Assembly: GCA_963082975.1 (NCBI GenBank)
Contig: OY720349.1
Coordinates: 46,853,962 to 46,917,961 of the forward strand
Source of the DNA: Labia minor
Taxonomy: Eukaryota > Arthropoda > Insecta > Dermaptera > Spongiphoridae
Length of the DNA: 64,000 bases
Reading direction: 5' to 3'
In this document: piece by piece, positions 1 to 64,000 of the stretch
How positions within the stretch are numbered: the first letter of the stretch is position 1
How the letters are laid out: every line of letters begins with the position of its first letter
Translations under genes and position numbers: made by a program
The notes under the pieces: model-generated
Told to the model about the DNA's origin: nothing
What the model saw: only the letters and a program-made list of their open reading frames with translations
Databases searched by the model: none

Positions 1-263
1 TTTATTTTTACGGTCACTTTTCTCAAAAGTTGATTGAAAACTATGAATTTTGAAAAATGTCCGTGTACCAAATTTCATGATTCTAGCTCAAACCGTTTTT
101 GTGTAATCTTGTCTACATACACACATACACATACGCACACAGAGACATTTTTCTCAACCTTAGTGAAAATGATTCAGGAACCTTCAAAACGTATAAAAAC
201 ATCAATATCTCAACATCGAAAATTTTTGTAATCGCAATACTATCTCTGGCGAGATAGTAAAAA
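1..263 (-). mobile_element. Family A Helentron-like element, 5' part, reversed
   Basis: This is a reversed copy of the family A repeat, cut by the left edge of the window. Reading from its 5' end at about 263, it has the T-run, the hairpin CTATCTCGCCAGAGATAG (written reversed near 242-259), a short TG/TATG microsatellite, and the core with GAAATTTGGTAC. The part seen ends in the GTGACCGTAAAAATAAA segment that follows the core in full copies, and about 45 bases of the core are missing (compare 3236-3300). Confidence 0.75.
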
Positions 264-529
264 TTGTATTTTGATTGGTTAACACAATCTACCAAAAGTA
301 CCTCTCGATGAGTTGATAGTTTTAGCGATGAATAGACTAAACTATTCATAAAAGTTGAATTTATGTCTAACGTATCGTTGAATTCTCACAATCCTATCTC
401 GGCAATAGAAATGATTGTTGAAAAAACTACAAGCTATAAAGTGTTTTTGTAAATTGCGAAGTTATAAAAGTTTATTTTGTTATTGTTGTTGATTAAATTT
501 TTTAAAGGTTTTTTACGAATATTTCCCAG

Positions 530-803
530 TAGAACAATTGCAACAAGATTCCTTTGGGATGATATCCAAATGGAAAGGCTGTTTTTTTGAGGGGTGGAAG
601 GTGTTTATTATTTGGTCGCTAGTCCATATATTCACAATGGTACCCATGAAGGGGAGTGCAGTGGGTTTCGGGACAGGGGTGGCTTTATCGAAACTGATGA
701 TAGGTCCATCGGGGTCTTTGTTTCCAATAGAAACGGATTGCCAGAGGCTGATTCTGATGGGTTTAACTTGAAATGGCGCAGAACTGGCGACCTTTCGGCT
801 TGA
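530..803 (+). pseudogene. Exon-like degenerate coding fragment, product unknown
   Basis: This stretch is richer in G+C than its surroundings and reads like protein in one frame from about 591 to the stop at 801-803, with segments such as GFRDRGGFIETD and DGFNLKWRRTGDL. Upstream of a run of eight T (582-588) the protein-like reading continues in another frame (YPNGKAVF), with one stop codon inside it. This suggests a frameshifted, broken exon rather than an active one. A pyrimidine-rich stretch ending in AG lies just before 530 and could be an old acceptor site. I do not recognise the protein family. It could also be part of an unknown mobile element. Confidence 0.33.
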
Positions 804-804
804 T

Positions 805-1150
805 ATATATATATCGATTATTCAAATTTATTTAAAATTTATCCCCACTATAATTTAATTTGATCATTTATCATTTTAATAAGTTAAATAAAATAGATTA
901 TACAAAAACAATGAAAATATTTAATAGTTCATGTTTTTAAAATAGTGATTAAAACAAAAATATTTCTTGTTTAGACTTTTGGGGGGAATATTTTGGGGAG
1001 TTTAATTTAATAAACAATGCAAATTATATAGAGAATTAATTAAATGATTAAAACCAGCAAAGGAAATTTAGATAACAACTGGTACCCTTTCCTCAAAATT
1101 AATATTTGATTTATTCTAAATATAAAAAAGCAAAATGTGCAGCATCGTAC
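805..1150. other. A+T-rich spacer
   Basis: Apart from a short (AT)n run at its left end, the sequence shows no coding frame, structured RNA or repeat that I can identify. Confidence 0.5.
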
Positions 1151-1158
1151 ACGTGGCG

Positions 1159-1171
1159 GAAGTGAAACTTC
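1159..1171. repeat. Short hairpin GAAGTGAAACTTC
   Basis: GAAGT and ACTTC pair around a GAA loop. The same 13 bases occur in the opposite orientation at 4173-4185. The site lies downstream, in the minus-strand sense, of the endonuclease relic at 1311-1880. It could therefore be the 3' hairpin of that element, but this link is inferred from position only. Confidence 0.4.
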
Positions 1172-1310
1172 TTACAATCTAGAGAATAAGATAAATTTTA
1201 GTTGAGAGTGTGAGTGAGAGAGAAATAGAGAAAAATAAAGGGATCATTTCGAAAGACATATAACAGTATAAAATTTTCGTAACAAATATTCGCTTTATTA
1301 TTATTATTAT

Positions 1311-1880
1311 CTACTCTATCATCATATCTACATTGCCTGTACTATTGTCGGTTGGTGCTTCAATTGGTAATACTGATATTAATGGCTTGTGATAACTAAA
1401 ATAAGATATATATGTTCGTGATTCGATATTTTCTATATAACGTGTAAAAACAGCATCTATTGTAGTTCCAGATTTTGTTGTTGATTCCTTGGGATCGTTA
1501 TTTATAAGCAGACCAAATGTTTCTCGAAGAAAGTTGATCAACGGCAACGAATCATCAGATCCAAAATTTACATTAAAATCTCCCCCGAGAATTAGAGGGA
1601 TTTTATCTTCGCCTCGTTCAAGTGCATTAGCACCTGTGTGGCTATAAACCAGTAGTGAAAGGTGTATGAAATAAATAATATCGTCTAAATTTTGGTCGTT
1701 ATTTTTTTTCGGCATAGTGAAATCTGTGGAGTAGAGAAAAGCAGTTTTAAATGCAATAATAATTTTAAATTGATTTAGTAGTGTTAAAGTAATGTTGAGA
1801 TTCGGATAAATAACGTGAATGGTCATCGACGCACATAACTGTATGTGTTGGCGTGTGAATCGCCGACCATGTTCACACAC
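1311..1880 (-). pseudogene. Endonuclease-domain relic of a Helitron/Helentron-like element
   Basis: The C-terminal half of this minus-strand frame (roughly residues 85-175) looks like an endonuclease/exonuclease/phosphatase-type domain. It has a GGDFNVNF motif, in which D and N would be metal and catalytic residues, then TTKSGTTIDAVFTR and ISYFSYHKPLISVL, where the histidine sits at the usual end of the fold. Domains of this kind are joined to the helicase proteins of Helentron-type rolling-circle elements in arthropods. The first 70 or so residues do not look like the family, so this is probably an isolated C-terminal piece with chance upstream sequence. A non-LTR retrotransposon endonuclease is the alternative, but no reverse transcriptase follows it. 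Confidence 0.6.
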
Positions 1881-1899
1881 ACAATTACATGCGTCGGTA

Positions 1900-2180
1900 T
1901 GCGTGCACGCTGTATATTTGACTTGAGAATTTTAATTATTTCACGATATATATCTTATCTTATTATGCTAGCTAAAATTGTATATATCTATCTATTTATC
2001 TATAACCATTGGTTCTCAAAAACCGCTCTAACGATTTTTTTCAAATTCACACTAGATATAGTATTTATAAAGAAAAATTGAGTTTTATTGATTACATCTC
2101 TTGAAACTTACAGCTTCATTATTAATTTCTTAATTGAAAATTATATATGGGTGACGTAAATGGCATCCATTTTGAAATTT
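1900..2180. other. A+T-rich spacer
   Basis: Low-complexity A+T-rich DNA between the endonuclease relic and the tandem repeat. No feature was found. Confidence 0.5.
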
Positions 2181-2183
2181 TAC

Positions 2184-2612
2184 TCCCGCCTTTTTTTAAT
2201 TTTGTATTAATATTTTTTTTATATTTAAAATATTTTAAAATTTATAATTTAATTTCGAAATAAAATTAAAAATATTTATTTTTAATAAAATATATATATA
2301 TATTTATTAATCCCGCTTTTTTTTTAAATGATATTGTATTAACATTTTTTTATATTTAAAATATTTTAAAATTCATTATTTAATTTCGAAATTTTATATT
2401 TAAAATATTTTAAAATTTATTATTTAATTTCGAAATAAAATTAAAAATATTTATTTTTAATAAAATATATATATATATTTATTAATCCCGCTTTTTTTAA
2501 ATGATATTGTATTAACATTTTTTTATATTTAAAATATTTTAAAATTCATTATTTAATTTCGAAATAAAATTAAAAATATTTATTTTTAATAAAATATATA
2601 TATATTTATTAA
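2184..2612. repeat. Three-unit A+T-rich tandem repeat
   Basis: Three units each begin with CCCGC plus a T-run (2184, 2312, 2487), followed by TATTTAAAATATTTTAAAAT, a TTTAATTTCGAA motif, and an (AT)n stretch leading to TTTATTAAT. The middle unit is longer because it contains an internal duplication of about 48 bases around TTTAATTTCGAA. The near-identity of the units points to recent local amplification. Confidence 0.8.
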
Positions 2613-2689
2613 TCTCTCTCAAAAAAAAACAACAAAACAAATAAATGTCTTTGAAAGATGGTAAAAATATCTTTGTAATTATCAAAATA

Positions 2690-2982
2690 TCATAGACCAG
2701 CAGTAAGAACAATTGTTTTTACTCCCCGAGTTCGAAGGATCGAAACTCGCCGCGTGCATTTTTTTTTTATCTATTTTCGTGATTTATTTATTCATTGTTC
2801 TTTTATTAATTAAGTTTTAGATAGTTTTATAATTTTTAATATTTTTTCAATAAAATATTATTTAATACATTTAATAATTGTAATAAATAATTAAAGAATT
2901 GTATATCAATATTTTTTAAAGGGTAGCTCGGTGTCTCAGGTATTAATATTACCAGCCAAATCCAATAATAATGAATCATTTT
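2690..2982 (+). mobile_element. Family E repeat, copy 1
   Basis: The segment around 2868-2980, with GGTATTAATATTACCAGCC (2939-2957), is repeated in reverse at about 7650-7800. The copy ends in a T-run exactly where a family A element begins, so A appears to have inserted into the T-run of this repeat. No coding capacity was seen. The class is unknown. Confidence 0.55.
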
Positions 2983-3535
2983 TTACTATCTCGCCAGAGA
3001 TAGTATTGCGATCACGAAAATTTTCGATGTTGAGATTTTGATGTTTTTATACTTTTTGAAGGTTCCTGAATCATTTTCACTAAGGTTGAGAAAAATGTCT
3101 GTGTGTGTGTGTGTCTGTGTGTGTGTGTGTGTGTATGTGTATGTAGGCAAGATTACGCAAAAACGGTTTGAGCTAGAATGATGAAATTTGGTACATGGAC
3201 ATTATTCAAAATTCATAGTTTTCTATCAACTTTTGAGAAATGTAGCTCAACCGGAAGAGGGTCATTACCTACAACGTTTTGATTTTTTTTCCTCTAAAGT
3301 GACCGTAAAAATAAAGATATATGTTTGATAATTTTTCACATGATTAATAATTGTATAAAACTGCTATATATAGAATTTCAGCTTGATTGATTAGCTGAAA
3401 TTACCAGAATTAATTTTTTAACACTGCAAATCTCACGCGCCAACACGTGACGTGGTGCCATCAACAAAAAGCCAAACATGCGCTGGTTTAATATTTATTA
3501 TTTATTATTTATAATTTATAATTAATTAAATTTAA
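2983..3535 (+). mobile_element. Family A Helentron-like element, 3' end lost
   Basis: The copy has an intact 5' end: T-run, then the CTATCTC/GAGATAG hairpin. After it come the ATGTCTGTGTG microsatellite, the core with GAAATTTGGTAC and CAACCGGAAGAGGG, and the conserved GACGTGGTGCCATCAAC segment. It fades out in A+T-rich DNA without the terminal GCGAGATAGT and the final hairpin. Confidence 0.8.
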
Positions 3536-3839
3536 TAATAATTTTTAAATAATATAAATAATATTTAATTATAATCTAATCAAAGAAAATAAAAGTTTGA
3601 ATCTATTTGATAGTTGATCTTTTTACATATAATTAATCTCAAATTAAATATTTTTTAATATTAAAAAAAAATAACAAATTTCATATGTATATTTATTTTT
3701 ATAAATGTTTAGGCAAATTTTGAAATTAATATATATTTAAATTCAAATTGTATTTAATTGCGATATCTACTGGACAAGGTGGAGATCTCGCCCTCTTTTG
3801 ATCATAAGTCATACTAATTTTTATTCTTTGACCCAGTAG

Positions 3840-4190
3840 AAGCTGAGAAATATTATTCCGCGTCAACGTACTACCGCGCATGCGCGCCGTGGACTTTGGA
3901 CCTAGCGAGAGCGTAGTAGAACGAAAGACAGCACAAAACGAAGAGGCAGATAGCCTCTTTCTCAAAGACGAAAGACCGGACAAAAGAAAGACCCAGATAG
4001 CCTCTCTCTCAAAAACGAAACACCGCACAAAAGAGAGTCGGAGATAGAGGCTATCTCATTCTCACTCGTTATATCTATATCTTTTTTCTCTCTTGCGTTT
4101 CGTAACGCGTTACGAAATTTCAATTTTTCAATTCACTCTCCATTCTCAACCAAATGTCAGGACGCCGCTAAAGAAGTTTCACTTCAAAAA
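3840..4190. repeat. G+C-richer cassette with a 47-base tandem repeat and hairpins
   Basis: Three imperfect units of about 47 bases start near 3932, 3979 and 4026, each with AGATAGCCTCT or its complement. The last contains a perfect hairpin GAGATAGAGGCTATCTC (4041-4057). An alternating GCGCATGCGCGC tract lies at about 3877-3888. The cassette ends with the hairpin GAAGTTTCACTTC (4173-4185), which is the inverse of the one at 1159. No credible protein is encoded. It could be a terminal part of an unidentified mobile element. Confidence 0.5.
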
Positions 4191-4199
4191 TTGTATTAA

Positions 4200-5548
4200 T
4201 AATATTATTATATATACAGGATACTTATTATAATATTATTTTACCATATGACTATATGATTTAACACAGATAATAAACATGATGTAAATCAACCATAGTA
4301 GAAAATAGGACAGTAAAGACTAACCCTAGGTTTATTACTCAATAAAATATTCTTTTTTTTTGATAAATACTCGTTTATATTAACATAAATATACATTTAA
4401 ATATAATTATAAATATTTCTCAAAGTTTTATTTTGCTTTATTCCAACTATTCTAATCTAATGTTTTTTATATAAAAATTATATAATAATTAAATGTTTTA
4501 AAAATATTTTCATTATACAAGTATTTTGATAATTGAAATTTTACCAAATAAATAAATAAAAAAAATATAATTTAAAATATTTTTTTATTTAAATCATGAA
4601 AAATTACCTTTTGTAGTTTTATATAAAATGATAATAGAAAACATGAAGATTGTCTCTCACCTGAAAAAAAGGAAAAACAAAATTAAAAAGATATTTTTTA
4701 ATAATAATAAAATGTACTTAAAATGATTATTGTGATGTAAATAGTGACTTCATTTACTTGTACACCTTGAAAGAATAAACAAATCCTCCTACATACTAGA
4801 TATGAATAGAAATTAAATAAAGCAAAAGAATTTTATATATATATACTATAGATATATAGAATACAGCACTAAACCGGACCCTTCGTGCAGCCAAGACCCT
4901 CCTAGGGTTGTCGAGTTACGGAGTAAGTAATTAAGTAAATTATATATATTAATATACAATAAATAAAGATAATCAATTTGAATATTATATTAAATAATGA
5001 AATCCGTTCTATTTTAATAATTTAGGTTGAATAATTTGTTAGAAAATTTTTTTTAAAATTAATAAAATAATGAAATTTCATTTTGTTATACATATTTCCA
5101 TTTTAATTTATTTTGCGATGAGTTTGCTTTTTATGTATTAGAATTAGAAAGTATTAATTTATAATCAAATAAGATTTAATCAAGAAACATGGAATTAATT
5201 ATAAGTTCTAAAGCTGTCGAGTTATGTAGGAGTGTGGAAGGAGAAAGGGTGGTTTAGAAATTAGGTTCATGTCACACTACAAACTACAATGAAACGAATT
5301 CATAAATGGATATATGAATTTCTAATAATACCAATCAATAGATGTTGTCATATTAATTCTCAAAATTGAATTATAAGTAAAATAGTTAATTTCTAAAACC
5401 AATCTATCCACCAGTCATAATTTAAATTATTCTCAATATTAATAACTCGTTTCAGTTTTAGAAAGAATTCATATTGAATTTTCAACTTAATGATAAAATA
5501 TCAAAACATTTTGGTATAACAAACACACAACTTTACTTTTAATAAAAA
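4200..5548. other. A+T-rich intergenic DNA
   Basis: No gene or recognisable repeat was found. A short G+C-richer patch at about 4865-4925 contains CCTCCTAGGG but shows no coding sense. Confidence 0.5.
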
Positions 5549-6144
5549 TAAGTTGACCTGTGGCCAGGTCCGAACCGACCGACGGTTTGAAGTAAATTAA
5601 TTTCCAGCTACAGAAACAATTTCAAATAATTTTAATATATCTATTAATGTAATAAAAACAGATATAATATATATGTAAGACCAGGCTGTGACGTCATGAA
5701 TGGCTGGTTGATGTCATATAATTTTAAATCAAGAAAAAATTAATAAATATGATTTTCCCGAGGATAAAACCAATGCAAAGTGTATGATTCGTGGTGATAT
5801 ATAAAAAAATCTCCTCATGTGAAATTTGGTGTGAAAATAACCCTTTCCTTCCTATCGTCTATCGCTAATACTACCTCTTCCGGTTTCCGGATTTGCACCA
5901 AAAGTTGATCAATTCATCCCACTGATGCATTAAGTAAATATACCAAATTTCATCAAAATCGGTTGAGCCGTTCAGGCTGTACACATCTATATGGACGGAC
6001 AGACGGACAGACGGACAGACATCATGCTAAAAATACTTTTTTCTGTTTAGAAAATGCATGATTCGTGGAGATATGTAAAAATCTCCACATGTGAAATTTG
6101 GTGTGAAAACAATACCTCCCTTACTATCGTCGGTCGGTAAAAAA
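5549..6144 (-). mobile_element. Family C Helentron-like element, reversed, near complete
   Basis: In the minus-strand sense it starts with a T-run and ACCGACCGACGATAGTAAGG. It continues with two GAAATTTGG segments around a GGACAGACGGACAGAC microsatellite and with AAACCGGAAGAGG, and it has a short inverted motif around TGACGTCA. It ends with CGTCGGTCGGTTCGGACC and the hairpin GACCTGGCCACAGGTC before a T-rich flank. The terminal ACCGACCGACG and the internal CGTCGGTCGGT are inverse copies. No protein is encoded. Confidence 0.8.
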
Positions 6145-6149
6145 TGAAT

Positions 6150-7610
6150 CCAATTTAAAACCCTGGCATTATATTGTACCTTGCTTAAAACAGAAATTAA
6201 AAAAATTAATCATTTTAACATTTATATAAATTAATTATATTATTTAATTGCTTGATGTCATGTAATTCAATGATAATAAACATATAATCATAAAAATAAA
6301 ATGATTAATTTATTTATTTTATTAATTTATTTTTTTCATATTCTACATTTTATTTTAATATTCATAATTATTTTTTTTTTTATTCATGTTTTAGAACAAA
6401 ATTTAAATATTTAAAGTTGATTAAATGAACAAAGATCATTCAACCATAAAAATGTGATATTAAAGAAAAAAATATTTAACAAATTGACATAATAAATTAA
6501 CTTATTTAAAATTAGTTTTCATATACATCTACGTAAATATATTATAATTGATTTTACATAAAACACGTTTTGACACTTGAAGAATTAATTAATAAGTATC
6601 GATTTCTATCTCTCTGGTTGAATTGATTTTCAAATTGAAACATGTTAATTAGAAAATTGGGATTTTATAAATGTCAATTTGGATTTAACAACCCAACATC
6701 CGTCGTTTTACTTTCATATTTATTATTTATTTATTACTTTAAACAGATAATAATAATTCAAAAGATTTTCATAATTTTTTAAAATCAATATATGACATGC
6801 AAATATATTTTAAAAATGTATTTAATAAATTATAATTATAAACTTGAGTTTCATATTCTGTGAACATACTAAACTATTTAAATATATTTTAATAAAATAA
6901 TTTATTGCTACAAATGAAAGATAAAAAAAATAACATTTAAAATTATGGGGATATATTAAATTAAGTGATTGTAATAATATAATTAATCAAAAAATCAATA
7001 AAATGTTAAAGTTTTATTCTTAATTATCTGAGAGCTCATCAAACTAGATAATTATTGACATTAAAAACAACAGGAATTTAACTTGAAGTTTATGATCTTT
7101 AAAGTGAATAAAACAAAAGTTAATTAAAAGTTGATTTGAAAAAGATTGACAATATGTTCATTAAGATTCATCTATGAAGAAGATATATAAAAATAAATTA
7201 AATTAAAGCAAAAATAAAATGGCTCAAAAGGGATTTTTGAAACTTAGAAAGTTTTCGGAATGCTTAATGAATCACAATGAAAGGAATACAAGAGAATTCA
7301 TGAGGAATTATAGATTTACGCATCACTGGACATCGTTTGAGTTTTAGAGTTATTATGTTGATTTGATTGGAAAAGTTTCGATGGAGGAAAGAGTGGATGA
7401 GAAAGAAGATGAAAAGCTCCGTTGTGTTGTTGTTATGACTCACAATCTCGACAATAACATTAAAATAAAATAACATTAGATGAAACTTGAAAGGGTTAAA
7501 GGACGTAGGTATTCTCCTTATTATCTACTATTCGTAATTCAATGCGATTCAAAAAATATCTCCCATTTCCAAAAAAAAAAAAAAATTATTTTTTTTCTAT
7601 TATTATTATA
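6150..7610. other. A+T-rich intergenic DNA
   Basis: Very A+T-rich, with many short homopolymer runs. The only somewhat long open frames (about 7260-7730) have low-complexity composition and are not supported as genes. Confidence 0.5.
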
Positions 7611-7614
7611 TAGT

Positions 7615-7800
7615 ACCGGGACCCCGAGCCTCGGCTCGGTAGTTAAGTTAAAAAAAATGATTCATTATGATTGGGTTTGGCTGGTAATATTAATACCTGG
7701 GACACCGAGTTATCGCTCAACCCTTTAACAAGTTTATACAATTTATTATTATATACTTTAAAAATTTTACAATTTTTTAATTATTTATTACAATTGGGGT
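7615..7800 (-). mobile_element. Family E repeat, copy 2, reversed
   Basis: This is the reverse of the repeat at 2690-2982 and shares GGCTGGTAATATTAATACC and the flanking A+T-rich tract. Next to it at 7624-7639 is a hairpin, CCGAGCC/GGCTCGG around TC, which may be a terminal structure of the family. The motif CTGTTAATATTAATACC recurs at 7806-7822, suggesting a second, diverged end nearby. Confidence 0.5.
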
Positions 7801-7869
7801 TGGCTGTTAATATTAATACCTGATTCACCTAATCGCCATTCAAATAATTTAAAAGAACATACTATACCT

Positions 7870-7995
7870 CTATTTTTATCAATGTATATTCAATAACCGC
7901 AGAAATTAAGTCTTTCTGTCGGGACATTTTGACGTTATAGGGTCAAAATTGGCTGAACCGATTTCGATGAAATTACATCACAATATTCTTGCATA
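7870..7995 (-). repeat. Diverged fragment related to repeat D
   Basis: Reversed, this reads GAAATCGGTTCAGCCAATTT and then CTGTC, like the end of repeat D at about 25535-25600 and 63805-63860. Only about 120 bases are recognisable. Confidence 0.4.
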
Positions 7996-9940
7996 TCTCA
8001 GAATTTAATTTTTTAAAATTTGATATCTACATGTTGTCATTCAAAGAATGTTTATGTTTTTAGTTTTCATGTTATATTTATATTTATATTTTATTATATT
8101 TTTAATTTTATTTTTCTAATATTGGCCTTTTTAAATTATTTATAAAACACTGAAAACATTCAAGATTATATGAATAAATAATTTTAATTTTGATCTCATA
8201 ATTGGATTTAACATTAGATATATATATATAGATAGATAGATAGATAGATAGATAAGAAGAAACAAATTCTGTTTGCAAAGATTTTTAGAATTTTACATGA
8301 TTTTCTGACTTTATAATCTTCATTTTATTTTTATTTTTGATCAGTGATTTTTTTAATAATTATTAGAATTTACATAAATAAGAAATAAATATTAGGTTAA
8401 CGATTTGTGACACACAGTGATTCTTAAAATTATTTTCCCTAATAATAATTTAACGAAACATTATTTATTTATCTCTTTGAATTTCATCTGATTTCGATAA
8501 TAAATTATATTTAAAGAAAAAATGAAATTTTTTAAAGTATATATTAGAATTTTAATAAAATTATTGATTATTGAAATTTATCTCTCCATTTTTCCTAATC
8601 CATATTTTACATTGTTGTGATTTCCGACTAGATGGAAGCCCTAGGAAAAGATAAAATATAAGTATGCTCTTTGTAAAACATATTGATATGATGGTTTGGA
8701 CATTATCTTCCCCTCACCCGCTATATGCAAATAACTGCACTATGAAACGTTCAAGTATCGACGTTCAAATATTGTAAACATGTCAAGTCAAACGACTCGT
8801 TGTCATAGTAACCATTTTCTTCCTAGAAGGGGAAAAAAATTTACTAAACTTTGAACATTATTTTTATTAAATCTATATGAATATATTAATTTATTAACTA
8901 AATTAGGAAAAATCGCAAAAAAGTTTTTGAGAAAAAGTTGAATTACTAAAAAAAAAATTGTTCAATTATAATATGATAAGCAGATTTCTTATCTATTTTA
9001 GTATTCTCTAAAAATAGTTATCTAAGTTATATTATATTATAGTCAAAATTATATTATAATATTTAGAGAACGATAATTTAATAAATATGTTATATATTTG
9101 AATCATATGAGTGTCAATAATTTATTTAACTATAAATTGAGAAGGTATTTAGATGTATTAATATAGAAAAAGATAAACAACAGATCAATGAGAAGAAGTA
9201 TGAATAGCGATAAGATAACAGAAACCACCAAGAATTATTTATAAATTAATATATCTTGAAATTTAATTTTAATTTTCTCTTTTCTAATCAAATTGTAGTA
9301 GGAGGGGGGAAAAAAAATACAATGATGGAAGATTTTAATGAGATCTTTTCAATGCATGTTTTCTCAGAATACTCTGCTGAGATAGCAAAAATGTCAAATT
9401 GAAATCGGGAACCAAGTCAATCAACTTAGATGATGAGGATGATAATAACGAATCTATATAATCTAATGACAGAGTCGGGTGATTAGTTTGCAAACTCATC
9501 ATTTGTCCTAGTACTAATATCTTTCCAAGTTTCCACCCCAGGTCCACAAGTCAAAATATACTAAATTAACAAGAGGGGCGGGTAAATGAGATTAAACTCG
9601 AAGCAATATATACAACACTATATCACATAATATGTCAAAAAGACTTTGTAAAACGTTTTTTTTTTTTTATTAATATATTGGATTGATCAAAGTTTCAATC
9701 AAACAGATTTTATCGAAAAAAACTGATAAATCATATATAACCTTTTTTTCTGAAAATGTTCTTTAAATACAACGAACATTTATATCATTTAAATGAATAT
9801 TTCATATTAATATATATATATATATATATATTTATATGTAGACATCAACCAGAAAATGGAAAGGAAAAAATCAAATAAATAAATAAAAGTAAAATCGTTT
9901 TTGAATATCGGTATATTGTAAAATTAAATATGAAAAAAAA
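7996..9940. other. A+T-rich intergenic DNA with simple repeats
   Basis: It holds a (GATA)6 run at 8231-8254, which could be the eroded tail of an RTE-type retrotransposon copy, and an (AT)n run at about 9810-9830. A less A+T-rich patch lies at about 8620-8850. No coding sequence could be supported. Confidence 0.45.
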
Positions 9941-9946
9941 AATTAG

Positions 9947-10511
9947 CTGGAGTGTCTCCACGCGACTATCTCGCAAATTTGAATTGGATTAATTAACACA
10001 TATATTATATTTAAATTAAATTTAATTAATTATAAATTATAAATAATAAATATTAAACCAGCGTATGTTTGGCTTTTTGTTGATGGCACCACTACACGTG
10101 TTGGAGCGTGAGATTTGCAGTGTTAAAAAATTAATTCTGGTAATTTCAGCAAATCAATCAAGCTGAAATTCTATATATAGCAGTTTTATACAATTATTAA
10201 TCCTGTGAAAAATTATCAAACATATATCTTTATTTTTGCGGTCACTTTAGAGGAAAAAAAATCAAAACGTTGTTCCGGTTGAGCTACATTTCTCAAAAGT
10301 TGATAGAAAACTACGAATTTTGAATAATGCTCATGTACCAAATTTCATCATTCTAGCTCAAACCGTCTTTGCGTAATCTTGGTTACATACATACACACAC
10401 ACACACAACCTTAGTGAAAATGATTCAGGAACCTTCAAAACGTATAAAAACATCAAAATCTCAACATCGAAAATTTTCGTGATCGCAATACTATCTCTTA
10501 CAAGATAGTAA
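9947..10511 (-). mobile_element. Family A Helentron-like element, reversed, complete ends
   Basis: In the minus-strand sense both ends are present: ACTATCTTGTAAGAGATAG at the 5' end and GCGAGATAGTCGCGTGGAGA followed by CACTCCAG at the 3' end, with T-rich DNA beyond each. The core contains GAAATTTGGTACATGAGC and CAACCGGAAC. The microsatellite is short here (ACAC run at about 10391-10407). Confidence 0.85.
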
Positions 10512-11239
10512 AAATATTGATTTATATATTCACTAAAAGAAAGAGAATGAATGATTAAATGAGAACTATTCTATTAGAAGTAATTAGATAAAATCAAAAA
10601 TAAGCGATTTAACAAGATCTTTAAATATATTCTCTCTATCTATGCGGATAAAGTTCTTTAAAATTAGATCACGTCGAATTGCTTTAAATACTTAAAATTG
10701 ATGCGATTAATACTTGTTTTAGCTGTTTAATTATTCAGACAAACCTAAACAATCCACTTTGATTAAAAATTTTAATGAATATTATATCATAATAAATATA
10801 AGTTATTATAATTTAATAAAGGCAAAAAAATAGTGCGATCTTATTTTAGTTATTAAGATTATTCATCAAATACTTGCTTTGTGAATGTTTGCTTGAATAG
10901 TCTCCTTTCTAAAGGGATGGAACTTGAATGCAAAACCCTTCTCTGTCTAATTCCTAATGAATCCTGCATTTCTTTTCACTTGATAATCTAATTAAGTTGC
11001 CAAGAGAGGTGATTTCAATGGGAGAAAAGCACATGAATTATTAATCATAATCAGTTATTAGGCAAGAGGAATCTGATGGATAGAATGACGTTGACATTCA
11101 ACACTCTCGATATTTGTTTGCTTGACAGCATCATCCAAGAATTCGGATAGACAAACGATTAATTAATAATCATTTCAGATGATAATTAAATTCATTGAAT
11201 TTGAAATAAATTTATTTTATCAGTAAAACTTAAAGGAGA
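10512..11239. other. A+T-rich intergenic DNA
   Basis: No gene or repeat was recognised. A slightly more complex stretch at about 10900-11150 shows no open frame of interest. Confidence 0.45.
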
Positions 11240-11537
11240 AAGTGTTTCCCAAACTTTTTTGACCCCAACCAGGTTCGAGGTCTTAAAATTTGTCGCGACC
11301 CACTTCATTAAAAACAAAAGATTTATTTAGAACACAAATTTTATTTTTCAATAAAAATCAAGTTGTTTATTTCATATTTGTGTTTCTAATGATGTAAAAA
11401 ATAATAAGAAAAAAATATTTTTTGTGTTTCTAATGATGTAAAATAATAATAAGAATTTCTAAAAAAATTTTCGCGACCCGGTAAAATTTTTCTTCGATCC
11501 GGTAACCGGGTCGCGACCCACACTTTGAGAAACACTG
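11240..11537. mobile_element. Short hAT-type element (about 298 bp)
   Basis: The left end reads AGTGTTTCCCAAACTTTTTT and the right end, reversed, CAGTGTTTCTCAAAGTGTGG, so the ends are imperfect inverted repeats of the CAGTGTTTC type common in hAT elements. Both inner flanks carry GTCGCGACCC motifs, another habit of such elements. The first base of the left end and the 8 bp target duplication have decayed. It encodes no transposase. Confidence 0.65.
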
Positions 11538-11539
11538 AT

Positions 11540-12110
11540 CTATCATATTTTATTGATTTTATTTTTAATTATAAGAAGAGATAACACTATATTTTTATAA
11601 GAGTAAATTTCACACATTTTGGGGTTTATTGCTCTTTACAAAGATTTTATAGATTTTAAAATGAGTCTAATACAAGTTTCTGAGGATGACGAACCTGTCG
11701 AAATTATGATAATGTTTAATAAAATTTATATTGAAACTTAAAACCCAGTGATTTTAATTTACTTAATAATTAACATTTAACTTATTGATTCTATTATTTA
11801 TTTTTCAATTTTTTCAGTTTCTTTAATTAATTGGAGATGATTAAAAAAGAATTTCAGGTTAAATTTCTAAACAAATCTTTATATAAAATAACTTATTATC
11901 TAATAATTACATATTTATTATATTAATATATTGAATTTACTGAAATGCAAATATTTGATAATTTATTTGTTTAATTAATTTCAAAAGATGATAATAAAAA
12001 AACATGAAATGTTGAATATGCTACATTTTTTAATTGTCTTGTACGTTTGTGATTCTGTTTTTAATTAAATGATATAAAAAAAAACGGATTGATTTGAACT
12101 TTCAAATTAA
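11540..12110. other. A+T-rich intergenic DNA
   Basis: Nothing identifiable. Confidence 0.45.
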
Positions 12111-12720
12111 TCTAAGCTTTGTTCTTTGTTAAAAAGTTGAAACGGTCATTGGATGTCCAATTGGATTGTTTTTTATTGGTAAATATTGTTTGGTGGGTTT
12201 GCAAAGCGGGGCATTGCGCTGGACGGAAGGTGCGTGAACTGGAGGCTGGACTCCGGAGGCAATGTAAGGCCAGGGACCTCTGGTCCTGACGCCCTACCTT
12301 TTCACACGCCATTATGAATTCGCTCCTGAAAACTGACAAACACCACACCACGCTCTACGACTATTGACTTTTCATATTTCGACCCGAGTTGCCACTTGAA
12401 ACGCACAACTTTTACAATCCACTTTTTCAACTTCACCAGACATGTAGAGATATTTTCTCTCTCTAGAATCAAGTATATTTTATATATAGAACTCGTCAAA
12501 CTTTTTCAAGAGATCGCATTTTCATTAATGTCTGGCAGTATTTTATCCATTTTATTATAACACTCGCTTCTGTAGACTCTGCTGTTCTGGCTTATCAATT
12601 TATTTTCGCCTGCAGCATGTGGAGGAGGCTGTTCGCTTCCAATTGCCATTTTTAAATGGTGTCGTATTTCAAATCCTCTCTGCTTCTGCCACCTACTATC
12701 ATACTAAAGACCTCTCATAG
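12110..12720. other. G+C-richer island, possible exon or promoter DNA
   Basis: The base composition stands out from the surrounding A+T-rich sequence between about 12200 and 12460. Minus-strand frames are open through much of it but do not resemble a known family. It may contain the 5' end of a gene transcribed leftwards (see the exon candidate at 12298-12312). Confidence 0.35.
12298..12312 (-). CDS. Candidate first coding exon (MACEK), gene unknown
   Basis: Within a G+C-richer island (12110-12700) the minus strand has TCAGTT (12336-12331), an arthropod initiator match. About 22 nt downstream comes ATGGCGTGTGAAAAG followed by GTAGGG, a good donor. This would be a five-codon first exon with its further exons to the left. 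No next exon was identified, and short matches of this kind arise by chance, so this is only a candidate. Confidence 0.22.
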
Positions 12721-13226
12721 AATACCTCATAATATATTTATAGAGCGACACATTTCAGTTTAAAAATTCCCTTATTCTATTTCAAAAAAAAAAAAAAAAA
12801 GAAAAATTATTAGACTAATCATTTTCTATATACCCTTGATTTGTCATTTGTTATTTATGATTCACCGAAATTGTTTCTTTTAAAATTTAATAAAAAAATT
12901 AAATTATTAAAGTCTTCGGTTGCACTTGCGAACAGTTAATATAATATAAATATTTAATTATTTAAAAAAAAAACATATATAATAAATTAATTAGCAAAAT
13001 ATTTTATAAAATCGAGATTACAAGATAAGTAGTTATGTAAAAAGATATGTAAAATAGATAATATTTATAACAATTTAAAAAAATACAAATATATTAGATA
13101 AAAACAAGAGTGTAATTAATTTATTCATTATTAGTGGTGACGAAGATGTATAGAACCCAAAATATCAATTTTTAATTTTTAATTTTAGATAAGTTCTATT
13201 ATAATATTTTTTGCTTTTATATAAAA
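12720..13226. other. A+T-rich intergenic DNA
   Basis: Nothing identifiable apart from homopolymer runs. Confidence 0.45.
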
Positions 13227-13230
13227 AAAT

Positions 13231-13794
13231 CTGGAGTATCTCCACCCGACTATCTCGCAAATTTAAATTGGATTAATTAACATATATTATATTTAAATTA
13301 AATTTAATTAATTCAATTATAAATTAAGATAATAAATAATATTTAATAAACCAACGCGTTAGGCTCTTTGTTGATGGCTCCTGCTGGCGCGTAATTGCCA
13401 GTCAGCATATTAAAAAATTAATTCCGGTACTTTCAGCAATTCAATCAAGCTGAAATTCTATATATAGCAGTTTTATACAATTTTTAATAATGTGAATAAC
13501 TCTCAAATATATATCTTTATTTTTACGGTCACTTTAGAGGAAAATAAATGAAAACGAGGTAGGCTCTTCCGAAAGAGTTACATTTCTTAAAAGTTGATTG
13601 AAAACTACGAATTTTGAAAAATGCCCGTGTACCAAATTTCATGATTCTAGCTCCAACCGTTTTTGCACACACACAGAAATGTTTCTCAACCTTGTGAAAA
13701 TGACTCAAGAACTTTCAAAACGTTTAAAAACATCAAAATCTCGACATAGAAAATTTTCGTGATGGCAATACTATCCTTGGTGAGATAGTAAAAA
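13231..13794 (-). mobile_element. Family A Helentron-like element, reversed, older copy
   Basis: Both ends are present in the minus-strand sense: a T-run with ACTATCTC at about 13790-13780, and GCGAGATAGTCGGGTGGAGA then TACTCCAG at the other end. The copy has many substitutions, its microsatellite has shrunk to a few CA units (about 13667-13675), and it has lost part of the segment after the core. This suggests it is older than the copies at 57345 and 62762. Confidence 0.8.
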
Positions 13795-13796
13795 TG

Positions 13797-15205
13797 TAAA
13801 AATAATTCACTGAATTTATATTTTCATTATAAATTCTTTAGAAAGCATCGTCATGATAAAATTGGAGGCTTAACAGATTGATTTTTAGAAATTTGAAATT
13901 ACAAAATAATTAAATGAGATATTTTTTAATGAATTAATATTATGTATTGATATTAAGAAGATGTATACTAGATATGAAATGTACTTTGTGTAACTATATA
14001 GCTATTAAAATAATGAGTTCAATCGAAATGATGGATGCCAGTGAAAAATGCTATCTCTATTCATAACAGACATCGTTAATGAACATGGAATTTTTCTTTT
14101 CGATCATGAAATGAGAGAACGTTATCACCGTTGATTATTATCTGGAGGGATTGTAAATAAACATTTCATAAAATGGATATTTATAAACTGAGACGGCGTT
14201 AATTAATCCCGTAAATGAATGAATGACTAGTGATGGACATTCACTAAAGCTCTTGGGAAATAAACCGAAAGTCAAAAAGAGTCGATTTCAATTAAATCCA
14301 GTAACTGGACCGGGTGCCAAATGTCCAAACCGCACGATGAATATTCAATAATGAACATCATTGGATGTTCAGCAATTTTCACGAATGAGAATGGAATTTA
14401 TCATGTGATTCATTATCATCAGGGAGGAAATAATTTAAAAAGGAATTAAATAAATAACGTTAAACAAGTGGGATTGAATAAAAAAAAAACGAGTACTATT
14501 TTCAATTTATAAGCGAATTTCATTGAAGGCGATGTCATTTATGAGATGAATTTCCTCTTTAATCAAATGAAAAATAGTAATAGAAAAAGGAACAGAAAAA
14601 ATTGATTAGAAAGTTTTGTAATCTCTGTAACAAGAATAGAATATATAACAAAATTTTAGGAGAAATAACAAGAACGACGAGAATGTGCTAAGGCACATAA
14701 CATAAGAAAATATATATTCTACAATAATATATAACTAGAAGGGTTCATAGAAGGCATCTATTTTTAGGTAATAATTTGCTAATAAAAATAGGTCATTAAA
14801 TCATTTCAATAATTTATAATATATGTTAATTATATATTAATCAAAAGCATTAGTTTAAGAGGCTTTTTCTGATCATTAACAACCAAATAAAATTAATGTA
14901 ATATCTTAGTCTCGCTTAATGAAACATCCGTTGGAGTTTAATATTAATTATTAGGATAAATCTTGAATTATGAAATTAAATTTTCAATCCACATTTTAAT
15001 CAGATTAAATTTTTTCAAGAAAATTCCTAAATGTCAAAAATATTTTAAAATGATTATGGTTTTATATTAGAATAATTTTTATCACTATTTTAAGATTGAG
15101 TCTTGTAAAAGAAGTTTAAAATTTTTAACACTAATAATTTGTCGTTTAATTGTTTTTTTTAATTTTCAATAATATGTTGATTAATTTTTAAGATGTAATC
15201 AAATA
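13797..15205. other. Intergenic DNA
   Basis: A+T-rich, with a somewhat more complex part at about 14020-14420. No coding frame, splice pattern or repeat could be supported. Confidence 0.4.
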
Positions 15206-15208
15206 AAT

Positions 15209-15425
15209 GATTTTCTATCTATCTCTGTGGCTCTACGGAACTCGATAGTTCTTGGCCGCCGCAGCCACATTTCTCCAAGTGTCCCTATCCTGTGTGTGAG
15301 CCACAACCATCCAACTCCTACTTTCTCACATCTCTCTCTCGTCCCTTCCTATACTGTCCACCCGCCGCGTCCTTGACCTTTCAAGCCGCAGTTTCCCAAT
15401 CGGTCTCTCCACCAATATATTTTTC
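15209..15425 (-). pseudogene. RTE-type retrotransposon 3' end relic
   Basis: Read on the minus strand, it encodes the C-terminal tail of an RTE-like polymerase protein: HTQDRDTWRNVAAAAKNYRVP followed by TAG (about 15292-15236), then the GAGCCACAGAGATAGATAG tail. The GATA-type simple repeat after the stop is the usual 3' end of these elements. The more upstream part (about 15425-15300) resembles the GRP/K-rich region before the tail but is frameshifted. Confidence 0.7.
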
Positions 15426-15429
15426 GGCA

Positions 15430-17035
15430 TACTTAATAAATGATTTTACTATATTTTAATGAATAAAAGGTTAGTTTTAAAAAGTTGAATTCTCTAGAGT
15501 CTATATGTCCTCACCTCTCCAATTTACATATATAATATTATGGATATATAATATATTTTTTTAAAATGTTTACTTTTAGATTTATTCATTTCGTACAAAC
15601 CATGGAATCGTTTTTAAATAATAGACCAACTCAAACACGGAAATAAATCTTTTATTTAAAACGAGGATATATACTCTTTGCTATATTTAGAATTGTTATT
15701 CATTGAATCCAGCTGGAATCTTATCCAAGTTGTGTTCGGTCTCTTTAAGATGTCACTTTCCTATTCTACCTGAAGTACAATCCGGATCTGTTAACGCCCA
15801 CGATAATGGGCTCGTTTGGTTTTGAGGAGATGGATCCGGATCCACTCAACCACGAGCCACGACAAAGCCTCTCACATTGTCCAAATATAAAATGACATAA
15901 GGGTAATTGACAAGATTTTAGATTCCGTTTAGGAATGAGGGTGGAAGCTTTCAAAATGTAAATTCACTTGAATAGAAATATTTAAAGAATCCAAAAAAAA
16001 AAGAATTTAATATATTGGGTAATTTTAATCAAGTTCAAAATTATATAATACCTGTAAATAAAAAAAAGTAAAAGAAAAAAAAAGAAAGAGGTTTATCTTA
16101 GATCATATATTACTTATATTGAACAATTCATTGTTTAATTTGATCTCTGAAACAAAACGAATATAAATATGTAGATAAAGGCACCAAAGGAACAATTTAA
16201 ATCCCTAAGGGGAACAATATATAGCGAATGCTTCTCATCTTCCAACAAGGCAATTTATAATATTACAAGTATAAGATATATATGTTGTACATTGTACAAT
16301 ATAAATGTACTAAAAGATATATACAATAATTATTAATATATATTAATTGGTAAAAGTGAATTTAATTTATTTAAATTCTTATTGTAAGTATTTAAACTAG
16401 AAATCTCGCACATAATTAATTTTAATTCGATTCAGTTAATAAAATAAAAGCAAATTTAAAATTTATTAGATATTAATAAACTAGACGAAGATTTATATAA
16501 AAATGATCCCAGCCGACCTGAACCACTTACTATTTTATGAGAGAAGTGAATTTGAAATGGATTGGAACTCCTGGTTGACACCATTACAGAGTGAGATTAT
16601 TTCCAGAGCCGTTATATTTATGTTACTAGTGAGATTCTTTGTTGACGATGAAAGAAAATCTAGTTCCTTTTAACAAATATTTTAAATTCTTTAGTTAAAT
16701 TCTATTTTAAATGGGTTTATTGGTGATATTCATAAGAAATATATATTAAAAAAAAACATTTCATTGAATGTTATGTTAAATCAATATTGAAATGATACCA
16801 TTTTAATGAAGATCTTTTAATTCTTGTATAACACTTTTTTTCCTTCTAAATTCAATTAGTTAATTTAATATTTAAAATAAACTCTGTATTCTAAAATCTC
16901 TTATATATTTCTTGTAAATATAAATTTATCATCAATATGAGAAAAATAAATATTAAAGTTTTTTTTTAATCTAATTAAGATTTTACTTAAGAAGAATTTT
17001 TTTTCTTTGAATATTTCTTCAATTATTTAAAAAAA
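15430..17035. other. Intergenic DNA
   Basis: Mostly A+T-rich. A patch at about 15760-15960 with GGATCCGGATCC is less biased but has no credible gene. Another at about 16500-16640 shows nothing recognisable. Confidence 0.4.
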
Positions 17036-17037
17036 AA

Positions 17038-17650
17038 TTCGGGAGTGTCCTCCCCTAGACTTTCCCGCATATAAATAGGTAATTAGATTATTATTATTAT
17101 TATGTTTTAACAATAAAAATAAACAAACTAATTAATTTAAATTATAAAGTAAAATGGTTTAACACTATTATATATATTTATAATTTACACCTAACGCTAC
17201 TTGTATAGGTAAAATGTCACTTCCGGTAGTCAGATCATGATGAAATTTGGTATCTGAATTTTTTTCATATTTTTAAATCGATATACAAAATATGAAGCAA
17301 ATATCTCGAAGCAAACTGGTACTTTACTTGAAAGGTAAACGCAACCAGTGTAGGTAAAGTACCACTTCCGGTTAACCGATTTTGACGAAATTTTGGTAGA
17401 AATCTACAAACTGTGAATAATATCGGTGTACCAAATTTCGAAGTCCTAGCTTGATTAGTTTTTGAGTAAATTTGCTTACAGACATTACATACATACATAC
17501 ATACATACATACACACACAGACATAATTCGAAAAATGGTATTTTCCGACTCAGGGAGGTCTAAAACGTCAAGATCTATCGAAATCTCGAAGTCGAAATTT
17601 TTGACGATTCCAATACTTCCCTTATGCGAAGTATGCGGGAAAGTAAAAAA
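17038..17650 (-). mobile_element. Family B Helentron-like element, reversed, complete ends
   Basis: In the minus-strand sense it begins with a T-run and ACTTTCCCGCATACTTCGCA, then ATGTCTGTGTG and a short TATG run. The core has GAAATTTGGTACACCGATA and TTAACCGGAAGTGG. It ends with GCGGGAAAGTCTAGGGGAGG and CACTCCCG before a T-run. GGGAG and CTCCC form the final hairpin around GACA. Unlike the copy at 59633-60945, it carries no family C insert. Confidence 0.85.
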
Positions 17651-17654
17651 CAAT

Positions 17655-19060
17655 TATAATTTCATATTTTAATTAATATTTTTAAAAAAGATTAATTTGG
17701 AAAATAAATAATATAAATAGTGGGGTGGCGTACAAGTAAATATTGTAACAATAAAAGTATGCGAATAATGTGATACAAAAATTGGGTTTATTTATCAAAT
17801 TTAAATTTTCATTTTTGTAAGATATTTTTTTTTTAAAGTGACTTAATGAAACTATTCTTAATTAGAATTACTTCATTCTCCCATACAATCCATATCAAAT
17901 TTAATTTCTTGATATTATTCAATAGTAAAATCATTAAATAAAAATTACTATATTTTCCCTACGGCAAAAGAATATATATTCATTTTGTATAATTCTTTAA
18001 ATATATTTTTGAAAATATTTATTTGAAAGTTGTTTTTACATTAATAGTTAAGTTTTAAATATATCAATCACTGAAGGTTTTTCTCTAATAAGATGGAAAT
18101 TTTAATAGTTATCTTGTGATATGATTTTTTTGAAACCAGGACAGAATGACAAGGACAGAGATTCTATAAATTAATAATTATTTATATTATTAATTTATTT
18201 ATTATTTATATAAACGATAAATAAATACAATTATATTTTTTAATCCAGATATAAATTTTATTATTTTATTAAATTAGAATATTTTTAAATTAACCAAAAA
18301 GCTAATCAACTAATCAACTAAATTTATGAGTACAACAAAAACAATATTCACAAATTGAGTTAATTAAATTAACTGTGCCTTTTGTAATCATTTAATTAAC
18401 CTCAGAATTAAAAAGGTCCTTGTAAAAGAAGATGAGCAAAAATCTCTTTTGAACAACAATTAAATATAGAGACTACAGGGGTACACGTTAAATTAGTTTA
18501 GTCTAATTGAATTTAAAAAGGGCCGTTTGTCAAGACAGACTATCTCTCTCTTTCTCACTAAGAAGTAAATGGTTCAATAAATGAATAAGAATATTAGAAA
18601 AAGAAAAATGATAAATTTTCTGTTATAAGCAGATTTTCCAAAAGGATTGTTTCAAAAACATTCATGTCTTCTCGGAATTGGTATTTTATTTTATTTTTTA
18701 AAATAATATATTTTGAATTATTTTAATCGCCTTAAAATACACATCGTTCAATGCTCTTTTAAAAGTAAATATTATTGTTTATATTATTTCTTCCGAAAGA
18801 CTTGATTGCGTTCATACATAATAACATTTTACATTAATGAAATTTCTCATCAAGATAGAAGAATTATAAATCATTTTGGGAAATTATCAGTCGATAAAAT
18901 AAGAACTCTTAATTTTAGATATTTCAGAAATTTGGATGGTTGTATGAGAGAATTGTATAAGAAGAAGTATGGGTTTAAAATTCAAATAAAACATTTAATA
19001 TGACTTGTATCTAGTTATTAATGAATTTTAAATATTTACTTTTATTAATATAATAAAATA
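17655..19060. other. A+T-rich intergenic DNA
   Basis: No supported gene. A 65-codon open frame at about 18806-19003 has no recognisable similarity and biased composition. Confidence 0.45.
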
Positions 19061-19062
19061 AT

Positions 19063-19225
19063 TTAGAGATGTCCGGGAAACTCAAGTGTTACCATGGCAA
19101 CCGATAACAACGAATTTCAAATTTGACTCTACATTTTAGTTAGAAATTTTTTTTCCAGAATGAAGATGTAAAGTAATAATCGTAGCCCTTGCATAATCTT
19201 GGGCGCTCCAAAATTTCGCATCTCT
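19063..19225. mobile_element. Possible short inverted-repeat element
   Basis: AGAGATG at the left and its complement CATCTCT at the right bracket a G+C-richer stretch of about 160 bases. The inverted match is short and no target duplication was found, so this is tentative. Confidence 0.25.
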
Positions 19226-19671
19226 GATTTAGACAGTGATGAAAATAACTTAAATATCTTATTTGACAACTAGCAGCCTAGAGTATTAAATTATTTGATT
19301 TTTATTTAAATATTTAAATTATATATTTATATATATACACGGACAACAGCCCAAAGATTAGCGCAACCAGCAAATGTCAATATTAAACATGAACTTATCG
19401 ACAAAAGAGATCGTTTTTTTAATTTTTTAATATCCACGACCAGAACAACATCAAAACAAAAATTAAAGAAAACTCCGCTCAAGGCAGATTACTAAAAAGT
19501 GATCATTAGGTATACGAAAAATATTGTTTTCAAAGAACTATTTAATTAATTGCTACAAGCCACGATAAATTAATTTTAAACTTAGATTGCAAACACCGTT
19601 TGCAACGGGTTCAACTAGTTTTAATATATAAAAACAATAGAAGAATGGAAATTATTACTAGTATATATATA

Positions 19672-20354
19672 CAGTGGCGTACCTAAGGGGGGGGGGGCGG
19701 TGGGTGCGGTCCGCACCGGGCGGCACTTATCTTGGGCGGCATTTTTTATATTTAGTTATAGTTGTAAAAAGCAACTTATTCATTTCATATTTATTTTTTT
19801 TTTCTTTCTTGAATAATAAATGATTATTATGATTATTATAAGTTTACTATTTGATTTATATAAATTATGATCAACTATATAATTTCGAATATTATTCCTC
19901 GGTGTATATAAATGCATTTTAGTGTAAATTTTGAATTCTAATTCCAAGAACAGGATTATAATTTTATTTTATTGTATTCATTAAAATTCATTGAATTCGT
20001 AAACGCCTCTTTAAGATTTTGTTCGGCAAAATTATCTTCGTTCTACAATGAGTCAATTAAGACTACAAAATCTTGCAATATTGTCAATAGAACAAGAAAT
20101 TACAAATAATATAAATTTTGAGAGCATTATACACGATTTTTCTAGTATGAAAGCTAGAAGAGTAAATATTATATAAATATGTTTACGAGTGCATACAAAT
20201 ATGTGTAAAAAAAATTTACTCTGTGTATTAATTAATATTGATTAAATAACTTAATAATTTATTTATGTGTATTAATTTATAAAAGCCACTATTTGATTGA
20301 GTTATAATAGAAAGGGCGGCAAACTGGAGATCGCCCCGGGAGGCAAAAGTTCTG
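19672..20354 (+). mobile_element. hAT element relic (683 bp) with 8 bp target duplication
   Basis: The element starts CAGTGGCGTACCTAAGGGGG and ends in CTG, and is bracketed by TATATATA on both sides (19664-19671 and 20355-20362), an 8 bp duplication as hAT elements make. The low-complexity duplication is weaker evidence than a unique one. Inside are a G-rich left arm with GCGGTCCGCACCGGGCGGC and a right arm with GGGCGGC and CGCCCCGGGAGGC, plus the C-terminal end of a transposase (separate entry). Most of the transposase gene is missing. Confidence 0.75.
20048..20176 (+). pseudogene. hAT transposase C-terminal fragment
   Basis: The frame from ATG at 20048 reads MSQLRLQNLAILSIEQE and continues through NFESIIHDF to MKARRVNII and a stop. 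This is the typical end of the hAT C-terminal dimerisation region in ZBED/zinc-finger-MYM-like transposases: an alanine/leucine-rich helix with LSIE, then an F..KKAR-type tail. Nothing of the catalytic DDE core remains upstream, so the piece is non-functional and lies in its proper place near the right end of the 19672-20354 element. Confidence 0.65.
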
Positions 20355-20364
20355 TATATATATA

Positions 20365-21330
20365 TATAAATGTTTATAATTGAAGTATGAATTATTACTA
20401 ACTTTCAGTTAATGTACAATCCATAGAAAAAATGTAAGATCCTTAGAATATGCATAAGAAACAAGGAATTGGGTTGTTTGTTCCATATAGAGAAGCCTAA
20501 TGAGCCGCCCTGTGTTGAGTTGGAGGAGACTTGAGGGCAGAGTACCGAGTTCGTCAAGCGAGAAGAACATCATTTACTCCTTCACGAGTCATTTGGCCCT
20601 ACACCCGACTCTTTTTCTCATCCCATCATACACCGTGGAGCAGTCAATGTAAAGAATTAATTAGAAATTGGATAATTAATTCTTATTTGTTTTACAATCT
20701 ACATTAGTCATTATAATATACAAAGTTCATCATGAATAAAATAATAAAAATACCTAAGTATATATTTGGGCTTGAACTTCGTCAATATGGTCTATACAAT
20801 ATAATAAATTAATATTATTTTTAAATGAAAATCAAATATTTAATTAAAATTTATTCAAATAAATTTATAAATAACATTTAACTCTTGTCTTTCAACTTGT
20901 TAATTGTTCTCGAAATATATACAAGAGATGAATTTAGGATCTTTTTGAAGGTTTGAAGGCTAACTAATAATTAGTTAGGAAAGAGAGGGAAGCAATTAAT
21001 TTAATATTAAATACTAAATAATTATTCCAAAGATATCAGAAACCGGAGTGTGCTTGACCACACGGAGGACCCTTTCCTTGAACTTTGATATAAATTTTGT
21101 CAGCTTTTGAATATGCATCCATCTAATCAGATTCTATTAAATGTCATGATGATTCCCATACAAACAAAGATATAATTTGATTATTCTAGTGTCTTAATTT
21201 TCCGAATCAATTTCATACAGCTATTGTTTAATAGTTAAATTATTTAAGAAAATATAAAAATTGTTTATAAAAATTGTATATCAAAATTATATGTAAAAAT
21301 TGAATATAAAAAAATATTTAAAATAGAAAT
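20365..21330. other. Intergenic DNA with a G+C-richer patch
   Basis: The patch at about 20480-20660 (GAGTTGGAGGAGACTTGAGG) stands out but contains no long frame or recognised repeat. A second small patch lies at about 21040-21090. The rest is A+T-rich. Confidence 0.4.
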
Positions 21331-21378
21331 TATTTTTTTACTATCTCGCCAGTCTGTCTGTCTCTCTCTCTCTCTCTC

Positions 21379-21419
<41 letters not shown>

Positions 21420-21750
21420 CATGAAATTTGGTACACGGGCACTATTCAAAATTCGTAGTTTCCTATCAACTTTTGAGAAATGTAGCTCAACCGGAAGAGG
21501 GTCATTGCCTACAACGTTTTGATTTTTTTTTTCCTCTAAAGTGACCGTAAAAATAAAAATATATGGTTGATAGTTTTTCACTTGATTAAAAATTGTATAA
21601 AACTGCTATATATAGAATTTCAGCTAGATTGAATCGCTGAAAGTACCGGAATTAATTTTTTTACTCGTTGGCTGGCAATCACGCGCCAACACGTGACGTG
21701 GTGCCATCAAAAAGAGCCAAACATGCGCTGATTTAATAAATATTATTTAT
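21331..21750 (+). mobile_element. Family A Helentron-like element with shortened 5' arm
   Basis: It starts with the T-run and ACTATCTCGCCAG, but then jumps straight into a CT/TG microsatellite (21352-21416) and the core. The 120 or so bases that normally lie between the 5' hairpin and the microsatellite are missing. The core with GAAATTTGGTACACGGGC, CAACCGGAAGAGGG and the GACGTGGTGCCATCAA segment are intact. The terminal hairpin is not seen. Confidence 0.75.
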
Positions 21751-21754
21751 AAAT

Positions 21755-22200
21755 ATATATATATATAAGTCAATTATTATTATTTCTCCTTTTGTTTTTT
21801 TATTTATTTCTCTGTAAACTGGTGTCACCTTACATTTTTCATGGCATCAAAATATGGTTTTAATTTTAAAATATTAAGGGTGATAATAGGTATAAGTATT
21901 GTAATTTATGGTTACAAATAAATGCCAAAAGTGGTTATCGCATTCAATGTCTTATATAAGTTAAAAGAGAGCTTCAAGGTAAAGGTTCACATCACAATCT
22001 GATTGATAAAGAAAATTTCAAGGATTCACTTTCACATAATAAAATAATTTATAGATCATTTTTTTTTTATTAAACAAATAGCCTTAACAAGATAAAATAA
22101 ATTTCAAGAAAAAAATATTTGGTTATCTGTATCAAAGTTTTAATAATATTATATTTAGTTTATTTACTTTTCTGAAATTAAAAAGATTAAAAAGGAAAAT
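21755..22200. other. A+T-rich intergenic DNA
   Basis: Nothing identifiable. Confidence 0.45.
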
Positions 22201-22319
22201 TTTGTGATAGATAAGTGGTTTTTCTTTTTACTTTGCCTTCTTTCTTGATGAGTGTTGAAATCATCACAATTCTTTTTGTTTTTTTTTTTTTTGTTGAAGA
22301 TTTTTTGAAAGGTAACGAA

Positions 22320-22660
22320 CGCATGTTCTCTCGGATTCTTTGGGTCCTGAAAAGAAAAGAAACGAGCGGAACACAAATGAACCCTCGGGACAGACGGAAC
22401 GACCGACAGGTAGGTCAGAAGCAGTACAGCAAAGACCGTGAGAGGGGGCCCCGGTGGCTGGAAGCTGGATGAAGGCTCTGAAGGAGAAGCCGGGGCAAGG
22501 TCGCCGAGCGCAGCAGTCGGTACGGAGGACCTGGCAACCTGGCAAGAATCTCAATCAAACCATTAATTTTTACCGGATTGCATATGGATGTCAAAATGGA
22601 GACAAGCACCGAAAAAAGAGAAAAGTAATTTTCAGGTAGGACTGTATTGAAAAATAAGAC
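22320..22660. other. G+C-rich island, possible 5' exon region
   Basis: This is among the most G+C-rich stretches in the window. On the plus strand ATGAACCCTCGGGACAGACG (from 22377) runs for eleven codons to CAG followed by GTAGGT, a strong donor match, and a second donor-like CAGGTAGGA lies at 22634-22642. Minus-strand frames are also open. No protein family could be recognised, so exon, untranslated leader and unmethylated promoter DNA remain equally possible. Confidence 0.3.
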
Positions 22661-23540
22661 AGTCAGACGCTTCATTAACCTTGATGAACATGAACAAGCC
22701 CTCCGACAACGTCAGGTTGCTTTAGAATTGCAATCCGTTTATGCTGGTTAAACGACTCAAATATCTTACAGCTTACACAATTTACAGAAAATAATAAGAT
22801 ACCATTTGAATGAAAAGGAAATTCTCTAAGTTTTTGGGGGTTCCTCAAATAATGATCAGAAGAATGTTTTTTATATACAAAAACCAGGCAAAGGAATTTT
22901 TTGTATTAAGGCATAAACAGCATTTGAAGGAAAATAATTACATATATAATTTTATAAATTGATGTAATTTAGAGTTAATTAAAGGAAAATAAATAAATAC
23001 ATTTTTTTTTTGTTAAAAGCTATAGTGTAGTATTTTGTTGTCATTTATATATCCTAGCAAACAAGGAGAAGAATAGAAATATCTTAACAAAAGAAGTTTA
23101 GTTAGTGAATGGCAATCCTGTTTCGTAATCTGTTGGATTTATTAAAAGTTACCAAGATCACATATTAGTGACTAAAAAAGGATTGCAAGGACTCATATCG
23201 TTTCAATACAATTGAAAAAACTAATGAAGGTCATGAATTTCTCAACTATAAAATCTGCAGTTGTGAACTGAGAAGATTTCAAATGAGTTTAATTATAAAG
23301 AGAAAAAAGAAAAAAAAATGAAAATGGTTAATCCTCCAAAATGTTAAAACATAAATTGACATTACAAGCTGCTGCAAATGGTAAAGAAGTGTAAAAAAAT
23401 ACCACAAAATTACTTTCTATTTCTTCTAAGGGTGCTTTTAATGATAAAAGAAAAAAAACAAAAAAAAAAACGTTATTGCAGACATAGCAATAAATGCCAA
23501 ATGTTAATCATTTATATTAAAATTTCTTACTCATAGATAT
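22660..23540. other. A+T-rich intergenic DNA
   Basis: No gene or repeat identified. Confidence 0.45.
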
Positions 23541-23543
23541 TAA

Positions 23544-24310
23544 CTAGATGCTCAGAGCGCCTTCGGCGCTCTTCACTCCTAGACGGGGGCTCCACCCCCT
23601 GTACACCCGAGTAGTACATAGTATTTGGTTGAAAGTAGTAAAAGGTTTTCATCCATTTTGTTTCAATCAATATATTACATAAAACATGCATTTCTTTTTG
23701 TGTTCTTATTTAAAATATATTTTACTTTAATCAGTAAATTAATTATATATATTATTATTATATATGTTATATCTATCTCTCTATGTGGCTCAAAGATACT
23801 CGAAAGTTGCATAGAGATCATGCAATTCCTCGTTATGCAGTCTCCGCCATTCCCCGGTGACCTCATCTTTCTTTTGCCAATAAATGCTGGGAAGAATCCT
23901 ATTCTCAAATACTCTGAATCTACTTCCAGGGTCTCCCACCGATATAATACAACAGGCAAAATAATTGTTTTATATATTTTAATTTTGATTCCTTTTGATA
24001 ATAATTTTGATGAGTAAGCCTCTTTACTGCATGATAACAGGCGTTTCCCGATTGCCACCTCGATTCTTATCAAATATTATTATCCTACATTTAATTTTTC
24101 TACAAATTCAAATTCTACATTTTGTATATTAAGATTCTGTATGTTAATGCTGTACCTCTTTGTAACTAAATATTTTTTCTTATCACTATTAATTTCAAAC
24201 CACATCTCTTTTCCTACCTCCATTAATTTTTCCTCGCTATCTGTAATTGCAATTGCCGAATCTCCTATTATATTTAAGTCGTCTGGGTAACCCAAATTAT
24301 ACAATCTTAT
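23544..24310 (-). mobile_element. Helitron 3' end joined to an RTE-type retrotransposon piece, copy 1
   Basis: On the minus strand this runs from RTE polymerase sequence (24304 downwards) through the GAGATAGATATAAC tail (about 23783-23768). Then comes about 150 bases with TTGAAACAAAATGGATGAA and TCAACCAAATACTATGTA, then a GC-rich end. That end is a hairpin GAGCGCCGAAGGCGCTC, 11 nt, CTAG at 23547-23544, and T outside. Hairpin, spacing and CTAG before T match a canonical Helitron 3' terminus. The same junctions recur in the copy at 54600-55597. Confidence 0.65.
23780..24304 (-). pseudogene. RTE-type reverse transcriptase fragment
   Basis: The upstream part (24304-24080) carries YPDDLNIIGDSAIAITDSEE, the palm-domain box that in active elements reads YADD, followed by a KYLVTK segment. 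The downstream frame continues with KGIKIKIYKTIILPVVLY and a W.T-like region, then drifts. This is the order of the late RT domain and the C-terminal region in RTE-clade non-LTR retrotransposons. The YADD alanine is replaced by proline, and frame changes separate the pieces, so the gene is dead. Confidence 0.7.
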
Positions 24311-24644
24311 TCTTTCTTTATTACCTTCAAGACAAATTTGAAGATCAAAATTTGAAAAAGTTTATCCGGATCTATTGAGTCATACGTATGTTTTACTTAA
24401 GTCTGCAAATAATTAGTGAACAGAAATATTGAATTCGCGGTTTTTTTCTAATATCTGTCATAATGAAAATATAAGTATTGTATATGTTATAATAAAAATA
24501 GAGTATAATATTTCTTGATCATTTCATTTTGATATTTTATTTTCATTGCTTGATTTTTATTTAATATTTTTAATTATAATAAAATTTGAGAAAATGCAAA
24601 GTTAGAGACTTGAGACAATTTATAAAAATTCATGGTATAAAACA

Positions 24645-25600
24645 ATATATATATATATCACTATTTTTTTCTGAATTTAATACCAAGTTGATTCTCAAAA
24701 TTTTCCATTCTTAATGCATATGATTGATTACATGTGTTAAAATTTAAAAAAATTCAAATATTCTAATTTTTTAATTTATATACAATTTAATATTATTTTT
24801 GAATAATATCATATCAAAAAAAGAGAATTTATTAGAAATTAAAAATAAAAAAAGAAGCCTATTAATAAAAAAATATAATAGAATACAATAATTTTGATTT
24901 AAAACAAATTTTAAAAAAATACTCAAAATTTAAAACATCTCGTTTATATCATTTGTCTAAAAAATCATATTTTAATTTTATATAACCAAGAAATCATTTG
25001 TGTACTTAAAATATAGTTGTAATTAATAATTGAAACAAAAACAAAAATAATATAATTTAGTCATTTTAATTGACGTTTTGAAAATATTTTTGTATTCATA
25101 AAACATTAAAATAATATATTAATATGTTTTTTTAACCTTTCACTTTCAAATAGAAAAGAAGAAATATTCAAATATATAGAAAGAATAAATAAAAAATAAT
25201 TTAAGATAAAAATATGATCTAAATATTTTATTAAATCAATTAAAATGAGAACTTTTAGAATAAATTATTTAATTGAAATGATATTTGAATATTAGAATTT
25301 AAAATAAAATATTATATTAATTCTTTATTTGGGACTTCCTATAATAATTAATATATACGCATTGTGAAAATGATTCCGCTAGGGACAGTGGGCCACGCCA
25401 TGCTCTTGAATGAACAACTCGGAGAATTATATAAACTTTAAAAAAATAATTTCTGTGGTTATTGATTAGATATTAATAAAATTTATAGCTTATGTTACTA
25501 TAGAGGTATATAAGAATATTGTGATGTAATTTCATAGAAATCGGTTCAGCCAATTCTGAGTCTATAAAATAGTTATTTTCCGGACAGACAGACAGACAGT
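24645..25600 (+). repeat. Repeat D, less interrupted copy
   Basis: About 950 bases align with the pieces at 61010-61475 and 63415-63860. Shared landmarks are TTTTTTTCTGAATTTAATACC, GTTTTGAAAATATTTTTGTA, CTTTCACTTTCAAATAGAAA, TTCCGCTAGGGACAGTG and GAAATCGGTTCAGCCAATT, followed by a GACAGACAGACAG run. The GACAGACAGA run and the AATCGGTTCAGCC phrase resemble features of family C, so D may be another rolling-circle-type repeat. No protein is encoded. Confidence 0.75.
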
Positions 25601-25604
25601 TATA

Positions 25605-26240
25605 ATTAATTTATCAAATGAAAATGATTATAATGTTGAGATTTAGATGGTGATAGAAAAGAAATAAAAATATTTTTCGGGTTAACCCCCCCTCCCCCAT
25701 ATTTTCACTTGGAAAAAAATAAGAAGAATCTCAGTGACAATGTCGTGAATTTGTTCATCCGATTAAATATTATATTTCATGGTTTAAATCCATATTTAAT
25801 TTTACTACCTGCTCAGACAACGGAGTACCTCGTTTTCTAGATTCCCCTTTGACCAATAGAATTAATTTAATAAACAAAATGTTGGTTTTCAACAATGTTT
25901 TGCTCAATTCAGAATGAAAATTTAGGATCAAACTATTTTTGGTGAAACAAGATAATTAATTATCTTTCATTATACGATAAAATAAAAAAAGATATTGTAA
26001 TCAAGAATAAAACATTATTTTACTCCAGAAACTTCTAGATAAATGATGAGGTCACAAAATAGTTCTCTATGACTTAATTTTTTTTAAAAAAAAGGTAAAT
26101 TATTTTCAGAAAACCATGACAAATATTCCAGTGTATTATACAATAAACAAGTATTCATTTAATAAAGAAATATATATTAAAATGAATTTCCTAAATGGTA
26201 AAAAGCATCCTAGTGAAATATGAAGATTTTATTAAAAAAT
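25605..26240. other. Intergenic DNA
   Basis: A+T-rich, with a C-run at 25686-25698. No feature supported. Confidence 0.4.
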
Positions 26241-26244
26241 AAAT

Positions 26245-26873
26245 AAGTTGACCTGTGGTCAGGTCCAAACCGACCGACGGTTTGAAATAAATTAATTTCC
26301 AGCTACAGAAATAATTTCAAATAATTTTAATATATCTATTAATGGAATAAAAAACAGATATGCATAGAACATAAATATTTTTAATTTTATTTTATTTATA
26401 ATATATATCTAAGACCAGGCTGTGACGTCATGAAGGGCTGGATGACGTCATATAATTTTAAATTAAGAAAAAACTAATAAAGATGATTTTTCTCGAGTAT
26501 AAAACCAATACAAAGTGAATGATTCGTGATGATATGTAAAAAATCTCCCCATGTGAAATTTGGTATGAAAATAACCCTTCCCTTCCTATCGTCGATCGCT
26601 AATACTACCACTTCCGGTTTCTGGATTTGCACCAAAAGTTGATCAATTCATCCCACTGATGCATTAAGTAAATATACCAAATTTCATCAAAATCCGTTCA
26701 GCCGTTCAGGCTGTACACATCTATACGGACAGACGGACGGACGGACAGACATCATGCTAAAAATACTTTTTTCTGTTAAGAAAATGCATGATTCGTGGAG
26801 ATATGTAAAAATCTCCACATGTGAAATTTGGTGTGAAAACAATACTCCCTTACTATCGTCGGTCGGTAAAAAG
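26245..26873 (-). mobile_element. Family C Helentron-like element, reversed, complete ends
   Basis: In the minus-strand sense it starts at the T-run and ACCGACCGACGATAGTAAGG (26873) and ends with CGTCGGTCGGTTTGGACCTG and ACCACAGGTC (26245 side). It has two CACCAAATTTCACATG-type segments, the GACAGACGGACGGACGGACA microsatellite, and TGACGTCATGAAGG near the 3' end. It is nearly colinear with 5549-6144. Confidence 0.85.
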
Positions 26874-27053
26874 AATGAAAATAATGGTTAACATTTTCAT
26901 TCTCGGTAAATAAATAAAAAAAATGTTTTAAAATATGTAAAATGCTCAGGAAATGATGTTTTAAAATTAATGTGTTTTTAACTAAGTTACCTTTTAATTT
27001 GTTCGGGTTCAATAAATATTTTTAATTTATTCTTAGAAACTGTCTTAAATTAA
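26874..27053 (-). repeat. 180-base flank shared with 62079-62257
   Basis: Reversed, this sequence matches the bases just upstream of the family C copy at 62258, including AAGACAGTTTCTAAGAATAA, CCTGAGCATTTTACATATTT and TTTACCGAGAATGAAA. In both places it leads straight into the C element's 5' end, so flank and element were copied together. Confidence 0.75.
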
Positions 27054-27059
27054 TTCGTA

Positions 27060-28140
27060 ATATGTAATTTATAATGTAAGACAAAATTTGGAAAACGATT
27101 CTACTTGTTGCATTGTTTTTCTACTGATAGTTTAATGATTTCTCCTTTCAACGGTTCTCTTTATTTATTTATTAAAAGAAAAGAATTTCCAATATTACAA
27201 CTTTTTTTCAGACTAGAAAAAGCAACGACGCTAGGTCGTAGATTTTCTACTGGTAAACAGCTGAGAATGATCATCCCTCAGTCTGGCGCTATTTATATCA
27301 ATCATGAAAAGTGAGCGACACCTCCAATTTGAGCATTGTTCGAATTTAGAGCAGTAATCATTTGGGCGTTGCATGGATGGGCAGGGTGTTGGCCTTTTGT
27401 ACCAAAGACACACATAAATATTCCCCAGAATCAGTTCCTTGGCCTTTTCAACGTTTCATTAAGTTTCGACTGAAAGAATCTAATGCCCCAGGGGGAACAT
27501 CTATCTCTGTTAATTAACTCATTTTTCCCATTTTAAATAACGTTTTTCCCCCAATGAACACAATTTATAGATAATTTTTATACATAAAATTCTCTAATTG
27601 AGTGGGTGCGGAGGTAATTTTCGTAAGTTGCTTTCATCTTCAAAGGAAATACTAAAAATACTTTACAACTTCCTTCCTTTAAATATTTTCATTCATTCTT
27701 GTAATGACTCAATTTCTTTAATTTTTTTTATTTTTATTCATTAATATGTTACCTATTATTTTATTCTTTTTAATGGGCAACTATTAAATTTATTATAATT
27801 AATGATTTTATAGTATCTTATATAAAAAATAATATTAATAATTATGAATATTTGAATAGCATTTAATAGGTATATAAAATTTAATTAATCTTATACATAT
27901 ATATATATAAGTTTTATAGATAAAAATTACTTAGAATTTAAAATAAATATTTTACATAACTTTTCAATTCATGTTTTGGAGAATTTAAATATATCTTTAG
28001 AATTTTTCGTGCCCAAGAATATTGTAAGGTTATTTTTTCATTCAATCATAATTAAGTTTGTTCATTTATCCTATATTTGATATCTACATATCTTAGAATT
28101 TTGTTTAATTATAAATAACACCAAAGAACAAAATATTACA
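27060..28140. other. Intergenic DNA with a G+C-richer patch
   Basis: A patch at about 27200-27520 has an acceptor-like TTTTTTTCAG (27203-27212), then AGAAAAAGCAACGACGCTAG and a GTAAAC donor-like site 40 bases on. No protein could be recognised. The remainder is A+T-rich. Confidence 0.35.
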
Positions 28141-28145
28141 ACTTA

Positions 28146-28661
28146 CAGGTGGGCTGAAAAGTTCGTAGGCTGACACATTCATGGCGCCACTAGAATCAAA
28201 AATCCATATTTTTTAGTTAGCCCTAGCCTTCAAAAGACGCATGTATAAATTTGACAGCTGGTTCACAATTAGTATCGGAGTTATAGAATTTCTTGTTGTT
28301 AACTTTTGTTAATTTGAAAAAATGGAAAAAAAGTAATTTCGTGTGTTGATAAAGCATTTCGTTTCGAATTGGTTCCGCATCCACTGTATTCTCCAGATCT
28401 GGCCCAGCGACATTTTTTTTGTTCTCAGGCCTTAAAAGGATGCTCGCTGGGCGGAAATTTTGCTCCGATGAAGAGGTGATCGCCGAAACTGAAGCCTATT
28501 TTGAGGCTAAAGACAAATCATATTATAAAAAATGGTATCGAAAAATTATAAGACCACTATAATCGCTGTAACGTCCTTGAAGGAATCTATATTTAATAAT
28601 AAAAACAAATTAACTCAAAAATATTTTTTTATGCTAGCCTATGAACTTTTCAGCCCACCTG
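28146..28661 (+). mobile_element. Internally deleted mariner element (about 516 bp)
   Basis: The termini CAGGTGGGCTGAAAAGTTC and its inverse at the right end are perfect over 19 bases. One end is followed by TA as expected for Tc1/mariner; the other has a one-base difference (TT). Full-length mariners are about 1.3 kb, so more than half is gone. The deletion joins the start of the transposase gene to its C-terminal region near 28360. Confidence 0.85.
28322..28594 (+). pseudogene. Mariner transposase remnant, N- and C-terminal pieces joined
   Basis: ATGGAAAAAAAGTAATTTCG (28322) gives MEKK, a stop, then FRVLIKH: the usual mariner start with its fifth codon turned into a stop. After about 35 bases the sequence switches to ELVPHPLYSPDL, the segment that carries the third catalytic aspartate (D34D family). 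Then follow the LKG.LGG region and AETEAYFEAKDKSYYK, ending near CNVLEGIYI and a stop. The first two catalytic aspartates and the DNA-binding domains are deleted, and there are several frame changes. Confidence 0.75.
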
Positions 28662-28664
28662 TTA

Positions 28665-30528
28665 TTTTGGTTAAAACTACATATTAATTTATAAATTAAA
28701 ATTGAAATTTAAAATTCGTAAACATGGCTAAAAAATAAAATTTTTCTTCTAAAAAGAAAAGAAGACGTTCGATTGTTCTATCAGTGAATATCTGAAGCCT
28801 AAGTTTTATAAAATTTTTATATATTTATAAGAGAATATTTATTTTACTCTAGTTTAGTTGCTTCGGTTACCCACCCTTGACACGCGATTTTTCCATCGAA
28901 ACTAATATTTGGTTAGAGCATGTTATAATTGTATAATATGATAAATGGATAATTAAAGTAAATCGTATTAATTTTCATTAAGCTATTTTTAATAGTTTTT
29001 CATAATTTCTAAAACTTTTTATTTGAAATAACTCAAATATATATTATTAATTATTTTATTCATTTTATTAGAATTAATATATATATATATATATTTATAG
29101 TTATAAATATATAATAGAGAAATACGATAGATATTGAATTTATAGGGGCTTATCAATAAATAAATAGGTCCAGAACACCTTTCGCCTATAAATAATATAA
29201 TCTAAGAGAGTGTGAGGGACTCATTTAAGATGATAAGATCATGCAACCTTGGAAAGGAAGCAGACCCCGGCCTAAATTGAATCGAATATTCATGATTTAG
29301 AAATTATTTTACTCGATCAGGGCTAAAAAGATTTACTAAAACTTTATTAATAATATATTCGCGTATCAATGATAAAACCATGTCGAATAATAAAAATAAA
29401 AATGAACTTGGGAAAAAAAAAGTTGAAATATTTTTAAAACAAAACTAGTATAAGAATTTTTCAAATTAAATAAATTTTCCTTATTTTTATTTTATGTGGA
29501 TTTTAAATAAAAACAAGTTTTAAATATATATATATATATATAAAGCTGCATGTTTTCAATTTAAAAAATAAAAGTTAAAAACTAAGAACGAGAAAATTTA
29601 CATGTCATTTACATAAATATAATTTTTGTAGGCGGGTAGACTTTCTAATTCGATCGTTATTATCTCTTTTGTCCCTTTCTTTGTTTTCCCCCCTCTGTCT
29701 TTCTTATCAATAAATGTAATTTTAATAAATAACAAAATTATTTCTTGATTTTTACTATCATATTTGTTAATAAAATTTATGATTAATTTATATGAAAGGG
29801 ACATTTATAATTTGATAAACAATAAATGAATTAAATACATATATAGCTTAAAATTGACGTTTTGCATCATATCTGATTTCGTCTTTTGACTATTCATCTG
29901 AAATGGTGCCTATTTATGTTATAATGATAAGAGAAGAATGTGTTTGTTCCAATAGAATAAATAAATTTATTTTATACTATTAAATCAACGAAGAACTTTT
30001 TTTGTTATTCCAGCATTTTAAATTTAAATTGATTAAGTATACAAAGAATAATCAGATATTTTTGTCAAGAATAGCATAATTATTAACTTATAAATATAAT
30101 AATATTTATACATTATTTATATTAAATAAAGAGTATATATAAACAGTGAAAATGGTGATTAAATGATTTAATTTTTTTTTAATACTTTTTTTTAATCACA
30201 GGTTTTTTATTTATTACCAAAAAATGTTCAATTCTTTATATTGTGAAAATATTATTGTATTAAATATGTGCATATATATATAATTTTTACAAAGGTATGT
30301 TTAAATTTGATTGGTCTTTATTTAATAAATAAACGTAGAAGCATTTCATGACTAAGAATCGGTTTCGGTAATTAATAAATCGCACCTCTATCTAAATGTT
30401 AATTTGATTAATTTTTCTTGTATGTCTGGGAATGCATGTCAATAAATGAATTAAATATGTAATTATAATTTGGATACATTGAATATGACATTATCATAAC
30501 TTCATAAAATTAATAAATAGAAAATTAA

Positions 30529-30562
<34 letters not shown>

Positions 30563-30870
30563 CGAAATAAACAAAAGGGAAAAAACGAGTTTTTAATTAT
30601 TCAGGATTACAAGTTGAATGCAAACTGTTATTTATTTATTTTATACCATTATCAAAGTATTAAATGATAAATAAAAATAAATCCTTTGAAGAAATTATTT
30701 GTTATTCAAACTATTTATATATTATTTATTAACTAATTTTTTGGGACTTTAACATTGAATAATTAAGAAATGTAAATTATAGGACCAGTATATGAGAGGT
30801 TGTTAAGGTATGTAATCATGGGTTGGAGAAGGATAGGATTATTTTCATTATAATATTTTTTTATACACTT
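28665..30870. other. A+T-rich intergenic DNA
   Basis: It holds an (AT)n run at about 30530-30559 and a slightly more complex patch at about 29150-29290 (GCAGACCCCGGCC). No gene supported. Confidence 0.4.
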
Positions 30871-30879
30871 TTACTTAAC

Positions 30880-31015
30880 TCACTCTGTCCGGTTGTACGC
30901 GGGTTGTCCGCGGCATTTTATAATCGATATTTCAACAACTTCCCGTCATTCAATCAACTTGAAATTTTGCATACGCGCTTGCTCCTGCTAATAATACACG
31001 AATCAATTGAAAAAT
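30880..31015. repeat. Diverged fragment with a family A/B/C-like phrase
   Basis: TTGAAATTTTGCATACGC at 30959-30976 resembles the GAAATTTGGTA phrase of the Helentron-like families. It lies next to CGCGGGTTGTCCGCGG (30899-30914), which can fold as a hairpin (CCGCGG/CGCGG). The remains are too short to assign. Confidence 0.25.
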
Positions 31016-31151
31016 CCACTGAATTATTTATCTATTAGTGGTAATTAATTAACTAAACTTTCATATGCGGAATATGGAATAGTTCATTATTTCAATCATA
31101 GATGGCGATAGCAGTTCTAGAGGCGCTGAATACGACTAAAAAGTATAAAAC

Positions 31152-31411
31152 AAATTTAAGTAAAAAGAAATCTTTTTAAAAAATACACTTTACTTAAAAT
31201 TGCACTAAAAAGTAAAAAATAAAATCACTTTAAAGTGTATGCGCTCAAATTATAATAAGACCGTAAAACATTTAACACCGTAAAACATTTGCTTCCATTT
31301 GGTGTTATTATAATTTGAGCGCATACACTTTAAAGTGATTTTATTTTTTACTTTTTAGTGCAATTTTAAGTAAAGTGTATTTTTTAAAAAGATTTCTTTT
31401 TACTTAAATTT
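31152..31411. repeat. Perfect 107 bp inverted repeat with 46-base loop
   Basis: The bases 31152-31258 are the exact reverse complement of 31305-31411; I compared them block by block and found no mismatch. The 46-base loop (31259-31304) contains CCGTAAAACATTT twice, at 31261 and 31278. The arms include the self-complementary CACTTTAAAGTG. Beyond the arms the match fades. It could be a young palindromic transposable element (foldback/MITE type) or a hairpin-RNA-producing locus; no target duplication is clear. Confidence 0.9.
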
Positions 31412-31554
31412 TTATAACTTTCATTTGATATAAAAATATATATATATATATAAATATCATATGATATATATATATATACTGTAAATTTTATTGTATTTGT
31501 TTTAATGATCAAATTTTCATGATATTTTATTGTATATCTTCTATTTATTTTTAT

Positions 31555-31605
31555 CTCTAAAGCTCTAAGAACTCAAAAGTTCTTGGCCGCCATCTTGTAT
31601 AATTG
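31555..31605 (-). pseudogene. RTE-type retrotransposon tail, tiny relic
   Basis: The reversed sequence contains GGCGGCCAAGAACTTTTGAG, matching the AAKNYRV coding tail of the other copies, and an eroded TTAGAGCTTTAGAGAT in place of the stop and GATA tail. Only about 50 bases survive. Confidence 0.5.
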
Positions 31606-31799
31606 AATAAAAATTTTTCTTATTCAATCTTCAATATCAATAAATAAGAAAAATTTCATATGAAAATAAAAAAATAATTTAAGACTAATTAAAAGATGAA
31701 AAGAAATATAAAAAAAAAAAACTTTTAAGGTGAATATCTATTAACTAATAATTAATTTATTGGAAATCAGATGGAGGATAATTAAAAATAATTTTCCAA

Positions 31800-32150
31800 T
31801 GTAAAAATCGTGAAGGTCACATGAATCCTAAACGAAGAATCCCTTTGTGGAAAAGCTCGGCGAATCACGAAAGGAATTTTTTTTATGTATGGGGAGAAAA
31901 GAAAAGAAAAGAATGGGCGGGAAAGGAATCAGGCAGAGAAGAGAGGAGAGAAATTGAAAGGACGAGTAGAAAGGAGAGGCTGAGAGAAGGGCAGCAGAGG
32001 CTACAAAAGTGAAGATGACGCCGTCCAGGCTACGGCAGCAGGAATTATCAACCGCAATCGAAATGATTATCAATGACATGGCATTCTTGTATTATATGAA
32101 AGAGGAGAGTGAAGGAAGGCTATGTGCAGAAAACAGATGCAGCGTTTGAA
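31800..32150. other. Purine-rich, G+C-richer island
   Basis: A purine-rich strand (GAGAGGAGAGAAATTGAAAG) and later GATGACGCCGTCCAGG distinguish this from its surroundings. Open frames on both strands reflect the purine bias. It may be untranslated exon or promoter DNA; no product is proposed. Confidence 0.3.
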
Positions 32151-32749
32151 TAAAATTAATTAAAACTCTTTGATCTAACCACATAAGAATTGCAGAGAAA
32201 TCAGTTTTAATTTATCTCTTCATGATATTCGTGTAGTCTACCAATGGAAGTGAAAAGGACTGAACCATTCTTTCAATATGGTACAAAAAAACAAATCCAA
32301 TATTATCGATGAATCGAAATTTTAAATTAGATGTTATAATTGATATATTGTTAATAACTACAGAATTGTAAATAATTATAATTTTATTTATTAAAAAAAT
32401 TAATATATAATGCTGATTAAAAAGGTAACCAATTAACTATATAGTTCCATTAAAATGTTTCAATATGGTCATCGATATTGACATCGGTATCTTGCATTTC
32501 AAATTATATATCTTGTATGAAAGTTTTTGAAATAAGTCCAAATTACTATATTTTCTTATAATAAGAATATACGAGATGGTGTACTAAAAGTATTCCAAAA
32601 TGTACATAAACATGTTTGAATTTGAAATTAAAATTTTCTATAATATTTTGAACATTAATTTATAAGTTTTAAATAATTGGATCCGTTTTGAAATCATTTT
32701 ATTCCTATTTCTATAAGAAGGCAGGAAATTGGTTCCTAAATATTTTTTG

Positions 32750-33015
32750 AAGGCACCCCAGGGTGGGATGCAACAGCGTTAGCTCACATTCTCGTGGTCT
32801 CGGGTTCAAGCCCCTAGCAAGGAAATTTCTTTAGCTGGAGTCTATAAAACGGATTCAATCCAGCCTCCGGGATCAAAATTAAGAAGCTACTTGATAAAAA
32901 ATAGCGCCTCCGATGAAGAAAATCAAGGTAGAGGTTGATAGGATCCGTTTTACTGATCATAGGACGCCTAATTGATATTATCAATAGGTGCCGTCCTTGC
33001 GTAGAAAAGTCAGAG
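32750..33015 (+). mobile_element. Possible tRNA-derived SINE
   Basis: GGTTCAAGCCC at 32813-32823 is a good RNA polymerase III B box. About 35-50 bases upstream lies a tRNA-like left part (GCAACAGCGTTAGCTCA, 32770-32786) where a degenerate A box would sit. A unique body of about 190 bases follows, ending in A+T-rich DNA. No second copy is in the window, so the repeat nature cannot be confirmed here. A decayed tRNA gene is the alternative. Confidence 0.4.
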
Positions 33016-33019
33016 GTAT

Positions 33020-35195
33020 TTTTTATAAGAAAGGCTTTTATATTTCTTATATTTCACTATTACTATCCAACATATTTTGTTTATTTATTATTTATTCTTG
33101 AAAATACAGTTTATGATAAATAAATTGTATTTATCGCATTATTAGTGAGATTTTATTTGAATATGTTATATGTTGTTAAAGAAACCAAAATGATGTTAAT
33201 TTCTTCCCAGAGTACATTATTGTTTAATTTATCTATATACATATAGAATGTATAAAATATAACATTGTTATATAATAATATCAGAGTAAATTAATTAATG
33301 AAAATATAAGAGGATTTACATTTTCAAATAAATTATTCTTAAATAAATATATCCAGTGTTAAAAGTTAACTCTAGATTAATCTATTTTCAGAAAAAATAG
33401 ATAATGTTTGGTAAAAATAAATTTAATTTTTGAGGTTTCTCTGAAATTGAATTCTCAAAATGTTATCAATGTAAGCACCTGAATGATATTGGAAGTCTTC
33501 TCTATTATCACAGAAACATGTAAGTTATATATATATATATATATATTAGAAAGAGTGAAACTAGGGAGGGAACATTTACAGAAATAGAATCAACTTTTTA
33601 TAATTCTTATTTATGTTATCAAGATGGATTCATAAAAAGATTAAAAAGATCAAAGATTTGCATGCAATGTCCAAACAAATTATCTCCATTAGATAAAAGT
33701 GAAAATGATTCTAATTCTAAAGTGAAGTTGAAAGAAAACTTATTTTAATATAACTTTTCACATTTGTATTTGTATTTGAAGTCCACAAAATGATAGATTA
33801 CTTTTTGTTTCTATGTTTATTTAAATTAATAAATAAACTATTATTGACAATAAAAATACTCCATTGTGAAGAAATAATTATTGAAATTCTAAAATATCCA
33901 AAATTGAAAAGATCAAAGTGTTTATAATGTTTAAATATAGTTAGAGCTTTAATTTAATATGCAACGTGTTTAAATTTAAGGATTAAGAAACTGAAGATTT
34001 TTTTGATTAAGAAAAAGAGGCAAAGAGTTTTTGAAATAAAATATCTTGTATTTAAATTATATATCAGTCTACTTTGATTTAAAATTAAATTTATTTTAGT
34101 TTGATAGAAATAAATATTCAAGTATTCTTTTGCATTTTGTTATAAAATGAATATTTTCTATTAAAATTTAATAAAAAATAAATTTTTATATATCTAATAA
34201 GTTTCTAGAAAAGTTGGGAATAAATTTACTAGTGATGTACTATTTATTATAAATTTATATTTATATGACTATGTATACAATACGATATAAATTTATAAAA
34301 TTTGCAAATTGAAATGTCATTGATAAAAGAATATTTATTAAATACATTTAGAATATTGATAATATCATAAAAATAGAATGGGTATTTGTGAAATTATATC
34401 TATAATATATTTAATTTATATTGATTATGATTTGAATAAAATTGGTATTTATGTAACTACGATAGGAATATAGTTTCACTTTTCGATATTGAAATAAAAT
34501 TGAGATGTAACAAAAAATTAATTTAGTATGAGAAATATGAATGTACAAAAATATTATTAAAATTAAATATTTTAACCCGCATAAAAAAACAAATTTCCTT
34601 ATTTTATTAATGTTTTAATCGTATTAATATAATAGTAAACAGTATAAATTAAAAAAAAATATTTTAAGAATATATTTTATTTAAGAGGTAGCAAATTTTC
34701 ATTATTCATTCAAATTATTATAAAAATTTAAATCAATTTATTTTATTTGATATCAAATTGTTAGTACATTAATAGTGATGAAGAATAAAAACATTGTACA
34801 AAAAATATCACAAAATATTTGTATCTTTAGAAATCTAGTTGTTTTTAGAGATAATGAAAGAAAATTAATCAACTAAAGAATTGTTCATGTGATTTAATTC
34901 AAAAGATTTTATTTTATGTTTAAATATGTTGACTATTTTATTGAAGTTGTAATAGATACCATATAAAGTTTAAAAATAAAAATAATTAAAATAAATAAAA
35001 TCAAATTAATTAATGAATATTTAATTTAAGTTAATAAGAGCATCTGCAAAATAGCAAATTATAAATTTTAATTACAATGTATAAGATTTACTAATTATAT
35101 TATAAACTTAAGTTAAAAAAGCAAGATAGCAATGAACAAAAATAAAGATTACTGTAATAAATATTTGTTTAATTTTAAGAGTTAAAATATAAATT
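33020..35195. other. A+T-rich intergenic DNA
   Basis: Over 2 kb of very A+T-rich DNA with an (AT)n run at about 33528-33546. No gene or identifiable repeat. Confidence 0.45.
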
Positions 35196-35199
35196 TCTT

Positions 35200-35782
35200 T
35201 TTTACTATCACGAAAATTTTCGATGTTGAGATTTTGATGTTTTTATTCGGTTTGAAGGTTTCTGAATCATTTTCACTAAGGTTGAGAAAAATGTCTGTCT
35301 CTGTGTGTGTGTATGTATGTAAACAAGATTACGAAAAAACGGTTTGAGCTAGAATGATGAAATTTGGTACATGGGCATTATTCAAAATTCATAGTTTTCT
35401 ATCAATTTTTGAGAAATGTAGCTCAACCGGAAGAGGGTCATTACCTACAACGTTTTGATTTTTTTCTTCTTCTAAAGTGACCGTAAAAATAAAGATAAAT
35501 GTTTGATAATTTTTCACATGATTAATAATTGTATAAAACTGCTATATATAGAATTTCAGCTTGATTGAATACTTGCTGAAAGTACCAGAATTAATTTTTT
35601 TACTCGTTGGCTGGCAATCACGCGCCAACACGTGACGTGGTGCCATCAACAAACACATGCGCTGGTTTAATAAATATTATTTATTAATTTTAATTTATAA
35701 TTAATTAAATTTAATTTAAATATAATATATGTGTAAATTAATCCAATTCAAATTGCGAAATAGTCGAGTGGAGACACTCCAG
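35200..35782 (+). mobile_element. Family A Helentron-like element lacking the 5' hairpin
   Basis: The 5' end reads T-run, ACTAT, then directly CACGAAAATTTTCGATG: the 23 or so bases holding the hairpin and the first part of the arm are missing. Core, GACGTGGTGCCATCAAC segment and 3' end (GCGAAATAGTCGAGTGGAGA then CACTCCAG before a T-run) are present. Loss of the 5' hairpin with an intact 3' hairpin makes it a useful comparison for what the ends do. Confidence 0.82.
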
Positions 35783-36119
35783 ATTTTTTTAAATTAAATG
35801 AAGTTTAGTTAAATATAAAATATTCTTATATATGAATTTCATATTCTCTTTATATCTTTAATTTCTGACTGAGTAATAAGAATATGTTATATTTTTTTTC
35901 TCTTGAAAATATGTGTGAAGAAAAAAAATAAATAAAATAAAAAGAGAACGAGTAAAATCAGTAAAAAAATCATTTAAGGATAAGACTGTCATCGCTATGT
36001 CCCCGTATAAATTACTTAGTTTTTTACATTAGTCGCAACGATGCATTAAACATTTTTACATTTTTCTACTAAAAATTAGTTTTTATTATATAATGTTATA
36101 TATTGTACATGTATATATA

Positions 36120-36345
36120 GTGACGGGAAAAAAAGAGAACGACAGCTATAGCGCAGCGCCTTTCTCAACAGCATTAATATAAGTGTTAAAATTAAAGAAA
36201 TTAATTTTTAATATCAATTTAATTTTAAATGATTGATAGTTTTATGTATTAAGGTATTAAAAATTAATTTCTTTAATTTTTATTCATATATTAATGCTAT
36301 TGAAAAAAGCGCTGTGCTAGGCGGGCGTTTTCTTTTTTCCGTCAC
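36120..36345. mobile_element. Inverted-repeat element (226 bp) with TA flanks
   Basis: The left end GTGACGGGAAAAAAAGAGAA and the reversed right end GTGACGGAAAAAAGAAAACG match. The similarity continues inward with gaps and mismatches for roughly 100 bases per arm (CAGCATTAATAT, AAATTAAAGAAATTAATTTT), so the element is nearly all inverted repeat. TA on both sides (36118-36119 and 36346-36347) fits a Tc1/mariner-type MITE. Confidence 0.75.
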
Positions 36346-36349
36346 TATA

Positions 36350-37780
36350 CATATATAGATTATTAAACTTAAAATAAATAAAATGTGTATGATGTTTACC
36401 CATTTCAATTTACTACCATAATTTATTTAAAGTGAATTTTACATTAATGAAATTGAGAATAAAGTAAAAAGATTATTATGAATTTTTAATGAGAAAAAAA
36501 TTAATTTTTGACTTTGTTTATGTTTCACCCACGTTCATAGATTCGTTTCATCTTTCTTTCCTTTAAGGAGTAAGAAATACAATTTTATTTATTTAATACT
36601 TAAAAAAAAGTATTATGATAATTATATTTTTTTATGGAAGAGATGCCATGTAAGAAAATTTGAAGAACATACTCTTTTTGACTTTTGTTTTTGGACCCCT
36701 TTTTTTTGCTCTTGTACGTTATTTATCCCTTTTGTCAAAAACTCTTCAAATCAAAATAAATAAAAGATTAAAAGAATTCCATCATAAATTGAGCGAACAA
36801 AAGAATACCCCCTTCCAAAGGAAAGTAAATATTTCCATTCTGGTTGTTTGGTTTTTATTTTTCTCTTTTTTTTATCTAATAGATTTAATTTCATTAAATG
36901 AATGGAAACGAATAAAAAAAACCTAATTGAGACTTCTTGAAACGAACGGAATCTAATCAGATAAGGGAAGAATTCCTGCTTGGCATTTTGACGAAGATAA
37001 GATGAATTTTTTTTTATATTCATATGACAGTTGTTGCTGTTGATGTTGTTGTTTTAGGGGAAAAAACATCAAATCAAATTAAATGATTAGAGAAATTAAA
37101 ACGATCATATTATAAGACTGGAAAGAAAGATAATCACAAAAAAAAAATAAGAAAGCTTGTTAAAAAAATGTATCTCGAATTTTGAGTGATTTGTCAAGTA
37201 AAATAAGAATACTTTTTTAAAATTTTTGTATTATCTCCGTTTAAGAAAAATAATAATTCAGTTTTTTTCAAAAATTGATTTCTAAAATCAATATACATAT
37301 TAAATTTGAAGATTTTGAGGAGCCAGATAAATTAGCCTTATTGTGGGATGAAACAGGACAACAGGAGGAATGTAATTACTAAAGCCAACCACTTCTATAA
37401 TTCAGATGAGCCGAAAAGTTAGACAAATATATTTAAATAATTAAAAAATTCTGAAAATATTATTTAAAAAAACTAAAAGAGGGTTTGTAACTCATCATCA
37501 ACGCAAATAAGCTTTATAGTATAGTATATAGTAAAGTTTTTTTTGATAGACGGTGTCTTAAATACTTTTTTTTCATTTAAAAATATATTTTTCAATAATA
37601 ACCACTATTCTAATTAATTTATTTATACTAATAATTTACTACTAATTTACTAAATTTTCATTTTATTTATTTTTCCAATTAAATGTGTGAGAAATCATTT
37701 ATTATATATATATTAGATAAATATAACTAGTAAGTTTATATATATGATAAGTTATTTTTGTTAAGAAGATAAGAATATAG

Positions 37781-37818
<38 letters not shown>

Positions 37819-39380
37819 ATATATATAAAAAATGATCAAATTCTTAAAAATTAAAATATATAAAACGATATAAAAAGATTGTTGTTATCATTTATTAAAT
37901 TAAATTTCTTCTAAAAATGTGACTTATTTTTTTCTCATTTATTTAATGATAAAAAACATATTTAATAATAAATTCGAATTTAATTGAAGTTTGAAAGTAA
38001 AAATAGATTTATTTATTATTTTATTTATATTATTTTTTGTTATTTTATTGATATTATATTGATATTAATATACATTAAGAAAATAAGAAAGATTATAAGT
38101 AAATAGAAATGATTTTTTTTCTTATTTGTGTTCTTTTGATTTTTGAAATTTTGCGCATATTACAATTTAATTTGGATGGTAAAGTTTGTCAAAATGTATT
38201 ATTTTGAATGAAATCATATTACATGCTTTATTAGAAATATATCTTAAAGAAAAACGCTTGACATTTCTTTTGAACACCTTAAAGAGCAAAAATATCAAAC
38301 TCAGAAAAATAATCATAAGAATGAGGGGTTTGGAATTCCCTTAGGTGTATAAAATAGAGGGAGAAGGTTTTATAAATTGAAATGCAGATAAATTTAATTT
38401 TGTATATAAAAGAATGATTAATATTTTTAGATAAATATTGAAAAAACAAAATGAAAAGAAAGACTAAATGAAAATTTAATACAATTCACCTATAAAAAAC
38501 AATAAAAAGTCAAAATAAGTATTTAAGCTACATATATAGTAATTATAGTACATATAGTAATTATAGTATATATTAAGTAAATGAAAAAAGTTGTTTTATT
38601 TTTATTACCTTTTCTTATTTTTTAAAATCTTACTTCCATTTCTACTCAATAGAATTAATCAACACACACACACACACATTTCATAGTAATCATATTTAAT
38701 AAGCCCCTCATAGGAATTATTATTAATTCGATAAATTTATTTGAGAGAGAATGTGAGTTTATTTGTCTATTAATGCTTTAAAAATATAATATATGTATTT
38801 GTTACATTTTTCACCTGAAAATATTTTCATTTTAATAAAATTCATTATTTCACAATTCACATTATTCATTCCTTTTTGAAGTTATATTTTGGACATTTTT
38901 CAAATGTATGAAAATAGAAAAAGGGGATTACATAAAGAAGTTGGCCGGATTCAATTCGATTGGGATTCAAGAGTGAATGGCCACGTGCGTATTTGTCAAA
39001 CGCTGTCATAGAACAACCACCTCCAACATACAACAGTAATTTTATTAATTTTTATGAAATGAACAAATAGAATAAAAAAAAATTAATTAAAAAACAAAAA
39101 TGAATTAGATTTTATAAAAATGAAATGACTTTATCGGATTTTAAACTGATAAGACATTTAAATGCCTTCATTCAATGTTTATATAAAGAGAATGAATGAT
39201 ATTATCATTTCTTTTTTTTTTTAGTTTAGAAATTGAATAATATAATAAAAGATATAGGATTTGGTTGTATCTATCAGTGAATGAAGTAAATAAATTCAGA
39301 CAAGGTGTATTGAATAATCATTCAAAGTGAGAGTGATTTGGCAACAGACAACATATGTAAACTTGGATGAAGTTATTTAA
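36350..39380. other. A+T-rich intergenic DNA
   Basis: It contains an (AT)n run at about 37783-37811 and a CA run at about 38664-38679. Open frames near 36660-36930 are low-complexity, hydrophobic and start without ATG, so they are not called. No gene supported. Confidence 0.4.
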
Positions 39381-39459
39381 TAAATTGGTGAGTGAAATGC
39401 GAAAATGCGTCGAGTAGATTGTGGAAGAGGTAGAAAATGAATAAGTGAGTCGATCTTAC

Positions 39460-39547
39460 CTTGAGCCTCCAATGTCAACATCCAGTTGATTGCCAGGAAC
39501 AATGTCCAGAAGATTTTCCATAATTGCAGGCTGTTAGTCCGTTCCAT
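39460..39547 (-). CDS. Candidate signal-peptide first exon, gene unknown
   Basis: On the minus strand ATG at 39547 opens 29 codons plus one base, ending at a good donor (CAAG followed by GTAAGATC, 39460/39459). The peptide has a short basic/polar start (MERTNSLQLWK) and a hydrophobic core (IFWTLFLAINWML). It ends with a small, polar stretch with a likely cleavage site after LEAQ. This is the form of an N-terminal signal peptide of a secreted or membrane protein. A GTG-TCG-ACC-AAC stretch before the ATG is also open but lies in the leader. The remaining exons would lie to the left and were not found, so the product cannot be named. Confidence 0.5.
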
Positions 39548-39780
39548 GTTGGTCGACACCGTTCAGGAAACACACAACATGGGTAGGTTCATTTACATTT
39601 TGCTCGAGAGAGCCACCAACGAGGATAGAATCACGAAATTTGCTGTATTAGTGGTGCGCGCACATGACGTATGCTGGTGCTTGCTTGCCGGTCAACTCAC
39701 GACTGACGGAGGCGCAGCCCGAGGAAGCCGCTCTGTCCCTCCACCCCCTCTCCATTTCCCCATACTAACACAACGCATGG
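39548..39780 (-). promoter_or_regulatory. Candidate promoter and leader of the signal-peptide exon
   Basis: G+C rises sharply here. On the minus strand TCAGTC at 39706-39701 matches the arthropod initiator and would give a leader of about 155 nt before ATG 39547. TACGTCAT (about 39665-39672), a CRE-like half site, lies just downstream of the proposed start. No TATA box was seen at the expected distance. Confidence 0.35.
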
Positions 39781-39949
39781 CATATCGCACACCTAAAATA
39801 AACAAAATGAATACTAACCCGACATTAGATTTGCAATCGGAAAAAAAATATAATAAAAAAACAAAAATGAATTTGAACATTTTATTAAAAAAGTTCATTT
39901 ACATAAGGAAAAGAAAGAAATATCTCGGTGCTGCTATCTAGGAATGTGA

Positions 39950-40910
39950 TTAAGTATTAAATGCAGGTAGAAAATTTCTTTGCCTTTTAGCGGGGGATTA
40001 AGAATATCTATATCTATTTACAGTTTATCAATAGAATCAAATTCAAACCTAATAAAATTATAAATCTTTTCATTATTATCATAGCTTATTATAATTAATG
40101 ATAGTTTTTTTAATTATATAAATATGTTTTTCCTATTTTTTTTTATATATATTTATATATTTATAAAGAATCTTTCATTCAATAAAATATTTTATTTAAT
40201 AATTAAATAAAATACAAAAAGAAAAAAACATATAGATATTAGAAGCAAAAATTGGAAGGTAAATACGGAAGTGTTGTATGGAAATTATACCTATTCAAAT
40301 TCAAACCTAATAAAATTATAAATCTTTTCATTATTATCATAGCTTATTATAATTAAATAATATATGTTTCCAATAATAATATTTTAATTTTACAAAATTT
40401 CTACTTGAAATACATATCATACCTCAAAATCTGATTTAATTTAATTCTTAAAATAATGTCTCTTTACTCAATTCTTATCCCTGGCAGCATAAGAATTTAT
40501 TATTATTAGTGCTCGTATAAGGAAAAACATTTGAAAATATTTAGTTTTTTGATTTCATATTCAAATTAGTTTTGCTGTTTTACTATTTTCTTTTTTTTTT
40601 GAGATACTTTTTCTTTATTCATTTTAAATTAATTCTATTACAGAAATAATATTTATTTTTGTTTTTGTTTATTTAAGGTAAATACTATGAATTGTATAAA
40701 TTTAATTTATACTAGTTATGATTTTTTTCAAAAACAAATTTCTTATTTATTTATTGAAAATAATTTTTTATTTAGTACTTTATTTTAGATAAAGTATAAT
40801 AAAATGAATATAGCATTACTATTTTAAATTATTAATAAATTCTTTGGTTTAATTTATTAATGATCATTTGTAAAAGTTTATAACATTATTTTTCAAAAAA
40901 GCCGACAGAG
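39950..40910. repeat. A+T-rich DNA with a perfect 62 bp direct repeat
   Basis: TCAAATTCAAACCTAATAAA and the following bases, 62 in all, occur identically at 40037-40098 and 40295-40356, 258 bases apart. The rest of the stretch is A+T-rich with no gene seen. Confidence 0.75.
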
Positions 40911-40914
40911 AAAA

Positions 40915-41345
40915 TAAAAATATCTATCTATCTTTGTGGATCTACGGAACTCGAAAGTTCTTGGCCGCATCAACCACATTCCTCCAAGTATTGCTATCCT
41001 GACCTACACCCAACGAATTTCTATTTTCTCCCATCTCATTCACAACCCTTCCTACATTATTCGCCCAGCGCGTCCTTAGTCCAACCAGACGTTTCCTAAT
41101 CGGACTCTCCATAAATAATTTTTTACTAGTCTATCATCACCCATTCTTGCTACGTGATTTTCCCATTGCAACCTTCTTGATTTTATTATTTTATGTCTGG
41201 AGATGCATAGAGGTCATGCAATTCTCCGCTATTCCCCAGTTCTTTGGCCATAAAAGCTGCGAAGAATCCTAGTTTCAAATACTCTAATCTACTCTCGTCT
41301 CCCTCACACCCATATAATACAACCAGCAAAATAATTATTTTATAT
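40915..41345 (-). pseudogene. RTE-type retrotransposon C-terminal relic
   Basis: Minus-strand pieces read ILLVVLYGC near 41320 and then a region with GPKNWGIAENC-like drift. After that come RRLQWENHVARMG (about 41178-41140), a GKRLVGLRTRW-like segment, and finally GQDSNTWRNVVDAAKNFRVP and TAG (about 41000-40940), followed by a GATAGATAGAT tail. Frameshifts and stops separate the pieces. It is the longest C-terminal relic of this family besides 23544-24310 and 54600-55390. Confidence 0.68.
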
Positions 41346-41349
41346 ATAA

Positions 41350-42250
41350 GATATGCCCAGAAAAATCACACTAATAAGGTTTGAAAAGAGAAATAAATAA
41401 AATAATATTGGCAAAAAAATAATTTTCAATCAGTTTTCAAAATTGATTAGATTAAATATTAAAACTATAATATAAACCAGTTAATTTTATTTATTAATGA
41501 ATATTTATTCAAAGAAAATAATCGATTTATTGTGATCATAATAATTTATAGATTTTATGATTAATTAAAAACATGGCAAATATATAATATAAAAGCAATT
41601 TAGTTTTAAAAAATTTTTTGAAGATGGTTTTGGTATATATTATAAATGTATTTATAATTACTTTATAAAAGATAAATTTTTACTCTTTTAGGAATTTGTT
41701 TCATCAGTGAAATGGCTAATTTGTAAAAAAAGATTACAATACAATACAAAATAAATTTGTTCAGGGTTTAAGAGTTAAACTCGTTTTTACAAAAGTATTT
41801 AAATAGTTCAGCTAGTGTAAACATTTTTATTAAAGAATAGTGAAAATTAAAAATGTTGTGCAAATTTTAAGTTTTTATTTTAATTATTGAAAAACCCTTT
41901 AATCATCTAGTTTGTGTAACAAAGATATGAATTATATGAAAAAAATAATTATAATGAATAAAGCATCAGAAACCTACGAGACTTAAAATAAAATAAAAAT
42001 GGATGCTAAGGGAGTGGGCTTTGGAAAGAATGTGTCCATAAGCAAGAAGAAAAGTAGGATCGGCTATTTTATACTAGTTCTTATGACACCAAAATTCAAT
42101 ATAAATAGAATTCATATTTTTTTCATTTAAAATCTTTATAAATTATAACAAAATTCTATTCTTTATAAATATATATATATTATTATATAAATACAAATAT
42201 AAAAAAATAATAACAAAAATTATAAAAATTATTCAAAAGTAAAAAGTTTC
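41350..42250. other. Intergenic DNA downstream of SHMT
   Basis: A+T-rich. No clear AATAAA was found on the minus strand in the first 150 bases after the SHMT stop codon, so the polyadenylation site is unknown. Confidence 0.45.
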
Positions 42251-42252
42251 AA

Positions 42253-44889
<2,637 letters not shown>

Positions 44890-46150
44890 TATTTTAGCAG
44901 ATATCTTTCTTAAAAGAAAGAACTACATTTAATAAATTATGAATATTAACAGCTTATCAAAGTTCAAAAGGTTATCAAAAAAAAAGGAAAAAATAATCTT
45001 TTTCAACAGAAACATATTATATAAATTTAAAAAAATCTATATAGAAATTAAAATATTTAATAATTATTTTATAACCAATCAATAAGTATATCTATATAAA
45101 TTAAATAAATTATACAGAAATTATCAATTAGATATATGTAATTATAAATATTCAAAAATTATATCAAATGGAAAAACAATTTTCTTATATAATACATTTA
45201 TTTTGAAAGTTTTAATAAATTTCGAATTTTGTCAAGTATTTACGCATGATTTTACTTAAAAACCATGTGACTAACAACCTTAAAGCGCGTGAAATTTAAG
45301 AATTGATTTGAAATATTTTCCTTGAATATAATTCTTATATACTTATATATTTCTTTTTTAAAAATTAATTTTATCAATCAAATTTTAAATGAGTTTTGAA
45401 TAATAAAAATTTAAATCTTAATTCTCATTAATAGTAAGTGAAAAAATTACAATAATTATAAATTTTGCATTTGATATATAATTTAAAGTTTAAAAAGTAA
45501 TTTTTAGGTGATATAATATTGTTTCCTCTTGAAAATTTTTGGTAGTTGCAATTTTTTTGTTTTCTCACACATTTATTGAAACTAAGATAGTTAATTTAAT
45601 TTTCAATCAAAATAACTTCAAACAAAATTAAAAAGAACTTATTTATATCAAATAATTGGAATATTAAAACAATATCAATACAAATATCTAAATTTATTTT
45701 ACAATTATATAAATATTATAGAACATCAAATAGTTCCTTTAATGTCTTGTCAGAATTAAATTTGAAAAAAATTAGATATTATAATTTGTGTTAATAAGAT
45801 TTAAGATAATAGAGATGCTAATATTTCAAAAAACTTATACAACATAGAAAATATAAATGTTAATATCTGGATTTTTTTAATTTAATATTGATTGTGATTA
45901 TATAGAAATCAAATTAATTGAATAACATACCTTTACCAATTGTAATTTCCTATAATTCTATATCTCCTTAATTGGCTTCAGTATTATCAATATAAGAATA
46001 CATTTTTAAATGAATAATTTACTTTACAACCATATTATGGAATTTGCTATTTAAGATCTTTATATATTTGATAAATGCAAATGTCATTTCATTTTAAATA
46101 TTTAAATATTTTTGTCTGTCAAATACCAACTTAATTTAGTGAAAAAAATT
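44890..46150. other. Region upstream of SHMT
   Basis: This very A+T-rich DNA should contain the SHMT promoter, but no clear TATA box, initiator or upstream exon could be fixed. Confidence 0.4.
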
Positions 46151-46159
46151 TATCACAAT

Positions 46160-46595
46160 TATTTAGAAGGAATATTGGGAATTAAAAATTGTAGGATTTT
46201 GGCACGTTTTTTAAATTTATTTTTATTTAGAAGGAATATAGAGAATTAAAAATTGTAGATTTTTCACTTAATTGAAAATTCTACATACTTTTATGTAATT
46301 TACATATTTAAAAGAAACGAATAATGTTTTATGTAATATACAATATTTATTTGAAAATAAATTAAAATTACAAAATATAATTTACAAAATTTGTTATGAT
46401 TTCACTAGTAAACATATCCTTTTTACATATTTGTTTGTTACACATTGTATTTAATTTTTCACTTTGGTTTGTAAATTTGTTTTAAATTTGTTTTGGTAAA
46501 TTGCAATTATTGATTTTACACATCTAGATGAAACGAATAATGTTCTAGGCAATATACAATATTTATTTGAAAATGTATTAAAATTATAAAATGCT
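46160..46595. repeat. Local duplications in A+T-rich DNA
   Basis: TTATTTAGAAGGAATAT and the bases after it up to GAATTAAAAATTGTAG occur at about 46160 and 46227. AAACGAATAATGTT with ATATACAATATTTATTTGAA occurs at about 46315 and 46533. These look like old local duplications. Confidence 0.6.
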
Positions 46596-46599
46596 ATTT

Positions 46600-47530
46600 A
46601 CAAATTTTGTGATGATCTCAATAGTAAACTCATTAAGCAATTTTTCTTATTCAAGTTACCACACATTTTTATACCGAGAATTAGTATGCGCCTCAGTGCC
46701 ATCTGACGGTCGCATGCATCTCTTGGGCATCTGCAGCGTCGTCTGGCCGGATCCAGGTGCAAAACTGTGTTTCAAGACTTATATTTGAGCAATTTGAGTG
46801 TCCAGGTGGTCCAGGCCTTGGTCAATGGATTTATATTCGTATTTTAATAATTTTAATCTCGGAAACTATAAGTGACCGAATTATTTGATAATTTAATAGT
46901 CACTTGGAATTATAAAAGGAATTCACTGGTAAAGTTTTATCCAAATCCCTGTAGCTTCCGTTTTTGTAAATAATTATCTTTTTTCTTATGAATTTAGGGG
47001 AAGTGGAGCAGATTCATACTAGAGGCACCTAAATAGATTAGATAATCTTCTGTTAAGCTCGCATAAAGAGAATGAATGACTTATGCGTATAGGCATAGCT
47101 TATTTATGTGTGTGGTTACTGAAGGAGTTTGACAGTAGCCGGTGTAAAACGAATGCACGTTGATTCAGTCAGGCCCAAGTAGTTTAATAACCTCACTTTT
47201 GATGTCTTTTTCTAATAAAAGCTTCTCTCTAAATTGTTCTGTTCCATTTTTTATTTAAAAGATAACTTTGTGAATTGATCAATGAATAATTCTATATGGT
47301 TCCCTTTTTTATAGGAATATTTTGATTTTATTTCATACAGAAGTATACGGGGCACATTTATACAGTAACCTAAATCAGCTAAGACAATCTATATTTTAAA
47401 ATTCAACAAAGATTTATTTTTTTATAACTTACATAACTTATTATTGTTGCTCAAATAATTCTCTTCAAGTTAATTAGTTTTTAACTTAGTTCCCTAGGTG
47501 TCATAAAAAGAAAAATTTATATTTATGTTA
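46600..47530. other. Intergenic DNA with a G+C-richer patch
   Basis: The patch at about 46680-46830 (GTCTGGCCGGATCCAGGTGC) and a second at about 46990-47190 are unlike the A+T-rich background but have no supported frame. AATCTCGGAAACTATAAGTG at 46856-46875 resembles phrases in arthropod rolling-circle repeats. Not assigned. Confidence 0.3.
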
Positions 47531-47539
47531 TTTTCTTTT

Positions 47540-47680
47540 ACTATGTGGTCTTAGAGGAGAGGGTAAGGATTGGAGGGTTGTGTGTGTGGCTCAGAATAGG
47601 GATACTTGGAGAAGTGTGGTTGCTGCGGCCAAAAACTTTCGAGTTCCTTAGAGCCACAGAGATAGATAGATAGATTTGGT
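47540..47680 (+). pseudogene. RTE-type retrotransposon tail relic
   Basis: The plus strand encodes VVCVAQNRDTWRSVVAAAKN (from about 47576), then FRVP and TAG, followed by GAGCCACAGAGATAGATAGA. This is the best preserved coding tail of the family in the window. Everything upstream of about 47545 is lost. Confidence 0.72.
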
Positions 47681-47908
47681 CGTATTGAATAATAATATTT
47701 TGATAATAAACATTTCTTGCACAGCTTGTGTATTTTTTTACGTTTTTTTCAACTTATGTATGTGGTGATATTATTATCAATAAAAATAAAAATATTTCTA
47801 TTTGAGAATTGCTAAAATTAAAAAACATTTTCAATAAATGATCCAAAAAATGATAAAAGCCCATTAACTTATTATTTACAGGAATAAAAGGTTATATGAT
47901 ATATAAAT

Positions 47909-48436
47909 ATGGAATGCCAGAAAATAATTAAACGAGAGCGCACTTTATCAAATGAGGAGAAGGAATTAGATGAAGTGGCAACTGATCAATCGGAGGTTAT
48001 TAAAGCGACCAATTTAGCTAAACGTCGCAAACGTACTAAAAAACAACCTGAAGATGTGCTCGTTGAAAAGCGCATAAAAGCTAGAATACGTATGCAGAAA
48101 TTACGGTCGAAAGAAACAGCTGAGGCACGTGAGTCTCGCCTTGAGAAGGATAGACTTCGTCATATTCACGCACGGTCGATTGAAACCATTGAAGTTGGTG
48201 AATCTCGTCGTGAAAAAAATAGGGTTCGTTATTATCAAGCACGGTTGAATGAAACCTTTGAGGCTGGTATATTTCGCCGAGAGAAGGATAGACTTCGTCA
48301 TATTCGAGCACGGTCGATTGCAACCGCTGAATTTGGCGAATCTTTCCGTGAATGGAAGAAACTTCCTCATTCCCAAGCACGATCGATTGAAACTGCTAAG
48401 GTTGGTGAATCTCTCCAAGAAAAGGATAGACTTTAA
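47909..48436 (+). pseudogene. N-terminal 23-residue repeat region of a Helitron-like protein
   Basis: An open frame of 175 residues starts at ATG 47909. Residues 1-58 are charged, with a basic RRKRTKKQ stretch. Residues 59-173 (48083-48427) are five tandem repeats of exactly 23 residues, typified by RLRHIHARSIETIEVGES and ending REKD/EEKD-like. Repeats of this length and type (STPR-like, DNA-binding in FMBP-1) commonly precede the helicase protein of Helitron-like elements. The frame stops after the fifth repeat and the expected cysteine-rich and Rep domains do not follow in frame. It might alternatively be part of a host gene, but helicase remains downstream favour the element. Confidence 0.55.
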
Positions 48437-49350
48437 TTCATTAGAACACATTTTGTAATTAATATTGTGAAATCTGCGAGAAACAACGTTACCCGGATCA
48501 GCTTGGCAAATATCAAAACGTAACTTCAAGTTATATTTGGTTTCTGGACTTGGAAACAAAAATGAGTATTTGTCATCGTTGCCATATGCATTTGAAGATT
48601 ACAAAGGTTCAATGTCCATCAAAGGCGTACTAGAATTGTAAGCGACCCTATGACAACCCGGGTGTATTTCAAATTTTGATTGAACCTGAAAATGACTCTT
48701 GATGTGATGCATTTTTTATGAATGTTCTCAAAATTGAAGGACAATACGGGAAATATGGATTTAAACATTATTCGGTCTCGATATTTTCAAAGTTAGTAAG
48801 AAATTGCCTAACATGCTACCACGATCCAGAGAACACAAGGACTTTGTTTCAGCCATCTAGACTCTGAAGAACTTGAATAAGTCAGAAGACTATGCAATTT
48901 CACGGAATCACATATTTGCAGTACTCGGATGGGCTAAATGCAAATAATCCACTGTACAAGAACATAACAGTGAATCATTTTGAAGATTTCCATACAACAT
49001 CAAATTGGCCTTGTGAATGGCGCCATTGGCAACATTACGGAAATTGGTCACATTTCCGTCGCGATCAGATGTATGACAAAGACATTCAATTTGCTCGCAT
49101 TGACTTTGGCAGATATAGAATGCATTTAATTGAACCGAGATCAATCTGTTCAATTTCCAGCACTCCGTATGACTAATGGTGTCTTTGATTTTACATTGGG
49201 CTTGCACAGCACATAAAATGCAAGGCTGTACTGAAGTACTGTCGTTCATCTTGAAAGTGAAAACTTTGAAAAAGTCCAGGTTTGCATTAAGCACATAAAA
49301 GACACCTTCTAAGGAGAAGGCTATAGAGGAAATGGACAAAATGCTCTAAG
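48437..49350 (+). pseudogene. Pif1/Helitron-type helicase remnant
   Basis: Several frames together show late helicase sequence. NGAIGNITEIGHI begins at 49016, matching the VNGA.G.V region. RIDFGRYRMHLIEPRSI lies at about 49100-49146. WACTAHKMQGCTE at 49197-49235 is the motif that reads ASTVHKMQG in active Pif1 helicases, and AIEEMDKML follows near the end (49321-49347). Between 48437 and 48900 there are only scattered pieces (CHRCHMHLKI; HDPENTRTL). Multiple stops and frame changes make it inactive. No Rep nuclease motif was seen. Together with 47909-48436 it looks like one Helitron/Helentron gene with its middle deleted. Confidence 0.6.
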
Positions 49351-49815
49351 CAGCAGAACCTCAATAAAATAATCAACGATTTAAGTAACGATTGGTCTTA
49401 TAGATTAGGTTTAAAAAGTAAAGAAAAATATAGTCATAAACTAATAGGTTGATAATACAATTGAACGAATTTCAAATGTTTGGTAGGCATATTTCCTCTG
49501 AGGGGACGACCCGGGAGATATTGTCTGGCGCCGAGCGTTTGAGATTGTAAAATAAATAAATAATAATTATTGATTGAACACAATAGTAAAAGGAAGGAAA
49601 TAAAACATACCAACCATTGATTGTGACGATTACACATACAAGTAGATGAAAAAGAGGAGAGTAAATAGAGAATATATTTATGCTTTAAAGGAAAGTAAAA
49701 AAACTAAAAACCTCTACTAATTGGATGGAGAGAAACGAAAGGAAGAATAATAACTTCGAGATCATCAATAGGTTTGTATCGATTTCAAAATTATACTAAA
49801 AAGTATAAAGTAATT
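49351..49815. other. Spacer after the helicase remnant
   Basis: A short G+C-richer stretch (49495-49545) with GACGACCCGGGAGATATTGT lies in an open minus-strand frame (49434-49637) but without convincing splice sites or similarity. Not called as a gene. Confidence 0.35.
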
Positions 49816-49829
49816 AAAATTATCAAAAA

Positions 49830-50639
49830 CATACCTGTTAAAAAGGGGGCCAAGTTCCTATCGGCTATTTGTTTGCCTAAAAATAGGGTCATATTTCAGG
49901 ATCTAATGAATCTATGAAATTTGGCATACTACTTTAGTTCTAGTATATTTATCTCTGTACTTGCAATAGGCACTGAGCTACAGGGGGGTCAAAAGTGACT
50001 CCAAACCTTTCGTGTAAATAATCTTACGACATGCGCGCGGCCTGTTGCTGGAACTTGGCGCTTAGATATAAAAAAAAATTATAAAACATTTTTCTCGTGA
50101 ACTAAAAAGAATAAAATATTTTTTCTATAAGCCTGACAAGGTATATATTGCTTTATATACAACGAAAAACGTTAGGCATACATTCTATTTACATTGATAT
50201 ATAAAATATGTTTATCTTTATTGAAACATTTTATTATTGTGACACCTGTGGAGAAATTATTCCTTCTTTCAAAGGTCAAGTGTAATTGTGTAATTTATAA
50301 CATATATGAATTTCGAACTATTTCAATACAGTTTTATAATATTTTATAGAGAACCCTTGCCAGGTCTTTGGACATGATCAGGTATACGATATTGAATTTT
50401 AAGTCTAAATTTGAGTGACAGTGAAGTCAATTTCTATTATATATTTATTTTAATTATGTAGGCACGTACGTGGTGAAGATGCATTTATAACTATATACAT
50501 TCAAAATTCAAAATTTTCTATGTTTACCTATTTAAAATTAAATTTATCATAAAAAAAAATTTGGAAACATTTCATTTTTCGAAAATATTTGCGTTTGGCA
50601 CAGCGGCCGCGTGCCGTTTTACCAGAGTTAAAGGGTTAA
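49830..50639. mobile_element. Possible piggyBac-like remnant, right end
   Basis: The right edge reads AACTTTAAAGGG-like sequence (CCAGAGTTAAAGGG, 50622-50635) followed by TTAA. When reversed it is TTAA-CCCTTTAACTCTGG, the form of a piggyBac terminus at its TTAA target. Inside lies a G+C-rich GCACAGCGGCCGCGTGCCG. No matching left end and no transposase were found, so the assignment and the left limit are tentative. Confidence 0.28.
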
Positions 50640-50764
50640 ACAGAAAGATAAATGTACCTATTCTCGCAAAATATTATAAATAAAGGTGTAAATTAGAAAC
50701 ATTGAAATTATGGATCTATTTATTGAACTCAGAATAGAAAAGTAATATATAGTTGTAAGTAATT

Positions 50765-50851
50765 TTCCCTAAATGCACCTCTGGCCATCACCGCCCCCTG
50801 GATCGCTGCAAAACCCACGAGGGGGTAGTGCCCACTTTGGGAATCACTGCT
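50765..50851 (-). mobile_element. One end of a hAT-type element
   Basis: Reversed, this reads CAGTGATTCCCAAAGTGGGC and then a G+C-rich arm with CCAGGGGGCGGTGATGG. It is a typical terminus of short hAT elements. The other end was not found. Confidence 0.5.
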
Positions 50852-50854
50852 CTA

Positions 50855-53800
50855 TTTGAACATAGGCTATATATTATATCAATATCTATTCAATAAACAC
50901 AGAAATTAATTTTTAAAAATTTATATAATACTACATGTTGTTATTCAGCGCCTTATTGATTCATTTCGGACAATGAATATAAAATTAATAATTCTAGAAA
51001 TTTCCATTGAAAGAATGTTTATAATATTTAAATTTTTATTTTAATTTCTAATATTCAAATATCATTTCAATTATTTAATTTATTTTACAAGTCTGATTTA
51101 TTGATTATTTAAAAATTAAAATATGATTTTTTAGACAAATGATATAAAGGAATTGTTTTAATTTTTGTATTTTTAAAATTGGGTAAATTTTTTGATTTAC
51201 GTTCAAATAATAATGAACTGTCTGAGTAGCTAGTTATAATATTTATCGACTATTTGTGGTATTTTTTTCTTTTTTGTAGTAAGTAAACTTATCTAAAAGA
51301 TATAAAAATTAGAAAGGTTTAGTTCGTTTGGCTCTTTCTGATTGCCCCAATCAAATTAATTGTTCATTGAATTAATATTTTATTAAATCTATTAATAAAT
51401 AAAAATCTATAAGGTCTTCTCGTCTTTTTATTATATTTTTGCATTTTTACAAAAAAGTTAAATTCAACCCGTCACAGACCATCCCTATCGGTTGGCGCAT
51501 TATACATTACAAATATTCATAGTTAATTTTTCCTGCTCGTTTTCTAATTATAAAATAAAAGATAAGAATCTTTATAAAATTTGAATGATTAGGGAGAATT
51601 TTTATTTTCATATATCAAATATTTAGCCTAAAAAAGAACACATTATTGCATGTTTCAATATTTGTATTTGGTGTCTACATATATTTTTATATATTTATTT
51701 AAAAATATAATAGGTAGAGTATTTCCTTAATATCTTATGAGAGAAATTAGGAAAAATTATTGTATAGCGTTTGAGTTTTGAAATTGTTAATTTTTAACGT
51801 CAATATAAAAACTATTCATGCATTGCATTTATATACATATATATTTACTCAGACAAATGAAATATACAAAGGTAAACCGCTAGTTCTAGAATCCTCGATA
51901 TACCTACTACGATTTTGTTAGGTACTATAAACAAAAATACTTCATAAGCTGTTCATTGATTTCAATTTTAATGATATAAATCAATATTTAAGTAAATAAT
52001 ATGCATATCAAATTTATTTTTTATAAAAGTTCTTTCAATGAAATCATTAATTCTCGTCTATTTTTAAATAAAATAAATTAAATTTCTAAATTTAAATTAT
52101 TCATAAATATTTATATCAAGTTAAAAAAAAAATGAATCACTCAAAATAATATTTTTTAAATGTTAAATTCTCATATATTTATTGTTACTGTTAATGTAAT
52201 GAGTTGTCATTTTCGCAAACTGGAATGAAAGTGTAGAATTTATTATTAATATTTATTCATTAACCTATTTAATTAAATAATGTCTATGGTTTATAAATTA
52301 ACTAATAAGTTTTGTTTTCTAGTCATAATATATATTCTGGTTTAGATTTTAGTTAATAAAGTTTGATTAATAAATGTTTATTATCGAAAGTAAGAAATAA
52401 TAAATTTATATAATCAACGTTTAAATTAATATTAAACAAAATCCCAGAAAAATCAGCCTATTTTTAATATTGAAAAAAAAATAAAAAAATGATTTTGTGA
52501 TCGTTATTTTTCTTAAGAGGCAATAAATAATTAGATGATTAGAGTTTTTAAAATAAATATTCAAAAAAATTAGTTGAAAGAAAGCGAATAAGTGTAAATA
52601 TAAGTAATTTATTTTAATGGAAAACAACATAATATTTTATTTTATTGTCCCCATTAATTTCTGATTGAGCTCTATGAAAGTGATTTTTTTTAAAAATTAA
52701 TAAAGAATACTTTAGAATTTTAAATTTTAATTTATAATATTAAACCGTTAAATCATTTCACTTATTTTAGTTATAGTTATAGTATATAAATTTTAATATA
52801 TATGGCATCTTTTAGAAAAATATATTTATTAAGAAAAGTATAGTATAAAATGTGACTGATTTATATAGATTTTGTTTTAAGAGTTTTGAATTTTACATAC
52901 ATATATAAATTACCCCCTAGAATTTGTTTTAAATAAAAATTAGAGAGTATAAAATCATTTATAAATTTTACAAAATTAATGATATTATGAAATTACAAAG
53001 AAAATAAAAAAATTTATCCTGAACCGCTTATCTTATATGTAACTTTTCAATAGTTAATCAATATATATATATATATCTTTACTTGGGGATAATTAAAAAA
53101 AATAGTCTAATTCATATTTTCAAACGGAATCATATATTCTAAGCTAAAAAAAACTAAAAATAAATAAATTGCCATAAGAGGCGAAAGAACAGTTCTATGT
53201 CGACTAAAGTTTAAAATTCGAGCTGATTATTATTATAACGTAATGCCTTAATTCTGGTTTAACTATGCTTGAGGCTGATTAATTCAAGTTTCCATCGTTC
53301 AAATTATGGTCAGAGACAATTTAATTCCTTGAAGGGAGTGTAGATAATTCTTATCAATTATCTTTATATGATTAAACATTAAGAGTTTTATTTCTTTTCC
53401 CCAAATATCATGCTTAATATCCAACATTCACATGCACCCTAGACAAATGATTCATGCATTCAATTAAATAAATTCCTCAAGGAATGATTTAAAAGAAACT
53501 AATGAAAAATATTTTATTAACTCCGTTATTTGACCGAAGAATTATAAGAAATAATAATTATAAAGAAAACACTTGAATACTAAATTCTTTAAATTAAAAA
53601 TCTTGCTTATTATAATTCTATATCTATTTTGATCTTTTAGTATGTTAATGTGATTTTAAATGATTTGACAAACAAAATATAACTTTAGTGATGCCTTGTA
53701 GTCATTTAAACAAAAAAAAACACTTGTAAAGCGGGTCAGTGGCTACAAATTACTTTAACAAGTTACTTTGTTTAGATAACTTTACCTTTTAAATGCTATT

Positions 53801-54170
53801 GAAGTTCAAGAAATAGATTTTCTCTTAATAGATTTAGGTGTAATGAGTCCGTATCCAACGGGTCACATTATTTGCATCGATTGTGTCATTCTATGGCTTT
53901 AGGTAATTCATTACAATTTTTGATAAATTTTATGTAAGATAAATTCATTATATATATTTATAAGCAGGAAAGAGATTCTTGAAATATTTTCTATGTTTTT
54001 TTTAAACAGTAGTTCTTGTTCGATAAGTTAGAAAATTATAGTTTCTTAGGTATTATGATACATTAGTAGTTCTCAACGAATAGTATAGATAATCTATTTA
54101 AACAAAATAATTTATAAATAATAAATATAAAGTATTCACACACACACATGTTTCTCAGAATAAATATCAT
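50855..54170. other. A+T-rich intergenic DNA
   Basis: More than 3 kb without a supported gene. The first 100 bases have a weak resemblance to repeat D (CAATAAACACAGAAATTAAT). A short CCCGTCACAGACC patch lies at about 51469-51490 and a less biased patch at about 53720-53760. Confidence 0.4.
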
Positions 54171-54179
54171 TAAAAAAAT

Positions 54180-54400
54180 CTATATATTTAATACGATAGT
54201 GTCCGTCTGTACGCAAAAAACTCCAGAGCCTAAACTACAAGGAGTAAGGTAACCAAATTTTTCTGAGGTGAAGGGTACCTCAAATGATGAAAAATAAAAA
54301 AGAAATTAGAATCTTAGGTAACTCCTGAGCTAAGCTGCGGGTCTTCCATTTTCCAGATATATATATAAAGGAGAGCGTTTGTATGTATGTAATTTGTTTA
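54180..54400. repeat. Unassigned repeat-like patch
   Basis: ACGATAGTGTCCGTCTGTAC (54193-54212) recalls the family C microsatellite region, and CTCCTGAGCTAAGCTGCGGG follows at 54321-54340. It may be a diverged rolling-circle-type repeat; the family is not determined. Confidence 0.25.
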
Positions 54401-54629
54401 CTTTTTTGCTGTCATAGAAACAGATATATATATATATAATTAGAACCTCTCTCTCTCCCTCTATTTAAAATTTTAAAAAATGGAGTGTTCTAGCCAAATT
54501 AAGGAATTTAAATGCCTTATGCAACATTGATAGGTAAATGAATTGGACTGGAAGAGGAGACATATGATTAGAGAAATTGGGGAAAAATCAACCGAAATGT
54601 AATTAAACAATAAATTAACATACAAAATG

Positions 54630-55370
54630 TAGAATTTGAAAAAGTATAAATATTTAAATACTTAAGATCTCTAATCACGAAGGATAATAATATTCGAGAA
54701 GAATTTAAATCGACGTTGAAATTGAGTAACGCCTGTTATTATGCAGTAAAGGGGCTTATCTCATCAAAGAGGATCAAAATTAAAATATATAAAACAATTA
54801 TTTTTCATGTTGATCGATGACTAGGGTGACCATATTTCGAAAACACCAAACCGGGACAAACGGTATACCTTTTTTTTTAGAACTAAATTGAAAAAATTTT
54901 GAAAAAAAATTACGAAATGTCCTAAATATTGAAAAAACAGTAGGGTGTCCCGAAGACATTTTCGGGACAGAGCACCTAAAGACGGGACGTTTGGTCACCC
55001 TATCGATGACTCTGGGAGACGAGAGTAGATTTTAGTATTTGTGAGATTAATATTGTTCGCAGCATTTATAGGCCAAAAGAAGAGGGGGTCACAGGGGGAT
55101 GGCGAAGATGGCATAACGAGAAATAAATAATCAAGAAGGCAGGGATGGGAAGGGGACGTGGTTGGAATTGGAGAAATTAGAAATTGGGAGAAACCGATTG
55201 GGAAACATCCGGTGGAAGACCAAGGACCAAGGTGGGTGGACAATGAAGGAAGGGACATGGGAGAGATGGGAGAGATGGAACAGGGTAGGATTTGGTTGAA
55301 ACTCAGGATAGGGACGCTTAGAGAAATGTGGATGCTGCGGCTAAGAATTTTCGAAAACTGTAGAGACACA
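54630..55370 (+). pseudogene. RTE-type retrotransposon C-terminal relic, interrupted
   Basis: Pieces in order are INIQNVEFE (54617), KYL.SLITKDNNIREEF (54650-54700), KLSNACYYAVKGLISSKR (54717-54771), and IKIKIYKTIIFHV, where the hAT insert splits the frame. After the insert the relic resumes at the LYGCETW position (55011) and continues through degenerate sequence to DRDA.REMWMLRLRI-like codons near 55310-55350, which is the DRDTWRNVAAAAKN tail in a shifted frame. Stops and shifts are frequent. Confidence 0.68.
54822..55002. mobile_element. hAT-type MITE (181 bp) with perfect 8 bp target duplication
   Basis: The ends TAGGGTGACCA and TGGTCACCCTA are perfect inverted repeats of 11 bases. The 8 bases TCGATGAC occur immediately outside both ends (54814-54821 and 55003-55010). 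The interior has G+C-rich ends (GGGACAAACGG; CGGGACAGAGC; GACGGGACG) and no coding sense. It sits inside the RTE relic, so it arrived later. Confidence 0.92.
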
Positions 55371-55599
55371 GAGTTAGATAAATACAATAATAATATATCA
55401 TTAATTTACTGATTAAATTAAAATATATTTTACAAAAAAACAAATACATGTCTTACCTACTTATACTGATTGAAACAAAATGGATGAAAACCTTTTACAT
55501 ACAGACATTCAACCAAATACTATGTATCACTCGGGGGTACAGGGGGCGGAGCCCCTGTCTAGGTGTGAAGAGCGCCGAAGGCGCTCGGAGCAGCTAGTA

Positions 55600-56375
55600 A
55601 TATTTAATATACATTCTCTTATATTTATATTTAAAAATACTGTAAGTAAATTGATAAAATATAATAATACTCTGACTCAGAGATAATATGTTTTCAATCT
55701 TCATATTTTATTAAAAATATACTCTTCAAAATGATGACTATTATTATTAATGTATTATATATCAATGATAATGTATTATATATCAATGACAAAATAAAAT
55801 TAACATGTTTACTGGAACTGCATACAAATAAAAATAAAAAAAATAAAATATTCTATAAAATAATTAATTCATATTTTTTCAAAATATTTTTAAAATGTCT
55901 CGGCGGGTCATAAATTATACGTAGTAGGGTCGGGGGTTTGATATCTTGCTTAGTTTTATGGAATTTCTTTAACCTGATTTGAAACAGGGAATCTTTAAAT
56001 AAATATTTTTTTGAAATTACCTCTCATACACCCCTTTATTCTTTGGGCTGATACAATTAGAGAAAAATCTAATTTGGGGTGGTATCGTTTAGGGTTTGGC
56101 AAAACAACATAATTACGTTGCATTTTATGAATATATATATATATATATTTCATAAATCATTAATTTGCAAAAAAACTTAATCATAATTTAAAATAATTTC
56201 AAGCATGTAGTATAAGAGGGGAAATAGTTAATTTTGCCAAATATAACAAACATTTTTTATATATATCATGAAATATAAAAACAAAAAAATTAGTTAATTT
56301 TTAAGCAATATATATACATTCATTCACTTTTGTGGTTGAATTCTTCTCTTGTAGTTAAATATAGAGCTTAGATTT
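55600..56375. other. Intergenic DNA
   Basis: A+T-rich, with a less biased patch at about 55895-56110 (GGTCGGGGGTTTGATATC, GGGTTTGGCAAAACAAC) that I cannot assign and an (AT)n run at about 56131-56150. Confidence 0.4.
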
Positions 56376-56380
56376 CAAGT

Positions 56381-56454
56381 GGCCCATTAGCTCAGTTGGT
56401 TAGAGCGTCGTGCTAATAACGCGAAGGTCGTGGGTTCGATCCCCCCATGGGCCA
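56381..56454 (+). tRNA. tRNA-Ile (anticodon AAT)
   Basis: The 74 nt cloverleaf has a seven-pair acceptor stem (GGCCCAT/ATGGGCC), a D stem GCTC/GAGC, an anticodon stem TCGTG/CGCGA with loop CTAATAA (anticodon AAT), and the T loop TTCGATC. The discriminator is A and no CCA is encoded. The A box AGCTCAGTTGG and B box GGTTCGATCCC are intact. The T stem GTGGG/CCCCC has one mismatched pair (T opposite C). Confidence 0.95.
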
Positions 56455-56456
56455 AT

Positions 56457-56470
56457 TCTTTTTTATTTTT
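56457..56470 (+). terminator. RNA polymerase III terminator of tRNA-Ile
   Basis: A run of T starts three bases after the tRNA (CTTTTTTATTTTTTT), the normal Pol III stop signal. Confidence 0.8.
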
Positions 56471-56474
56471 TTTA

Positions 56475-57340
56475 AAATTGAAATTGAGGCTTTTAATTCT
56501 TAAAGTATTTATTCAATATTAAATTATTTTATTATATTTAATTTTTCAATTTTAACTATATCATATTAAATAATATTAATTTAAACTTTTTATCAATTTA
56601 CGTCAATATAAAAGGGAATTTTTCGATATAATACAATGTTACAAATATAATTATTAATATTCTTGTTTATATAACATAATTATTAAGTTCTATACTAATT
56701 CTTTTCTTTTTAGGTGAATCATTTAATATTATATTATTGAATTTTTTATTTAGCTAATAGGTTGATTTCAAAATATTATTATTATTATCGTCTTGGAATA
56801 ATTTATTAGCATTAAAATTTTATTGAATTTGGAAAAACACATTCTTACAATATAAATCTCATCATATTAATGTAATAATAATTAAAATAAATAAATAAAA
56901 TAACTATAGAAATGATCTAACTTTTAAATTAACATTATAACGTTTTAATTATTTGACTTATTAATCTAATAACTTTAAATTTATTCTATTTTTATTCAAT
57001 GTATATATATATTTTGTTTAAACAAAACAAATAATGTTTTTATTGTACTTTTTTTACAAGACGAATATCATTTTGGTTGTTTTTTGTTCAAATAGAGTAA
57101 TTTATCTTGAAAATACTTCGAATTTAAAACAAGAATACACATCATTCTATATTTCTGGCATATATAGTATATAAGTTTTTGTAATTAAATGAAAAAGAAA
57201 ATGATTTAATTAATCCAAACATTCATTCATACTTATTGATTTTATTTATGTTAAAAAATAATTAAATGTTAATATATATTTAAATATAAATAAATATATA
57301 TACTTATATATAAATATATAAATATATTTAAATGCAAAAT
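56475..57340. other. A+T-rich intergenic DNA
   Basis: Nothing identifiable. Confidence 0.45.
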
Positions 57341-57341
57341 T

Positions 57342-57979
57342 TAATTTTTACTATCTCGCCAGAGATAGTATTGCGATCATGAAAATTTTCGATGTTGAGA
57401 TTTTGATGTTTTTATACGTTTTGAAGGTTCCTGAATCATTTTCACTAAGGTTGAGAAAAATGTCTGTGTGTGTGTATGTGTGTGTGTATGTGTGTATGTG
57501 TGTGTGTATGTATGTAGGCAAGATTACGCAAAAACGGTTTGAGCTAGAATGATGAAATTTGGTACATGGACATTATTCAAAATTCATAGTTTTCTATCAA
57601 CTTTTGAGAAATGTAGCTCAACCGGAAGAGGGTCATTACCTACAACGTTTTGATTTTTTTTCCTCTAAAGTGACCGTAAAAATAAAGATATATGTTTGAT
57701 AATTTTTCACATGATTAATAATTATATAAAACTGCTATATATAGAATTTCAGCTTGATTGATTCGCTGAAATTACCAGAATTAATTTTTTAACACTGAAA
57801 ATCTCACGCGTCAACACGTGACGTGGTGCCATCAACAAAAAGCCAAACATGCGCTGGTTTAATATTTATTATTTATTATTTATAATTTATAATTAATTAA
57901 ATTTAATTTAAATATAATATATTATGTTATTTAATCCAATTCAAATTGCGAGATAGTCGAGTGGAGACACTCCAGCTAA
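57342..57979 (+). mobile_element. Family A Helentron-like element, complete reference copy
   Basis: This is the clearest copy. It starts with a T-run, then the hairpin CTATCTC-GCCA-GAGATAG, a 90-base arm, and ATGTCTG leading to a TG/TATG microsatellite (57462-57514). The core runs from GAAATTTGGTACATGGAC to CAACCGGAAGAGGG. After it come GTGACCGTAAAAATAAAG and GACGTGGTGCCATCAAC. It ends with GCGAGATAGT (inverse of the 5' ACTATCTCGC), the hairpin TGGAG-ACA-CTCCA, and GCTAA before a T-run. No protein is encoded. This is the layout of non-autonomous Helentrons (HINE). Confidence 0.85.
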
Positions 57980-57984
57980 TTTCT

Positions 57985-59375
57985 AAAAACATCAAATACA
58001 TACACATAAATAAAAATGATTTTCTTTTCTATAATTTTTAAATAATTGTAATAAGTGTTTTAATTATTAGATTGATAAAGTGAACAATTTCCTCTAAATT
58101 ATAATCTCTAATGATTATTTTATTTCTGTATAACAAAAGATCTATGTTCATTTAAATATTTCTATAAATAATTACTTTTTGTTTTGTTTTATTTTGCTTC
58201 TTGGGATCTAAAACCATATTAGTCAATTTACACATTTATTTATTTTTATTCCGTGATATTAAATATTACATTTTGAAAACTTGGTGAGATTTGAACCTAT
58301 TTTCTTTAAGTTTAATCACTTTATTAAATATAAATACTTACATTGTATTTAATTAATAATAAAAACCTGTGTTGAAAATAATTGATCCAAGTAATCTTAA
58401 ATATCAGGTCATACTTTCTTATATCGCAGTTTTTATTATTATTAGAATTATTTAAAGAAAAGATAGAACAGGCATTAATAATGGGAAAGTCGAAGAGGAT
58501 TGTATGAAAGATTTACATCTTGACCCTTAAATGGCCTTGAGAATTCCCTTTTACATAGCAATTTACCTGATTGAATCAGGAGATCATACTCTTTCCAATT
58601 AATCCTTCATTTGTTTCTTACTTTTAATCTTTTAATATTGAGAAAGCAACTGCTTTGTAATTCTAATCAAATCAAATAGAGTTTCAATTGCTATTCAAAA
58701 GGTCTTTTATTTTTTTTTATTTGTTTTTTTTTTAAGTCTTTGATGAGAAAGTAAAATTTAATAATAATTCAGAATGTTGGAGTAAATTTTAAAAATTAAT
58801 TGAACGAGATTTGTGACCTAAATCACCAACACAATATGATCATTTACATTGCTAATCAATATTTCCTCGGGATTTCTATGGATAAACTTGAACTGATGAC
58901 CGAATTTTGGAAATTCTCCTCTTACGAAGTCTAGCTAATATATTCCAAGAATGTAGTTAATATATTCTGGGATAAAATAGTCAGTTAATCAAATAAACCT
59001 TTCCTTTCAAGTTAACAGTAAAACATATTTCGAGAATACTTAGCAAATTGTGATCCAGGTTTGATTCAGGTATTATATACCTTTTAATAGAAATTCACGC
59101 AACAATGAATTTCTTACCACAAAACTATCCACCTACAAACCATTAATGACGAAAACCAAATAAAAAAAAATTTTTACAAACTTCTGATTTACCCTATCTC
59201 ATCGATTAGTGAAAAATTTCAATGAAAAATAAAAATTAAATAAATTCATCAAAATTATCAAATTGGTTGCTTTTAGTTAATGAAAAAAAAAACTTTTTAA
59301 AAACATGCTTTTATTTAAATGCACTAAAAAAGAGAAAATAATTTCTACATACACACTACAATTTCCTTACAATTA
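57985..59375. other. A+T-rich intergenic DNA
   Basis: No gene or repeat recognised. Confidence 0.45.
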
Positions 59376-59377
59376 AT

Positions 59378-59573
59378 CATATCTAAAAAATTAAAGCGTG
59401 GGCGCCAAACATGCAGGGAAAGGAAAAGATTACAAAGGACATTTTATTGAATATGCACAAACCTTTCTGTTTTTTTTTCCTTTTCTACTAGAATTGATTA
59501 CTATGTCTATTTGAAGTAAAATTTGGGTTTTTCCCTGCATGTTTGGCGCTCCCGCTTTCATTTTTTAGATATG
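59378..59573. mobile_element. Inverted-repeat element (196 bp), class unknown
   Basis: Ends match inverted over about 46 bases: CATATCTAAAAAAT and then AAAGCG, GCGCCAAACATGCAGGGAAA on each arm, with about three mismatches. A target duplication is not obvious. The right end lies two bases from a Helitron-like CTAG terminus. No coding sequence. Confidence 0.75.
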
Positions 59574-59574
59574 A

Positions 59575-59594
59575 CTAGCTGCTCAGAGCGCCCA
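59575..59594 (-). mobile_element. Truncated Helitron 3' end
   Basis: On the minus strand GGGCGCTCTGAGCAGCTAG followed by T repeats the last 19 bases of the Helitron ends at 23544 and 55597. Only half of the terminal hairpin is left. Confidence 0.5.
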
Positions 59595-59772
59595 TCCATG
59601 TTGAATAAGGCATCTTAAATTCTTAACACTCCTTTTTTTACTTTCCCGCATACTTCGTATAAGGGAAGTATTGGAATCGTCAAAAATTTCGACTTCGAGA
59701 TTTCGATAGATCTTGACGTTTTAGACCTCCCTGAGTCGGAAAATACCATTTTTCGAATTATGTCTGTGTGTG

Positions 59773-59886
59773 TGTATGTATGTATGTATGTATGTATGTA
59801 TGTATGTATGTATGTATGTATGTATGTATGTATGTATGTATGTATGTATGTATGTATGTATGTATGTATGTATGTATGTATGTATG

Positions 59887-59916
<30 letters not shown>
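59773..59916 (+). repeat. (TATG)n microsatellite, about 35 units
   Basis: Uninterrupted TATG repeat inside the family B element, at the position that holds a short TG/TATG run in other copies (the B copy at 17038 has only about seven units). Open frames across it on both strands are artefacts of the repeat. Confidence 0.95.
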
Positions 59917-59917
<1 letters not shown>

Positions 59918-60213
59918 TGTCTGTAAGCAAATTTACTCAAAAACTAATCAAGCTAGGACTTCGAAATTTGGTACACCGATATTATTCACAGTTTGTAGAT
60001 TTCTATCAAAATTTCGTCAAAATCGGTTAACCGGAAGTGGTACTTTACCTACACTGGTTGCGTTTACCTTTCAAGTAAAGTACCAGTTTGCTTCGAGATA
60101 TTTGCTTCATATTTTGTATATAGATTTAAAAATATGAAAAAAATTCAGATACCAAATTTCATCATGATCTGACTACCGGAAGTGACATTTTACCTATACA
60201 AGTAGCGTTTCCA

Positions 60214-60727
60214 TTTTACCGACCGACGATAGTAAGGGAGGTATTGTTTTCACACCAAATTTCACCTGTGGATATTTTTAGGTATTTTTATCTCCACGAA
60301 TCATGCATTTTCTTAACAGAAAAAAGTATTTTTAGCATGATGTCTGTCCGTCCGTCCTTCCGTATAGATGTGTACAGCTTGAACGGCTCAACGGATTTTG
60401 ATGAAATTTGGTATATTTACTTAATGCATCAGTATGATGAATGGATCAACTTTTGGTGCAAATCCGGAAACCGGAAGTGCTAGTATTGCCGATCGAAGAG
60501 AGGAAGTGAAGGGTTATTTTCATATCAAATTTTACGTGAGGACATATCTCCACGTGTTATGCACTTTGTATTGGTTTTATCCTCGAGAAAAATCATCTTC
60601 ATTAGTTTTTTCTTAATTTAAAATTATATGACGTCACCCAGCACTTCATGACGTCATAGCCAGTCCTTATATATTATAAATAAAATAAAATTAAAAATAT
60701 TTATATTATATCCATATCTGTTTTTTT
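60214..60727 (+). mobile_element. Family C element without 3' end, inside family B
   Basis: It begins with TTTTACCGACCGACGATAGT and includes the GTCCGTCCGTCCTTCCGT microsatellite, GAAATTTGGTATATTTAC, AACCGGAAGTGC and the TGACGTCA region. It breaks off at CATATCTGTTTTTTTT without the CGGTCGG motif and final hairpin. The bases that follow (TCAGTTAACCGGAAGTAGCA) look like B-type sequence again. Confidence 0.78.
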
Positions 60728-60764
60728 TACATTTAAAATATCAGTTAACCGGAAGTAGCACTTT

Positions 60765-60801
<37 letters not shown>

Positions 60802-61476
60802 GTTACCAAATTTCAAATTTGACACCAATAAACTAATACGAACTGGCTCTTTATCAATACCAAGTTTACACATTCTAAATATTCATTCACAACTCTTAAT
60901 ACCTATTTATATGCGGGAAAGTCTAGGGGAGGACACTCCCGCTTATTAAAATATAAAATAGAGGCAGAGAAAGAGTTTCAAATTATATTCGAATAGTCTA
61001 TATATTATTAATATCATTATTTTTTTTCTGAATTTAATACCAAATTGATTTTGAAAATTTTCTATTCTTTATGCATATAATTGTTTACATTTGTTAAAAT
61101 TTAAAAAAATTCAAATATTCTAATTTTTAAATTTATATACAATTTAATATTATTGTTTATTAATATCATATCAAAAAAAGAGAAATTATTAAAAATTAAA
61201 AATAAAAAAAAGAAACCTTTTAATTAAAAATTAGAAGAGAATACAATAATTTTGATTTAAAACAAATTTAAAAAAAAAATACTCAATTTAAAAAAGACAA
61301 ATATTTTAAACATCTCATTTATATCAATTTTCTAAAAAATCATATTTTAATTTTATATAACCAAGATATCATTTTTGCACGTAAAATATAGTAGTAATTA
61401 ATATAATTGAAATAAAAACAAAAATAATATAATTTAATCATTTTAATTGATGTTTTGAAAATATTTTTGTAATCTG

Positions 61477-62078
61477 TTTTTACCGACCGACGATGGTAAG
61501 GGAGGAAGTTTTCACATCAATTTTCACATGTGGAGATTTTTACATATCTCCACGAATCATGCATTTTATTAACAGAAAAAAGTATTTTTAGCATGATGTC
61601 TGTCCGTCCGTCCGTCTGTCCGTATAGATGTGTACAGCCTGAACGGCTGAACGGATTTTGATGAAATTTGGTATATTTACTTAATGCATCAGTGGGATGA
61701 ATTGATCAACTTTTGGTGCAAATCCGGAAACCGGAAGTGGTAGTATTAGCGATCGACGATAGGAAGGGAAGGGTTATTTTCATACCAAATTTCACATGAG
61801 GAGATTTTTTACATATCATCACGAATCATTCACTTTGTATTGGTTTTATACTCGAGAAAAATCATCTTTATTAGTTTTTTCTTAATTTAAAATTATATGA
61901 CGTCATCCAGCCCTTCATGACGTCACAGCCTGGTCTTAGATATATATTATAAATAAAATAAAATTAAAAATATTTATGTTCTATGCATATCTGTTTTTTA
62001 TTCCATTAATAGATATATTAAAATTATTTGAAATTGTTTCTGTAGCTGGAAATTAATTTATTTCAAACCGTTTAAGAC
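61477..62078 (+). mobile_element. Family C Helentron-like element, last bases lost
   Basis: Complete from T-run and ACCGACCGACGATGGTAAGG, through the GTCCGTCCGTCCGTCTGTCC microsatellite and GAAACCGGAAGTGG, to TTTCAAACCG. There it runs into the 180-base flank (AAGACAGTTTC) instead of the expected CGGTCGGTT and hairpin. Confidence 0.8.
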
Positions 62079-62257
62079 AGTTTCTAAGAATAAATTAAAA
62101 ATATTTATTGAAACCGAACAAATTAAAAGGTAACTTAGTTAAAAACACATTAATTTTAAAACATCATTTCCTGAGCATTTTACATATTTTAAAACATTTT
62201 TTTTATTTATTTACCGAGAATGAAATTGTAATTATTACTTAACCATTATTTTCATTC

Positions 62258-62765
62258 TTTTTACCGACCGACGATAGTAAGGGAGGTATTGTTTTCACAC
62301 CAAATTTCACATGTGGAGATTTTTACATATCTCCACGAATCATGCATTTTCTTAACAGAAAAAAGTATTTTTAGCATGATGTCTGTCCGTGCGTCCGTCA
62401 GTCCGTCCGTCCGCCTGTCCGTTCGTATAGATGTGTACAGCTTGAACGGCTCAACGGATTTTGATAAAATTTGGTATATTTACTTAATGCATCAGTATGA
62501 TGAATTGATCAAACCGGAAGTGGTAGTATTACCGATCGACGATAGGAAGAGAAGGGTTATTTTCACACCAAATTTCAAATGAGGAGATTTTTTTATATCA
62601 CTTTGTTTTGGTTTTATCCTCTTGAAAAATCATCTTCATTAGTTTTTTCTTAATTGAAAATTATATGACGTCAGTCAGCCCTTCATGACGTCCCAGCCAG
62701 CGCCTCCATAGATATTATAAATAAAATAAAATTAAAAATATTTATGTTATATCCATATCTGTTTT
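62258..62765 (+). mobile_element. Family C element cut by family A
   Basis: Starts with TTTTTACCGACCGACGATAG after the 180-base flank shared with 26874-27053. The microsatellite is irregular (GTCCGTGCGTCCGTCAGTCC), and the phrase before AACCGGAAGTGG has lost about 20 bases. It stops in CATATCTGTTTTTT, where the family A element begins. The C remainder is not found beyond A. Confidence 0.78.
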
Positions 62766-62882
62766 TTACTATCTCGTAAGAGATAGTATTGCGATCACGA
62801 AAATTTTCGATGTCGAGATTTTGATGTTTTTATACGTTTTAAAGGTTCCTGAATCATTTTCACTAAGGTTGAGAAAAATGTC

Positions 62883-62915
<33 letters not shown>

Positions 62916-63381
62916 ATGTATGTAACCAAGATTACGCAAAAACGGTTTGAGCTAGAATGATGAAATTTGGTACATGAGCATTATTCAAAATTCGTAGTTT
63001 TCTATCAACTTTTGAGAAATGTAGCTCAACCGGAAGAGGGTCATTACCTACAACGTTTTGATTTTTTTTCCTCTAAAGTGACCGTAAAAATAAAGATATA
63101 TGTTTGATAATTTTTCACATGATTAATAATTGTATAAAACTGCTATATATAGAATTTCAGCTTGATTGATTCGCTGAAATTACCAGAATTAATTTTTTAA
63201 CACTGCAATTCTCACGCACCAACATGTGACGTGGTGCCATAAACAAAAAGCCTAACATGCGCTGGTTTAATATTTATTATTTATAATTTATAATTAATTA
63301 AATTTAATTTAAATATAATATATTATGTTATTTAATCCAATTCAAATTTGCGAGATAGTCGAGTGGAGACACTCCAGCTAA
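62762..63381 (+). mobile_element. Family A Helentron-like element, complete
   Basis: Both ends are intact: T-run, hairpin CTATCTC-GTAA-GAGATAG, ATGTCTG with a TG/TATG microsatellite (62878-62922), the core, and GCGAGATAGTCGAGTGGAGA then CACTCCAGCTAA before TTTT. It is very close to 57342-57979 and begins inside the T-run of the preceding family C copy. Confidence 0.85.
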
Positions 63382-63860
63382 TTTTATATTTTGATGATAT
63401 TGATAAAATTTATATCCTTCACTTTCAAATAGAAAAGAAGAAATATTCAAATATATAGAAAGAATAAATAAAAATTAAGTTAAATATGATCTAAATAATT
63501 TATTAAATTAATTAAAATGAGAACTTTTAGAATAAATTATTTAATTGAATTGATATTACTTTTGAATATTATAATTTAAAATAAAAAGTTAAATATTATA
63601 ATAATTCTTTGATTGGGAATCGCTATGATAATTCATTGTTTAAAATAATTCCGCTAGGGACAGTGAGCCGCGAGATGCTCTTGAATGAACAACACGGAGA
63701 ATTATATAAACTTTAAAAAATTAATTTCTGCCGTTATTGATTAGATATTAATAAAATGTATAGACTATGTTACTATAGAGGTATATAAGAATATTGTGAT
63801 GTAATTTCATAGAAATCGGTTCAGCCAATTTTGAGTCTATAAAATAGTTATTTTCCGGAC

Positions 63861-64000
63861 AGACAGACAGACAGACAAGAAAAATTCTAGTCACTTTTGG
63901 ATTCTAGAGGTCATGAAACGCGAAGATATGCAAAAAATTTTAAATTCTGAGCAATGTGCATAGCAGACAAAAACCTTTTTTATATATATATAGATTATTA
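63861..64000. repeat. Continuation of repeat D at the window edge
   Basis: After the GACAGACAGACA run this copy goes on with AAGAAAAATTCTAGTCACTT and GGTCATGAAACGCGAAGATA, which the copy at 25600 lacks. The end of the repeat may lie here or beyond the window. Confidence 0.4.

Follow-up and report, generated by a model that had tools for sequence, protein, structure and literature searches.

Three HINE families of Labia minor and a full-length Helentron that carries the ends of one of them

HINEs are non-coding derivatives of Helentrons, the endonuclease-bearing rolling-circle transposons. Their plan, in the excerpted text of Thomas et al. 2014 (PMC4067079), comprises subterminal inverted repeats (subTIRs), a microsatellite, a 3' stem-loop, a TT target, and a target site left unmodified. 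According to the same excerpts, DINE-1/INE-1 of Drosophila combines these features with T-rich insertion sites and very high copy number; its subTIRs are 13 bp long, with an inverted repeat (IR) next to the 5' copy. In the mite Metaseiulus occidentalis, HINE-Mo elements are deletion derivatives that share both ends with Helentron-Mo, which encodes Rep, helicase, and endonuclease. Mite HINE subTIRs are described there as 12-15 bp and palindromic, and the mite families as lacking an IR of DINE-1 type (PMC4067079, excerpts).

The AT-rich genome of Labia minor hosts three short, repeated, non-coding families, A, B, and C, which are new families of this known class. They resemble DINE-1 in their subTIRs, microsatellite, and 3' stem-loop, in a T-rich target left unmodified (at the A and C sites compared), and, above all in A, in very high copy number; family A has the 5' IR as well; like HINE-Mo, it also shares both ends with a full-length element. 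The subTIRs measure 10 bp in A, 13 bp in B (ACTTTCCCGCATA), and 11 bp in C. The match to the published plan is good, though the A and C repeats are shorter than those in the published excerpts. Unlike DINE-1 as described there, family C has no convincing 5' IR, and three families occur with three Helentron lineages in one genome.

The window, a stretch of 64,000 nucleotides (C6:46853962-46917961) with 26% G+C, was compared with an assembly of 604,477,936 bases in 71 contigs. A first-pass annotation had read the three families as non-autonomous Helentrons of the HINE/DINE type; every motif it quoted is present as quoted, and a blastn map of the window bears out its copy numbers (eight A, two B, and five C). 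Each family does have the full plan, but the exact 5' motif, its inverse, and the hairpin occur together in only one A, two B, and two C copies. A plan scan (T4; a 10-mer with at least 4 G/C; its exact inverse 350-1600 bp further on; a GC-rich hairpin just after) found five places in the window (A, 57350; B, 17059 and 59640; C, 5574 and 26269), against none in 50 dinucleotide-preserving shuffles. The window also holds a tRNA-Ile (AAT) gene at 56380-56455 on the plus strand, with an Rfam match too. The focal A copy is laid out as follows.

57350..57979, plus strand: HINE family A, focal copy (blastn map, genome matches, plan scan)
57345..57349, plus strand: T-run of five (T5), the 5' boundary of the copy (from the sequence)
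57350..57359, plus strand: family A 5' subTIR, ACTATCTCGC (from the sequence)
57350..57369, plus strand: 5' inverted repeat ACTATCTC-GCCA-GAGATAGT, an IR of DINE-1 type, its 5' half nested in the subTIR
57460..57515, plus strand: microsatellite after ATGTCTGT, a TG/TATG run (from the sequence)
57948..57957, plus strand: 3' subTIR GCGAGATAGT, the exact inverse of the A 5' motif (from the sequence)
57962..57974, plus strand: 3' hairpin TGGAG-ACA-CTCCA, then GCTAATTT (from the sequence)
57975..57981, plus strand: 3' tail GCTAATT (tail tally)

These boundaries recur. Fetched A copies aligned by their ends start with a T-run followed by ACTATCTCGC and finish with TGGAGACACTCCA-GCTAATT. T5 or T6 precedes 39 of 41 A 5' ends in the window and fetched loci, 30 of the 41 being best matches to a query that itself includes the T-run. 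GCTAATT directly follows 39 of 43 A 3' hairpins in the window and all fetched loci, a tally in which 30 loci were likewise chosen as best matches and one (L001) repeats the window copy. As DNA, the A 5' IR folds far better than chance (z -5.5; 0/200 shuffles as good); the folded A 3' stretch is no better than shuffles (z -1.06; 33/200 as good). The window has seven other A copies.

1..258, minus strand: 5' end of a HINE A truncated by the window edge (motifs, blastn map)
2985..3536, plus strand: HINE A, 3' end lost (blastn map)
9943..10509, minus strand: HINE A (motifs, blastn map)
13231..13789, minus strand: HINE A, diverged, 77% (motifs, blastn map)
21340..21776, plus strand: HINE A, internally deleted, 3' end lost (motifs, blastn map)
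35207..35782, plus strand: HINE A, 5' motif lost (motifs, blastn map)
62768..63381, plus strand: HINE A, directly after a truncated C copy at its T-run (blastn map)

The last of these is a complete A copy that directly abuts the end of a C copy truncated at CTGTTTTTT; the pair spans 62263-63381, and the flank beyond it is non-C. No other such junction turned up in the window and fetched loci. Either one element nested in the other and part was lost afterwards, or the pair is a chimera that transposed using the 5' end of C and the 3' end of A.

Families B and C are represented by seven copies.

17041..17644, minus strand: HINE family B, complete (motifs, blastn map, plan scan)
59640..60940, plus strand: HINE family B, both ends present, interrupted by C (blastn map, plan scan)
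5555..6138, minus strand: HINE family C, complete (motifs, blastn map, plan scan)
26250..26867, minus strand: HINE family C, complete (blastn map, plan scan)
60218..60674, plus strand: HINE C inside B, 3' end lost (blastn map)
61482..62071, plus strand: HINE C, 3' end lost inside the subTIR (blastn map)
62263..62719, plus strand: HINE C, 3' end lost at the T-run (blastn map)

The earlier copy counts therefore include incomplete elements: the C copies at 60218, 61482, and 62263 have no 3' end, one A copy runs off the edge of the window, and the B copy at 59640-60940, both of whose ends are present, is interrupted by the C copy at 60218. In all three families a run of short microsatellite units follows ATGTCTGT in the 5' half, as in DINE-1, and a palindrome stands near the 3' end (B, GGGAG-GACA-CTCCC; C, GACCTG-GCCA-CAGGTC). 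The hairpins drawn in the first-pass annotation exist as palindromes in every family, and C folds as drawn (3' stretch, z -3.07); the B 3' stretch also gives a good fold (z -2.77), but one in which, at minimum energy, the 3' arm of the hairpin is paired with the subTIR instead. At the 5' end, the IR fold is weak in B (z -2.1) and unconvincing in C (z -0.41). Most C copies start with a T-run followed by ACCGACCGACG and finish with GACCTGGCCACAGGTC-AACTTATT; the exact 5' motif is absent from 3 of 30 C loci and the exact 3' motif from 2 of 30. The commonest 3' tails are GCTAATT in A, GCTTATT in B, and AACTTATT in C. Beyond the A and C ends, nested cases apart, the flanks vary from copy to copy.

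Genome-wide searches show how far the families have spread. The 27-bp A 3' end has 16,503 exact occurrences and, with up to two mismatches, 34,150; the 28-bp B 3' end, with up to two mismatches, has 3,557. The A and B strings read backwards, as a control, match nowhere in the genome. The earlier suggestion that the families shape much of this genome is fair for A and weaker for B. The full-length B query yielded only 85 first-look candidates, of which 40 were scored (identity 91-100%); many of the B 3' ends may accordingly terminate elements whose interior differs. With the focal A query, for which 40 of 1441 first-look candidates were scored, 40 of 41 listed matches cover 635-638 of its 638 bases at a rounded 100%. 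Over 625 bp, all 30 fetched A copies are identical. Since these were selected for being the best matches, the identity describes a young subfamily rather than the whole family, and it points to a very recent burst of one A subfamily. Of 3121 candidates for full-length C, 40 were scored; the query's own place excepted, their identity to the query is 89-93%. The A 5' end was also sought in viral contigs, and none was found there. A long run of A ends on the plus strand only, over C1:2.6-5.4 Mb, had suggested replication-directed insertion; the idea was rejected when the reverse-complement pattern gave the missing strand in the same interval, the bias being a listing artefact.

Comparison of filled sites with paralogous empty ones, a check proposed in the first-pass annotation, was carried out for A and C and bears out insertion into T-runs, where bases other than T are not duplicated; one C site is not clean. 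Six filled C sites were compared, five of them clean. In two cases of C inserted into C (L033 and L047), the empty site reads AAATAC-T6-CTGTTAAG and the filled site AAATAC-T6[C]TT-CTGTTAAG. These two may be copies of one nested event; at both, and at L059, C copies lie in the same T-run of antisense C copies. At L043 an empty T5 compares with a filled T5[C]TT (paralogue 86% identical). At L035 an empty T6 compares with a filled T5[C]TTT (paralogue about 80% identical; a second paralogue has TTTTAT). L044 has T8 in three empty paralogues and T10 in one, versus a filled T7[C]TT (89-94%). The sixth site, L058 (73-78%), where C has entered A, is likewise a T6 run, but extra bases on its right side keep the T count from being clean. 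One A insertion into a repeat (L019) was examined in the same way: of 1286 first-look candidates for its joined flanks, 40 were scored and all 40 match at 84-91%, and among 12 aligned paralogues of the filled T5[A]TTTT site, three have T5, three T7, five T8, and one an interrupted run. At the clean sites, then, no non-T base is duplicated, and the gain is 1-2 Ts for C and 1-4 for A. The extra Ts fit either a TT carried by the element or a TT duplication, an ambiguity that Thomas et al. 2014 also met (PMC4067079, excerpts).

A full-length counterpart bearing both A ends is present in the same genome. This A Helentron occupies 12.2 kb in one orientation at C1:47862604-47874782 (locus L062, extended by L066). 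Its 5' end, T5 followed by ACTATCTCGCCAGAGATAG, corresponds to A 1-516 at 96.3%; A 307-543 is present again at 92.4%; and the last 44 bp of A recur at 100%, 1.2 kb beyond the reading frame. The young A copies differ by about 4% from its 5' part, so this Helentron is not their direct parent. It was reached through a genome search with Helitron_like_N (PF14214), which gave 104 matches with all 126 candidates scored; five loci with long frames were fetched. The A Helentron frame runs for 2181 aa without a stop and encodes a Rep domain (PF14214, E 1.3e-23) with VEFQMRGSPHEH (HUH, with the GSPH signature) and YVLKY (two tyrosines), followed by a PIF1 helicase (PF05970, E 1.9e-31; GSAGVGKS). GSPH is one Helentron mark, as against GLPH in Helitrons, in the excerpted text of Thomas et al. 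(PMC4067079). The AP-like endonuclease, fused C-terminally to Rep and helicase at aa 1843-1928, is called from its GDFN box and its position, its PF14529 match (E 0.0013) lying below the Pfam cut-off. The mite Helentron of the same excerpts has a separate RPA ORF; judged by frame length, no other frame above 167 aa was seen in the A Helentron. A protein search of the genome, with 22 of 1836 candidates scored, found no second full-length unbroken copy: each of the closest relatives among those 22 (C1:44.69-44.70 Mb, C60, and C10:37.19 Mb) is either partial or interrupted by stops. Within the A Helentron, a C-type segment with a C 5' end and no C 3' end spans positions 1891 to about 4005; it lies between two copies of a duplicated stretch that resembles an internal empty site.

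Other Rep frames were less closely connected with the families. L061 (1652 aa) and L064 (2039 aa), considered as partners, were rejected: both frames are of the canonical type, with GLPH, and end soon after the helicase, and L061 has no matching pair of ends, only A-derived sequence, partly inverted, after its frame. Six open frames, five with 1652 aa and one with 1651 aa (C9:43365333, C9:45506044, C10:14925745, C1:82181971, C5:81088381, and C9:43358460), share one Helitron_like_N score; the one fetched, L061, has GLPH, and together they are possibly a young Helitron family of canonical type. L063 and L065 have GSPH, but Pfam finds no endonuclease in their frames, and neither L065 nor the examined part of L063 showed an end of A, B, or C. 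Contig C63 (25,575 bases) combines Helentron-like frames about 38% identical to the A Helentron with GC-rich repetitive reading frames, and is possibly foreign DNA. The window itself retains two decayed traces of such coding elements.

1368..1595, minus strand: decayed fragment of a Helentron-type endonuclease, with 37% identity to that of the A Helentron (tblastn E 5e-8); Exo_endo_phos_2 below cut-off (E 0.006)
48445..49343, plus strand: decayed fragments of a Rep/helicase element like L063 (tblastn E 2e-17), whose own frame shows no endonuclease in Pfam

Partners for B and C are less complete. A decayed frame with 57-60% identity to the A Helentron (C1:44701595-44705853) has B 4-542 upstream of it at 95.6%. 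Another decayed frame (C1:55787452-55798474), with 40-51% identity in two pieces, has C 1-481 upstream of it at 91%. Both frames contain stops. The stretches fetched near them (L067, L082-L084), and those beside two further frames (L068, L069), contained no B or C 3' end, so that the pairing of B and C with those Helentrons is likely rather than closed; each 5' end may instead be a lone insertion.

That the B- and C-linked frames carry stops leaves room for the idea that one enzyme, from the A Helentron with the only unbroken frame of this kind found, now moves all three families, B and C having once had their own. The ends of A and B are indeed alike (ACTATCTCGC and ACTTTCCCGC; GACACTCC in both hairpins; tails GCTAATT and GCTTATT). 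Those of C differ in the 5' motif (ACCGACCGACG), the hairpin (GACCTG-GCCA-CAGGTC), and the tail (AACTTATT); the 5' end of each family precedes its own Helentron lineage; and the scored C copies stand at 89-93% to their query versus 100% in the A set. A single enzyme is a tentative proposal, and on balance a doubtful one. Two readings that would place the families outside the Helentrons fare far worse. Derivation from canonical Helitrons, which insert between A and T and end in CTRR, could appeal to the GLPH Rep frames also present in the genome (L061, L064), but it is very improbable: insertion is into T-runs, subTIRs are present, the commonest 3' tails are GCTAATT, GCTTATT, and AACTTATT instead of CTRR, and the A-type protein, with GSPH and a C-terminal endonuclease, contradicts it for A. 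MITEs, derived from a cut-and-paste DNA transposon that has terminal inverted repeats and leaves target-site duplications (TSDs), would likewise be short, AT-rich, non-coding, and abundant, with an inverted motif near both ends, but here the repeats are subterminal and asymmetric, the 3' copy precedes a hairpin and tail, the empty sites show no TSD beyond Ts, and the full-length A element encodes Rep, helicase, and endonuclease, which contradicts this reading for A and makes it scarcely credible overall.

The three families are almost certainly HINEs, as the first-pass annotation had proposed; the plan of their ends, the empty sites, and the full-length A counterpart all agree on this. This suggests a model in which the HINEs supply ends only and the Helentron protein would act on them in trans. 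Rep would nick at the 5' subTIR and its fold, the PIF1 helicase would peel off one strand, and the 3' subTIR and hairpin would mark the stop of copying. The endonuclease would open the target within a T-run, a role proposed by Thomas et al. (PMC4067079, excerpts).

The C-terminus of the A Helentron holds a further feature. Its last 190 aa match Peptidase_C48 (Ulp1, PF02902) along just 39 residues (E 6.4e-4), with a score that misses the cut-off by 0.7 bits; with the whole protein as query, Peptidase_C48 is not listed at E 0.05. SENP8 (E 0.0036) is the best of seven matches to this tail at a loose limit of 10, and the alignment includes the stretches GHW, (F)DS, and QNNYDCG, which we take to be the His, Asp, and Gln/Cys boxes of Ulp1/SENP-like proteases. 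The tail lies at L062:1595-2164 (minus strand) on C1, fused after the endonuclease. The C-type Helentron (L067:1-798) ends instead in an OTU domain (PF02338, E 2.4e-9, above cut-off). Some Helentrons carry OTU cysteine proteases in the excerpted text of PMC4067079; the C-type Helentron does likewise, and the A Helentron has its weak Ulp1-like tail in that place. Excerpts of a second source (PMC2836005) place Ulp1 in Mutator and Ginger1 and OTU in some Helitrons. Ginger1, like these Helentrons, has an OTU or Ulp1 protease at the C-terminus of its transposase, but differs in being a cut-and-paste DDE element with an unrelated enzyme (PMC2836005, excerpts). A search confined to open-access literature found no work joining "Helentron" with "Ulp1", which is weak evidence of absence; "Helitron" with "peptidase C48" returned only works on maize and disease. 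The chances seem evenly poised that the A Helentron represents a new architecture: Rep, PIF1 helicase, and endonuclease with a C-terminal Ulp1/SENP-like cysteine protease (of de-SUMOylase/de-NEDDylase type) where a relative in this genome has OTU, one surviving intact master feeding 16,500-34,000 HINE ends.

Together, these results provide a matched set in one chromosome-scale genome: at least 40 A copies at a rounded 100%, exact 3' ends by the thousand, empty sites, and a full-length element that appears intact and has the same ends. This set offers a natural donor, enzyme, and target for questions about Helentrons: which strand is cut, how Ts are gained, and whether enzymes discriminate between families. 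Should the Ulp1-like tail prove real and active, the transposons with that class of protease would include rolling-circle elements, and an OTU-to-Ulp1 swap like that of Ginger1 would suggest that both have to remove ubiquitin-like tags when they transpose.
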